Shown piece by piece: positions 1 to 64,000 of a DNA stretch of 64,000 nt. How positions within the stretch are numbered: position 1 is the first letter of the stretch; the number at the start of each line of letters is the position of its first letter. The DNA lies in contig OZ020257.1 of the NCBI GenBank assembly GCA_963971285.1, forward strand, positions 16,940,602 through 17,004,601, read 5' to 3'. The DNA comes from Astropecten irregularis (taxonomy: Eukaryota; Echinodermata; Asteroidea; Paxillosida; Astropectinidae). The notes beneath the pieces were generated by a model, which was not told the origin of the DNA, did no database searches, and saw only the letters and a program-made list of their open reading frames with translations. A program made the translations under genes and the position numbers.

Positions 1-256
1 GGAGACTACCTCAGTTATAATCCTAATAATTGCACTAATTTGATGATAATTAAGTGGAGGTCTTTAATTTCAACTTTTGGTTTATCTTAGTCTTCTTATT
101 CCCGAGTCAAAAGTCTATCGCTCTGTCTAATAATACATTTAAAAGGCAAAGCGTCATGTTAACCAGGCTTAAACCACGCGCTAAGAAGCTTAACCATGCA
201 TAATCGGTGAACACAAAAGAAATTATAATATTTGTGTAGTATAGTGGCATGCTGAA

Positions 257-271
257 ATTGTTGTTGTTGTT

Positions 272-303
<32 letters not shown>
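257..303 (+). repeat. (TTG)n microsatellite
   Basis: An almost uninterrupted run of about fifteen TTG units, with one TTA, lies directly before the splice acceptor of the SLC22-like terminal exon. It is probably part of the T-rich acceptor tract. Read as protein it gives poly-Leu (+) or poly-Asn (-), both artefacts. Confidence 0.95.
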
Positions 304-320
304 CTTTGTGTTCTGAACAG

Positions 321-479
321 GCTGCATTTTCTGGCTGGCTACCCATGGTCATCTTTGGAGGGTTATCAGTGGTTGCTGGACTGAGCGTCCTTGTTCTTCA
401 TGAGACACTCGGCAAGAGACAACCGCAGACAATCAGGGAAGTCGAGACTGCGGACGTCGTACAAAACTGTTTAACTTAG
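321..479 (+). CDS. Terminal exon of an SLC22-like (organic ion/carnitine) MFS transporter
   Basis: This is the last 52 codons of a gene that begins outside the window. The exon opens after the acceptor TTCTGAACAG and ends at TAG (477-479). It encodes a last membrane helix (LPMVIFGGLSVVAGLSVLVL) followed by HETLGKRQPQTIREVE, which matches the SLC22 C-terminal pattern of a final helix, then (P)ETLG, then a Pro/Thr-Ile-Glu run. In SLC22 proteins this is the twelfth helix and cytoplasmic tail; the family moves organic cations, anions or carnitine across the plasma membrane. The usual Pro before ETLG is His here. A poly(A) signal AATAAA lies at 747-752. Which SLC22 subfamily cannot be decided from one exon; another MFS family is possible but less likely. 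Confidence 0.72.
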   Translation, partial: AAFSGWLPMVIFGGLSVVAGLSVLVLHETLGKRQPQTIREVETADVVQNCLT

Positions 480-1192
480 CCACTAAGACCAGACAGTCTA
501 CAAACCAAGCTTTGCACGATTCTATTTCTTAATACTTCTTTATTAATTCTTTCAGTATTATTATTACATTATTATTGTTTTTAACTGCTGTATTTCGTAA
601 TTACCAGTATTCAATGATTTATTTATTCACTCAATTTTTTTGGAGAACAATTTATTATAATTAGGGCTTGAAGGTAAGTAATGTCAATGATACTGTTAAT
701 CGCCGTATTTGTATGTACATACATGTTGTATACCAGGGGAAACAGCAATAAATCGTTTTGGTTACAAGAGCGCGTTTTTTTCTGAAGTCAGGTCTCTTCA
801 AAGGTCGGGTGTCCTGAAGTAAATACTAAAAAAAAGCATCTCGAGGTGTGATGCAAAGTTGGGCCGCCTTCATTTAGTCGAAATAATAATTATTTTTAAT
901 CATAATGTGCACGCCGATTGCCCTTATGTCAAGCATAAACAGCGCCCTCACATGTCATAAAATAATCATGGAGAATTTCTTTAAAATGAAAAATGATGCA
1001 ATTCCTTGATTTATAAAAATGATAAAAACAAATAGCGTTCCGCACTAATGACGTCACACCATGCATGCACGTGCACACATACCTCCACTCACCACACGTT
1101 TGCATGGCCACGTTGCAATGTTTGTCTGAGGTTCGGTGCTATTTTTAGCGCAAGTGCGCAGTGCTGTTGCCTGAATGTGATGCTCATTGACC
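480..1192 (+). other. 3' UTR of the SLC22-like gene and intergenic DNA
   Basis: This stretch is AT-rich and non-coding. It contains the likely 3' UTR up to the AATAAA at 747-752, then unassigned DNA. I see no further gene. Confidence 0.6.
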
Positions 1193-1496
1193 TTTAAAGG
1201 TAATATATTTCAGGGGTTTTTTTTCAAAGAAATATAGATTCATGGGCAAAATTATCTAGACAGATACAGTAACAGTCATCTGTGAACATTTCAGTCCCAT
1301 ACAGTGCCCACCTTTTCAGAAAACAGTGAAAAACTGCCACAGTAAAAGATCAAAGGTGTTTTTGGCGATTGGTTTTACGGTATGTTGTTAACGGTATGGT
1401 TCTACCAGCACCATCTTTATACCTTGTAAGTTATATGTAAATCTGTGAACATTTCTGTTTCGGTATGCTACCAAAGTATGATAATACCTTTAACTG
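1192..1496 (+). mobile_element. TTAA-flanked MITE (family A), copy 1
   Basis: This non-coding element has inverted ends (AGGTAATAT... / ...ATAATACCT) flanked by TTAA on both sides. The interior matches the better copy at 58102-58465, including 'ACAGTAACAGTCATCTGTGA' and the 'CACCATCTTTATACC' block. TTAA target duplication is typical of piggyBac-type transposition; no transposase is present. Confidence 0.75.
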
Positions 1497-1777
1497 TATT
1501 ATGTGGGGAGGAAGGATAAATAAGAGCGTCGAGATTTTCAAAATAATTTGCATAACACCCGCGATTGCGTCATTGCGGAATTCAGCCGCAATGATTTGCA
1601 TGGCTAAGTAGAGCGCGTCAAATTTCCCGCCATTGTTCCCTCACCGTGTCGCAGAGGGCAGTGTGACCGGCCCTGCCCCGCTGGTGCTTAGCCCTATCAC
1701 ACGGTGAACGTCCATTGCTGCTGGTGACAAAACAAGATTCCGTCAGTTTCAGCCAACTCGGACATAAACCAGCAAAC

Positions 1778-4700
1778 ATGAGAACCCAAATGGTAAGAAT
1801 TAATCATCTTTGAATCTTTATATTTTTAGCTATGCTAGAAAAATACAGATTTATCTTGTCGTTATGATTAGCCAGTTAATGTACGTCTGTCTCGTCAGCT
1901 AGCTCTCCTCAGCTAGTGACCTCAATAGGCCTATTGAGAGTATTATTAGCAGTATCCCCGTCTATTTGAGATCCACACTAGGCCTACGGTAACCGAAAGG
2001 GAATGAATTTCACAGACGACCACGGATGTTAAATTGATGATCGTCATTTTTCCCACAGACATTTTGAAAAAAAAATAGGTCTTGGGAAATCTTTACGAAT
2101 TTGGTTGTAAATTAAATAGGGGCCTGAATAATGTGCATCATGTGTGAAACATAATATATGTGGAACCCCCTTCGCCATTAAAAATGGTTAATGGTGTAAC
2201 TGCATGAGGGGGCGGGGTATCGTGTCCCCACCCTGCTCTGGAGGTCAGTGCCCTCAGGTGCGGCCCCCCCCCCCCCCCCCCCCCAAATAAAATCTCGAAT
2301 TTGAAAAGAACTGCAATTTTTTCACGCTCCTTTTATTTTCCCCTCTGCTCGTCGAAATTTAACCCTAATATTGTTACGAAGCTGGACATCATTATTAAAG
2401 AGTAAACTTTGAGATCGAAACAAGATTTTTTGTAATCCTCACCAGTCCGGTACTAGAGTTGCTTACATTTTTCATTGTGTACAGTCTGACCGTGACACTT
2501 TGGAACATCCATCTGCACTGAAGGAGGGATATCTTGCATCGGCAGTCAAATTCCCGGTGAGTGGAATACGAAAGGATACACTGTATAAATACCCCCTTGG
2601 GGCCCTTGCACGCCCCTCCATTGCAAGTGAAGATGCAAGTATTGATTACAGCATAATGAATTGGATCTTTCAGGAAGAATTCAACTGTGCACAATTGTAT
2701 GGAACCAACAGAGGGCGTTTTGAGATAAATGGCCGCCGCTGTGTTCGAAATGTATCATTGTAGGCAAACAAACCCATAAAACTCACTTTTCAGATATGCT
2801 ATCCCAGTGTTGTACACCTGAGATTGAAGTTCATCATAAGTTGTATCCAGTAAGGTAACTCTTAGAGGATAAAACCCCTTTTCCCATATAATGGTCACCC
2901 GTTGATTTCTTTCCCATTTTTCGTCCAGGGAACCGATGAGGAAGCAACCCATGAGACATAATAGATCGAAAACCTATTGTATTAAAAATATACCCCGGGG
3001 TTCAAAAATCAGCCTTGTCTGGGTAACATTGCACCTACATCTGGGTCGATGATCAAGGGATGTCCGACCTTTAAAGAAGTCAGTGTGATCCGCTCTGGGG
3101 AAATGAGTCATGTCACCAATTTGACAGAATTGAGTTATCTACTACGGATCGGAAAGTGCATTTTGAGCTTTTGAGTCTATGTTGTAGGCATGTTGCAGTG
3201 CTGCATTGTGAATGTACACAATCTCCAGCAACTGAACTTTGATATGGTTTTATGCAGTCTCTTCATGTTTATTGTCAATATACATGTTGTGAGATATATG
3301 ACTCATTTTCATAGAGCAAGTAACATTATTTCCTCGTGGTTTAATCAAAGAAATATGATGTTTATATAAATATAAATTGTTCTCGTATCTGGAATTAGCA
3401 CTCAGATGAAAGATATGTTAACATGACTCTTGGTCACCAATGTTTATTAATATTTATAAGGGAATTCAAATATCATACTGTTCTTTTTCAGGCTGCCCTT
3501 CTTCGCAGGCTGCAGACGTGGTTGTGGCCCTCGCACGAAGAGGCGCCCTCTAGTGGCCGCATCACGCCTTCCTATCATCATCATCAGGAGGACCGTAGGA
3601 AGTTGGTTGCCGTGAAGCAGGTGGATAACTTCAGCCTTGCGACCAGGGTGTACCGATGCGCCCTCTACGCCCTGACGGATACCTTAGATGACATAGGTGT
3701 GACGGTGGCACTGCTGGAGCACGCAAAGGGAACGTTACACGTATCAGGCGACAGTAAGTTGGAGATTAACATTATTTGGAACATAGATTCCTTGAAATGT
3801 GGACCAGGAAAAACTGACTCAAGTGGGATTCAAATCTGTGATCCCCATAACACCATATGCCAGTGCTCCAACAACTAAGCCATCCAGCGCGGCGTCCCAA
3901 GTTGTCAATTATCTTTGTTCAATGAACTGGGACCGGTACGGTATTCCTGAAGTGGCAGGTTCGAATCCCGCTCCTGTGTACTTTTCTTTGTTCACCGTTC
4001 ACATACTTGAAGTATATTAAACCAGTCAGTTTCCCTTGAGAGTGCCCAGAAAGTCCACGCATTGTGATTGGCCAACGCGTTACAAACTCTTGGTGGCCCA
4101 GTATTTGGAATCGCCTGTATTGTGAGCGGTGGCAAATCACCCACGCACTTTTTGCCGTCTTTATAAAACTGAACTGCAAATTGAAATTATCAAAATCCTA
4201 GGCCAAGTTTCTTATTTTTGTCTTCCTTTCACAAATTCTGAAAAAAAAATTGAATAGAGTCAATCGACTGCAGCCCTGTCAAGGAGAGATCGGAAACCTC
4301 GCCGCCATTGAAGCGAGGAATGGAGGACAGTGAGGATGAGGACGAAGACTTGAACTTACAGGAACAGCTCGACAGGAGTTACGACTCTGAGGACGATGAA
4401 GATTACCAGGTAAGACTGGTACCCGTCGCAAAGAGCCCTTTCCCGCTCTGTGGTGCAGTTTAGTTCCTGTGATGAGACAATATCACTCAACACCGCTGGT
4501 CAGAATACGATGTAGGACACCATAAAGCAACACTCATTCGTTAAAGCGCGAGTTTAAACCATCATCAACAACTGTTCCTGAAAAACGTTTCACCATTACT
4601 TCCCCTTCTCTCTAAAATAAATCCAATACTTCATTAAGTTAAACAGTGTGGTGACATTTTGTTTTATTACTACATGTATCAGTTACAAAATAACACATTT

Positions 4701-5490
4701 AGGAAATGTTGAGCAAAATTTATCAGGGGAGTGGTCCTGTAAACTAGACCGGCTTTGTCCGATCGCAGGTATTAAAGCGAGATTATCCTGGGTCTCGGCC
4801 TTGCATGAATTCCTCATTTTTTAATAATTATATCAACGAGACCTTAACCCATGCTTCTGTAGCCGAACTTATGGTCGTTTCAAAACTTTCCTGTCTCCGT
4901 TTTCTCAGCCTCCAAGTGATGAAGGAGTCAGCACCGACTCTGACTCATACAAGGAAGGGGAGACAGAGAGCGAACAGTCAGAGCTGGAGGAGGAACAGGT
5001 CCGCGACTCACTGCTGCCTGCTCGTCGTAGCGGCAAGCTACCTTCTGGGATCAAGAAGTCACCGGCTGACGGCATCAGCGGAGCCTATGCTACCGGCTCC
5101 AAGGTGAAGGGCGCTGCCGGGACTCCAGAGGAGGGAACGGCCGAGCCTTCAGCTGAGGGCACGGTCCGACCTTCGGCCGGAGACACGGTTCAGCCTGTTG
5201 CTGCACAGGGCTCGACTGACCCTACAGCGGATGAGGGGTTCTCTGGACAGGTGGTGGACGCAGAGCCTCCCTCTAAGACCGACTCAGAGCCAGCTGATGC
5301 GACCATCGGTCAACCGTCGAAACCATCTGCTTCTCCGGCTGGTATCGCCGCTGATGCCGCCCCTTCTGATGTCACCGCAGAGACCCTTCCTCAGAAGATT
5401 GCTGATGGGCAGGACGTAGGAGAATCAGGGCATGTTCCTATGATCGACCAGGCCAAAACGAAAATGCCTCCATCTGCCAGAACACCTTGA
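1778..5490 (+). CDS. Unrecognised 360-residue protein with acidic, disordered C-terminal half (5 coding exons)
   Basis: Exons are 1778-1792, 2485-2556, 3492-3753, 4258-4409 and 4909-5490 (TGA). They sum to 1083 nt, or 361 codons, with all phases in agreement. Exon 1 encodes only MRTQM before GTAAGA and follows a GC-richer leader. Exon 3 carries the most ordered part (about residues 30-117), which reads like a folded helical region around VYRCALYALTDTLDDIGVTV. Exon 4 is an acidic Glu/Asp stretch (MEDSEDEDEDLN, then DSEDDEDYQ). Exon 5 continues with SDEGVSTDSDSYKEGETESE and a long Ala/Pro/Thr/Glu low-complexity tail. No signal peptide or clear membrane helix is seen. The exon 4 acceptor is the weak point: the stronger CAG at 4273 would break frame, whereas AATAG at 4257 keeps it. 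I do not recognise the family. Poly(A) candidates are at 5707 and 5804. Confidence 0.65.
3825..4125 (+). repeat. tRNA-derived SINE pieces and a family E repeat in intron 3
   Basis: A reverse-oriented tRNA-like piece (3825-3890) is followed by a forward piece (3897-4010) with the B box GGTTCGAATCCCGC and the tail TTTCTTTGTTCAC. About 4048-4125 matches the 'GCATTGTGATTGGCCAACGC' repeat found at five places in the window. The divergent A-box region argues against a functional tRNA. Confidence 0.65.
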
Positions 5491-6412
5491 ATGAAGGCTA
5501 AAGTTGTTGAACTCTATTAAAATGATGCAAAAACAAATTCAGAATTTTCATGTTTGGCGTTATCCAATTGAATTATCAATTTATGTTTAATTTATCAGTC
5601 TATGACTTAATCGTACTTCAGAGATAGTTCAAAGAATATGTTTTTTGTTAGAAGATTTAAGAATGACTTTACTGAAAAAGGATATATTTGCATATAAAGT
5701 TTTAGAAATAAATTGTATTGTCATTTTGCGTTGATGTTCACAAACGGAAATAAGAACATTATTACAAAAATATCAGCTTCATATAAACTAATGATTTGAC
5801 AAGAATAAAACTTTATATAATATTATATTTTCCTGTGGCTTTTGCTTTTTGTTGAAAATGTATTCATATAATTGGGACACTGGACCTAAAATTTCAAAAT
5901 TAAAAGAGAAGTTTGTTGTATTTATTAAGATCGAGAAAATAACGACAAATGAAAAATGATATACGAATGATACTTACAAAGTAACAGACAACCTAAGTAG
6001 GCCTATATGTAAATATGCAAAGAATATGATGGTAAATTAAAACAAAAAATAATAAAATTGTGCGCCGTTAAAAGTGAACATTTAAATGATTGAAAGAAAT
6101 GGAAGTGAAAATTAAAGGAAAGCATGTTCTTAAGTATAAAGTATCAATTAATCCAACCGAGTAAAAGTTGTATGCAGTGATAAGTTCCGACCATTAATGA
6201 ATAAATAATTGTGAGTTTATTCATGTGGATCACTCGTCACGGGTTTGTTTGTTTTTTTCCTATCATCCAATGTCAAGAAAATTTGTCAGAAATTGTTGGC
6301 AAATATTGCAGGTTACCTTTCTCGGGTAAAACTTGTCAGAAATTCAAATTTGTTTTCTTTCTTGAGATTACCTAGAACTGATTTTCCAGTAAATTGCATT
6401 GGGTTTACCGCC
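5491..6412 (+). other. 3' UTR of the acidic-protein gene and intergenic DNA
   Basis: This stretch is very AT-rich. AATAAA signals occur at 5707-5712 and 5804-5809. No gene or clear repeat is seen beyond them. Confidence 0.55.
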
Positions 6413-6480
6413 ATGTTTCCCAGAGGCCGATGCCAGCCTACCGAACTCGGTGCCTTATCCACGGCACGGCATCTGGCACG
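6413..6480 (+). other. Possible alternative first exon for DEG/ENaC gene A
   Basis: A GC-rich block has an ATG at 6413, 22 codons and a good donor (GCACG|GTAAGA). It ends in phase 2, the phase required by the exon starting at 8709. The peptide (MFPRGRCQPTELGALST...) has no recognisable motif. It could equally be a first exon of another transcript, or chance. Confidence 0.22.
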
Positions 6481-7071
6481 GTAAGATGGCCGCCGGTGGC
6501 TTCAGTTGATACAAAAGCAATGCAAGTCCAGATTTTTTAAATATGACGTCCATGGCCTTACCTCCGTGCGTCAGGCTGTTCGTATTCAGCCCAAAAATAC
6601 ATGTACATGTTTGTGTTTAAAAATGGTCTGTTTGATATCGGTTTGCTTGGAAACTTTTCATATTTTAATCATGTGGTTTTGCACATGATCTACAAAAATT
6701 AAAGCTATAATGCAAATTTGTTTTACGTGGAAGTCCGGCTTGATTCATAAGGAGTAGATCCCCTATCAGGCCAGCCATGGTGCAGATATGTTCTTGGAAC
6801 CTGCATGTGTGTTTGGGTAATCTTTCCAGAACTTTCCAGACCTTGTTGTCATAATCGACTTTCCACGACTTCCCGATCTGCTGTGGATGTTGTTTATGTT
6901 GGTATAACGGGACTCGTGTCAACCTGTATTATTGAATGACCTCGTTGACTATTGGGTAAACTCCACGATAAAAAAAAAACTTCGAAATATTTACTTTTCG
7001 AGCTAAGAGTGGGGGGGGTGAGGTAATTCGTCAGTTGTCACATTGCCACTGCGAAAAGAGGAGAAAAATTT

Positions 7072-7262
7072 TTGAACGGAGGAGAGTTTTTGAAACAATG
7101 TGTGTTTACGAAATGGAGGCTCAGGCTCCGTCTCAGGCTCCGGCTCCATTTCGTGATTCCAACTGAAATAATGGGTATCAAAATAGAGGTTTTTGGCTGC
7201 AGTTCGCATTATGGATGTCAGAGGTGGAGCCTGAGCCTCCGTTTCGTCAACCCCCCATGTTT
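7072..7262 (+). repeat. Foldback built from a 'CAGGCTCC' hexamer-like repeat
   Basis: 'AAATGGAGGCTCAGGCTCC' is followed by 'GGCTCCATTTCGTGATTCCA', and a further 'GGAGCCTGAGCCTCCGTTTC' lies at 7226-7245. These can pair as a hairpin. It produces repetitive Arg-Leu and Glu-Pro ORFs that are artefacts. Confidence 0.6.
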
Positions 7263-7648
7263 AGTCTTCATTTAATCGTCCAGGAAGTGAAGTTTATACG
7301 AAGCCGAACAAATAACTTTCATAACCTTTCCCTAGGCTGGTCTCTCCCCACCACCAATAAGTGCTCTTATGTCTCATACCTTATAGAGAACAATTGAGAA
7401 AAAAAACAATCAGTTGACCCAACACACGTCTTTGATCTATCTTTGCTATGAGGATTAGCATAACACGAGACCGTTGTGGGTAAACTAACGGGTTAACTAT
7501 AGTGCCGCGCCTATTATATGTATGACTTTCACTCTGGGCAAACATTTACCAAGATTTGGCCAAGTCATTTTCAGACCTTCGTCTCATTTTGCTGTCCATC
7601 GGTGCGAGTGTATGTGTATAGGGGAGAAAGGAACATAGGCAGATAGCA

Positions 7649-10600
7649 ATGGAGTACGGCACAACAACATTCGATGGTCGCAGGTAGGATTATATGCAAT
7701 GGAAATTCAATATTATCTGTTTCAATGTGTTAGTATTTCTGTTAAAAACCATTCAGAATTCGGTAAGGTTATACGTTTACTGAGCAACAAATTCACCTTA
7801 TCGTGCAGTGGGGATATTCTAGTGGGAGATTTGGCATGATTTAGGCCTATCTGCTGTCCATGTCACATAATGCGGAGTCACCATTGTATATATTCTTCAT
7901 TACGACACCTAAAAATAAGCAGAGTTAATGGCGCTCACAGTGCTCTGCTATCGCCAAATTCAGTTGAGTGTCTCTAGTGAATTTGTGTTTATGTGTTAAG
8001 TAATATTAAGACACCATTGTATCTATTCTTCATTACGACACCTAAAAATAAGCAGAGTTAATTTTCTATTACATGTGCATAGTTCGATGTTATTCTTTTT
8101 AGTTTAAGTGGAAACCGTCACACGACCGCTTCCCATGGAGGATGCCATGCACAATTGCATTGGGCACACCCAAATTGTTGGTGACGATGACAATATAACA
8201 CATGTTTCCTTCACATGTTTCTTTTGCTCTGTTCAGTTTTTCCTAGGGTCGATTTCACCAAACTAATCGTAGCTTACTATCAATCGTAGGACTTATGATG
8301 CATTGCAGTAGGCTACGATGGTTTATCCTTTGTAACTCGACTTGCGATCGATCGTAGGGCTTCGTGAAATCGACCCCTGGACTGATATCTACAATTGGTC
8401 CTTTTATACAATGCACATACAAGTATTACGAATAAGTGATGCCCATTAGTATCCCGTCTTCTGCACATGGAAAGCATGAAAAGTGTTTTTGCGATTGTAA
8501 GATAGACCTCAACGACTTTGACTTTCAGGCGATAATAACTAAATCGTTGACTTATCTTGACATTCAGTGCAAATAATTATGATTGTATAATAATCTTATC
8601 TGATTAATTATTGTAACTTTCATCTGTGAAACTCAAAGTTTAGCTGTTGTTCTAGTCTATCGAACTATGGCGTTTTTTCATATTCATTTGTTGGGTTTTG
8701 TTTTTCAGTTTGAAGCGAGTGACCGTTTCTGGTTCAATGGACTACCTGAAACCAACCACGGCATCGGGGGTCGATGTCGACATATCGAGGGAAAAGAAGA
8801 AGGGAGCCCTGCGTGAAACGGTCGCTATCTTCGGCGACACCACCACGGCCCATGGACTACCACTGATCATCAACGGCACCCACACGGTCAGCCGGGTTGT
8901 CTGGACGGCCATCTGGCTGGTGGCTTTCGGCGTGGCCTGCGCCCAGTCCATTCAGCTCCTGACCGACTTCTTCATCTGGCCGACGACGGTGAACATCGAG
9001 CTGGTCACCGAGACCAACCTGGCCTTCCCGGCCGTGACCGTCTGCAACATGAACCGCATGCGTCGGTCGGAGCTGGTGGGCACGCGCTTCGAGGGACTGA
9101 TAGCGGTGGACGGCGGCATCCAGGGAGGAGACTATGACTACTCCTGGTTCTTCGACTGGTCCTCCACCAGCTGGTTTAACCAATGGCAGTCTAGCTCATC
9201 TTCGAGTGCAGCGGACACCTCGAGTGCTAGCAACGGTAACACCGGAGCAACGAGTGTTACTGGTGATGAGAACAGCTCCCAAGTCCAAAGCTCTACAGGG
9301 GGAGAGTCTATGGATGTTGCCGGAAATGAAAGTGTCTCAAGCTCGGTGGAGCAGCCCGAAGCAACCCAATCAGGATCATCCTCAAGTCCCTCGCCTGATT
9401 TGAACACTCAGTTCACGCCGTTAGATACCACAATGGAATATATAAGCACAGCCGCTGTAACACCTAACAGTTCTCCACCTACCGAAGCTGCTGAGGCATC
9501 GGGCGCCAGCGTCGGAGGCTCCTCGTCCGGTGCATCCAGTGTCGATGACGGGTCCGCCTCCTCATCCAACACCGATCGCAGAAGGCGATCGGCAGCGGGC
9601 GACTCCCAGTCCGGCGCCGGGAGGCGCCGGCGCAACCTCCCGTCCAGCAGCAGCTCCAGCAACTTTGACTGGTGGGACAGCTACGATTTCGAATACGAGA
9701 ACTACTACGACTGGGAGGGGGTGGACGACGAGAACGACTGGCGAGGCTTCTACGCCAGATCGACGGCCGAGGATTTCAGCGACATGGTGGACGTTGCCAA
9801 CCCGACTCGTGAGGAATTGGAGAGACTTGGCCATCAGGCCCAAGACTTCATTCTCCAGTGCACATTTGACAAGAGGAACTGCAGCTACAGGTAGATTCTT
9901 TCCCATTCCAATTAATCGCTCAATTCCTTTACTCAATTCTGAAGACTACACGCGTGCTGTTAATATAAATTTATTAATATTGATATTAATATTTTACCCT
10001 GTGGAATCTGAACTTTGCAGAGATTTCCAAGTGTTTCAGAACAGAGAGTATGGTAACTGTTTCACCTTCAACCACGGGAGGGACAACGATACGATCAGAC
10101 GGACCAGCAGATTCGGAGCCAAATACGGTAGGCCTAGGACTTGATATCACTCGCTGAGTGACAACATTCCCCTCCTACTCTAGGCTAGTCTTTGTCCCAA
10201 ATAGACCCACGATACTACATTCCCACGAATTGAATGGCAGAAAAGACAAGGGATTTGCTAAGAGTCAGAGAACTCAGTTACCAGCTGTTTTGTTTTTGCT
10301 ATTAATCTTTAATGGGGATTTATTCATGCCCGATTTCAAATAATGTATAATTGAACAATGTAATTGCAGATGCGCATTGAGTCGAAATAATCCGTGCAGT
10401 GTGATTGGCCAGCGCGTTGCAAACTCTTGGTGGCGCACTATTGTGAATCGCCTATCTTTATTTGCGTTTGAAATAATCAGGCCGTGTCCCAATTCTCTGG
10501 TTGCGACCGCAAATAACACACAAGTCTAAATGGTTGCAGTCACTGGCTAGTGTGGCTGTCATAGGTGGGTGTGTAATTTGCAGCCGCAGCCAGAGAATTG

Positions 10601-13600
10601 GGACACGGCCTCAATTTAATTCCTTCTTCTATAATACAGGTCTGCACCTGACGTTGTTCATTGAGCAACCTGAGTACATGGGAATATTCTCTCCTGAATC
10701 GGGTGCCCGTGTAGCCGTTCACGACCAGGACACCAAGCCTATACCCGAGGACAACGGCATCACGACAGCTGCTGGCCTTGCCACGTCCATAGGGGTCAGG
10801 CAGGTAAAAAAAAAAACCAGAAACTATCAAACATTCGATCAAGAGAAGAAATCCCGGTACAAATGTTGTTAAGCAGCAATAACTGAAGCACATATGAAAT
10901 GTACACATTATTCATCTACAGGAATGCATACAGTACAACAATGTCGTATGTTTTTCTGATATTTTTATATTTTGAGGCTAAATCTGATACTACACGTATG
11001 TGTTTCCAAAAAAGTATCAAAAGAGCGCCCTCAGTCGGTGGAAATGGTTTGTCGCTATGAGAGACATTTATCTTTTTACACCGGGCGACAAGCTGTGTGT
11101 TATGTACGTCCATCATGGAGAAAGGAAAACGTTCTCCAAGAAAATTATTAGGCAGTGTACAAGGCAGTGTTTGGTTTTACTTTTAAAAAAAATATATGAA
11201 ACGATCCCTGACATTAACGTCTTTGCGATCCATTGCATCAGGATTACATCCAGCGACTTGGTCTGCCATATGGCAACTGCAGCGACGGCACCGATACTGA
11301 CTTCAACTCTACCGAGGCTAACGGCTATGGCTACTCGATCAGCGCATGTAACAAGTACTGCTTACAGAGGGCGATGTTTGAGCGGTGCAACTGTGTCACG
11401 GACATACTCATCGATTACGCGCCCAAATGCAGTTACATCAACACAACACAACGTACGTACTGATGATGCATTTTGAGAAGTGAAGCCTTACAACGAGCGA
11501 AAATCTAACAGTGAAGTGTATCCCGAAAGCTTTGTTAATTTCTGAGCAAAATATGAGGGCGTCCGAAGAGATTATTTCTTACCTAAATAATGGTCTAGAA
11601 TGGCGAAATTGCTGAATCCCATAAAGCTGTACGAAATAAATATAGTTTGTTGTGCTTGACTCACACTGTGAGGGCGTCCTCTGTTGCTATGCGCCTTGCA
11701 GCAGAAATATACACAAATTGGGAAAATCCATGCATTCTGACTTATTGAGATCCTGAGATATGAATTTGTATCCAGATAACAGAATCCATATTGTAGCAGT
11801 ATAATCATTACGCACATTCAGTATCGCTGTAACAGGTCGAAATGGCACTTCTAGCTCTGTATCAACAGAAAGGACAGCCATGATACTTATATTTAAAATT
11901 GGAATACAATACATTCCAAAAACCACATACGAATAAACTCTTCTATCCAAACTTCCTTCTTCTAACTGTTGATCTTCAACTGACCTATGAATGTTCTCAT
12001 GATACTTAAAAAAAAAACAGTGTTAAGTCGGTGAAGATGTGTGCGGTATTTTGCACTTTAATTTAAAATTTGTTTTTCTACTGCAGAGACGTGCCGACGG
12101 GCCGTGGAAAACCTCTATGAGAGTGGCGTTTTGGAGTGCAAATGCCCTACAGCATGCAGGTATGAATCTTTAGTTTGGTTGCCTTACAAACATGTAAACA
12201 AACATGTTTGTGTATGAAACTGCGTTCGTAATACAATGACAAATGAGTGGTAAAATTTCCAGCCCAAAACATAGTTTACACAGAATGACCGCCATTTGTG
12301 TTTTAGTCAGGATCTAACATGGTTCCTTTGTGGTGTTACAGTGAGACAAGTTACAAGCTCAGCGTATCATCATCACGTTGGCCTTCCGAGAGATACGAGG
12401 TACTAGACCTAACACTTAACAGACTAACTTTCCATTCGTCAGTCACTTTTCCATTCGCTAGAGGCGAGGCTTGGGATTTATAGTTTTCTACCGCCATTCT
12501 GTGTTCTAAATGAAATGAAGGGCTTGAGATACATGGCGAAGCTGGAGCCTTTCTTCGGCTTCGTCATGTGGCCCAATCCCTTGATTTCGTTTTGTGGTCC
12601 TCAAATGGCGGTACCGAAGTAAGTCCCAAGCCTAGCCTCAAGCCAAGCCCATGATAAAGATGTAGAAATACTGTATATAGGTGAATATGGTAGACTCAAT
12701 TTCAGTCGGTGAAGCAGAAAGAAAACGCAATGAAGGCTAGAAGGAAGGCGAAATATGATGATATTGACATTTTTGCGGGTATTTAAGCACGCTTTACTTG
12801 ATGTGCACAAATCACAATTCATTATACCATTTGCTTTATAGTAACGATTAAACATGTTCATTTTGAGCATCGTTCGGGTTTGTTTTTTTTTCAAAAACGT
12901 TTTTCCACGAGTATGTGTATTAGGTCACGTTGAGATTAACAATCCTCTGCAAATAGTGATGTATTTTCAGAATGCTGTTGGGTTCGAAATAAAGCTTATA
13001 GCTTGGTATAGGTGTCAGTTCCATACCAGATTGTTTTTAACGTCGCTGTTTAGTAATCTTTGATCTGTGTTTTATTCTCCGTTCGTTTGGCAGGAGCATT
13101 TGCACTCGCGTATCTCAGCGGTTAATCCTAAAGCTGCGAGGTTGATGCAGAACGTGGAACAGACCAGGTAAACCTGGACGTGGCATTGTTATTCCGTAAT
13201 TAATGGTAGCAATTACTTGCTTTTCCCATAAAATACAAAGTGGATGTGATGAAGACGTAATACATTTTTTGTTCAACCATCAAGAAGGCCTACCCAATCC
13301 CCAACATTGATGATTCCCTTAACAATTTGTCAGGCTGGAAGTGGTTCTCCACTTTGGACCTGACATCGGGTCATTGGCAGGAGGAGTTGGTAGAAGACAC
13401 GAAGCAGAAACCGAGGAAGTTATTGTCTTTGCTAACTACAGTCAAGAAGGAACCTACCATAATTGAGACGGTGTTCGAGCGCCTAAAGGGCTGGCCTTTT
13501 CACACGATGTTCAAATGAACCTCGTAAGGCTTGCGACTTTTTCTCATGCTTGAGAATTTTCTCAAAGATTCACTAGGGACGTCGGTCACTCTCAAGCATT

Positions 13601-14456
13601 GATATCCTTTCACATGGTGACACTTTTATAAGATTTCTCAAGCATGAGAAAAACTCACAAGCCTTGAGAGATTTTTAGCACCGTGTGAAATGGCCTTTAG
13701 AAGAGCGCGGCCGAAGCTTAAGCCCAAAAAAAATGCGAGTTGCTAAGGAAGAATATTCTAACTATTTTGGAATCGTGTCAGCTAGGCGATGGGGTGGCAA
13801 CGGATCCTACAAAGATAGCTCGATAAGGCTGTGAGAGGCTGTGAGCCATCACCCAAATCGTGAAGAAGGCTTTTGTCAACCTCGTTACAATTTCAAGCGC
13901 TGACAGGAATAGTCTGGTTCCCTTCCAGGAAGAATCTCGTCCGTCTGAGAATCTACTTTGAGGAGTTGAACTACCAGTCCATCATACAGTCCAAGAAATA
14001 CACGGTAAGGTCGTGTCCCCAATCTCTGGCTGCGGTTGCAAAATAACGCGCCAGCCTATGGACCTTTACGAAATAAGACCTGAGGATTTATTTACCTACC
14101 TCAATTTTATGCCGTAAATAAAATTAAAGATTTGAGATACATGGCGAAGCTGGAGCCTTTCTTCGGCTTTATCAATCTCTTCGTTTCGGTTTAGGGCCTC
14201 AAATGGCGGTAGCGAAAGTACCAAGCCTAGCCTCAAGCCTAGTTTCGTTTCGTAGAGGCCCTCATTCATTCAATATTATTTGTGCTTTCTGCAGATCGAG
14301 ACTCTCTTGGGCAGTCTGGGCGGCCTGTTCGGTCTATACATTGGCTTCTCCGTCATCACCATATCAGAGGTCGTAGTCTTCTTCTTCAGACTTATTAAAG
14401 TTCTTGTCAGCTGGGGACATCGTCCGGGTAACGGCGTCAAACCTGTTGTGTATTAA
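7649..14456 (+). CDS. DEG/ENaC channel subunit, gene A (10 exons, 713 aa)
   Basis: Exons are 7649-7683, 8709-9890, 10021-10127, 10640-10803, 11242-11452, 12087-12159, 12342-12399, 13094-13167, 13929-14004 and 14295-14456. They sum to 2142 nt and all have GT-AG borders and consistent phase. The small first exon (MEYGTTTFDGR) was chosen because it ends in phase 2 and joins in frame; Met22 is the fallback start. Family hallmarks run in order: gating motif His60-Gly61, TM1 about 75-98, FPAVTVCNMNR, EYGNCFTFN, a Cys-rich region (ACNKYCLQ...ERCNC), ECKCPTAC, YFEELNYQSI, and TM2 with GGLFGLYIGFS. DEG/ENaC subunits form trimeric, amiloride-sensitive Na+ channels of the plasma membrane. The linker after TM1 is Ser/Thr-rich and holds two RRRR sites (302-305 and 317-320). 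The pore triplet is G-F-S. A poly(A) signal is at 14498. Ligand and ion selectivity cannot be read from the sequence. Confidence 0.9.
7877..8061 (+). repeat. 52-bp direct repeat flanking an 80-bp spacer (gene A intron 1)
   Basis: 7877-7928 and 8009-8061 are nearly identical ('CACCATTGTAT..ATTCTTCA' ... 'AAAAATAAGCAGAGTTAA'). The spacer 'TGGCGCTCACAGTGCTCTGC' matches 44850-44924. Confidence 0.8.
8246..8376 (+). mobile_element. Palindromic MITE (family B, GGGTCGATTTCAC ends)
   Basis: Ends GGGTCGATTTCAC and GTGAAATCGACCC are inverted, and the interior has 'GCGATCGATCGTAGGGCTTC'. Related copies are at 31745-31864, 46854-46968, 49518-49666 and 58965-59098, with a partial copy at 14935-15004. Confidence 0.85.
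10388..10458 (+). repeat. Family E short repeat
   Basis: 'GTGTGATTGGCCAGCGCGTT' and 'GCAAACTCTTGGTGGCGCAC' match copies near 4048, 16058, 22812 and 50015. It lies in gene A intron 3. Confidence 0.7.
10481..10610 (+). mobile_element. Foldback MITE (family D)
   Basis: The inverted ends GGCCGTGTCCCAATTCTCTGG are exact, with a CTGCAGC-rich interior. Diverged copies are at 14503-14610 and 32554-32678, and half copies at 14011-14066. It sits in gene A intron 3, about 30 bp before the exon 4 acceptor. Confidence 0.85.
12461..12640 (+). mobile_element. Foldback element (family C)
   Basis: The ends GAGGCGAGGCTTGGGA and 'AAGTCCCAAGCCTAGCCTC' are inverted, and the middle 'GGCGAAGCTGGAGCC' faces 'CTTCGGCTTCGTCATG'. 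Related copies are at 14120-14260, 49700-49832 and 59120-59296. Confidence 0.75.
13275..13518 (+). pseudogene. Ty3/gypsy-type reverse transcriptase fragment in gene A intron 8
   Basis: Translation gives AYPIPNIDDSLNNLSGWKWF then STLDLTSGHWQEE. This matches the Ty3/gypsy reverse transcriptase block of the form P-[IL]-P-x-I-D-D-x-L-x-L-x-G-x-x-x-F-S-x-L-D-L-x-S-G-x-x-Q. It is only about 35 recognisable residues and stops before the catalytic YxDD block. What follows (VEDTKQKPRKLLSLL...) does not continue the domain, so it is a relic inside the intron. Confidence 0.75.
14120..14260 (+). mobile_element. Foldback element (family C), copy in gene A intron 9
   Basis: 'TGAGATACATGGCGAAGCTG' and 'GGCCTCAAATGGCGGTAGCG' match the copy at 12461-12640. 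It ends 35 bp before the final acceptor of gene A. Confidence 0.65.
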
Positions 14457-14502
14457 AGAAAAATACATTCTTACCGGACTGAGCCTTGTTTCAAGTTAAT
14501 AA

Positions 14503-15004
14503 ACTCTGGCTGCGGCTGCGAAATAGCACACGTACCTATGGCAGTCGCTAGCCATTGGCTGCAGCCGTTTCAATAGAATAGTGTGTTATTTCAATTTGCA
14601 GCTACAGGTACACAGATTTGGATAAAGCTAGGCACAAATATACCTTATGCATTGACGAAATTGTGACTGCAGTTACAAGAGTTAGTGTACATGGTGGTCA
14701 GGCTGTTTTTCACCTAATGAGGGCGCACTGTTGAAGCCTCTTTCGGGCCTGATACAGGGCATGAAATTATGCTGTGCCCAAATTGTATCTTATAATACAG
14801 TATAATAATTATGAATCGATTGTAATATAAAAACAAATTGTAAATAAACTTGATGTGTAAGTATGAGATATTTTTCAGACCCAAAGATGGCGCCTGGTGT
14901 AGCGCCCTCACTTGATGAATTAATTTATGATATCAATCACGCAATGCATCACAAGTCCTACGATTGATAGTAAGTTACGATGATAATGGTGAAATGTGGA
15001 CCCC
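14503..15004 (+). repeat. Repeat cluster after gene A
   Basis: A family D foldback (14503-14610) is followed by a stretch bounded by GAGGGCGCAC (14718) and GTAGCGCCCTC (near 14900), then half of a family B element (14935-15004). No gene is seen here. Confidence 0.55.
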
Positions 15005-15116
15005 AGGCTACTCAAGCAAGATGACGTCAGAACCAGACTTCATAAAGCGCCCTCTACAGAACGATTGAAAAAAAATTATTGCAGCAAAGTTTACATTTTG
15101 ATTATGACCCCCACAG

Positions 15117-16461
15117 AGTATCGACGATAACGCTGTAAGCTTAATTTTGAATAATATTTATCATGTTACTTTAAACATTATTTGGCAGGAAGCAACTCTT
15201 TTAGGCATTAGTTATGTGGAGTTTCGACCTATAGTCTGGCCCATTTTGTAAACGGTAGTTCTACAGATGTAATGTTTTTTTGCAGACTTAATACATGTCC
15301 ATCGAGTTACATGTGGGTTCCCACTTTCCACAAGTTGTACGCCGAGTCTTTCATTTGGGTAGTCCTATTTCATGGGGAATTGGCGGGCTTTTAATATTGT
15401 ATTGTTGCGTGGATAACGTAATATGACACACAATTTAATCTTTTTATCTCCAGTTCATCCCAAAGTATCAACCATGCCTCAAACTGCTGATAGCTGGGTA
15501 AATTGCTATTTATATTGAATGTTATACTGATTAACTCTTTTAGCACAGGGAATCATATACATTCTATATTGATTCAGCATGAAGTATAATTACTTTGACT
15601 GCAACGCGTAATTTGATTAAGGGTCCGTCCATTAAGAGTTTTCCTTCTATATTCGACTATTCTACATGTACCCTTCCGAACAAAATTAGTTTTGAGTTTG
15701 AACTGCCATTAAATAAATATTGAGACTACCTTGGGTTGAACATCTATGAATTAAAAGCAATGTTCATCAAATAAAGCTAATGGCCCTTTTGGGGTTGCAT
15801 ACTATTTGCGCAACTTTTTCATCACCATGTTTGATGTTGTTTGTTCCGTATACCAAGTATAATGAAAGGCCTAACTTTCCACATCGTTGAAGCGTTGCTG
15901 ATCGTAAGATACTGATCTGATTAAGAAAACAAAACCCAGCAATACGATCGATTTCAAATGTGCGCTGCCAAACGTTTGCAACACGTCGGCCAGTCACAAT
16001 GCGCGAAATCTGTCGACGTCCACCCATTCCAGATGCGCATTGGACCGACAAAATGTCGGGCATTGTAATTGGGCAGTGTATTGCAAACTCTTGGGGAGTA
16101 CTATTTGGAATAATTGATTTCTCTCCTGAATAAGGAAACACATGGGACTGTTTCCTGTGCTCTCTGGGCAAAATGTATCGTTCATTGTGGAATGGGGCCG
16201 CTCCAGAATTACCACCAAATTTACGATTCCTGTTTTAAAGGTGCACGTTTGTTTTATCCCCACTACTAGTTACCAACAATCGGCTACCAGTGAAAAGAAG
16301 CAACTACAGATTGTGGATTGGGTTTTCAGTCCCTACCTGATTCTGTGGGTTTTACCCAGAATATTACTCTGGGGTTTTCCTCCCACCTCTAAAACTGTCT
16401 CTTCTTCTCATTATCTTTCCATAACAGGTTTCATCAGGCTTACGAGCTACAGTGCCTTTGA
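15117..16461 (+). CDS. 3' exons of an unidentified gene (75 C-terminal residues)
   Basis: Five short candidate exons, 15117-15134, 15189-15247, 15286-15358, 15454-15497 and 16428-16461 (TGA), all have AG/GT borders and join in one frame over 228 nt. They spell SIDDNA, EATLLGISYVEFRPIVWPI, LNTCPSSYMWVPTFHKLYAE, FIPKYQPCLKLLIAG and FHQAYELQCL. The aromatic, hydrophobic composition suggests a membrane or secreted protein, but I do not recognise it. AATAAA signals follow at about 16495-16505. Upstream exons were not found between here and gene A, so it may be a truncated gene. The run of matching phases is the main support; the 18-nt first exon is the least certain. Confidence 0.4.
16058..16112 (+). 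repeat. Family E short repeat
   Basis: This is a diverged copy of 'GCATTGTRATTGGSCARYGY' followed by GCAAACTCTTGG. It lies in the last intron of the unidentified gene tail. Confidence 0.55.
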
Positions 16462-17399
16462 CACTTCTAAGGAATCCTTGGTATCATTACCAGAAATAAA
16501 TAATAAAGCTGTATTATATTTTTGCTTCGGGCTGCCGAGCGCCTTAAACCCTCAAAGTGATACCGATAAGGAGTCGCAGGACACGGGACCGGTGCTGTTC
16601 GATCGTTGGTCATTGTGAGTCCATGCGACTTGAAACAATTCATTGCCATGAATTTCAATAATCAACCAATTAAAACACTAATGAGGTTTAAGTTGGTACA
16701 TTATTTATTCAATCCATTTTAATTACCTCGTGATATATCAATCATTATTATTATTAACGTCTTTCAAGTATAATGAAACAAATACCTATGCAAACACTGC
16801 CTTATTTACGCTTTTCATTTCAACCTTTAAAATGATAGTTTTCAATTTTTATGTAATCACTTAGTCTGTTTAATAACACTCGATTGGTTTTACGGAAGCT
16901 TTGTGGTTTAAATTAGCAGATCCATTAGGCCTTTTAGGTTTGTTTGCTGCTATCACCCTCCCTCAGTCCGATGGCACGCGACGTCGTAGGCATAGTCAAG
17001 AGGCACCCACCATCCCATCTAGTCCCTTACCAAGCTCGTCATATATACAGTTGGTCTCTACGTGATGGCATGCAAGATAACAAGAGTTTTAAAACATCTT
17101 GAGTGACATCAATAAAACTAAAGCTCGTTTTCAAGATCGTATTCCTGATCCACTGGTACGGATTAACCCAACTCATCATGAGGTAAGAACATCCACAGTA
17201 TTTATTAAGTTCTGATTTTCAGTTTTTACAAGGTATGGATTTTTAACCCTTTTCTCGCTTTGCCCATGCTGAAAATGAAGAGATTTAACCCACCAGGATC
17301 CACAGAAGGTCGCCAATGACGTAACTACATTGATATTTCTGAGGAGGGCAAACTAGGAACACCAATATTCCAGAGGCACCGCAGACAAGACTTACAGGA

Positions 17400-17714
17400 A
17401 TGAATACAGTACGATTCAGTAACAGTCATCTGTGAAAAATTAATGTCAGTCCCATACGATGCCCACTTTTTGAGAAAACAGTGAAAAACGGCCACAGTAT
17501 TTCTTAAGTCTTTTCTCTTTTATTTTTGATCTTTTAAAAGATCTAAAAGATTTTTGGTCGTTGTTTTACTAATTTCTGGATAAAAACACCATTTCAGGCG
17601 GGAAAATGTCAACGGTATGTTTCATACCCACCATCTTCATACCCATAAGTTATACGTACATCCGTGAAAATGTCTGTTTTTGGTCTCTTACCAAATATGA
17701 TACTACCTTTAGCA
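17400..17714 (+). mobile_element. TTAA MITE (family A), copy 2, 5' end lost
   Basis: It matches copy 4 (34286-34656) from 'CAGTAACAGTCATCTGTGA' to 'GATACTACCTTTA'. The left inverted end is missing. The surrounding 16462-18113 holds no convincing gene; a 42-codon ATG ORF at 16972-17100 is unsupported. Confidence 0.75.
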
Positions 17715-18113
17715 TACTCCACACATCCATAAAAGAGTTTATACATGGTGTCTCCGCAAACCTTCTTTATCGAAAATACTTTGGCATGAAATTATAGCAT
17801 TTTATACACTCAGAAAGGACAAAAAAAATCAGTCTTCCAGTGGAAAGAGCCAATTACTGAAAATATGCATCCGGTTTCTATCACGTACAATCTAGTTTAG
17901 AATTGGCAATTTCGGCTCATTCACGGTGGAAGATCCTGAAGAATACCACTGATTTAACCAAATAGTCCGTATACAAGGAACGCGTGTATTTTCGCTGCGT
18001 CTTGCATGTTTTGTTATAAACAACTATGCAAGTCTCTCGCTAAATGCCAAATGGAATCTCAGTTATGTAATTAATTCATCCTGAAAAAAAAAACGACTGT
18101 GGTTAATACAGAC

Positions 18114-18464
18114 ATGATGCCGACAGGGATGGTGTGTCTAGTATCAAACAGGGCTGTTGTGTGCATACTGTGCTTATTCGTGCTGTCGTCTGTGGGATAT
18201 GCAGTGATAACCTTTCTCGGCGTATATAGCTGGAGTTATATTGAAGCTTTTCCAGCCAACAAAAGTGTTGCGAGAGGTTCAGGATTGGCACAATTTGCCA
18301 ACGTGGACATTTTTGTTCTAGTGTCTGGCTTCTTGCCGTCCCGTGATCTTTGGCGTAACATGTAACTCCCTACTCGGCCTTAAACACAGTGCCATGCCGT
18401 TACATGTCTCTGAACGTCACAGTCAGGAGTGCCTATTGCCAACAGGTGGCCTGATTTCAATTCA
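18114..18464 (+). pseudogene. Possible decayed single-pass membrane protein fragment
   Basis: An acceptor-like TTAATACAG is followed by ATGATG and an ORF with one strong N-terminal membrane helix (VVCILCLFVLSSVGYAVI), then a stem-like stretch and DIFVLVSGFLPSRD, stopping at 18363. A second frame continues from about 18343 (VTCNSLLGLKHSAMP...) to a donor CAG|GTACGT at 18465. The layout of a short tail, one helix and then a lumenal stem resembles type II Golgi enzymes such as the beta-1,3-galactosyltransferase group. I cannot confirm that. A frame change near 18355 would explain the break; an unannotated intron or chance are alternatives. Confidence 0.3.
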
Positions 18465-19526
18465 GGTACGTAAAAAACAAATCATTCTGAGTTCCAATAC
18501 AATTTTTGAATTTTCATGCACCTTGGTTGAAAGTAACATGTTTTCCGGTTTTCACAAGTTAACTTAAAAGAAACTGTATACGTGGTAAGTCACGTGAATA
18601 ATGATAACAAGGTTTATTTTTATTGTCCGTCAGTGAAAATATTCTTCTTGGTTCTTCGATTTGCGTCACACTTTCATCAATACACTCTTGCTATTTCAAA
18701 ATGGAGTATACTTGAGGTTATTTTTGTAGATTTTCTCGCGCCGTTTCTCCTTGGAACTCCTTGTTGGTATCCGCGACCTTTAGGGGTAGGCCTGTCTGAA
18801 TTGCCAGACTGTCTTGATGACATTTAGAGGTTAGGCAGTATACCCTGACTTCATGAGGCCCTCAACCTCGTCACGGTGGCTGTAGGTCTTGTTTACGGGG
18901 CCAACTTTTCGGAAATACCACGAAATGTTCTTCTTCCCTTGTGTCATTTATAGTTTGTTTGTTTTCAGAAGCAATATTTGAGTTAGTTTTAATTGTTCTG
19001 GTTATCAGAAGAATTTCGTTTTCCAACCAATTCTGTTTCATACCCAACAAAGTAGTTATTATATCATATAGGCCATATAAAGCTATATTGTACTCTAAAA
19101 TATTGGGCGAAGACGTAGTCTTCCTCGTGCTAATAATTGTGTAACTTAGGAACTCACACGTCAGGGCTAACTGCTATTAATATGCCTGTACAGTTTTGGT
19201 CTTCTCTCTGAAAATGAGGGCGCTATAATTACAGTCCCCCCCCCCCCACCCCCTCCCCTTTGTGGGTGCACAGCACTGAACACATTTCCATTCACCATAG
19301 TGCAAGAATCCCAAAGTTCGCAGTGCAACTGCCCCGCCCATCCAGGAGTCTCTCAGGTTTTGCAACAGTGCTGACGATTCATTCTTTGAACCTTAATCTC
19401 TCAACTTCTTTACAAATCTGTGCTTTTGCTGATGAGAATTTTCGCTAATCATCCCGTGAACAAAAACGACCGAAAAAATGTGGAGATTTTTTCTCCACAA
19501 AACAGACTAGTCGTCAATTTTCTGGA
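18465..19526 (+). other. Intergenic DNA before the lectin cluster
   Basis: No gene is recognised. A C-rich run (about 19236-19258) is the only simple repeat. Similarity to the lectin-unit 5' flank begins near 19527. Confidence 0.5.
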
Positions 19527-19836
19527 AGACACAATACTTCAATTGCACGACCCGCACAATTAGGCCTAATGGTTTGGGAATGCACATTTTGATAACTGGG
19601 TCGGCCCATTATATTGACCTATTTAGTATTGAGCAAGGAAGCAAAAAACATTCATTTCGTATGGATAAAATTGATGTGCACTGAAATTATAATAATATCT
19701 GTCATAAATAAGCTTTTATAGGCCGACTGTCTAATGTTACCGACTACTGCTTTTAAGCCGTCCATCGTATCGGTTTCATTTAGTAGCGGTGTACACACGG
19801 CGACACCACGCACCGTTACACCAGAACACTCTAAGC

Positions 19837-20355
19837 ATGGCCACTCTCAAAACCGTTTCTGCTTTCTGCATTGCAGTAGCAATTCTCGAGTCCCAGTTTT
19901 GGGTCGCACCAGCCTGCATGCCGTGCATTAAGCCGTGGGTAAATTTCAAGAACCACTGCTATCGCCTGGTGCACGAGCACAAGACCTTCTCGGACGCCGA
20001 GTCCCGTTGTCAGGGGTTCTCACGCCTAGGGAGACCGTCTCACCTGGCGGCCATCAGAAGCCAGGCGGAGAACGACTTCGTCACAGCTTTAATCAAGGCG
20101 GCGAACTTGAACAGCCAATATTTCTGGCTGGGCTACCGTCGTGCGTGCGTGTCTCAGCCTTTCATGTCCCTCGATGACAATGAGCCAATTACCTACACCG
20201 ACTGGCACAGAACTTATCCAAGACTCGGTTCATCTTATTCTGCGTTCCTTTGCGTGATGATGTATAATTCGCCTTCATATTGGATCAACTACCCGTGCAC
20301 ATATCATTACAGATTCATCTGCAAGATGCCGGACAGAAATTCAGCTGAACTGTGA
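19837..20355 (+). CDS. Secreted C-type lectin 1 (172 aa, intronless)
   Basis: The ATG (GCATGG context) starts a signal peptide (MATLKTVSAFCIAVAILESQ, cleavage near Ala26), followed directly by a single C-type lectin domain. Six cysteines fit the long-form fold: CMPC, NHCYRL, SRCQGF, FLCVMM, YPCTY and FICKMP. FWLGYR occupies the place of the WIGL motif. The Ca2+/sugar motif EPN or QPD is absent after DW, and the WND position reads WIN, so classical Ca2+-dependent mannose or galactose binding is doubtful. Such lectins in invertebrates usually act in pathogen recognition or agglutination. It is the most diverged of the three copies and has the longest variable loop (HRTYPRLGSSYSAF). The ORF could start upstream at a GTG, but the signal peptide supports this ATG. 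Confidence 0.88.
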   Translation: MATLKTVSAFCIAVAILESQFWVAPACMPCIKPWVNFKNHCYRLVHEHKTFSDAESRCQGFSRLGRPSHLAAIRSQAENDFVTALIKAANLNSQYFWLGYRRACVSQPFMSLDDNEPITYTDWHRTYPRLGSSYSAFLCVMMYNSPSYWINYPCTYHYRFICKMPDRNSAEL

Positions 20356-22480
20356 TTTGCATTCACCGATCACGAGTCAAGTCACCGCGTCGGTAATTTC
20401 TTCTACATATTTCCGCCTTACATCAATAACCGAACTGCTACATTCACTTCAGATCTTTCGCTCATCAACCAATTGGACAGTTTTCTTGTATTTTGTTTAA
20501 CCATCCTCTGCACACGGATCGTACGATAATGCTACAATGCAAAGCAAGAAATGAGCCTAACTGAACGAACTAATTGAGGTAGAGGCCCCCTGAAACGTTG
20601 CAGAAGTGTCATAGACTTTAAAAGGCTAGCGCCATTCCCGACTCGCCCACCGTCCCCATCCTTGGACAGCTCGAGACAGCCGTCAGTTGTGATCTGTTCC
20701 AGGCCGATGTATTCGACGTCCACGCTGTCACATTACACCGACTCCAACCGACTAATTCCACGAGCTAATCCAACATCGGTCAACCTGAAGCCAGTTGTCT
20801 TTAAACTACCTGTGGAGACTTTTCTTCAGTCAAGTCGAACATTATTTGGCCCATTTTCAATAACGCATCTTTAAAACTTAACACATCCATTGAAAAGGGA
20901 CTTTTTTAAATTTATGCTTTTGATCGCGATTCTGCTTTGATTGAAGCACACCAGAGCTTCAAATTGAGTAAAAAAGACAACCAACTCTTGAGCGAGGAGG
21001 CATCAGTTAAAATTCGGATTTATAACAAAAACAGTTACGAACTCTTTACACGTCTTTGTGTGACGTTTTAGCACAATCATTTATTAGCACAAAATAATTA
21101 TCTGTACAAGCGTATTTTTGTTTCATAAAAACGTGTTGCTCACGTATTCTAGTTTCTTATGTTTCTAATGTCACACGCATGTGTATTTGACTGCGTATAG
21201 TAGGGCCTGTTCGATGCCCTATCTTTAACACACATCCATCGGAAAGGGACTGTTTAAAAAAAACGATGCTTTTGATCGCGATTCTGTTTTGATTGAAGTA
21301 AACCAGAACTTCAAATTAAGTGAGAGACGACATTCGACACTTCAGCGAAGAGTCCTCAGCTCAAATCCGTGCCGAGTTAAAAAAAAAAAAAAAAAAAAAA
21401 AAACAATTACGAAGTCTGTACACTCCTTCATTAACAAGACTTTTTAGCACCACCATTAATTGGCACGAAATTATTAACTTAACAAGCGTCTTTGTGTCTA
21501 ATTAAAACGCGTTGCTCGCGTATTTTAGTATGTAATGTCACATGCATATGTATTTTGACTGAGTAGGGCCTGTTTGAAATTGCTACATGTTGGAACGGTT
21601 ATAACAGTTCAAGAAGAATGCAAGAATTTGTTTCGTGAAATTTGTGATTAATTAAAGGTGACGAAATACATGTGAATTATCATGTTCAGCCGATTGTTTC
21701 TTTATGATTTTGAATTCAGAAACAAGAGCAACAGGAAGCCTTTTTTAACCCATGTCGGTGCTTTTTAATTCGCTCATTTCATTATAGGAAAACACCACGT
21801 ACGTATTCTTTTTTCTTCTTGTTGTTCATTGTTGTTTGGTTATGGGCGACAAAATTAATTGCCAGCAGGACTTGATCTTATGGCTCAGCATTTTGCCATT
21901 GAAACAAGATTCATTTAGTGTGGTGCAAAAGTGCAGTTAGGTGATAAGCGCGGTGAATGTCTATTTCGTTTCTGGGTCAATTCATCTGTGATCTCTTTTA
22001 CTGAATGTAGGCCCCTACAAAAGGAAAAGTCGTGAGTAGAAACTATACTTTTTTATTCAACTTGAAGTCCAGCAGATGAAAAATTAGCTTTGGGAGAGCG
22101 GTCTTGTTGTGCCCATGCATGGAATGAATGGTTGAATTTGCAGTAGTGATGTATACTGCCCACACTTGACCTATGGCTGCAAAATAGGGAAAATAACAGT
22201 AGTTCTGCATTTGTATGCAAATTTAAACGTCTATAATCGTGAGTAAAATATCGTGTCATCGGGGCACCAAACAGCGATAAACACTTTGATTTGTGCTAAA
22301 AGCTGTAATTTTCGTGGAATTTTGAGAGACCTACCCCATCTCAACCTGTTTTGTTACCATGTCATGCACACTGTTTCTAGTCTTCAAAGAGCGGATTTCA
22401 GTTGTCAAACCATCACTAAAAGGGTCAGTTTACCTTTAAAATTTGAATGCTTTTGTTTGTTTGCTTATTCTTTCGTTGGT
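20356..22480 (+). repeat. 3' flank of lectin unit 1
   Basis: This is non-coding and homologous to the flanks of units 2 and 3. It contains an internal tandem duplication (about 20880-21229 and 21230-21575, both starting 'ACACATCCATYGRAAARGGA') and a poly-A tract of 24 (21380-21403). From about 21740 to 22470 it matches 30040-30745 after unit 3. Confidence 0.8.
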
Positions 22481-22811
22481 ATTTTATCGTTGATTTCTCA
22501 CATGACTATACATGCAAAGCGCCAAATTTGGCAAATTTATGAAAAGTACAATGTGTTTATTTCAATGTTTGGACACAACAACTGAGGGTCGGATGGAAAA
22601 GAAAGATTGCACTGCAAGAATCTTGGATCCGTGCAGTACAGGAAACCGACGTATGGCAGCCTGCGCATTGTATCTCGGTAATTTACGTACATGCATAAGG
22701 TTGCTAGTTTTCCCCATTGTTTTTGCGCTGCGCGACAATACGACCGATTCCAAATAGTGCGCCACCTAGAGTATTTCAATGAATTGCCAATCATAATTCA
22801 TGTCTGAAAGG

Positions 22812-22882
22812 GGGTCCACAGATTCCGCGCATTGTGATTGGCCAATGCGTTGCAAACTCTTGGAGGTCCTACAATTTGGAAT
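22812..22882 (+). repeat. Family E short repeat
   Basis: 'CGCATTGTGATTGGCCAATG' followed by CGTTGCAAACTCTTGGAGG. It separates lectin units 1 and 2. Confidence 0.65.
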
Positions 22883-23613
22883 GGCCCGTATTTATACAAA
22901 CACGTTTTGCGTAACGATGTAAGTTACAAATAGAAATTACCTAAAAAACTCCTCTTTTTCCGTAATATTTATTTCAAATATTTCATACTTTTGTTAAATA
23001 TTACTCCCTAAAATTTAAAAATGCTTGTGAAGATGTAGGCCCTATATTTATTTCATTCGTTTATTTATTTCTATTTCCATGACTCGGCAAGGAATCATGT
23101 TATCATGTTCAAAAAGCCTGAATGGCGATCACTTTAATACCTGAAAAATCAACCACGCTTATGCATGTCCGCCTTTTCGCATACTCCATTAAAGTTTCAT
23201 ATACCTTCTTCCGAGGAAAAATATAGAGCCAACTTTAGAACCAAAATGTACTGAAACTCATGTTGTGCTAACTGCTCATAATTTCACAATACTTTAATTG
23301 CGCGACCCGCACAATCAAATTTGAAACATAGTTGAGGGTATTTATGCAAATTATCGAAACTAGTTTGGCGCGTGCATATTGACGTATTAAGTACGGTGCA
23401 CCCTTATGTTCAAGGAAACAAATAACATTAACATTGGTTTTTGTATGGATAAATGCGCGCCCGCTGATATTGTAATAACACACATGACATGAATATGTAT
23501 TACAGGTTGGTGAACGTCACCAGCTATTTCCAAATCGTCCATCATATCGGTTTCATTTAGTAGCGGTGTACACACGGCGACACCACGCACCGTTACACCA
23601 GAACACTCTAAGC

Positions 23614-24120
23614 ATGGCCACCTTCAAGACCGTTTCTGCTTTCTGCATTGCAGTAGCAATTCTCGAGTCCCAGTTTTTGGTGGCACCAGCCTGCATGCCG
23701 TGCATTAAGCCGTGGGTAAATTTCAAGAACCACTGCTATCGCCTGGTCAACGAGGCTAAGACCTTCTGGGACGCCGAGTCCCGTTGTCAGGGGTTCTCAC
23801 GCCCAGGGAGACCGTCTCACCTGGCGGCCATCAGAAGCCAGGCAGAGAACGACTTCGTCTTGGCTTTAATGAAGGCGGCGAACTTGAACACTTATGCCTG
23901 GATCGGCTACCGTCGTGCATCCTGGTCTCAGCCTTTCCTGTCCCTCGATGACAATGAGCCAATTACCTACACCGACTGGCTCAGTGATCGTCCCACAAGC
24001 CATTCTACCTACCTTTGCGTGGCGATGTATAATTCGCGTTCACAATGGTTTGACTTCTCGTGCACATATACTTACAGGATTATCTGCAAGATGCCGGACA
24101 GAAATTCAGCTGAACTGTGA
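23614..24120 (+). CDS. Secreted C-type lectin 2 (168 aa, intronless)
   Basis: It has the same organisation as lectin 1: a signal peptide (MATFKTVSAFCIAVAILESQ) and one six-cysteine lectin domain with AWIGYR at the WIGL position and the scaffold SLDDNEPITYTDW. The loop between DW and LCV is LSDRPTSHSTY, different from both neighbours, and the WND position reads WFD. No EPN or QPD is present. The 471 bp upstream of its ATG align without gaps to the region before lectin 3, so both probably share the same promoter. The 3' flank also matches. The likely role is secreted recognition or agglutination in immunity; the ligand is unknown. Confidence 0.88.
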   Translation: MATFKTVSAFCIAVAILESQFLVAPACMPCIKPWVNFKNHCYRLVNEAKTFWDAESRCQGFSRPGRPSHLAAIRSQAENDFVLALMKAANLNTYAWIGYRRASWSQPFLSLDDNEPITYTDWLSDRPTSHSTYLCVAMYNSRSQWFDFSCTYTYRIICKMPDRNSAEL

Positions 24121-25151
24121 TTCGCATTCACCGATCACGAGTCAAGTCACCGCGTCGGTCATTTCTTCTACATATTTCCGTCTAACATCAATAACCGAAC
24201 TGCTACATTCACTTCACTCTTCAGATCTTTCGCTCATCAACCAATTGGACAGTTTTCTTGTAGTTTGTTTAACAAGCCTCTGCACACGGATCGTGCGATA
24301 ATGCTGCAATGCAAAGCAAGAAATATCGGCCTAACTGAAGGAACGTATTGCCGTATAGAGGCCCAAGACTTTGCAGCAGTGTCGTAAACTCTAAAACCAG
24401 ACTAACGCCATTCCCGACTCGCACCACCGTCCCCCATCCTTCGGCAGCCCAAGACAGCCGTCAGTTGTGATCTGTTCCAGGCCGATATATTCGACGTCCA
24501 CGCTGTCACGTTACACCGACTCCAACCGGCTACTCTCACGAGATTTTCGCTACAGACATCGGTCAACCTGAAGCCTTCAGAGGTGACTTTTCTCCAGTCA
24601 AATCGAACATATGTGGCCCCTTTTCAATAACGCAACTTTAACACTTAACACATCCATTGAAAAAGGACGTGTTTTTTTTTTAAATATGCTTTTGATCGCG
24701 ATTCTGTTTTGATTGAAGCACACCAGAGCTTCAAATTGAGTGAAAAAGACAACAGACTCTTGAACATGGAGGCTTCAATTTAAATCCGGACCGAGTTCCA
24801 AAGAACAAAAACAATAACTAACTCTTTACACGTCTTTGTGTGACTTTTTAGCACAATCATTAATTAGCAGAAAATAATGATCTGGACAAGCGTATTTTTG
24901 TTTCATAAAAACGTGTTGCTCACGTTTTCTAGTTTATTATGTAATGTCACACGCATGTGTATTTGACTGCGTATAGTAGGGCCTGTTCGATGGCCTATCT
25001 TTGACACACATCCATCGGAAAGGGACTGTTTTTAAAAAACGATGCTTTTGATCGCGATTCTGTTTTGATTGAAGTAAACCAGAACTTCAAATTGAGTGAG
25101 AGACGATATTCGACTCTTCAGCGAAGAGTCCTCAGCTCAAATCCGTGCCGA

Positions 25152-25183
<32 letters not shown>

Positions 25184-25970
25184 CAATTACGAAGTCTGTA
25201 CACTCCTTCATTGACAAGACTTTTTAGCACAACCATTAATTGGCACGAAATTATTAACTTAACAAGCGTCTTTGTGTCTAATTAAAACGCGTTGCTCGCG
25301 TATTCTAGTATGTAATGTCACATGCATATGTATTTTGACTGAGTAGGGCCTGTTTGAAATTGCTACATGTTGGAACGGTTGTAACAGTTCAAGAAGAATG
25401 CAAGAATTTGTTTCGTGAAATTTGTGATTAATTAAAGCTGACGAAATACATGTGAATTATCATGTTCAGCCGATTGTTTCTTGATTGCGATTGTCTTTAT
25501 ATATGTGTTTTTACATTTTGCCTACTTTCACTCAAATCACCATTTACATGGATACAGGTCACAAACTTAACATCAGGCAAAACGAAACAAACTTAAAATG
25601 GATGTTTTGGACAGATGAATTTTTACATTCTTAATGAATCCCCCAAAGCACACAAAATACCTGCTAAGGCGCCGAGACTATCCATCCAATAACCATTGTG
25701 GTTCTAGACCATTTCCATTCATAATTTCTCCTGACCACGCATTAGTTACTTCGTCTTCTTTTTTGGAAATCGTAGGCCTATAATTAAAAAAAAAAACCAT
25801 AAAATTACTTCTGCTTCATTCTAGTTTGTTAAATGAAAAAGGAACGGCAGATTTCGAACAAGATGACCTCGCATTCAAAACGAAACGCGACCGTGGGGGT
25901 TGAAAGTTTATTACAATAATTTCAGTTGTATCGTTCATTTTGTCAACCACGCGAGATGTCCTTGATCACT
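24121..25970 (+). repeat. 3' flank of lectin unit 2
   Basis: It carries the same internal tandem pair (about 24648-25008 and 25009-25355) with a 29-nt poly-A tract (25155-25183). About 25480-25960 matches 28455-28940 of unit 3. No gene is seen. Confidence 0.8.
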
Positions 25971-26529
25971 TGCACATTCCAGATTCAGACATGTCTTCTT
26001 GATGAATTCATTCAAGTTTTATCAATTGTCCCATTTTAAAGCTTTATTTCTTTAGTTTGAAAAATCAACCACGCTTATGCATGTCCGCCTTTTCGCATAC
26101 TCCATTAAAGTTTTATATACCTTCTTCCGAGGAAAAATATAGAGCCAACTTTAGAACCAAAATGTACTGAAACTCATGTTGTGCTAACTGCTCATAATTT
26201 CACAATACTTTAATTGCGCGACCCGCACAATCAAATTTGAAACATAGTTGAGGGTATTTATGCAAATTATCGAAACTAGTTTGGCGCGTGCAAATTGACG
26301 TATTAAGTACGGTGCACCCTTATGTTCAAGGAAACAAATAACATTAACATTGGTTTTTGTATGGATAAATGCGCGCCCGCTGATATTGTAATAACACACA
26401 TGACATGAATATGTATTACAGGTTGGTGAACGTCACCAGCTATTTCCAAATCGTCCATCATATCGGTTTCATTTAGTAGCGGTGTACACACGGCGACACC
26501 ACGCACCGTTACACCAGAACACTCTAAGC

Positions 26530-27027
26530 ATGGCCACCTTCAAGACCGTTTCTGCTTTCTGGATTGCAGTAGCAATTCTCGAGTCACAGTTTTTGGTGGC
26601 ACCAGCCTGCATGCCGTGCATTAAGCAGTGGATAAATTTCAAGAACCACTGCTATCGCCTGGTCGACGAGGCTAAGACCTTCTCGGACGCCGAGTCCCAT
26701 TGTCAGGGGTTCTCACGCCTAGGGAGACCGTCTCACCTGGCGGCCATCAGAAGCCAGGCGGAGAATGACTTCGTTTGGGCTTTAATGAAGGCGGCGAACT
26801 TGAACCAACATGTCTGGATCGGCTACCGTCGTGCATCCTCGTCTCAGCCTTTCCTGTCCCTCGATGACAATGAGCCAATTACCTACACCAACTGGTACAG
26901 TAGTCGTCCCGCAAGCTACCTTTGCGTAAGAATGTATCATTTGGCTTCAAGTTGGCTCGACGATCCATGCTCATATACTCACAGGATTATCTGCAAGATG
27001 CCGGACAGAAATTCAGCTGAACTGTGA
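26530..27027 (+). CDS. Secreted C-type lectin 3 (165 aa, intronless)
   Basis: This third tandem copy starts 2916 bp after lectin 2. Signal peptide and scaffold are almost identical to lectin 2 (VWIGYR, SLDDNEPITYTNW, IICKMPDRNSAEL). Differences concentrate in the loop YSSRPASY (three residues shorter than lectin 2), RMYHLASS and WLDDPCSYTH. The WND position reads WLD and no EPN or QPD motif is present. It shares the 5' flank with lectin 2 and is probably regulated in the same way. It is intronless like its neighbours, so retroposition of an ancestor or loss of introns is possible, but no poly-A scar is shared that would show it. Confidence 0.88.
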   Translation: MATFKTVSAFWIAVAILESQFLVAPACMPCIKQWINFKNHCYRLVDEAKTFSDAESHCQGFSRLGRPSHLAAIRSQAENDFVWALMKAANLNQHVWIGYRRASSSQPFLSLDDNEPITYTNWYSSRPASYLCVRMYHLASSWLDDPCSYTHRIICKMPDRNSAEL

Positions 27028-28940
27028 TTCGCATTCACCGATCACGAGTCAAGTCACCGCGTCGGTCATTTCTTCTGCATATTTCCGCCTTACATCAATA
27101 ACCGAACTGCTACATTCACTTCAGATCTTTCGCTCATCAACCAATTTGACAGTTTTCTTGTAGTTTGTTTAACCAGCCTCTGCACACGGATCGTACGATA
27201 ATGCTGCAATGCAAAGCAAGAAATATAGGCCTAACTGAAGGAACCTATTGCCGTAGAGGCCCCAAGACTTTGCAGCAGTGTCGTAGAACTTAAAAGACTA
27301 ACGCCATTCCCGACTCGCCCACCGTCCCCCATCCTTCGGCAGCCCAAGACAGCCGTCAGTTGTGATCTGTTCCAGGCCGATGTATTCGACATTCACGCTG
27401 TCACGTTACACCGACTCCAACCGGCTACTCTCAGGAGATTTTCGCTACAGACATCGGTCAACCTGAAACCTTCAGAGGTGACTTTTGTGCAGTCAAATCG
27501 AACATATTTATTTGGCCCCTTTTTCAATAACGCATCTTTAACACTTAACACATCCATTGAAAAAAGGACGTGTTTTATTTTAAATATGCTTTTGATCGCG
27601 AGTCTGTTTTGATTGAAGCACACTAGAGCTTCAAATTGAGTGAAAAGGACAACCGACTCTTGAGTGAGGAGGCATCAGTTTAAATTCGGACTGTGTCCCC
27701 GAGAACAAAAACAATTACAAACTCTTTACACGTCTTTGTGTGACCTATTAGCACAATCATTAATTAGCACAAAATAATGATCTGGACAAGCGTATTTTTG
27801 TTTCATAAAAACGTGTTGCTCACGTATTCTAGTTTCTTATGTTTCTAATGTCACACGCATGTGTATTTGACTGCGTATAGTAGGGCCTGTTCGATGCCCT
27901 ATCTACACACATCCATCGGAAAGGGACTGTTTTTAAAAAACGATGCTTTTGATCGCGATTCTGTTTTGATTGAAGTAAACCAGAACTTCAAATTGAGTGA
28001 AAAATGACAATCGACTCTTTAACGAGGAGTCCTCAGCTCAAATCCGTGCCGAGTTATAAAAAAAAAAATTGAGAACTCTTTACACGCCTTCATCGACAAG
28101 ACTTTTTAGCACAACCATTATTTAGCACAAAATTAAGAACTGAATAAGCGCCTTTAGGCACGTTCTCACACACCAAAAAAGCGCGACTATTTGGGTCGCG
28201 ATTTGGAGCGTGACCCAAATAGTCGCTCTTTTTGGTGTGTGAGAACGTGCCTATAGTGTATAATCAAAACGCGTTGCTCGCGTATTCTAGTATGTATTGT
28301 CACATGCATGTGTATTTGACTGAGTAGGGCCTGATGTTTGAATGCTTCATGGACCTACATGTATTGAAACGTTGCAAGAATTTGTTTCGTGAAATTCGTG
28401 GTAAATTAAAGCTGACGAAATACATGTGAATTATCGTGTTCAGCCGATTGTTTCTTGATTGCGATTGTCTTTATGGATGTGTTTCTACATTTTGCCTACT
28501 TTCACTCAAATCACCATTTAGGCCTACATGGATACAGGTCACAAACCTAACATCAGGCAAAACGAAACCAACTTAAAATGGACGTTTTGGACAGATGAAT
28601 TTTTACATTCTCAATGAATCTCCCAAAACACACAAAATACCTGCTAAGGCGCCGAGACTATACCATCCAATAACCATGGCGGTTCTAGACCATTTCCATT
28701 CATAATTTCTCCTGACCACGCATTAATTACTTCGTCTTCTTTTTTTGGAAATCGTAGGCCTATAATTTGACAAAGCCCATAACATTGCTTCTGCTTCATT
28801 CTAGTTTGTTAAATGAAAAAGGAACGGCAGATTTCGAACAAGATGACCTCGCATTCAAAACGGAACGCGACCGTGGGGGTTGAAAGTTTATTACAATAAT
28901 TTCAGTTGTATCGTTCATTTTGTCAACCACGCGAGATTTC
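27028..28940 (+). repeat. 3' flank of lectin unit 3
   Basis: It is homologous to the unit 1 and 2 flanks, with the same internal tandem pair (about 27549-27903 and 27904-28335). The poly-A tract is short here. A 95-bp hairpin element is inserted at 28157. Confidence 0.8.
28157..28251 (+). mobile_element. Hairpin MITE with TA flanks, only in unit 3
   Basis: 'GGCACGTTCTCACACACCAA' and its complement 'TTGGTGTGTGAGAACGTGCC' bound a 'GCGACTATTTGGGTCGCG' middle. TA lies on both sides (28155-28156 and 28252-28253). Units 1 and 2 read 'AGCGTCTTTGTGTCTAAT' at the same place without the element. TA duplication suggests a Tc1/mariner-type source. Confidence 0.85.
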
Positions 28941-29007
28941 TTAAGTTTGATTAAGTATTTTTTTTTTTTAGATTTTTAATTCTGAATCAAGAGTCGCAGA
29001 AAACCTT

Positions 29008-29570
29008 AAAGGTAATATTATACTTTGGCAGCATACCAAAACAGCAATTTTCACAGATTTCCCTGTAACGTACAGGGTATAAAAATTGTGCTGGTAGAAA
29101 CATACCGTTAAAATTGTTCTGCCTGAAATGCTGTATTTATCCAGAAAAAAGGAGTAAAATCAGTGACCAAAATTATTGATATTTTAAAGATCAAAAATAA
29201 AAGAGAAAAGACTTCACTGTTTACTCAAAAAGTGAGCACCGTATGGAACTGAAATTTTCACAGATGACTATTATTGTATCGTCCTTGATATTTTTGCCCA
29301 TGAATCTGTATTTCTTTGACAAAACCCAAAGTATGATGTACTATCAGAAATGTTCGTAGTTTTTACGGAAAACTTACAGCGTATAAAGATGGACCTGGTA
29401 CCTAGTAGAAACATACCGTTAATTTTTTTCCGCCTGAAATGCTGTATTTATCCAGAAATGAGTAAAACAAAATACCGAAAAACAGTTTAGATGTCCTAGA
29501 TCAAAACCTCAAAACCTCGCTGTTTTCTACAGTTTCCAATAATCAATTGAGCTGAAAAATTCACAGGTTT
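29008..29570 (-). mobile_element. TTAA MITE (family A), copy 3 with an adjoining partial copy
   Basis: 29008-29337 runs from 'TTAAAGGTAATATTATACTT' to 'CAAAGTATGATG'. 29338-29570 repeats the first half ('AGAAACATACCGTTAA', 'CTGTATTTATCCAGAAATGA') in the same orientation. Confidence 0.75.
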
Positions 29571-29589
29571 GTTTCGATTCCACAACAAA

Positions 29590-30035
29590 TCAAATCATGG
29601 GTATTGATCCCGGGGGAGGGGGATGGGGGGATATATCCCCCAATATTTGAGGTGGTGGGGGGATGGCGTGTATTATCATCCCCCAATATTTCGAGGTTGA
29701 ATGTCATGTAATACCGACTAAATATCTGAAATACCAACAAAATAATGAACAAATGGAATGCTTGGAATGTAGAAAGACAGTGAATTTCGCAGTGAATTTA
29801 CACAATGTTTAATTCTTCTGAATATCGTTTTTAAATGCTCTAAAATGGGACTTTCCCACTCGGTTTTTTATAAGTCCCTGGTGTGGGAAGGGGCTATCTT
29901 CCCTTCCACAAACTCCCCCGGTCGCTTCGCTCCCTCACATAGGACACAACATCACCAATCACCCCCCCCCCCCAATTATGAATAGATCGCAACTGTTCTA
30001 TCAACTTTACCAAAGTATGATAATACTTTTCATTG
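29590..30035 (+). repeat. G-rich foldback and C-run, then a family A end fragment
   Basis: 'TATCCCCCAATATTT' occurs twice (29634-29648 and 29678-29692) beside GGGGGATGGGGGG. A C-run is at about 29960. 'ACCAAAGTATGATAATACTT' at 30010-30029 is a stray family A end. Confidence 0.6.
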
Positions 30036-30039
30036 ACGC

Positions 30040-30745
30040 ATGTCACTGTTTTTTAATCGCTCATTTTACATAAAATGAAAAGATGTACATGTTCTTTCTT
30101 CTTCTTTTTTGTATTGTTATCTGGTTACGGGCGATAAAATCAATTGCCAGCAGGACTTGATCTTTCGGCTTAGCATGTTGCCATTGAAACAAGATTGATT
30201 GCCATAATTATTTAAAATGCCCTAGTGGCACAAAAGCGTCATTAGGTGATAGCGCGGTAACAAAATCCATCAGAGTCCAAAAATCTATCATCTCTTTCAA
30301 ACTGAATGTACAATAGGTAAAGTCGTTAAGAGAAACTAGACATTTTGCTTATTGAAATCCAGGAGATGAAAAATTATCTTTTCGGAGAACGGCCTTGTTG
30401 TGCCCACGCATGGAATGAATGGTTTAATTTGCAGTAGTGCTTAATAATTACCCTCACTTGGCCGGGTGCTGAAAAATAGGGAAAATATCAGTATAGTTCT
30501 GAATTTTGTGTCCACATTTAAACTTCTATAATAATTATTTCGTGAGTAAAACTGGGGGTACCAAGAAGCGATTAACCCTTTGAATTGTGCACATAAGTTG
30601 TGATTTTCGTGAAATTCTGAGAAACCTATCTCTTCTCAACTTGTTTGGATTTACATTCCTTCTACTCTTCCAAGAACGGATTTTGGTTGTCAAACCATCA
30701 CTGAAAGTCAATCGTGCCTTTTCAATTTGAATGTTTTATTTATCC
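30040..30745 (+). repeat. Copy of the distal flank of lectin unit 1
   Basis: 'CAATTGCCAGCAGGACTTGA' and 'GTTGTCAAACCATCACTRAA', in the same order and orientation, match 21740-22470. It carries no lectin gene. Confidence 0.75.
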
Positions 30746-30754
30746 TTATATTTA

Positions 30755-31165
30755 AACAGTTGGTAGAGCGCCTGAACGGTATTCAGAAGGGTCGTCGGTT
30801 CGAATACCGCTCCAGTCAATTTTTCTTTGTTCACTTTTCAATGACTTTAAATTCAGTCAGTTTCCCTTGTGGTTATTTGATGATTATTTTAATTAAAATG
30901 CTGTATCCTCTTTGAGTGATCCCCAATGTACCGTTCCCAGGTTGCAGCATTGCTGCGCGTATCGGTGAAAATGATCCTTGGGGTATGGCGGTGTGTGCAT
31001 GGTTTCATGGCTTCTGACTGCCAAACGAACAAAGATAATTGACTATTGGGGTCACCACCAACGTAGGGCTGGATAGCTCAGTTAGTAGAACGCCTGTACG
31101 GTATTCAGGAGGTCGCCGGTTCGAATGCCGCTCCAGTCAACTGTTCTTTGTTTGCTTTTCTATTT
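30755..31165 (+). repeat. Two tRNA-derived SINE copies
   Basis: The first (30755-30865) has GTTGGTAGAGCGCC, CGGTTCGAATACCGC and the tail 'TTTCTTTGTTCACTTTTC'. The second (30930-31165) adds the upstream body ('CTTCTGACTGCCAAACGAAC') and has GGATAGCTCAGTTAGTAGA and GGTTCGAATGCC. A-box and B-box promoters are visible. Shared non-tRNA sequence on both sides marks a SINE rather than a tRNA gene. Confidence 0.8.
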
Positions 31166-31199
31166 CTTTATTTTTCATTTCAAAGATTGTGTGAATTTC

Positions 31200-31390
31200 A
31201 TTTTATAAATGCTTGTAAACTATTATACAATTAGTTTTACTTTCATGAATCTACACGGAACTTTTCCATCTTTCTCATGAAACCTGAATGTCGATCACTA
31301 AAATACCCGAAAAGCACTAATGCATGTACTTTTCTTTTACTTCATTAAATTTGTATATCGGCGCAGAGATGAAAAGGTAGAAAGTATTGT
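31200..31390 (+). repeat. Start of a truncated fourth lectin unit
   Basis: 'TGCTTGTRAA', 'GAATGTCGATCACTAAAATA', 'CTAATGCATGTAC' and a 'TTAAATTTGTATAT' block align in order with 23025-23215, upstream of lectin 2. Similarity ends near 31390 and no lectin ORF follows. Confidence 0.6.
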
Positions 31391-31744
31391 TAATTCGCCC
31401 TCGCAGTTGGGTGGGGAGAAATACAAAATGCGCTTTGTCTTCTATACATAATTCAATGGCACGAGTACTTTCCTTTTTCTAAAACGCCCGAGTGAAGCGA
31501 AATACGTCCAGACTGAATACGGAGAGTCATTTCATCGATGAGCTTGAAATGATTTATTCATTTATTGCAATTTGGCCGTGAATGTGATGAACGGACGGGT
31601 AACCATTTTTTGTCAGTGGAAGAACTAGGCCAACAACAAACTTGATAAAACCTGCACTTTTATAGATGTAATTCGTCTCATTGGAAATAATTATCTTCTC
31701 CTTGTTGCATAATACACGATTCTCGTAATGGCTGTTTGGTACCA

Positions 31745-31864
31745 GGGGTCGATTTCACCAAACTCTTCGTAACTTACGATCAATCGTAGGACTTTTTGAT
31801 GCATTGAAGCCTTACTTGTAACTCGAGTTACGATCGATCGCAGGGCTACGTGAAATCGACCCCA
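31745..31864 (+). mobile_element. Palindromic MITE (family B)
   Basis: GGGGTCGATTTCACC and GTGAAATCGACCCC ends, with 'CGAGTTACGATCGATCGCAG' inside. It is a well-preserved copy. Confidence 0.85.
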
Positions 31865-31899
31865 AAAAGTGCAAGGCATAATTATTGTTTATGCCAAGC

Positions 31900-32075
31900 T
31901 CCATAGAAACGCCGTGTCTCCCGGAAAATCCCGCGGGGAGAGATCACGGGAAAGCTGTCTAGGCAGCGGGGCCCGAGGACTCGGCAGGGCGGGCTGGACG
32001 GCACGGTGGGAGAGAGTCTCCGGACCCCGACATCGGAACGCGGCCGAGGGCGAGGGAAAGATTCTGTGGTGACAC
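31900..32075 (+). promoter_or_regulatory. GC-rich, CpG-rich island
   Basis: This roughly 170-bp block is strongly GC-rich (CCCGCGGGGAGAG, GCAGCGGGGCCCGAGG, GAACGCGGCCGAGGGCGAGG) in AT-rich surroundings, and ends in 'GGTGACACAG'. It lies 1.1 kb upstream of gene B exon 2, whose first exon is unknown. It could be that gene's promoter or first exon, or a foreign insert. The ORFs in it have no recognisable domain. Confidence 0.35.
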
Positions 32076-32553
32076 AGGCAGCTTTAGGGTGAAACATGTC
32101 TCCTTATCGAGCTCCCTTGTATTTACTATTTAGTTACCGTGTCTTCGTTTCTTCATATGGTATATTTTCCCTGTCAGCAAGTTGATATGTTTAGTTCGTT
32201 AAACTCTGAACAGAAGACTATCGAATGATTCATATCCAATGTCACGACAGTATGATATAGCTTTGTTTCATCACACACAAAGCAAATTCACCGAAGATAG
32301 AAATTAGAAATCAACCATCACTACGGGATGATTAAACTTCACCCACTACAAATGGCTTCTCAAGTATGACGTTTTCGATGCAGAAATGTATAGTATGCCA
32401 CAAAACAGGCTGGCGATATTGGAAACCATCCATTTTCAATAAATGACAATTGACATTCACATCTGCGAAGACAAGAATTCATTTTGCCACGAACTGTACA
32501 AGTCTGTTTCTTCTGACATACCTAAGAGACTTTTGCCAATTTTAAGACCAAGT

Positions 32554-32678
32554 CGGTCCCAAATATCTTCTAGCGATCGCAAATAACAAACAAGTCAATG
32601 GAAATGGCTGCAGTCACTGGCTAGTGCCTGCCAAAGATGTGTGTGTAATTTGCAGCCGCAGCCAGAAATTTGGAACAC
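32554..32678 (+). mobile_element. Foldback MITE (family D), diverged
   Basis: 'GGTCCCAAATATCTTCTAGC' and 'TTGCAGCCGCAGCCAGAAAT' correspond to the two arms of the copy at 10481-10610. Confidence 0.7.
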
Positions 32679-33206
32679 AAAGGATTAACCACGGGAGGAA
32701 ATCCATGTAGAGTCAACATAGAGGGCGTTTTTCAGTTCATTGGGGATTGGTGCCTCAAACGTCAATATAATTATTTTATTTTATATGATATTGGTGCACC
32801 GTTACGCCCTCTATATCAGTCATTATTATTTAGACCAACTGCAGTGAAGAAGAACAGTCTTGACGAAAGACCACGGCTGGCCTGGGGTTTGTGATCAAAT
32901 TGTAATGATTATTATATGATACCCTCTGCAGCAAGCATGATTCGAAGTCACGCGTTGACTCCTCTCAAGCCCGATTAAAGCTTACACAAGACGTTTGAGT
33001 AGAATAAACATAATTCACTGCTATTATAATCAAATTCAGACATGTTTTTCCTGATCCTTTTTGTCACGAGTAAGCGAAGATACCGTCATGACCTCCTGTC
33101 CAATGCGTACAATTTTTGGAAACCATTTTTTCTTAACATCTTCCCAACACCAATAAAAGTTGCCGCTGTTATAATGAGATCGTTCAAATTTTGTTTTATT
33201 TTCCAG

Positions 33207-36200
33207 TTACAACACTCAGCTGACATCTCACGGGACATTCGGAGCCCCTCCCATACCAAAGAAACCTCAGGTACCCCCAGAGGTTCAGTTGGAGACCACG
33301 CCCCCGGCAAACCGTAAAACCAACCTGAAAGAGATTCTACAGAACTTCGGAGAGAATACCACGGGTCACGGTATTGGCTCCATCGCCCGGTCTAAATCCC
33401 TGGTAGGCAAGGTCTTCTGGCTGACCGTGTTCCTGATCTCGCTCGGTTTTTTCTGCTTGCAGGGATCCGACGTGATCGTTGATTTCTTAGGCTATCCATC
33501 GACTACCAAAGTGGAGCTGATCACCAACACCAATCTGACATTCCCTTCAGTAACCATCTGCAACATGAACCGCTTCAGACGATCCAAGCTCCCTGGTACT
33601 CGGCTTGAGAAGTTGATAGAGGTGGACGGTGGACTCACAGATGACAGCGGCAATGAAGACTACGCCTGGTTTTTCGACTGGGATTCTGATTGGTATAACA
33701 AGTACACGTCTGAACACGGAGCCATGGTCAATAAAACTGTGAATGTATCTTCGGTACCTTCAAAATCTGTAACCCTTAACCCCACTGCTCCCGGCATGGA
33801 TGTTACAGACGACCCATTAGAGGCGAGCGATATGTCCACCCCATTCTCACCGGAAGAAATAACGATCACGACCGGGGAACCAATACAGACACCAGCCACC
33901 GGAAACCCCCACCGTAAAAAGCGATCGTTACCGGGTAGTCAGCATGACTCATGGAACTTCACCGACGAAATCAAGGCATGGGTCGAGCAGGAATGGAACG
34001 AAGACGACTACGAGGGTGACAAGTTTCATTTCTACTACGATGATTATTACGACTGGGACAACATATTTGACAAGGACGCCTGGAACCAATTTTATAATCA
34101 GTCCACTTCTCCCGACTACAGCGACTTCATCAGCACCATCAACCCAACGCGACAAGAGCTGAAAGACCTTGGTCACCAGGCCAAAAATTTCATTCTTCAG
34201 TGCACGTACGATAAGAAAGAGTGCAATTACAGGTAGGAACGTGAGCAGGGGTCAATTTCATAGAATTGCTTAAGCACAATATTTGCTTAAAGGTAGTATC
34301 ATACTTTGCTTTTTGTCAAAGAAGTACAGAATCATGGTCAAAAATATCAAGGAAGATACAGTCACAGCCATCTGTTACATTTTCAGTCCCATACGGTGCC
34401 CACTTTTTGAGAAAATCGTGAAAAACGGCCACAGTATTTCTTAAGTCTTTTTTCTTTTATTTTTGATCTTTTAAAAGATCAAAAAGATTTTCGGTCGTTG
34501 TTTTACTAATTTCTGGATAAATACACCATTTCAGGCGGGAAAATGTTAACGGTAGGTTTCTACTAGCATCATCTTCCTACTCTGAAAGTTATACGTAAAT
34601 TTGTGAACATTTCTGTTTTGGTTTCTTACCAAAGTTTGATACTACCTTTAAGCATGAACAGTCTTCGTTGATCAAACAGGATTGCCAACCAAATTTTCAT
34701 GTGATGTTTACTGCTTTTGACTTGTATTCAGCCATTGTTTGCTGAGCATAACATTCACAAGAAGTTTTTGCTGGCGTACTGATTTTATTTTATAAGGTTT
34801 TCGGTACTCAGCAGCTCTAACAAATTGGTCCATGATGGGCTAGTTCAATGAGCTTTCAGCCCGATGTCCGTAGACTGCGGCCTGCTCAAACAATGACGTA
34901 ATTTTTATCACACTAATTCCTCCAGTCAAGTGAACAATAAAGATTTTAGAAACAGCAAGTCAAATCTGAAAGATGTATGGAAGTTATAAGAGGAATCAAA
35001 AACAAGATTAAAACATTACGCATGTTTAATTGAGCGGTCGACTTTAATGGAAATATTGTTTACGATGTATTTATTGGAACGTACAATGTGGGCTAATGGT
35101 TTTTAGAGAGCTATTCAGCGAAGCAAATTTTCATGAGATGATCCTCAATTCGGCTTGAAAGCTCGTATTATCATCTTATTAAACATTCTGATGTTTATTA
35201 AAAGTTCATGATATTGATTCATAATTTATTAAAAGTAATTGAAATTATGTAGACGCACTTTATTCCTTTCTGTTGGCAGCGATTTCTATGAGTTTCAGAA
35301 CAAGGAATACGGAAACTGCTTCACATTCAATTACAATGAGGACGCAAAGTTGAATTTTACCACAAACTCCGGCGCACAGTATGGTGAGTATAATGTACTC
35401 ATATTAATATTCCATGTGCCTCTCGTGACCTCTTTTTGAGGAAGATACATTTCTTAAAGGAATCCCAGCTTTAGTTAACCCCTTTGATTCAAAAGGGGAG
35501 TAATGCCTACCGTCTGCACCGAGAGAAGCCAACTACCTCAGACCTGAGGTCCGGGGTAGGTTGGTACTACACACCTGATATAAGCCACTGTAGTCATTGT
35601 AACATTTCTCGACCAGGACATTAGTTGCTTGATAAGAATAACTATAGAATTGCGAACTTTAATTCACTGCTGATTGAAAATCTCCCCTTAAAGGGCTCCA
35701 CCTGACGCTGTTTCTAGAGATGCCCGAGTACATTGGGGTGTTATCCCCAGAAGCTGGGGCGAGGGTAGTCATTCATTCTCAGACAACACCACCCTATCCA
35801 GAGGAAGACGGAATCACAGTCGCCCCTGGCATGGCCACTAACATCGGTCTCCGACAGGTAGGTAAAACAAAACAGTCACTTCTGAAAGCCGAGAGTAACT
35901 CGCTCTTCGTGATTGTCACAAGTAAATAAAGTAATGTGTCTGTTCCTCTTTGGCAAAATATTCTTGAAAAGAAAATGCCTTTGTTCTAACATTGCATCCA
36001 CTTGCATTATTTAGATTTACGTTGAGCGTCTTGGAACTCCCTACAGTAAAGACGATTGTAAGCCATTCACGACAGGATCGTACTCCAGAAAGTCCTGCGA
36101 GAAGTTTTGCTTGCAGGAGGTTTTGTACGAAAAATGTAACTGCGTGACAGATATCTTAATGGAGAACAAGACTATGTGTAGCCCCATCAACAAGACTCAA

Positions 36201-37852
36201 CGTGAGTATCTGGTTTAAATTCTTAAAGACTGGTCTTATTTCGAGACTCTGATCTACAGGCATACTTGGAGGAGATAAACTAATCAAGCAAGAGAGATTT
36301 AACATAATATTCTTAAGGAAAAATCCTATTTTTGTTAACTTACTTCATAGTGCTACAAGGTTTTATAGATGTATTTTTTTCTTTTCTTTCACTGTCTAGA
36401 AATATGCAAACAGATGGTCGAGTACTTGGCAGACAACGGTAAACTGGACTGCGAATGTCCAGTGGCTTGCAAGTAAGTCAGCTGACAAACGCAAGAGTTA
36501 TTCACTACATTTTCATTTATGGTTCTGTATTAATTGTGCTCAAATCCCAAAGAAAAGAAAAGACCAGTGGTTGAGAAACCCTGCAGTATGTTACATTATA
36601 AGCCTGAATTAAAAGTGTATATTATTCTGTTTAGTCATTTAAGATTTTAATGCCAATTTCTAGATGTGATGATTTGAGAGACATTTGACCATTTTCTGCA
36701 GAAAATTATTAATCATTGCTCTTCATTTTACTGTCTTAGTGAGACGACCTATGTAAAAACAGTGTCATCGTCCATCTGGCCATCTGAAAGATATGAGGTA
36801 AAAATCTATTTTTTGTGCAGAAAGAATTTTTGAAGACTAATTTATTGTCAAATGTGATTTTCGTCCAAGCAGTATTATTTATTTATTTGTTTTCGTTTCA
36901 AATTTCTTCTTTGTTTTGTTTTTTTATTCAAGGAACATCTCCAGAAACGTCTGAAGCAAAATCCTGACAGTGGCTTCGCAGCAAAAATGGCTGAGAGTGA
37001 TGAAAGCACGAGGTGGGTTGAATTACATTTTGAAGACTTCAACAGCTCATTGCCTTGGTAATATAGGGTCATCCCTAAAACCAACACCATACTCACCAAT
37101 TTTAGACCAAAACACATATTTGGTTTCAGTATTAACTTTTGTCTACGTTTTTTGTTATCATGATTGAATCTCCATGTTTTGCAGGAAGAACATCGTCCGA
37201 CTCCGGGTGTATTTTGAGGAGTTGAACTACCAGTCCATCAGGCAGTCACCGATGTATACTGTAAGTGGATTCAGTTACATTGTCATACCAGAGAATAAAA
37301 AAAACGTGAAAAACTTAGCACAAACACCATCATTTAATCATGCTTTATTAAGCTGTGAATAATGCATTTTAAAACAAGTGAACGCTTCAATCAATTAGTT
37401 TTTACAATTCCACTTCACGCACAAGATGTGTTCTTACTGATGTCGTTTTTAGTCCAAAATCTGTACTTTTCCCAGCAGTGAAGTTTGCTTAACTTAATTA
37501 AAATTACGTATTTCACATCAAATTTGATTTCATCCATTTATTCGCAAAACCATGACTCTTCATCCATTCAGCCGTAATGACTGACTCCAAAAGCATCTAT
37601 ACTGATGTATATATAATGCTCAGTTTTCTACTCATCCAAATCATTGCACTAAATCTATTCCTTTGCTCATTTTCTCTATCTATCTCAAAGTTCCCCAACC
37701 TGCTGGGTAATGTAGGGGGCTTGCTTGGCCTGTACCTCGGCGTTTCATTCCTGACTCTCGTTGAGGGCGTCGAACTGCTGTTCACCATCGCCAAGTACCT
37801 CGTCAGAAACGCATTCTGCTCCAGGAAGGTCACACCCACGGCCGTAGCTTAA
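33207..37852 (+). CDS. DEG/ENaC channel subunit, gene B (9 exons found, first exon missing)
   Basis: Exons are 33207-34232, 35280-35383, 35694-35857, 36015-36201, 36400-36472, 36740-36797, 36933-37012, 37185-37260 and 37691-37852 (TAA). They give 643 residues plus an unfound 5' exon, which must end in phase 2 as in gene A. Hallmarks run in order: TTGHG gating motif, TM1 (VFWLTVFLISLGFFCLQ), FPSVTICNMNRFRRSK, EYGNCFTFN, SCEKFCLQ...EKCNC, DCECPVAC, YFEELNYQSI, and TM2 with GGLLGLYLGVS. It is a trimeric plasma-membrane Na+ channel subunit by family. The linker holds one furin-like site, RKKRS, and is much shorter than in gene A. Five downstream exons have exactly the lengths seen in gene A (164, 73, 58, 76, 162), so it is a direct paralogue. 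The pore triplet is G-V-S. Confidence 0.88.
34249..34680 (+). mobile_element. TTAA MITE (family A, copy 4) nested in a family F element
   Basis: 34286-34656 has both inverted ends (AGGTAGTATCATACTTTG and 'CAAAGTTTGATACTACCT') with TTAA on each side. It interrupts a 'TCAATTTCATAGAATTGCTT' sequence like the start of the element at 47408. Both are in gene B intron 2. Confidence 0.8.
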
Positions 37853-39300
37853 AGACCTATAGCGCCCTCCAGTGGCAGGTAATACATTTCTTGTTAGATT
37901 TGTCCAAGTCTTCATACACTGACCGACTGTGGATTTTAAAGCGAGGCAATAATAATATGGAGAAATTCAAATATATTGTAGTATCATTTTGCACTTGCGA
38001 CTAATTTCTTGTATTTGATATGTGATATAAATGTATTTGATGAAAAAAAGGGGCCAAGTGGCATCCACACGATGACACAATGGAAACAACCCTTCGTAAA
38101 CGAATTCTGCGTTACACTGTTTCTGCAATATGAAATGACATTGTTCAATGTTACTTAATCCCTACACTGCGTAAGGACAATGCCAAGTGCATTACAGGAA
38201 TTGCTTATACCAGTCGAACGATTTAGTCGATTTCAGTCGTAAAATCACGGTAAAATGTATGTAATTGTAACAAAAAACTTCTATTATAATCATTGATTTA
38301 AACTGTGTAGTAATGAAAGCAACTTAATTTGGACATTCGTAACATATATATGACCCTTAATTTGTTATTTCGTGTTAAGTTTTTATCGACATTGAACATT
38401 TCTTTTTAAAAATGTACTTTAAAGTGATATAAATTTATCAATTTTCACAAACCGTTAAAATGTAGAATAACCTAAAATATCACATACATTCTCGGCAAAA
38501 ATGATTTGACGCTTTTGAGTTTGTCTCGTATATCTTGTGAACATTATTTTATATTTTAATCAGCACATTGTACACGTAAGCGTGATAATTATTCACTTTC
38601 GAAATTTTACAGTGAGATTATTGGAATGTAAGAGTGAAATTTTTCAGTGTTTATAATGACTATAATAATGGTTTCGATGTATTTTAAGCAATTTTGAATT
38701 TTTTTTTTAGATTATAGGCCTATAGGCTGAACGTTTGAATTACATACAACACAAGTACGAAACTCGGCAGTCACGAATTATTACGGGAACACACAGGAAC
38801 AAACCGTTCTCCTGGAATTTGAAGTTATTGTGAAGTTAATTCAACATTATGGTTATTTATGAGTTTAGTATTTCATCAGCAAAGTCCGGAACAAAAATAA
38901 TGAATTTGTTTGTCATTTAACTGTTGTAGTACAAGGGAATGATCGCTAGTTTCAGTACAAAAAGATACCAAACTTAGCTGTCATTGGTGTAGATTTTACC
39001 TATAAGCAGCAAAATAAAAGTCACATTTTGACATATAAACAGCTTAATACCAACTCCTCCTTGTATGACATTATACATTTTTTGGCTTTTCGAAACTCCA
39101 CCTGAACCAATACAAGTTTCCATGAAGATTTATGAAAGACTAATTGCAAGTTTGCAAAATAAACGTACTTTGTAAGATCGCGCACACGACTTTATTGGGC
39201 CAGTTTCTACAACGTGGTCACAGCAGCAAATCAATAAAAACTCGCGGGAATTCTGAAATGAACAGGTGATAATTATGGCGATATTTTCCCTCACGAGAGG
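37853..39300 (+). other. 3' UTR of gene B and intergenic DNA
   Basis: This stretch is AT-rich and non-coding. AATAAA-type signals appear near 39010 and 39160. I see no gene. Confidence 0.5.
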
Positions 39301-39504
39301 GCGCTAATGCGTCAAGTATCTGTTGAACAGCATCCAAGCAGAAATAATTTCTTATTCTTAATTCATTATGCTGTTGCGTGCATTATACTACCGATGCTGC
39401 GTCGCCACCTCCTACTCGTTCTGAAAATATCTTTTCGTCTTATAAATCTAACTTTAAAGATGCAAACAAATCTGTATGAAATAAGGTGGGTTTGTGGTGT
39501 AAAA

Positions 39505-39645
39505 TAATTCTCTTCTGTGAGAATGTGTGGTTCTAAGAAATACAGGTGTTCACTCTCATGAGGACGAACAGAGCACACTGTTCGGAACGTCGAGATAATA
39601 TCATCGGTTCTTCTCAAAAACACGCACTCTCACAGAAGAGATAAC
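39505..39645 (+). mobile_element. Foldback element upstream of first exon C
   Basis: 'CTCTTCTGTGAGAATGTGTG' and 'ACACGCACTCTCACAGAAGA' are inverted ends. It ends about 420 bp before the ATG of exon C. Confidence 0.7.
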
Positions 39646-40062
39646 ATGGTGTCACCGCAAACCTATCATTTCAACCATGTATAGTTTCAAATCTTATAAA
39701 TCTGTATGGACAAATTAAGCATCACAGACAGAGCAAATAAAATGAAATCGTCTTCGTCAAAGAAATGGCGAAGCCCATGATCTGTTTGGAGGAATGCTTA
39801 AAATGCGCTAATCCTGTCACCAACTGTGCCACATGATCGATTCCTAGACTGTTTACAATTGGAGAAGCTTGACTACATTTGCACTGACTGACAAAAAATC
39901 GATCGCTTGAAGTCTTCGAAGAATTATAAGAAGTTGCGCTTAGGTTCGCCTGTGTTTCTCAAACACCGAACCTTGAACATTATAAATACCAGCCTTGCTC
40001 TGATCGGGGCCAGATTTGTTATTTTTCCCTGCTTCGTCATATTTGCTGTCGAGGGAGAAACG

Positions 40063-40716
40063 ATGGTTGTAGATGAGGAAAAGGGTTTTGCGGTGGCAGT
40101 GGCCAGCATGCTGGAGACCAGCTCAGCCCACGGCCTTCCCAACATCCAGCGATCCAAGACGCTCTTCTCCAAGACGGTCTGGAGTCTGCTGTTCTTCGGC
40201 AGCGTCTCCATTCTTGTCTTCCAGGTGGTGTCTCTCTTCCAGGCCTACCTGGCCTATGAGTACACTGTCAGCCTGGACGTCAGATTCGAGCGGTCGCTGG
40301 ACTTCCCAGCGGTGACCGTCTGCAACACCAACCCGGTCCGCAAGACCAAACTGGCCCAGGCTAACGACAACTTCCGCGAGAAATTCGACGTGAACTTCGT
40401 CCCTCCTCAAAAGATATCCGGGGTTGCCGGGATTGGTATCGGCCTTCCTGTTGGCCCATCGAGTGGAGGGACTGTCCAGTCTACGATCTCTCCAGGTACG
40501 GTTACCGGGAAGGGGTTGACGACAACAACATCTGCCCCGTCGGCTACGGGGAAGGTCAACGCCGGTGCCGGTCCACCGTCAGGCGGAGGTTCGGCGACTC
40601 CTACAACCAACATACTCACTGACGCTGTCACCGTACCAATCACGACAAGTGTGGAGCAGACGACATCGAGTTATGAGGTCCAAAACACAACATCGGATGC
40701 GGAAATTACAACAGAG
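40063..40716 (+). CDS. DEG/ENaC locus C/D: alternative first exon C (218 aa)
   Basis: ATG at 40063 (ACGATGG) opens 218 codons ending in phase 0 at ACAGAG|GTGAGA. It encodes the gating motif His23-Gly24 (SSAHGLPNIQRSK), TM1 (about 38-63), FPAVTVCNTNPVRKTK and a Gly/Ser/Thr-rich linker, and nothing downstream. No body exons follow until 47188, which is also phase 0. I infer it is spliced to the shared body, giving a 622-residue channel. The open frame runs upstream to 39907, but the match with exon D supports this ATG. It could instead be an orphan duplicate that is never used; the intact frame, donor and conserved motifs argue against that. Confidence 0.75.
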
Positions 40717-41885
40717 GTGAGATTTTTCTATCAAATATCCCCAATTGGTCGATCTAATCAGTGCTTTGCTCGCTTCGTGTGAGTCTACACAGTTATCTTT
40801 GAACTGAAATAATTCACCAACATTAAACATTGAGTGATTGTAAAAGACCAATACGCCGCATCACCTTTAATGGTTGATAAATAATTGTTGTTTTTTTTCC
40901 CAGCAGTTTATCATTTTAAACGTCAATTTGTGGCTTAGCGACCATTGCTCCTGAATCATAATAACGTTAAGCGCAATTTTGTCGCGCATGTTTCAAATTG
41001 GGCCGTGCGCAATTTTGAATTAAACATTCATTGTGGATTTTTGTTAACCATGGCATGTAGCTACCTTCAATTCAGTTAGGCCTGACTTAAAAACGTTGAA
41101 CACGGTCTCACAGGTTTTCTTAACAAACAAGTCACTTCGGACAAACGGTTAAAGATGGCGCACGTTAAAAGATTGCGCTCAACAATGATCATGAAGTTGA
41201 AGGTAGTTTCTACCCGAATGCCCGTTGAACCATTCCTCTATGGTTGAACGCTAAGCGAACCCGTGGAATTAACAAAAAAAAATGTCGGATGCCATCGTTC
41301 ACACAAAGAATGAACATAAGTGTCATGACGTTTATTGCTTACAAAATCAGTAATCAATTTCGCGTTTTGAAAAATGGCACATTGCTCTCGTGTATGTAAT
41401 TTAGTTAGAAACAATCCAGATCATTCAAGTCAATTCTAATACAAGATGGAAAACAAAGAGACCTAATAAACGGTCTAATTATAGCTGACATGAAGTTTCA
41501 TTAAAGTCCTGCTAACAGACCGAGGCCTATTATTAAGACTGTGTTGGAGTAATTGAATATCCCTTTTGGCTTCGTCATACATCTGTTGCATAATCCAGCT
41601 CTGAATCTATTTTGAATACCTGGGTTAGTCAACTTGAATTATAATAAGAAGGAATAGTGGAATGTGAGTGCTTAGACTGTATTTCAATTGGGACCAGTTT
41701 ACATGCTATTGAGGCGTATAGGCCTTCCCTTGCCGTGGTCATTGAACTGGTTTGGAGCAGTGCTACTGCCAGCCTTTGGCATGCATGAAGAAAGACAACT
41801 CGAGAGCATAACCTTCTTCCCTGTTGGTCTGTGGAGGGCCTGTACCTTCCGCCATGAGCTTTAACTATTTTATACTTCAATGGAA

Positions 41886-42115
41886 AATGAGCGACCATTT
41901 GAGTGAACATTCCGGGTCGGTTCTGGCTGGCATACCGGAGACCAGCTCGGCCGATAGCCTTTGAAACATTCAGCAATCCAAGACGCTCTTCGCCAAGACT
42001 GTTTAGATCTTGCCCTTTTCAGGCGTCACCATGCTTATTTCCATATCATTCTGGATTGTGTATACCCTGAAAACCCTGGACATCACGACGTCTAATAACA
42101 AAACATGAGACAGAG
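41886..42115 (+). pseudogene. Dead copy of the DEG/ENaC alternative first exon
   Basis: It is recognisable beside exons C and D: ETSSA, then NIQQSKTLFAKTV, then a donor ACAGAG|GTGAGC. Two in-frame stops (41962-41964 and 42004-42006), loss of the His of the HG motif (Asp instead), decay through TM1 and a large deletion of the FPAVTVCN part and linker make it non-functional. Confidence 0.85.
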
Positions 42116-42510
42116 GTGAGCTTGCAACCTTAAACATTTCCATGCTAGTTTACGGTCAAACATCCCCTATGGAACTGAACTGGTGCCCGACAGAGGGCGT
42201 TTTGAGATTTGAAAAATAAATGGCTGCCCCAGTTTTACATAGCTGAGATTGAAGTTCATCATATTAACTTGCAAACACTATGTTTATAACTGCTATATAC
42301 TGCTTTTTCCATATTGTCCGTCTGTGGAATTCTTCACAACATATCAATTAATTATTAGTGTCGAAAAAAGCCAACTACAAAAAAAAAATGAACAAAACTT
42401 AACTCGCGTCCTTAACCCTAACCCTCTGCACCTACCACACAAGACAAGAGCTGCCTACCACACATTACCACAGTCTCCACAGGGGGACTTAAATATAAAA
42501 AATATATAGG

Positions 42511-42600
42511 CGTTACCTCAGTTTAGTACATTCAGGGTAGCTGGTACCGAGACCCACTCACCCAGTCGTATTTAGGTAAGATAGTAATACTGTAATAATT
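42511..42600 (+). repeat. Partial copy of the foldback at 61731
   Basis: 'TTACCTCAGTTTAGTACATT' and CAGGGTAGCTGGTACC match 61734-61775. Only one arm is present. Confidence 0.65.
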
Positions 42601-43147
42601 TTCAAAAGGCTAATGGTAACTGAACTAATGAATTACACTTGAGTGGAAGTGTCATCAAAAGGTAAGTGCACAATTACGCCTTAAAACGCTCTGTAATAAA
42701 CTGCATTTCCCTTGAGACATCCGTGCAATTTTGGTCCCATCCCACCATGGCACGGTTTCACGTGGTTCGCGTACTTAATACCCCAAATGGCATTATTTCA
42801 ATATCAACCAATCAACTGTCAGGTAATTTGCAGTCAGACAATAGGTAGATAATGGCTCTCCAGAGCCCTTTGTTTTTAATTGCGAGTCACGCGCATGCGT
42901 ATCGAGCCAAAATAGTGACGCATGATCAAGCAGTGCATGGGTGTTGTCGGCTGGTTTGGCGGATCATTGCTTACGAGGTTGGCTATGAAACACACTTATA
43001 AAAACAGACCTGTCAAAATCGACACATCCAATTTTGCAGTCGAGGCCCTTGCGTCCAAACGAAAGAAGCACACATACCTAACCACCCACACTAAATCGCT
43101 AAGAGTTGCCGTCGTCGTCGCAGTGTAGGCCTAGTAGTGGAGTGAAA

Positions 43148-43720
43148 ATGGGTGGCGGGAAGGATGGACATTTCGGGCCTGCCCTGGCCAGCATGCTGGA
43201 GACCAGCTCAGCCCACGGCCTTCCCAACATTCAGCGATCCAAGTCGCTCTTCGCCAAGGCTGTTTGGACGGTGCTCTTCTTGTCAAGCGTGACCATGCTC
43301 GTTATTCAGGTCGTCCATCTCTTCGACGTCTTTCTAGCTTATGAGTACACAGTCAGTCTGGACGTCAAATTCGAGCGGTCGCTGCCCTTCCCAGCGGTGA
43401 CCGTCTGCAACACCAACCCGGTCCGCAAGACCAAACTGGCCCAGGCTAGTGATGAGTTCCGTGAGAGATTCGACGTGAACTATGCTCCTCCACAAAAGGA
43501 GAATGATCATAGCCCTGGTCCGACCGGCAGTGCCCCTGGTTCGACAGATGCAGGCGCATCCATGGGTTCCCTCTCGACACCCCCTCCGACAGGACATGTA
43601 CCCGTCCCTGATGCGACGACCGTCAGTGCCCCTGGTGCGACAAATGCAGGCACACAAGCGGACCCCGCAACAGTCGAGCCAACGGTTACTTCTTGGACCG
43701 ATCAGAATGCAACGACGGAG
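43148..43720 (+). CDS. DEG/ENaC locus C/D: alternative first exon D (191 aa)
   Basis: ATG at 43148 opens 191 codons ending in phase 0 at ACGGAG|GTAAGT. It has the same content as exon C: His23-Gly24, TM1 (VWTVLFLSSVTMLVIQVV), FPAVTVCNTNPVRKTKLAQA and a Pro/Thr/Gly-rich linker. The linker contains a duplicated motif, SAPGSTDAG and SAPGATNAG. Joined to the body at 47188 it gives 595 residues. Being closest to the body, it is the likely default first exon. C and D share motifs almost exactly in the first 110 residues and differ in the linker. Confidence 0.8.
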
Positions 43721-44046
43721 GTAAGTCTGGAAACGCACAGTCACCACCGTCTTTTAACGGTCAAACTCTGCGAATTAGTTTGCATGCTTTTCTGTATTAA
43801 AGTCCGCTGATAATTCCTCCTGTCACTTTGGCACGTCGTCTCGGGTTCGAATCCTGTCCGCCAAGCACTTAATCGTTGTTGTTGTTTTTCCTCGCTTTGA
43901 ACGCAAGGGACTTGCAGTTCTTCTGACCAGACAAGCATGGCTCTTTATTGAATAACCGGTTTGGTACAAGTAAAATATTTTATTGTAGGCCTAGACGTTC
44001 TCAATATGGAATAACGTGTAGCACAAAACGACCACCAACCAAATCT

Positions 44047-44299
44047 TAAAGTTAGTATCATACTTTGGTAAGAAACCAAAACAGAAATGTTTACAGATTT
44101 ACCTATAACTCACAGGGTATAAAGATGGTGCTGATAGAAACATACTGTTCAGATTTGTTCTGCCTGAAATGCTGCATTTATCCAGAAAATAGTAAAATCT
44201 AATTTTCACAGATGACTGTTGCTGTATCTTCCTTGATATTTGTGCGCATATGAATCTGTATTTCTTTGACAAAAACCAAAGTATGATATTACCTTTAAC
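44047..44299 (-). mobile_element. TTAA MITE (family A), copy 5, internally deleted
   Basis: 'TTAAAGTTAGTATCATACTT' and 'AAAGTATGATATTACCTTTA' ends with TTAA flanks. The middle third is missing. Family A fragments also occur at 44346-44395, 45455-45620 and 46445-46500. Confidence 0.8.
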
Positions 44300-44924
44300 G
44301 TCATTTCGTATACTTATGTCTAGATACAACGTGGCAGGTCTTAACATTTTAACGGTATGTTTCTACCATCACCATCTGTATATCCTGCAAGTTATTACCA
44401 TTTCCGCCTTTATGTGTTGAGATATTTTGAGCAAACTTAATGTAGCGTATGCCAGGTGAGAAAGGGTGAGAAAGGATTACCCAACGGGGCAAGGGGACTT
44501 TGAGAGAGAGACAAGGGAAGAATGCCAGTTCTGGTGAACACACATAATTCTTTCAAATATCAAGGTACATGTACATGTAATAATCTTTTTCAAATAACAT
44601 TTTCCATTGTGTTTGACTGTAAATAATTATGTCAAGGTGAATTCTTCACGGAGGGATGCGCTGAATGTTTTGGGGGCACAGGTTTTCAGAGCATGTTAAT
44701 GTTTTATCTCTGTTTATTTCCTGGATGTCTCGTTCTCCAATGAATTGATCAAACCAAGAAGACATAATTTATGTAACGCGCTGTATTTTTCTTATTGTGA
44801 AGAGATGCAATGTAACATGGCGTATGTACATAGCTTATGAAACGGTGGATAATGGCGCTTACAGTGCTTTGCTATCGCCAAATTCAATTGGGCGTAATAG
44901 AGATTTTGTGTTTAGGGCGCCCCT

Positions 44925-45284
44925 TTTCATTACTGTGGTTCTCATTTCCGACCGACCCATATTTTGGGCTCCGACCGAAGAAAAAAACTTTTTTTTGCCG
45001 CTGACCCTGTCCAGAATGACATAATATAAAATCAAGAAAAAAAAGATTAAAATTCCAGAATTTCTGGAGACAAATTTTCCCAATAGGCCTACAATAGGCC
45101 TACACAGAAATAATAATATTCAAACGAGATTACAGTGAAAACAATGGACATTTCTCATCATTTTCTTTAAGTTTTTGTGTATTCAGGCAGATTTTTTTTC
45201 CACCAAACGTTTTTTTTTTCGACCGACCAACCCTCCCTCAAGGTGAAAAAGAAATGAGAACCACAGTATTAAAAAGGGGCGCCC
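44925..45284 (+). mobile_element. Long-TIR MITE (GGGCGCCCCTTTT ends)
   Basis: Inverted ends read GGGCGCCCCTTTT...ACTGTGGTTCTCATTTC and the complement ending AAAAGGGGCGCCC, with GACCGACC motifs inside each arm. TTA lies on both sides. It sits in the long intron after first exon D. No ORF is present. Confidence 0.8.
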
Positions 45285-46853
45285 TTATATGTTAACTGTA
45301 TAATACATAATTGGTCAAGGTCACAGAACAGCACTAACGCTTTGTATGATCCAACATGTTCAAGATAACCCACTTGTGAATATTTGAGCTCACTCGGATA
45401 TCTGAGTCACGAGAAAATAGCGAAAACCCGACTAAATTTTTCTTATAAAACAAAAAATGGTTTTGATCTTACCCCGAGATCAAAACGGCTTTTGGTTTTT
45501 GTTTGACTAATTTCCTAATACATACACAATTTCAGGCGGAAATGTTTGTTTCTACCAGCACCATCTTTATATCCTGAAAGTTATACGTAAATCTGTGAAC
45601 ATTTCTATTTGGGTATGGAGCATATATGATTTGCAAAGATGTGCGTTTTGGCTGAATTTGGTACTTAAACAGAAGTGAAGGTCTTAAACTTCCTTACAGA
45701 CTTTGTTTCATGTACCTATTTACGATTTTTTCATCTGGATAGCAGAAATATACGGCCGAAATAATCTTGCCCCCCTCCGAATCCTTCACGGTTACCACAC
45801 GCTTTCGAAATGCTACTAAAATATAAAAGACTCAAAATCTTGATTTCCTTGAAAAACCCAGCATCTGATGAACCAAGATTTCCCATGGTGACTGTTTGCA
45901 CTGTTAATGAACTGTTGAGTCCATTTAAACTCTAATAATTTGTTTTTGGAGGCCTTGCAAATCCTGTACGCTGCCATAATTTAAGCCATCAGCGAAAGGA
46001 GCTATTTCTGTTTAATGATGGCTTAACCAGCCCGTGCCATGACGTGATGGGAAGATCGTACCACTCCGTGCCATGACATGGAGTTCCAAGGGCTTTGTTG
46101 GCTTAATTAAAGCCCTTTCAATAGAAAGCCATTAGGGAAATGGCTAAGTAAATTGAAGAGCAAACTTAGAGAGACATCACTAATTGATTTTTACTAATCA
46201 CGGTGACCGTATATTAGTGCAGTAGTTTGGTCTCTAGAAATGGCTATAATGGATTTTTTCTTATATCAATATTTCCTTTGTGCTCGCTATCTGTTGTTTG
46301 CTGTGTAATTTAGTTCTGCATTGAACTTGTGTGCACTAACGGAAGGTTGATACTTTATGGGAATGCTTCGTGGGAAGAGGTTCTGACGTCATAATTGGGA
46401 AACTGCGTGTCAAAAAGATGCCATTGTTTTCGCTTTGCTTTATTTAAGGTAGCATCATGCTTTGGTTTTTGTCGAAGAAATTGCAGATTCATGGGCAAAA
46501 AAACCAAGACAGGTTTATTAAATATAAGACAGTTTACAATAAAAATACAAAACAAATAAACACAAAATTAAGATGAAGTAAAATAAAATAAAACACCAGG
46601 AGTAAAGAATAATATTGCACAATTAACGCGTCAAAAATATACATTGAGTTGAGTTATTGTGGCAATGAAATTGTGCTTACAGCATTATTTGCAGGTCTGT
46701 TTAGAACTGGGCTGGGTTTTTGTTTTTAATTCGCTTTCATGTCATTTCATGGAGAGTTCTTTTTGATCTAAGATTCATAGAATGTGTGCTTTTTGATTTG
46801 ACAAACCGTTGGTTAAATTGTATGATTGTAATGCAAACATTTGTACAGGGCCA

Positions 46854-46968
46854 GGGGTCGATTTCACGAAGCCCTACGATCGATCGTAACTCGAGTTACG
46901 AAGGATAACCCATCGTAGGGGGCCTATCCCATGTAGGGTTGCAATGCAAAGAGTTTGGTGAAAACCCA
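46854..46968 (+). mobile_element. Palindromic MITE (family B)
   Basis: 'GGGGTCGATTTCACGAAGCC' and 'CGATCGATCGTAACTCGAG' are clear; the right end is degraded. It is about 220 bp upstream of the shared-body acceptor at 47188. Confidence 0.75.
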
Positions 46969-47187
46969 GAGTGGTTAATGCATGATCAAATTTCGGCAAT
47001 TGAGCAGCCAATTTCATTTTCACGCATTCGTGTTGACGTGATTTTGCCTCCTCGAAATGGAATGGCGCAGCGTTTAAACTGTCCGTTCACTTGCTGAAAA
47101 TGACCGGGAAAACCTATATTATAAGAGATTAAATTGGAATACCTTTGGGAATGTTATTTGTCTTCCTCTTCTTCTCCCATCATGCAG

Positions 47188-50100
47188 GCAAACGTCCCGA
47201 GCTGGGAGGACCGGGAGAAGGGCGATTTCTTCAAGAAGCAGGACGACACCTACCTACTCCAGGAGAAGCTCATCTCACAGCTGGCCAACATGACAGAGGG
47301 GGAGAGGCAGGAGATGGGTCATGATCTGAATGACATGCTCCTGAAGTGCCAATGGAAGGGATTCCCATGCTCCCCGACGTAAGAATTGCTGTCCACTCAC
47401 GTACCCTGGGGCCAATTTCATAGAGCTGCTTAGCACAAAAAAATTGCTTAGCACAAATATAGCTTGCCCAATAAAACAAACTACCATTGGAAATTTCATT
47501 TGATATCCATGGACTGTGAACAACAGCCAAAGAACAATTGCAAGTGATACACAACACACGGAAATTTGTTTGTAAATCCTGTTTTTACTAAGACAGAAAT
47601 GTCATGCATAGCGAATTTTTGTGTTAAGCAGCTCTATGAAATTGGCCCCTGACCTGTAGTTATGGTGGTGGGGGGGGGGGGGGCAGAAGGGGATGCCACG
47701 ACAAGCAACCCACACCCCCACCCACCAAAAAAAAAACAACTCGAATCTGACTTTACAACTACATGGCCCAATTTCATGGAATCCGTTACGGCTTATTTTT
47801 GTGCTTACGGACACTGCAACGCATGAAATCTATTTCATATGGAATCCGTAAGCAAGACTTTCAGTTAGCGAAACATTTCTAGTGTTACCGTGATTGTTTT
47901 CTGCTAACGCGCTGTCATATGCATTCTGCAGAAAGTTTTTGCTTAGCGTAGCGAGAAAGACAGCTCTCCTGTGAAAATACGCTAACCGTAACCAAAAAAG
48001 TCTGCTACCATAAGCGAAGATTGTTTTGATAACGGAAACGGATTCCATGAAATTTGGCCCTGGGCTACTCTACCTTCAGTTCCATTTAGTTCAATTTTAA
48101 TTCATATTGAAAGAGCATAAATGGTGTATTGCCTTGACCTATACATCACGTCAAATTATTGTTTGGTATATCAATTCCTGGATGTATATCTGATCTGTCA
48201 TCTGACTGTGTTTATTATCCCAGCAGTCGATCATTTCAATCCATTTGCCTCTAAACCAAAAGGGGAATGATAACAATTACTGCTCACCTTGGTGACTTTT
48301 TTATGGGAATTCATTATTTCAAAGCCACTCAGTAAGTTTAAGGGGGCTCTCTCATTTAAACTGAGGATAGGAAGTTACTTACACATTGTTCTTTTAGGGG
48401 AAATGGGTCACAATTATGTTGAAATGAGGGAAACCTTCACGGTGGAGTGGCAATGCCGTGTTTCTCTGAAGGGATCAACCCCCTGAAAATCATGACACAT
48501 GTTTTTTAATTAGATTTTGTTTTTCTCATGCCCTATACTTTTATAGGAATTTTACGTCCTTCTATCACTACAAATTCGGCAACTGTTACACCTTCAATTC
48601 GTTCACATTTGGTGATTCGCTGACGACAAGCAGACCTGGACCATTGTATGGTAATATTATGTATTTCGAGTTGCTTTATTTCTTTCAACAGGCTTGTAAT
48701 TATTTGTGCATAAATCCCTAAGGCGAAGCTGTATAAGTAAAATGAGGGATTTGATATTATTGTGCGCACCGGTTGGAAAAGTACATTGAAACCAGTTCTG
48801 TACACCAATACTAGACTTCAGAGTTTCTTTCTTGTACAAATAAGTCTGGAAAGGGGAATTCCAAGTCCTCATCAGAGTAGTTTTAAAATACCCTCTCCCC
48901 AGGATAAGGGTAAGGCTGTTTGACCACTGTCAAAACTTCAGAATGGTCTCCCATTTAAGCATGATATTTACATGTCCATCATACCTTGGGAGTAGCAATG
49001 AGATTCAATCCATCAATTTAGAATATCTAGGAGCCAAGACATCAATTTATTGCTGTCTCTCCTTGTGTAGTTTCCGACAAGCAACAACAATGGCGCCAAA
49101 ATGAACATTAAACAACTTGAAGTGGAGAGGAAATTGATATTGTATGGTACGACTGAACTCATTAATAATTATGTTGTGTTACCGTCTCAAAAAGATGTCA
49201 TTTGAAGTAGCTGCTGCAAGCATGCATGGCTTCCAAATTCCGTTTCCCACTGTTGTTGTTTTGCTTTATACCTCTTCGTCTTCACCCCGTGTAGGCCTGG
49301 TATTGGAGTTATTCCTGGAGCAAGACCAGTACATGCCTGAGTTGACGGAGTCTGCTGGGTTTAGGGTGGTGGTCCATGACAGAGAGACAATGCCCTTCCC
49401 TGAAGACGAGGGTATCTCCATCTTCCCTGGTTCCAATACGGCCATCAGTGTCCGGGTGGTGAGTATAGGCTATGGCATTCCAAGGGTTCGATTCAGTCTA
49501 TACTGACTCATGAACCAGGGGTCGATCTCACGACGCCCTATGATCGGTCGTAGCTCGAGATACGAAGGATAACCCATCGTATCCTTCGACTTCTACGAAT
49601 AATTATTCTATGTATCATATTCCTACGATTGATAGTAAAGTATGAAGAGTTTGCTGAAATCGACCCTAAGAGTGCTAACTTTTATACAGGGCCTTTAGCT
49701 TGAGGCTAGGCTTGGAACTTATTTCGTTACCACCATTTCAGACCCCAAAACGAAATGAAGGGATTGGGCCACATGACGAAGCCGATGAAAGGATCCAGCT
49801 TGGCCACGTATCTCAAGCCCTTCATTCCATTTGGGATACAAAGGGGCGTGTTGTAAAATAATTCACAAGAGGCTGGCCCAAGCCTCATTTTGCGAAGATT
49901 ATTCCATGACAGTCACACGAGCTATAGTCGTCCACGAAATTATCAATTTTCAGTATTTACTCATTATTCGGTTGGAGGAAAATTCGGGCGATTCCAAATC
50001 GGTGCGCCAGCAAGAGTTTGCCAGGCGTCGGCCAATCACAATTCACGGAATTCATCAGCCAAATAACTGATGAAAGGTTCGACAGATTCCGCGCATTGTG

Positions 50101-53100
50101 ATTGGCCAACGCGTTGCAAACTCTTGCTGGCGCACTTTTCGAAATCGCTCGTATTGTGAATACTTTTCGTCCAGTTGTTAAATATCTTAATAATTTTTAA
50201 GCTTCGTACAAAGTACTCGCATGAGGTTTATATGAACCGGGCTTACGTTTATGCATCTATACGTTTCATTTGTGTGTTTCCTCTCACCATTATAGATGAC
50301 TATTGAGCGCCTTGAATTACCTTATGGAAACTGTTCAATGAAGATCATAAAGGATGATGATGGCAACATCTTTCAGCAAAGATACAATGTCTCCTATAGT
50401 TTAAAGGTATGATAATGCAGAAATCTTGTCAAGACCACAATTACCGTAAAATACTGTGTTTAGTCCGTCAAATATGTTTTACCATCACTTGTTGAAACTA
50501 TGTGTGTCAAATTCCTTTTGTTTGATTACTCAACCCAAGCGATTTTATCTCGTGCAAATGATGCGAAAGATTTTGAATAATATTATACAATTGTAATGCG
50601 CAAAAGTGTGCAATATCTAAACATTAAACATAATTCATAACGTTCTCTTCACTCGGAAAAGATGATATGTTTCAATCATCGCCATTTATGATTTTAACTT
50701 TTTCAAGAGATGGCATACAAGACTATATAGCCTTTTATAGATATTGAATTTGATTTCTGGTCTAATGACTTCAGAGATTGAACCAGATGTAGACATTTTT
50801 GAAAGTGGATATCTTATCGTCATTTTATTTTATTTTAGAAATTTTCTCGACGCGATGAAATGTAGCCTAAAAGGTTAGGGGTGTATTTCTTCTTTTGCAG
50901 GCATGTGAACGGAACTGCTATCAGAAAAAAGTGATCGAGCAGTGCAGTTGTTTCGATCCTCATTATCCGAATTCAATGGATGAAGTTGTCTACCCGTGCG
51001 ATATCGATGATGAAACAGGTATAGGCCCGCGTGCATAAATTAATCGATTGACCGGTATCGATATTTATTCACAATCAACCACATAAAGTATCGATACTTC
51101 TATTTTAAAAGCATCCTTCGATTAAATTTTCCCTTGTTGAAATCCTTGTTCAGCCAAAATCAGTAAGAACAAAATCTCAAAGAAACTAACACACATAGAG
51201 AGTCGCAAATTCCTTATGGCTACGTCTAGTGTTGTGTTAAAGTAATTTGTGTCGATAGACTCCACTCGAGTCGCAATCAGTTTGGTATGACTCTTTTTCG
51301 CTCTTGATTTCAGCTCAGACGTGCATGACACATCTAGATAGAGCATTTCAGGAAGGGAATCTCTCCTGTGACTGCTACCAACGCTGCAAGTGAGTCAACT
51401 TACGGTCCACAAACTTTTCACACCGTTTGTATTTGTTGTCTTTGGGTTCTTGTTTGCGTGAAAACACAAGTTAAAGGTACTGTAACAGTACAGGATTGGT
51501 AACATACCCAAAAAGAAATGTTTACAGATTTACGTAACTAGGTACCAGGATATGAAGATGATGCTGGTAGAAACATACCGTTAAAATATTTCCGCCTGAA
51601 ATGGTGTATTTATCCAGAAATTAGTAGTTTCTATAGTGACTCGAGATGTCCGATTGAGCTCAACTTTTTACAGGTTTATCATTTCATGTACAGGCTGGAT
51701 CAAACAAAGTGTGAGTGCTACTCTTTGACCTTTACCAATCATGTATTATACCTTGATTATACCTTTATAGACCATGAATACACTTTTAATTCAGTGTTTA
51801 TCGTGTCATGATGTTTCAGCGAGACTTCTTACCTCACATCAACCAGTGCCTCCCTATGGCCAGCTGACCAGTTTCAGGTATGTCTTCTCATCACCTCCGT
51901 ATAATACCGCCTAACCTAAGGAAATTCCCGCGTCATACGAAAATGTTCATCTCTTCCTTATCATCTCTCGAATGTAGCCCCTCCATTTTCCCCCTGACAT
52001 AAAATAGCAGAGATGTAAATACTTGAACGGATCCAGTTATACTGGACACTTTTTACAGGTAACTTAGAGGCACCAATTTACACTCCATGCATTCTAGAAT
52101 ACTTTGGTACCTTAAAAGACCTTAATTTTCTTCCCGTGTCTTAAGCTTACCATTCTAGAAAAATTAGGGGACTGAAAGGTGACGGTATTCAGGCTTGAGG
52201 ATCAACTGGAAGCTATTCCCTGCCAATTGTCTCTTGGGCAAAGAAGTCAGGGGCATTAAGAAGCTTGTATCCGATTAGGAACAATATATTTTAATATTTT
52301 GTTCCAAACTTGAGACCTTGAGTTAAACTTCAAAATATTTCTCGACATGTGTTGGCCGCCCTTGTCCCCATAAAAGTGAACAAAAAAGCAGACTTCCAAA
52401 CCAATTAGCCTAGCACAAAATATTAAAGTTTATCTTTTGTGTGTCATTCTTCAGGATAAACTGTTTCGGGACATGAACGACAGGAACCAAGACATCCGAC
52501 GTCAACTCAAAGGTTCATCGCCAAGGGCCTGGGTCTTGTAAGTCCACTATTCTGTCCTTAGTTTTCATCTCCATTGTCTTTCTATCTTCACGGGGTGTGA
52601 AGTTCAGAAGATGAAATGCAACACACCCGTGGCCTAGTGGAATTCGATAGAGATACGGGCATAGTCATACGAGATCCGGAGCATACAGGTTTAAACACAT
52701 GTGAATTATAGACGACCAGAGGAAAGGGGACAGACTGTCAGGGCAACGTTATAGAAACAAACAAACAAACAAACATAACGCCCTAACAAAATAATAAACA
52801 AGCAAACAAAAAATAAACACCCTAAGCAGAACCTTCTCACAAGCCCCAGGATACAAAAAGGATGAACAGTTATGTGATTGGTCGTAAGTTTTAACCTGTT
52901 TCTGTATCCCTGTCGATAGGCTTTTGAGAATGATCCTCAATATTTAGATTGAACATTTAGATACATAACCCAGGGCGATCAGAAGTTGATGAACAATAAA
53001 CAGTTTGATTTCAGAAGTCGATTAATTTACTTGTATTGGGCAGTACTCAATTTATTTTACTAAATTTATTGTACCAAATTTAGCTGTTTTTAATTTGGTC

Positions 53101-55342
53101 AAGGAGGACAGAAGGATTGTTTTCACCTTGAATATGAGGCACAAATAGGTCTATTGTTAGTGTACATATATAGTTACGTATCGTGTCTTCTGTTTGAATT
53201 AATAAAACTTGTCTGGGTTTTTTTTGTAAACAAAATCAGGAAAAACGTCGCCAGACTGGAAGTGTTCTTTCAAGAATTCAACTATCAATACATAAAACAG
53301 TCGCCTGCTTACACGGTATGTATCCTCTCGCTAATTGCAACTCCACAATTAACATTGAAGGTCGTATAGGGGATTACGGTTATTGTAATTACAAATTGTG
53401 ATTACGAAATTGAATATCCTTGTACACGGTATCAGGTTGTGTCATGTGAATCTGGCCATCTGCCCAAATCCCATGATCTTCCCTTCCCCTCACCTATCGG
53501 CTTGGTCTGGCTAGATAATGACGGTTCCCCACTGACAAATAACCCACTGTATTTGGGCCTCAAACTTTCCACAAATCTCTAAATAGACATCTCAGAATGT
53601 GTTTCCTTCAGTGGTACTATAGCAATGCTTAAATACCCACCTTAAGACGCCCTCAGGGGGAAATCAATGGTTCTGCATACTCGAGGGATCGAAGAATGTG
53701 CAAGCTCTCTAGATTATTACCGTAAATCAAATATGTCCATGCTCATCCTTGATATATAACTGTCTGAGCAGGAAGACAGTCTATTTACCCCCCACTTAAT
53801 ACTACAAACAGCGATAAACAAACAAAAACTGCAGTTGCCGACAATGTAATCCATGTCTAGCAATGACCGTTTCAACGCAACCATAATGATTTCAAAACTG
53901 AAATAGAACCTCTGTGACGTCATCATTCTGAGAATCATGGTTTAATAATATTACACGCTCGACGGTTCAATATAATACTCAACAAAACATGCAAAAAAAC
54001 ACCCGCGCTTTTGTCGTGATTGTCTGGTAAATTTACAAACTATTTCATGAACTATACATATAAAAAATAATACAGCTTTAAGTTAAATACAGTGATACAA
54101 AATAATAATAAGTGGGCAACATGGCGACAACTTTTGAAGGTAATTAAAAAGTTCTCAGAACCAGGAAAAGAACTTTTTGATTTTGCTTGTACAATCTCAG
54201 ACTACATGTATATTAATCAAAGCCATGTTTTTACACCATGAGTCCAAAAGTTTTACAGTAGAAGTTAAAGGGCGCCCTCATTGTTTTAACAATGGCCAGG
54301 CATGGCAAAGAGGTCATAATGTATGGGAGCTGCATCAATTTTTCTGAAAGGCAATATTTTAAAATCTGATATTTCAAATAGGGGGCACATCTGGGATTAT
54401 GGGGCACAGACATGGCACCCCCTCCCCCATATTTACACCATTTACATCACTGCATGCTCCTCCCATTACAAATAAATAAGTACAAATGAAAAACTGGCAT
54501 GATTTTGATCACATCTCAGCTTTCAAGTAAAAAGTCAAAAGCAAGCAAATCCTCACCTTAATTTGTCATAAAAAGGAAAAACAAAACATTTACATTACTC
54601 ACTTGCATCTTGTACACTGTGACAGCTCATAAAAACCTGATTAACTTCATTGATCACAAGGGCAACTGACTGAATTTAGAGTCATTGCAAAGTGAATAAA
54701 GACAAATCAACTTGAGCGGGATTCAAACCAGCGACCTCCTGAACACGCAACAATGCAGCATTGTTGCGTGTATGGATGAAATGATCTCTGAGATATGGCG
54801 GTGTGTGCTTGGTTTCAAGGCTTCTGACTGGCAAACAAACAAAGATAATTGACTATTGGGGACACCACTAACGTAGGGCTGGATGGCTCAGTTGGTAGAG
54901 CGCCTGTATGGTATTCAGGAGGTCGTGGGTTCTAATCCCGCTCCAGTCAATTTTTCTTTGTTCACGTTTCTTTTCTTCCCTAAAATTGAGCAAAATCATG
55001 CAAGCAGACACTCCAACCACGGAGGAAGCAAGCCCCTCCTTCCTTCATGCTCCACCCACCCAATACAAATTCAAAATTTTCCACCATCGTCTTCTTTTTG
55101 AATTTCAGCCCATTGGTTTGGCCAGTGACATCGGCGGTCAGCTGGGACTGTGGCTAGGCCTGTCCATTCTGACGGTCTTTGAGCTGTTTGAGCAGGCCGG
55201 CACCTTCGGAGCGATCGTCTTTGCCAAACTCTGCAGCATGCTCCGCTGCGGAGACAAACCCCAGACAAGGAGAAGCTCCAAGGTGCAGAGGGTCAAGATA
55301 TTCCCGACCGACGACGAGGGAATTTCCTTGCCCAAATATTGA
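47188..55342 (+). CDS. DEG/ENaC locus C/D: shared body (10 exons, 404 aa)
   Basis: Exons are 47188-47378, 48547-48650, 49295-49458, 50296-50406, 50901-51018, 51314-51389, 51820-51877, 52455-52537, 53240-53315 and 55109-55342 (TGA). They sum to 1215 nt in phase. The body has no start codon of its own and begins in phase 0, so it needs exon C or D. It encodes the rest of the extracellular domain (KFGNCYTFN, then ACERNCYQ...EQCSCF, then DCYQRC), FFQEFNYQYI, and TM2 with GGQLGLWLGLS, followed by a basic tail (KPQTRRSSKVQRVK). Compared with genes A and B there are two extra introns, one in the post-TM1 linker and one splitting the Cys-rich exon (111 + 118 nt). No furin-like site was seen. The pore triplet is G-L-S. 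The nearest clear AATAAA signals are far downstream (56755 and about 57000). Confidence 0.88.
47408..47650 (+). mobile_element. Foldback element (family F)
   Basis: 'GGGGCCAATTTCATAGAGCT' and 'AGCTCTATGAAATTGGCCCC' are exact inverted ends; CTTAGCACAAA repeats follow the left arm. It begins 30 bp after a donor of the C/D body. A G-run at 47670-47685 follows. Confidence 0.85.
47765..48060 (+). mobile_element. Foldback element (family G)
   Basis: GGCCCAATTTCATGGAATCC and 'GGATTCCATGAAATTTGGCC' are inverted ends about 300 bp apart; 'CCGTTACGG' and 'GATAACGG' extend the arms. Confidence 0.8.
49518..50160 (+). repeat. Family B, C and E elements side by side
   Basis: A family B element (49518-49666) is followed by a family C piece (49700-49832, 'GAGGCTAGGCTTGGAACTT') and a family E block with opposite-facing halves (about 49985-50145). 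All are in a C/D body intron. Confidence 0.7.
51472..51690 (-). mobile_element. TTAA MITE (family A), partial
   Basis: 'GTAGAAACATACCGTTAAAA' and 'CGCCTGAAATGGTGTATTTA' match other copies. Only the first half is present, starting TTAAAGGTACTG. Confidence 0.7.
54700..54962 (+). repeat. tRNA-derived SINE just before the last C/D exon
   Basis: The A-box region TGGCTCAGTTGGTAGAGCGC, the B-box region GGTTCTAATCCCGC and the tail 'CAATTTTTCTTTGTTCACG' are all present, preceded by the SINE body (GGCGGTGTGTGCTTGG). A reverse tRNA-like piece (54715-54740) is fused at the left. It ends about 150 bp before the acceptor at 55108. Confidence 0.85.
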
Positions 55343-55392
55343 CCGGCAACAGGAATGGATCAAGTTGAAAAAGTTCCAACTATTTTAGAACC

Positions 55393-55530
55393 GTTCATTG
55401 AATAGTGAACAAAGAAAAATTGAATGGAGCGGGATTCGAACCAGTAACCTCATGAATACCATACAGGCACTCTACCAACTGAGCCATCCAGCCCTACGTT
55501 GGTGGTGACCCCAATAGTCAATTGTTCTTT
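55393..55530 (-). repeat. tRNA-derived SINE just after the C/D stop codon
   Basis: This is the same family in reverse: 'GAACAAAGAAAAATTGAATG', 'GCGGGATTCGAACCAGTAAC', 'CTACCAACTGAGCCATCCAG'. It lies about 50 bp after TGA and so within the 3' UTR. Confidence 0.85.
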
Positions 55531-57696
55531 TGGCATTATTTTAAAACCAGTTATATTTATATTTATGTACATAAAGCAGAGTATTTTACATGATTCGCCT
55601 TTGAGCTGTAGACAAAGTTGTGACACTATGGATCCCATATTAAGCTCAAATCCCAGTGACTGTATCTGTGTACATATTCAATTAGCCTTTTGCAAGTTAA
55701 AATTGAACAATATCTGGTAAAATTCATTATTTCACTGTACGTAAACATCAAAACCTGAATTCTCCAGACTAATGACACTGTTGCTATATCACATGATTCG
55801 GGGCAATCTTTTGCTTAGTTACATCATAAAAGACGTCTTCCACCAATACACTGTTTATAATGGATAATAACGGCACAAAGGAACCAGTCCATTCCAGAGA
55901 TGAGTATCGCTATGCAAAAGCTTGTCCCGAGTCATCTGCCATAGCAACAGAGTCTTTAGTCTGGGAAATTCCAACTGGGGTGTTTATATGCAATGAAAGA
56001 AGTCTGTGTACCAGATACTATTCAGATTTAACGTGCAATACATGCATGTGGCCCTTACAATGTAAATTATAGACATGGTCAAAACATTATGTCAAGATGT
56101 ACAAATGTACAAGAGCATTTCCTTGTTGCCCTCTCCAGTATTTTATTTACTGTATGAAAGAAATTTTTATCAATTTAGCTTGAGTTAAGGACCAGCCTTA
56201 AACAAGTATTATAGTAAGAATACAACTAAGATGAAGATTGTAGCTATGCAGGGATGCAAGCATTTATAACCTTCTTGCTCATCTCTCTTTTTCGACTTGG
56301 AAATCAGAAGCAACGAGAGTGAGATAAAACAGACTAAATGTGTCGGGTCCTCCCAATTAGTTCCTTTCATAGAGCGTGTTTCCACAGAGCCAACTTACCA
56401 CTTAATAACGCAGCATTTCATTTCTGTAGAAATCAACTCCATCGCCTTTTCATTGGTATCGGCAACCTACTCTGAGTAGGTTTTTGGCGATACTTGCCAA
56501 CAGTAATATTTTTTTCGAACAAGTTCATCTGTATTAAGGTGCTTCACATAGAAAAGAAGAAAATACATGTTTTAAAAAAATACATGATGGCGTGCTATCT
56601 TTTAAGTCAATTTCTTCATTTATTTTGTTCAACGTATCTGACGCACTTGCGTCGCGTGAGATTAGCAAAGTGCAAGTTAATGCATATAGTACAATGTTTA
56701 CTTTTTATTTAGTGGGGAGTCGTTGTGACAGTTTGAACCGTAAAAATGTGTCTTAATAAAATAGTAAATGTACAAATTGTGTAATAGCTGAACATATTTG
56801 TAAGATAATTTATTCCTATGGTAGAAACTGGACTACATTATGTTTTGACGACAGCTTACAAGGTTTGCTTTTATGAGATCGATTACAGTGCAAATAATGG
56901 ACTGGAACTGGCTTACTGTCATTCTGCCGGTTGAAAAGTTGCCTGCCACGACAGTGCTGGCTTAGTATATGACTGTATTGTCCATCAGTTATATCGTGTT
57001 AATAAATTGTATGAACGCACAATTACATAATTGTAAAACAAAAAGGAAAATAAAGGATAATGGATAAAGGCAATTTGTTGTGCACAATCTGTCGTTTACG
57101 TGGCTCTATAATGATTGAACTGTCTCAAAATGAAGCGCGATTGGAATATGATCCAAATTATGTTGTTTTTTCTAACACGGAAACCGCCTTTAATGCCCAA
57201 AGTTGGTCCGTCTGACATTTGGCGTCTGTGCAGTGTGTATATAGCAACAACAATTTAACGTAACGCTTCTAATAATATAATATGACATCAATGGCAGATT
57301 AGTGAAATTTGTCATTTTTCAGCTCCATTTTTGAGTGAGCGTGACCTGAAAGTATTTACTCGCCAACACTGACAACCTGCAAGCAACTTTCTAAATTGTT
57401 GTCACGTGGCACCTTATCATTTAGGTAGTTTTGGCGTCCTTATTTCACCTTTTTGTTTAAAAAACAATTGCGAACTTTTAGATCAACTAAACAATTTTAC
57501 CTTATTAGCCAAATTGGCGGCATCGCAAATACAACATCATTTTCTTTATTTTTTAGGAATTAATTGTGGTTTTAAACTTGAAAGAAGATGGCAATTCAAT
57601 TCGTATAAGAAGAATACCTCGATCTGCTTAGCATGTAGCTGTTCTTAGCTGTTTCGTCATAAGCAGTAATCGATAAGATCTTTCATCTAAGCTGAA
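55531..57696 (+). other. 3' UTR/intergenic DNA between C/D and the TMEM79-like gene
   Basis: No gene is recognised. Several ORFs of 60-80 codons lack domains or splice context. AATAAA signals are at 56755-56760 and about 57000. Confidence 0.5.
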
Positions 57697-57847
57697 TTGT
57701 GGGGTTGTTTTCGAACAGTAGCGCTGCGAATTTTATTGATCCTTGTTATTGATTTTGGTTGCGCACCACGCAACGGTACAGTTTTGGTGCAATTCCTTCC
57801 ATCACACTTCTTCAAGGAATTGTCTCTGAAGAACACACGAAATTTCG
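57697..57847 (+). other. Possible 5' leader exon of the TMEM79-like gene
   Basis: A region ending AATTTCG|GTAAGT has a consensus donor, and an acceptor (TTTTTTTATAG) lies 24 bp before the ATG at 58557. I infer a leader exon spliced there. The ORF in it looks signal-peptide-like, but it has no ATG at its start and would meet a TGA straight after splicing. Confidence 0.25.
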
Positions 57848-58101
57848 GTAAGTTTGTCTGCTTTTTTCAACAACATTTTCATCCGGAATGATAGTCTGGT
57901 TTCTTTAGCCTTGAATGAAACACATCAGAGCTCTGAAGTTGTTCGGAATGACTTGAGAGTTAACTGTCGAAAAATGTGGCGGATAAAAAGATAGTTGCAG
58001 AGATGGTCGTCTCAATCAAGTAAACAAAGAAATGGACAGAATGAGTCCAGAGTAGTTAGTCTAACCTTCTTGAACCAGGTGAAATATTATCAGGATTAAT
58101 T

Positions 58102-58465
58102 AAAGGTAATATCATACTTTAATTTGGTAAGAAACCAAAACAGAAATGTTCACAGATTTACGATATAACTTACAGGGTATGAAGATGGTGGTGGTAGAAA
58201 CATACCGTTAAAATTTCCGCCTGAAATGGTGTATTTATCCAGACATTAGTCAAACAACGACCGAAAATCTTTTATCTTGTAAAAGATCAAAAAGAAAAAA
58301 GAAAAGAAGAAATACTGTGGCTGTTTTTCACTGTTTTCTCAAAAAGTGGGCACCGTATGGGACTGCAATTTTCACAGATGACTGTTACTGTGCCTTCCTT
58401 GATATTTTTGCCCATGAATCTGTATTTCTTTGACAAAAAAAACAAAGTATGATATTACCTTTAAG
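58102..58465 (-). mobile_element. TTAA MITE (family A), best-preserved copy
   Basis: Perfect inverted ends AGGTAATATCATACTTT and AAAGTATGATATTACCT are flanked by TTAA. The interior has a small 'CTTGTAAAAGATCAAAAAG' palindrome and no ORF. It ends about 90 bp before the TMEM79-like start codon. Confidence 0.88.
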
Positions 58466-58556
58466 GGAAAGAAGCGACAACTGTAATCAATAGTTCTTTG
58501 ACAGATTCGAGTTTTCCTCTATTTTTTTATAGTGAGTTTATAATCCATCTTACAAC

Positions 58557-60253
58557 ATGACAAAGCCAGGCCAGATGCTCAGAAAAGTTGACCGTCACGT
58601 TGACGGGGAGTGTCCGAACATGAACCCCGACCTGGACAGTAATTTCCAGTTCCGAGCCAAGGCCAAGACCAACGCCTTCACCTTGCTCCTGACGGCCAGT
58701 ACCTTCTTCGTCGTGCCCCTGATGGTGTATGTCGGTGCCGTTTACGTACCCATTGAGATACCGCCCTTGCACGGCACGATGGGGCGGCTGGTCTTCGCTC
58801 TACGGTGCCAGGGAGTGGCCATCTTTCCCATCGCTCTGGGTAGGTCGATCATCAGTCACGGTCTAGCCGTAGTGGACGGCGAACAACCCTTTCAGTCAGA
58901 GACTCAAATTATCAGGATGCCGAAAAACATCTTAATTGATACAGAGGCCCCAGACAAAACAAGAAGTCAATTTCACCAAAGTTCATCTCAACTTTATCGT
59001 AGGACTCATTGCAGGCCCACGTAGAAGTCGATGATACGATGGGTCATCCTTGGTATCTCGAGCTATGATCGATCGTAGAGATTCGTGAAATCGACCCCAG
59101 GCCTATAATGCTAAGAACTAAAATTGTTACTTTAGTTTCGTTATACCGCCATTTGAGGCACTCAAAACGAAACGAATGAATTAAGCCGGCCGCATGACGA
59201 AGCCGAACTATAAAATTAAGAAAGGCCCCCACTTCGTAATGTACACAACGGCAGTGAGGCCTGTAGTAAAATAAATCCCAAGCCTAGCCTCAAACCGTAT
59301 TTGGTAAAGGCCCAAATATTCTCGCAGAATGGCCGAATAAATCAAGATACGAATGAGATTTGGTTTAAGTTTATGCCGTGTTGAACCTTCTGTTTCAACC
59401 ATTTTGTTTGTGTGTGTTCTGTCACTGATTCCATAAGTGATTACAGTGATACTTGTCCATTATTTTTCAAGGTATCCTCGTCTTAATGGTCCGGCGACTC
59501 CGATCCAAGGAACCCAAGCGTCTGGCCAATGATGAGGAGTTCGTGCGACACACTCTGGAGCAATACGCCATGTTCCTCATCAACACACTCGTCATGGCAA
59601 CCTACATCCCGGAAGATTACATCAAGATGATCCCCGTGTTTGTTGGCATCTGGGTGATCGGTTGGTAAGTTAATGAGTAACTGAGAACATGTTCACTTTC
59701 CCACGGTGATGCCATTTGTATCATCTTAAAAATAAGTCGTCATGTACCGTTTGTGGTTGATTAGATGAATTTGCTAAGCATGATGCTAAGCATGAAAATC
59801 GCATCGAATTGAGCCGATAATCCCTTTATCTTTATGATTAGCACTTGTACTTGCGGATCCATAAATGGTGCCCATGTAGTGTAATTATACCATGGAGACG
59901 TACTGCATTAAGATCGACCCTTCTTGTCCTCAAACTGATTTCATTTGTTAGTCCATTTGTCCTCGGACACCGAGTATGCATAAAAACAAGAAATTATGAC
60001 CGTGGCTAGCCAGGGCTATGACTGTCGTCATTGTGCGACATTTTGGATCATCTCATGAAAGTTTGGCTAACTCTGACATAAATGCTTTGGCTTTCGTTTC
60101 AGCTTTGTGCACTGGTTTTCCTACTCCCTGCGTTCCATGTACCGCGGTTTCACCTTTGGTATCGCCCTGCTGCCCAATCTAGGCATGATGGGATACAACA
60201 TGTTCGCCATGTTCAGCTATGGATTCACCCATGACGTGTCTCTCTTTACCTAA
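58557..60253 (+). CDS. TMEM79: TMEM79-like multipass membrane protein (3 exons, 208 aa)
   Basis: Exons are 58557-58839, 59472-59664 and 60103-60253 (TAA); 627 nt with consistent phase. An in-frame TGA 24 bp upstream fixes the ATG. Four or five hydrophobic helices are visible: FTLLLTASTFFVVPLMVYVG, RLVFALRCQGVAIFPIALG with ILVLMV, FLINTLVMATY, MIPVFVGIWVIGWCFVHWF and GIALLPNLGMMGYNMFAMF. The order, the RLVFALRC and TYIPEDYIKMIP segments and the RSMYRGFTFGIALLP segment agree with TMEM79 (mattrin), a MAPEG-fold protein; the mammalian protein acts in the secretory system of epidermal cells, while invertebrate roles are unknown. It is shorter than the mammalian form and lacks its long N-terminal extension. 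A plain MAPEG enzyme is less likely. AATAAA is at 60785-60790. Confidence 0.78.
58965..59296 (+). mobile_element. Family B and family C elements in TMEM79-like intron 1
   Basis: 58965-59098 ends in 'TTCGTGAAATCGACCCC' with 'GATCGATCGTAGAGATTC' inside. 59120-59296 is a family C foldback ('TATACCGCCATTTGAGGC', 'CCCAAGCCTAGCCTC'). Confidence 0.75.
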
Positions 60254-61730
60254 AAACCTCTGGCATCCTATTCATGGACACGTGGTTCTTTTAATTAAAA
60301 TGGGTTTTAAAAGAGAGGAAGATGACGATCGCTGACCCTTCAGGGGTGTGTGTGCTAGTTCCACCACATCCTCATTGCGTCATTGTAAGATATTATTATT
60401 TTTGCTGAAGAGATAATACCTTAGTACAAAGGACTAATTGAATTGAAGTGGACTTGTAGAGTTATTGAGAAGTTAACAATCCGCGTGGATTTTCTTAGCT
60501 TTCAATTTCTCAGAATTTTAGTAATTTAGTCTTTTTCTCTTTAATAGCTTTGGTCAGTTGTATTAAATTGAGAAGTTGTTTGCCTTAATGAGATTGAAAA
60601 AATAATAATAAGGGTTTAACAAAACAAATCAAAATATTGTACATTGAAATTTTAGACAGCACTCCTCCACAACCGAGAAGAAGGATATTATTTATGATGA
60701 AGAGGAGATTTTTTTTAGGAATAATTATGCCAAATTAACACTTTTTCGATGATGTATGTAATTTTGTTTATCATGCCTTGGACAAATAAATATTCAAATA
60801 TTTATGCTGCTTAGAAACGTCAAAACTGTGGTAAAAATGTGTGTCATTTTTCTAAATTGGTTAGGGAGACAGGTAAGCATCTGATTAATGAACGTTTGGG
60901 AGACATCGGTCAATAGGGAGACATTTCGATGTTTCCCAAAAATCATTTTTTTCTCTAAAACTAGAAAGAATTTTGTGTCGACTGAAACGGGTTTTAAAAT
61001 CCTCGTGGTTTAAACCTTTCTTTATAAAGTTTGGTTCAGCTGCGGTTTCCTAACAAGGGATTATTTTAGTGCACAATGGGAATGTCTCCCTAAAAATTAT
61101 GGAACCCATTCTGCCAAAATTCGGCAAGGCAGCTTTCACTCAAAAATAATATAAAGACCGTAAAGTTTGAAGTGCGCCCTCATACATTTGGAATGGTTTA
61201 ATTCCATTCATGCAGCTGACTGTACGTAGTATGTTTTGTGTACACAGCTGGTGAATGCAATGCCATGTGTTTACAATACAATTTCCTCATCGTGTGTGAA
61301 TAGCGCAGTGTAAGGACACAAGGTACGTCTTCTAACACAGTGGATCTCTTCATGATCGTGATAAAAACGGTAGGTAAAATCTATTATTCAAAATATTTTC
61401 CAGACAAAAAAGCTGTGAACATTAAGCTGGTTTTGATGGTTGTCATAAGCCCACATTGCATATGTCGCTTGCCGTGTTCAGGAATCTTGAGCACCGTGAT
61501 TTTCAGCGAGACAATTTTCTAGGCACAGGCCTAAGGACCGACTGACGGAAGGAGTTCTTCAACAAGTGCACATTTTTTGTTACCACTTGTCAGCTGCTTG
61601 TGGGTGGGTTAGTTTGACCATCACCCTCAATTACTCTCAAAGTGCGTGAAATCCCATGTACCAATCTTACTGATTATCGTCTCTTATATTTATAATTGTG
61701 CAAGTTTTCCTGATGAAATGTGCTTGGGGT
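60254..61730 (+). other. 3' UTR of the TMEM79-like gene and intergenic DNA
   Basis: This stretch is AT-rich and non-coding, with a poly(A) signal at 60785-60790. No gene is recognised. Confidence 0.5.
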
Positions 61731-61898
61731 TACCTCAGTTTAGTACACTCAGGTTAGCTGGTACCCGGACCCAATAGATGAAGAGTCGTATTAAGGTGAG
61801 TTAGTTTACTCATGGAGGAAGAAAGTCTATTTCGTCCTCCATGGTTTACTGTAGAAGCTGGGTACCAGCTACCCTGATTGTACTTATCTCCGGTAACG
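61731..61898 (+). mobile_element. Foldback element
   Basis: 'GGTTACCTCAGTTTAGTACA' with TCAGGTTAGCTGGTACCC faces GGGTACCAGCTACCCTGA with 'TGTACTTATCTCCGGTAAC'. A single arm recurs at 42511-42600. Confidence 0.8.
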
Positions 61899-64000
61899 AC
61901 ATGTACTTAACGTGACTTCTTTTCACAGTGCCCCACGAATTTCACTTTTTGCAGTTTTTTGGTGGTAAATTAAGGGAAAACGTTAGTATCGGCCCTGGTT
62001 TTTTTTTCTTCACCTCTCCCCCCCCTTTCTCTTTCCTTTTCCCTTGCCCCTCCCCCTTTTCACCCCTTCCTTCCCCTTTTTTTGTGTCCACATTTTTTTG
62101 CTTCCCCGTCATTATTTTTAGTTATCCGCTGGGGGCAGTCTCCCCCCCCAGCCCCGCCCCCATTGGTCTTATGTGGTTTCCTCATTATCTTAGATCTGTT
62201 GCACTGTTGTACATGTATGATACTAGGTAGCTTTAAACATCTACCCCATATTTTTCCCATAAATTTTATAATGTTTTTCTCTCACCGTGTCAGGACTTTA
62301 ACCCAGGCTACAGGTTACATGCACTTATTGCACTACATACTGTATACGTATCAACCAACATGCATCATACAATACAGACTTAAGTCACTGGTCACCAGCA
62401 ACAGTCAACTTCCATAAACATGCCTTGTCTAGCTCTTTTATTACTGCAGTACATAAGCCCGGGACATAAAAACTAATGATGTGTAGGCCTATTCCTGGAT
62501 TCTTGACTTGCACGAATGCAGGTATTGGTAATAATACATTTTAAGTCCCCACGGGTGCTGTTACACAAAATACACAATTTGTTAGCCAACATTTCTTTTC
62601 TTTTTCTTTTTGGTCACTCAAGTTGATTTTATGATCTGTGGATTTCTTCAGTAGGCCCTTACGTGTACCATTTGAAGTACAGTGTACCTTAGGCTTTAGG
62701 CTTCTCTACAAAAAAAATGTAGTTTTGTAGACCTGCCGAACTCCATTAGAGAAAATTCCCCATTTGCCATTTTTTTAATAGCACTCTTATCTGGCAGAAT
62801 ATTTTGCCCAGAACTCTCTTTGAATGAAAACCCAATTTGTTTTTATTGCTGCTCATTTCTGGGGAATGTACAGTAGGCCTATAATGCAGAGATCGTACAT
62901 GTACGTACTGAGTGAGTGATCGTTTAATTCAGCTCTGCCTGACCATCATACAATGGAATGAACAATCACATCAGGATCCACAGCAATTGCCTGTTATAGC
63001 GGTCATCAGATCGTTTTGATTTAAGCAACAGTGTTCGATATGTTTTGTAGGCCTATAAAAAAAATGGGAGCCAAGGATGATACATGTACATTATATATAT
63101 TTGGTATATATAGCGGTGTTCATTATAGTGGCGTTCCATTGTGATGTGATGTGTTAATTTCCATGGTGATGCATTGAACATCTGTACATTGTACAGTCAC
63201 TGTACTATATGCAGGTAGGTACATGTATTCGTTGGGATATATACATGTACCCTCAGTGTTTGCACTTTATCCAGGGCCAGATGTATACATTAATATGATC
63301 AAATTTCACATTTGTTTCTGTATTTATAATTAATTGTACACCCATCATGGTAGTGAGGCTAAAAGTGCATTTATTATGGCTCCTAGTAATTACATGCTAC
63401 CGGTCCAGAAATTCAGTGTTAGAAAATAATTTGACATGATAGATTCAAGACCGGCTTTCTTGCTTGCTCATGTTTGTAAAAACAGATTTATTTCGTGAAA
63501 ATTCTCCATATTAAGCCTTTTTTTTCCTCCTAGTAATGCCAGTCAATTTTTCTTTGTTCAGCTTCCAATTCAGTCAGTTTCCCTTGTGGTCATTTGATGA
63601 TTGAAATTCTCAATTTTGAGAATACATACACACTGATTTCTCAGTTTTGCATGTAATAGCTTTTAAAACTATAATTTTGTGCAGTTCAAGATCTTTTCAT
63701 AATAGTTATTTTTTTCATAACCATAACTACGACAAAATTAACCACATTCATTGATAAATTATGTGGACAGAATAATATTATTTTTATGGATTTTCTTTTT
63801 TTTTTGGATTTTTTTTTTGGAAAATGTATAAACTTAAAGTTACATTTTCTAAAAAAAAAAAAACACTTTAGAATGAGCTTATGAACCAAACAGGAAAAGG
63901 AAATGAAAAATTAATGAAAAGCCGCAGATTGAAAAAATTCCCAGGTCCTTCCTTCTATATCCATCCCCCCCTCCATTCCCTCTGGACGTCTGCAAATTGA
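61899..64000 (+). other. Intergenic DNA to the window end
   Basis: Contains a pyrimidine-rich tract (about 62000-62160), a SINE 3' tail (63538-63600, 'GTCAATTTTTCTTTGTTCAG' and 'CAGTCAGTTTCCCTTGTGG') and A/T homopolymers. No gene is recognised. Confidence 0.5.

Follow-up and report, generated by a model that had tools for sequence, protein, structure and literature searches.

Introduction

In human SCNN1A, alternative first exons alter the N-terminus. In the vertebrate ASIC1a/1b and ASIC2a/2b pairs, one body is combined with alternative front ends that comprise the N-terminus, the HG motif, TM1 and part of the ectodomain. These ASIC variants differ in the first third of the protein, the whole finger included (PMC11339754; PMC9612379). 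ENaC subunits carry furin sites in the GRIP region of the finger, and a further study describes furin tracts as missing from some vertebrate ENaC lineages (PMC8791634). A search of literature that takes in few subscription papers (PMC8791634; PMC9949801; PMC5405051; PMC11339754; PMC9612379; PMC9822975 among others) gave no pointer to alternative first exons in DEG/ENaC genes of echinoderms or other invertebrates.

Here, a DEG/ENaC gene of the sea star Astropecten irregularis is described, in which two coding first exons, C and D, precede one body. The gene is located in a stretch of 64,000 nt (C21:16940602-17004601, contig OZ020257.1), referred to as the window. The assembly comprises 475.7 Mb in 168 contigs.

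Results

The C/D gene consists of the following parts:

40063-40716, + strand: first exon C; N-terminus, HG motif, TM1, beta-1, alpha-1 and a 101-residue linker rich in S, T, P, G and A; ends in phase 0
43148-43720, + strand: first exon D; the same parts as C, with a linker of 74 residues; ends in phase 0
47188-47378, + strand: shared body exon 1; phase-0 acceptor, finger helices alpha-2/alpha-3
48547-48650, + strand: shared body exon 2
49295-49458, + strand: shared body exon 3
50296-50406, + strand: shared body exon 4
50901-51018, + strand: shared body exon 5
51314-51389, + strand: shared body exon 6
51820-51877, + strand: shared body exon 7
52455-52537, + strand: shared body exon 8
53240-53315, + strand: shared body exon 9
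55109-55342, + strand: shared body exon 10; TM2, C-terminus and stop

Exons C (654 nt) and D (573 nt) both start with ATG, are open throughout and end in phase 0 at the donors GAG/GTGAGA and GAG/GTAAGT, respectively. The ten body exons (47188-55342) are bounded by GT/AG splice sites, and joining C or D to them results in proteins of 622 and 595 residues, each with one terminal stop. A sequence-only reading of this DNA had proposed these coordinates, phases, donors and protein lengths together with a single body in the window, and all of them were reproduced. Its statement that the body has no start codon of its own is true at the upstream edge of body exon 1, where an in-frame ATG at 47182 sits in the acceptor and outside the exon.

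The Pfam ASC domain was identified in the whole C and D forms with 324 and 333.7 bits and in the first exons alone with 73.3 and 74.8 bits (cut-off 23.6). The hallmarks of the family, an HG motif before TM1, a cysteine-rich ectodomain and TM2, were present as invariant alignment columns, and the product is, judged by its sequence, a DEG/ENaC subunit. C and D do not differ in the HG motif or the residues flanking it; they diverge over the initial 13 residues, in TM1, at the end of alpha-1 and in the linker. Thus the two forms do vary in TM1 and linker, as had been claimed, but the claimed difference in gating motif context is not borne out close to the motif. Since HG, beta-1 and TM2 are kept in both forms, both should form pores.

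Two intact coding first exons, both in phase with one body, correspond to the arrangement of the ASICs, and the parallel with ASIC1a/1b and ASIC2a/2b drawn from the sequence is apt in kind (PMC11339754; PMC9612379). Among PDB sequences the best matches were ENaC beta and gamma, with 210.7 bits for ENaC beta versus 173.9 for ASIC1, a ranking of matches and not a family tree. The predicted fold of the Patiria orthologue, which serves as a stand-in for the present protein, ranked ASIC1a and FaNaC first, with ENaC close.

The nearest proteins are those of other starfish, Patiria miniata and Acanthaster planci (both 60% identity) and Asterias rubens (53%), over 99-100% of the D form. These orthologues (P0001-P0003) have the same domain order as the C/D gene, but each is represented in the protein collection with one front end, compared to two here. 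The single-form orthologues of three starfish may mean that the arrangement is confined to this lineage, or that C is unused.

The linkers of C and D consist to 66% (101 residues) and 69% (74 residues), respectively, of S, T, P, G or A, and each contains one N-glycosylation sequon. From an alignment gap, the linker would lie at the finger position of the ENaC GRIP region. In contrast to ENaC subunits, furin sites are absent at this position from the C and D linkers, neither of which contains an arginine, and a furin motif was likewise absent in P0001-P0003. A linker-based switch of furin sites is therefore out. In the AlphaFold2 model of the Patiria orthologue (mean pLDDT 79.8, pTM 0.71), residues 123-205, located between a finger helix at 101-107 and helices from 211 onward, had pLDDT values below 50. 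The end of exons C and D aligns with Patiria residue 205, the last of this disordered stretch, and therefore the cassette border coincides with the end of the disordered linker. On this model, the border likely lies at a site that is tolerant of change. Whereas the ASIC cassette comprises the whole finger (PMC9612379), that of the sea star stops inside the finger, before alpha-2/alpha-3.

C and D are 85% identical over 300 nt of DNA, and over 104 aligned codons dS is 0.39 and dN 0.12 (dN/dS 0.31); by block, dN/dS is 0.31 in TM1 and 0.13 in the alpha-1 tail. Identities of C and D to the orthologues are nearly equal: 67/103 and 70/103 to Patiria (TM1 alone 14/31 and 17/31), 70/103 and 70/103 to Acanthaster (15/31 and 15/31), and 64/103 and 64/103 to Asterias (15/31 and 14/31). 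Four remoter echinoderm relatives gave, for C versus D, 55 v 54, 51 v 49, 44 v 46 (of 100) and 45 v 45, and the branches of C and D in the protein tree have lengths of 0.12 and 0.14. By DNA identity, dN/dS and the near-equal match to the orthologues, both C and D are more than chance open reading frames. When the 654 nt of C were evolved neutrally at 0.195 changes per site, half of the silent distance between C and D, 6.7% of 4000 runs kept the frame without a stop, and 0/4000, with an assumed indel rate, kept it without either a stop or a frameshift.

Scored with a matrix built from the window's own 25 donors, the C donor lies above 19/25 and the D donor above 24/25 of them. The score of C is reached or exceeded by 5 of the 467 GT sites in 39001-47187, C itself being one of the 5. 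Each first exon is also preceded by a TATA-like element:

39981-39988, + strand: TATA-like motif TATAAATA, 82 nt upstream of the ATG of C; putative C promoter
42997-43004, + strand: TATA-like motif TATAAAAA, 151 nt upstream of the ATG of D; putative D promoter

The motif was picked after inspection of the sequence, and the chance of a TATAWAW within 30-200 nt of a random position is 0.077. With the dN/dS, the equal conservation and the strong donors, this makes both C and D look alive.

A repeat search identified the first exon three times, the middle copy being dead:

41887-42115, + strand: decayed first exon; frame broken by two stops, HG motif damaged, 3' limit placed at a donor-like GAG/GTGAGC

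Hence, of the two first exons proposed earlier, both are intact, but the number of copies has to be corrected by this third, decayed one. From its start codon (∼41887), the relic aligns with D without gaps over 131 nt, with 96/131 identical. It translates as MSDHLSEHSGSVLAGIPETSSADSL, a stop, NIQQSKTLFAKTV, a second stop and ILPFS, and its HG motif is lost. The similarity can be traced to ∼42039, and the donor-like sequence lies at 42115; no linker was recognisable, and TATAWAW was absent in the 200 nt upstream. The relic provides an example, within the locus, of the fate of an unconstrained copy.

The divergence between C and D is a mosaic, in which two tracts are marked by identical runs of 46 and 62 nt:

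40100-40158, + strand: HG tract of C; matches D 43185-43243 at 58/59 nt; probable conversion tract
40284-40363, + strand: beta-1 tract of C; matches D 43369-43448 at 78/80 nt; probable conversion tract

By block, dS is 0.08 in HG, 0.97 in TM1, 0.12 in the beta-1 core and 1.16 in the tail, with few sites per block. In the HG tract, the relic differs from D at 12/59 positions and C at 1/59 (Fisher p 0.002), while at the start of TM1 the mismatches are 7/35 and 9/35, respectively. The division of the 104 codons into blocks was made after the pattern had been noticed, and permutation tests that involve no choice of blocks resulted in p values of 0.012 and 0.007 for 81 degenerate same-residue codons (15 changed) and of 0.0004 and 0.0001 for all 312 nt (49 changed). 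Because GC3 is similar in all blocks (0.77-0.87), codon bias is not a ready cause of the mosaic, and diversification of TM1 at the protein level would raise dN and not dS. The pattern suggests, as its simplest cause, that the HG and beta-1 tracts of C and D have undergone gene conversion with each other.

In TM1, C and D share 17/31 residues, the same as D and Patiria. Since the resemblance of C and D outside the tracts does not exceed that of D and Patiria, the duplication of C and D may be old. In trees built from a 103-column N-terminal block and from 48 columns that exclude the identical tracts, the C-D split and the split from the other starfish could not be ordered.

Alternatively, C could be an unused duplicate with an open frame but negligible transcription or splicing, D being the sole working first exon. 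This is considered unlikely. It would agree with the single form of the orthologues and with one sibling copy being already dead, and conversion from D could refresh a weak C and keep it healthy-looking in the HG and beta-1 blocks. TM1, however, lies outside these blocks, and there, too, C is about as conserved as D, with the low dN/dS given above; the strong donor and TATA-like element of C and the improbable survival of its frame in the neutral simulation also argue against disuse.

It is highly improbable that C gives mainly a short truncated product (N-terminus and TM1), or serves chiefly as promoter or enhancer, instead of contributing to a full channel. The unspliced C frame does reach a stop only 21 codons past the donor, but C has retained its donor and phase, and downstream, in phase with it, lies the single close body of the window.

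The DEG/ENaC family of this genome is large (at least 85 exon matches), which leaves room for C being the broken-off piece of a second gene that has, or had, its own body elsewhere. A search for such a body in the window, its flanking sequence and a sample of paralogue exons gave no close one. Within the window, the remaining matches belong to two other genes, A and B, and in the 10 kb on either side (200 N included) only matches at E > 0.1 were obtained. The paralogue loci sampled contained no body match above 54% over at least 30 residues (shorter ones reached 78% over 18 and 63% over 27). Of 20 further exon pieces, a chosen sample, 18 matched, the best with 57% over at least 30 residues and shorter ones with up to 70% over 20. 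Moreover, blastn similarity between C and D (E 0.01) is limited to 40100-40413, so that no whole-gene duplication was found at this cut-off. Judged from the sequence covered in this way, a separate body for C can be given very little credence. Least credible is splicing of C to the acceptor-like AG at 43122-43123 before D, which would place two TM1 helices in one protein: an open frame in the right phase does run from 43124 up to the ATG of D, but the pyrimidine tract of this site is weak by eye and the double-TM1 architecture occurs in 0/6 aligned relatives.

Discussion

The favoured reading, with a probability of about 0.7, is that C and D, both functional and each under a promoter of its own, are the alternative first exons of a single sea star DEG/ENaC gene. 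Alternative promoters had been put forward before as the simplest reading, and this fits the sequence tests and the TATA-like element in front of each exon. A transcript begun at C or D would be spliced from its phase-0 donor to 47188 and encode a subunit of 622 or 595 residues. Common to the two subunits would be alpha-2/alpha-3, palm, thumb and TM2, and most of their differences would fall in the first 13 residues, in TM1 and in a linker that is predicted to be disordered and probably glycosylated. The first exons would have been born by local tandem duplication, after which one of three copies died, and gene conversion would have kept the HG gate and beta-1 alike while TM1 diverged. We infer that the exchange of TM1 and linker would adjust gating, delivery to the surface or the choice of partners. 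Beside the ASIC-like arrangement, the sea star gene has a dead third copy and a conversion-like mosaic.

If both forms are made, a second branch of deuterostome DEG/ENaC channels would have reached the solution of ASIC1a/1b with a shorter cassette. The same gate and pore helix combined with a different TM1 would then offer a natural test of the role of TM1, together with the linker, in gating and assembly, and the mosaic would illustrate how conversion protects a gate while a helix varies. A wider proposal, possible but doubtful, is that the locus is an array of TM1 cassettes, in which units of promoter plus exon are born, die and are partly homogenised, HG and beta-1 being locked to the body and TM1, linker and promoter being free. 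Sea stars would pick the helix by promoter, and the pair would predate the split of the family, with one form annotated per species.

The origin of the cassettes had been explained by an intron gained in the linker that made exon shuffling possible, and neither part of this explanation survived. A genome-wide search with D gave 30 matches. Beside D itself, these were C with 56%, the relic with 57% over 47 residues, and 27 more that did not exceed 40%; no close first exon other than C, D and the relic was found genome-wide. Shuffling of an exon from another gene is therefore out, and C, D and the relic look like the three copies of a local tandem duplication. In a cluster at C21:15.827-15.887 Mb, counted from matches, ∼five body sets face five TM1 exons, one-to-one.

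The acceptor of the C/D body, ag/GCA AAC GTC CCG AGC TGG, has counterparts in two paralogues located 1.1 Mb away, ag/GAC GTT TAC CAA GAC TGG (L022) and ag/GGT TAC CCA GAA GAT TGG (L018), which share the phase-0 linker intron five codons before the same tryptophan. A third paralogue, L017, has a phase-0 acceptor at the same spot without the tryptophan; the site could be read in these three of five paralogues, L020 and L021 being the others. A gain of the linker intron in the C/D gene is rejected in view of the same-phase intron in L022 and L018, and because these two have it in common, the intron is very likely older than the duplication. Gene A (8737-14456, 692 residues when counted from its first plausible ATG) and gene B (33207-37852, with its start codon farther upstream) do carry TM1 in one exon with the next segment, as described before, and would then very likely be the fused ones. 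The intron between 50406 and 50901 is present in the C/D gene and absent in A and B.

Furin-like motifs in the finger insert

In gene A, a DEG/ENaC neighbour of the C/D gene (window 8737-14456), two furin-like motifs, which are putative furin sites, could be identified in the long finger insert.

Furin-like motifs of gene A
window 9577-9588, residues 281-284: RRRR|S, long finger insert
window 9622-9633, residues 296-299: RRRR|N, long finger insert

The three best matches to gene A, the starfish proteins P0121, P0122 and P0045, each carry a similar pair with a spacing of 10-25 residues, and similar pairs at the same spacing were found in the sea urchin proteins P0123, P0124, P0125 and P0130. 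Sixty-eight proteins were scanned with the pattern R.[KR]R, and insert bounds were obtained for 57 and not for the other 11. At least two motifs were present in 24 of the bounded inserts, one in 10 and none in 23, with the counts including a motif adjoining beta-1 that probably does not serve as a cleavage site. Paired furin-like motifs are not universal among the relatives in the 57 bounded inserts. In the orthologues of C/D, the same scan of the insert identified no furin-like motif. Tandem tracts in the GRIP region, the finger-domain region of ENaC where furin sites sit, have been tied to vertebrate life on land, in a paper whose main text does not contain the word "invertebrate" (PMC8791634). 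These motif pairs may be of greater worth than the two first exons of the C/D gene.

In the same insert, gene B has a single furin-like stretch, RKKR|S, within its part at window 33207-34232. No start codon precedes TM1 in the TM1 exon of this gene, and therefore an additional 5' exon is likely.

DEG/ENaC genes beyond the window

A further group of DEG/ENaC genes is located 1.1 Mb away, and each body in it apparently has one TM1 exon.

C21:15827000-15887000, minus strand: cluster of about five related genes (sampled loci L017-L022)

Relatives of the neighbouring genes in the window were found on same-species contigs of equal length in Patiria (P0001/P0121/P0131), Acanthaster (P0002/P0122) and Asterias rubens (P0003/P0137), which suggests a linked cluster of these genes across sea stars.

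Other features of the window

Three closely similar tandem reading frames (19735-20355, 23488-24120 and 26404-27027) presumably encode proteins resembling secreted C-type lectins, and a frame within a gene A intron (13261-13518) has the look of a fragment of a retroelement reverse transcriptase. A tRNA-Thr (GGT) is located inside the last intron of the C/D gene (54877-54949), and a weaker, inverted tRNA match lies directly beyond the end of this gene (55421-55493).
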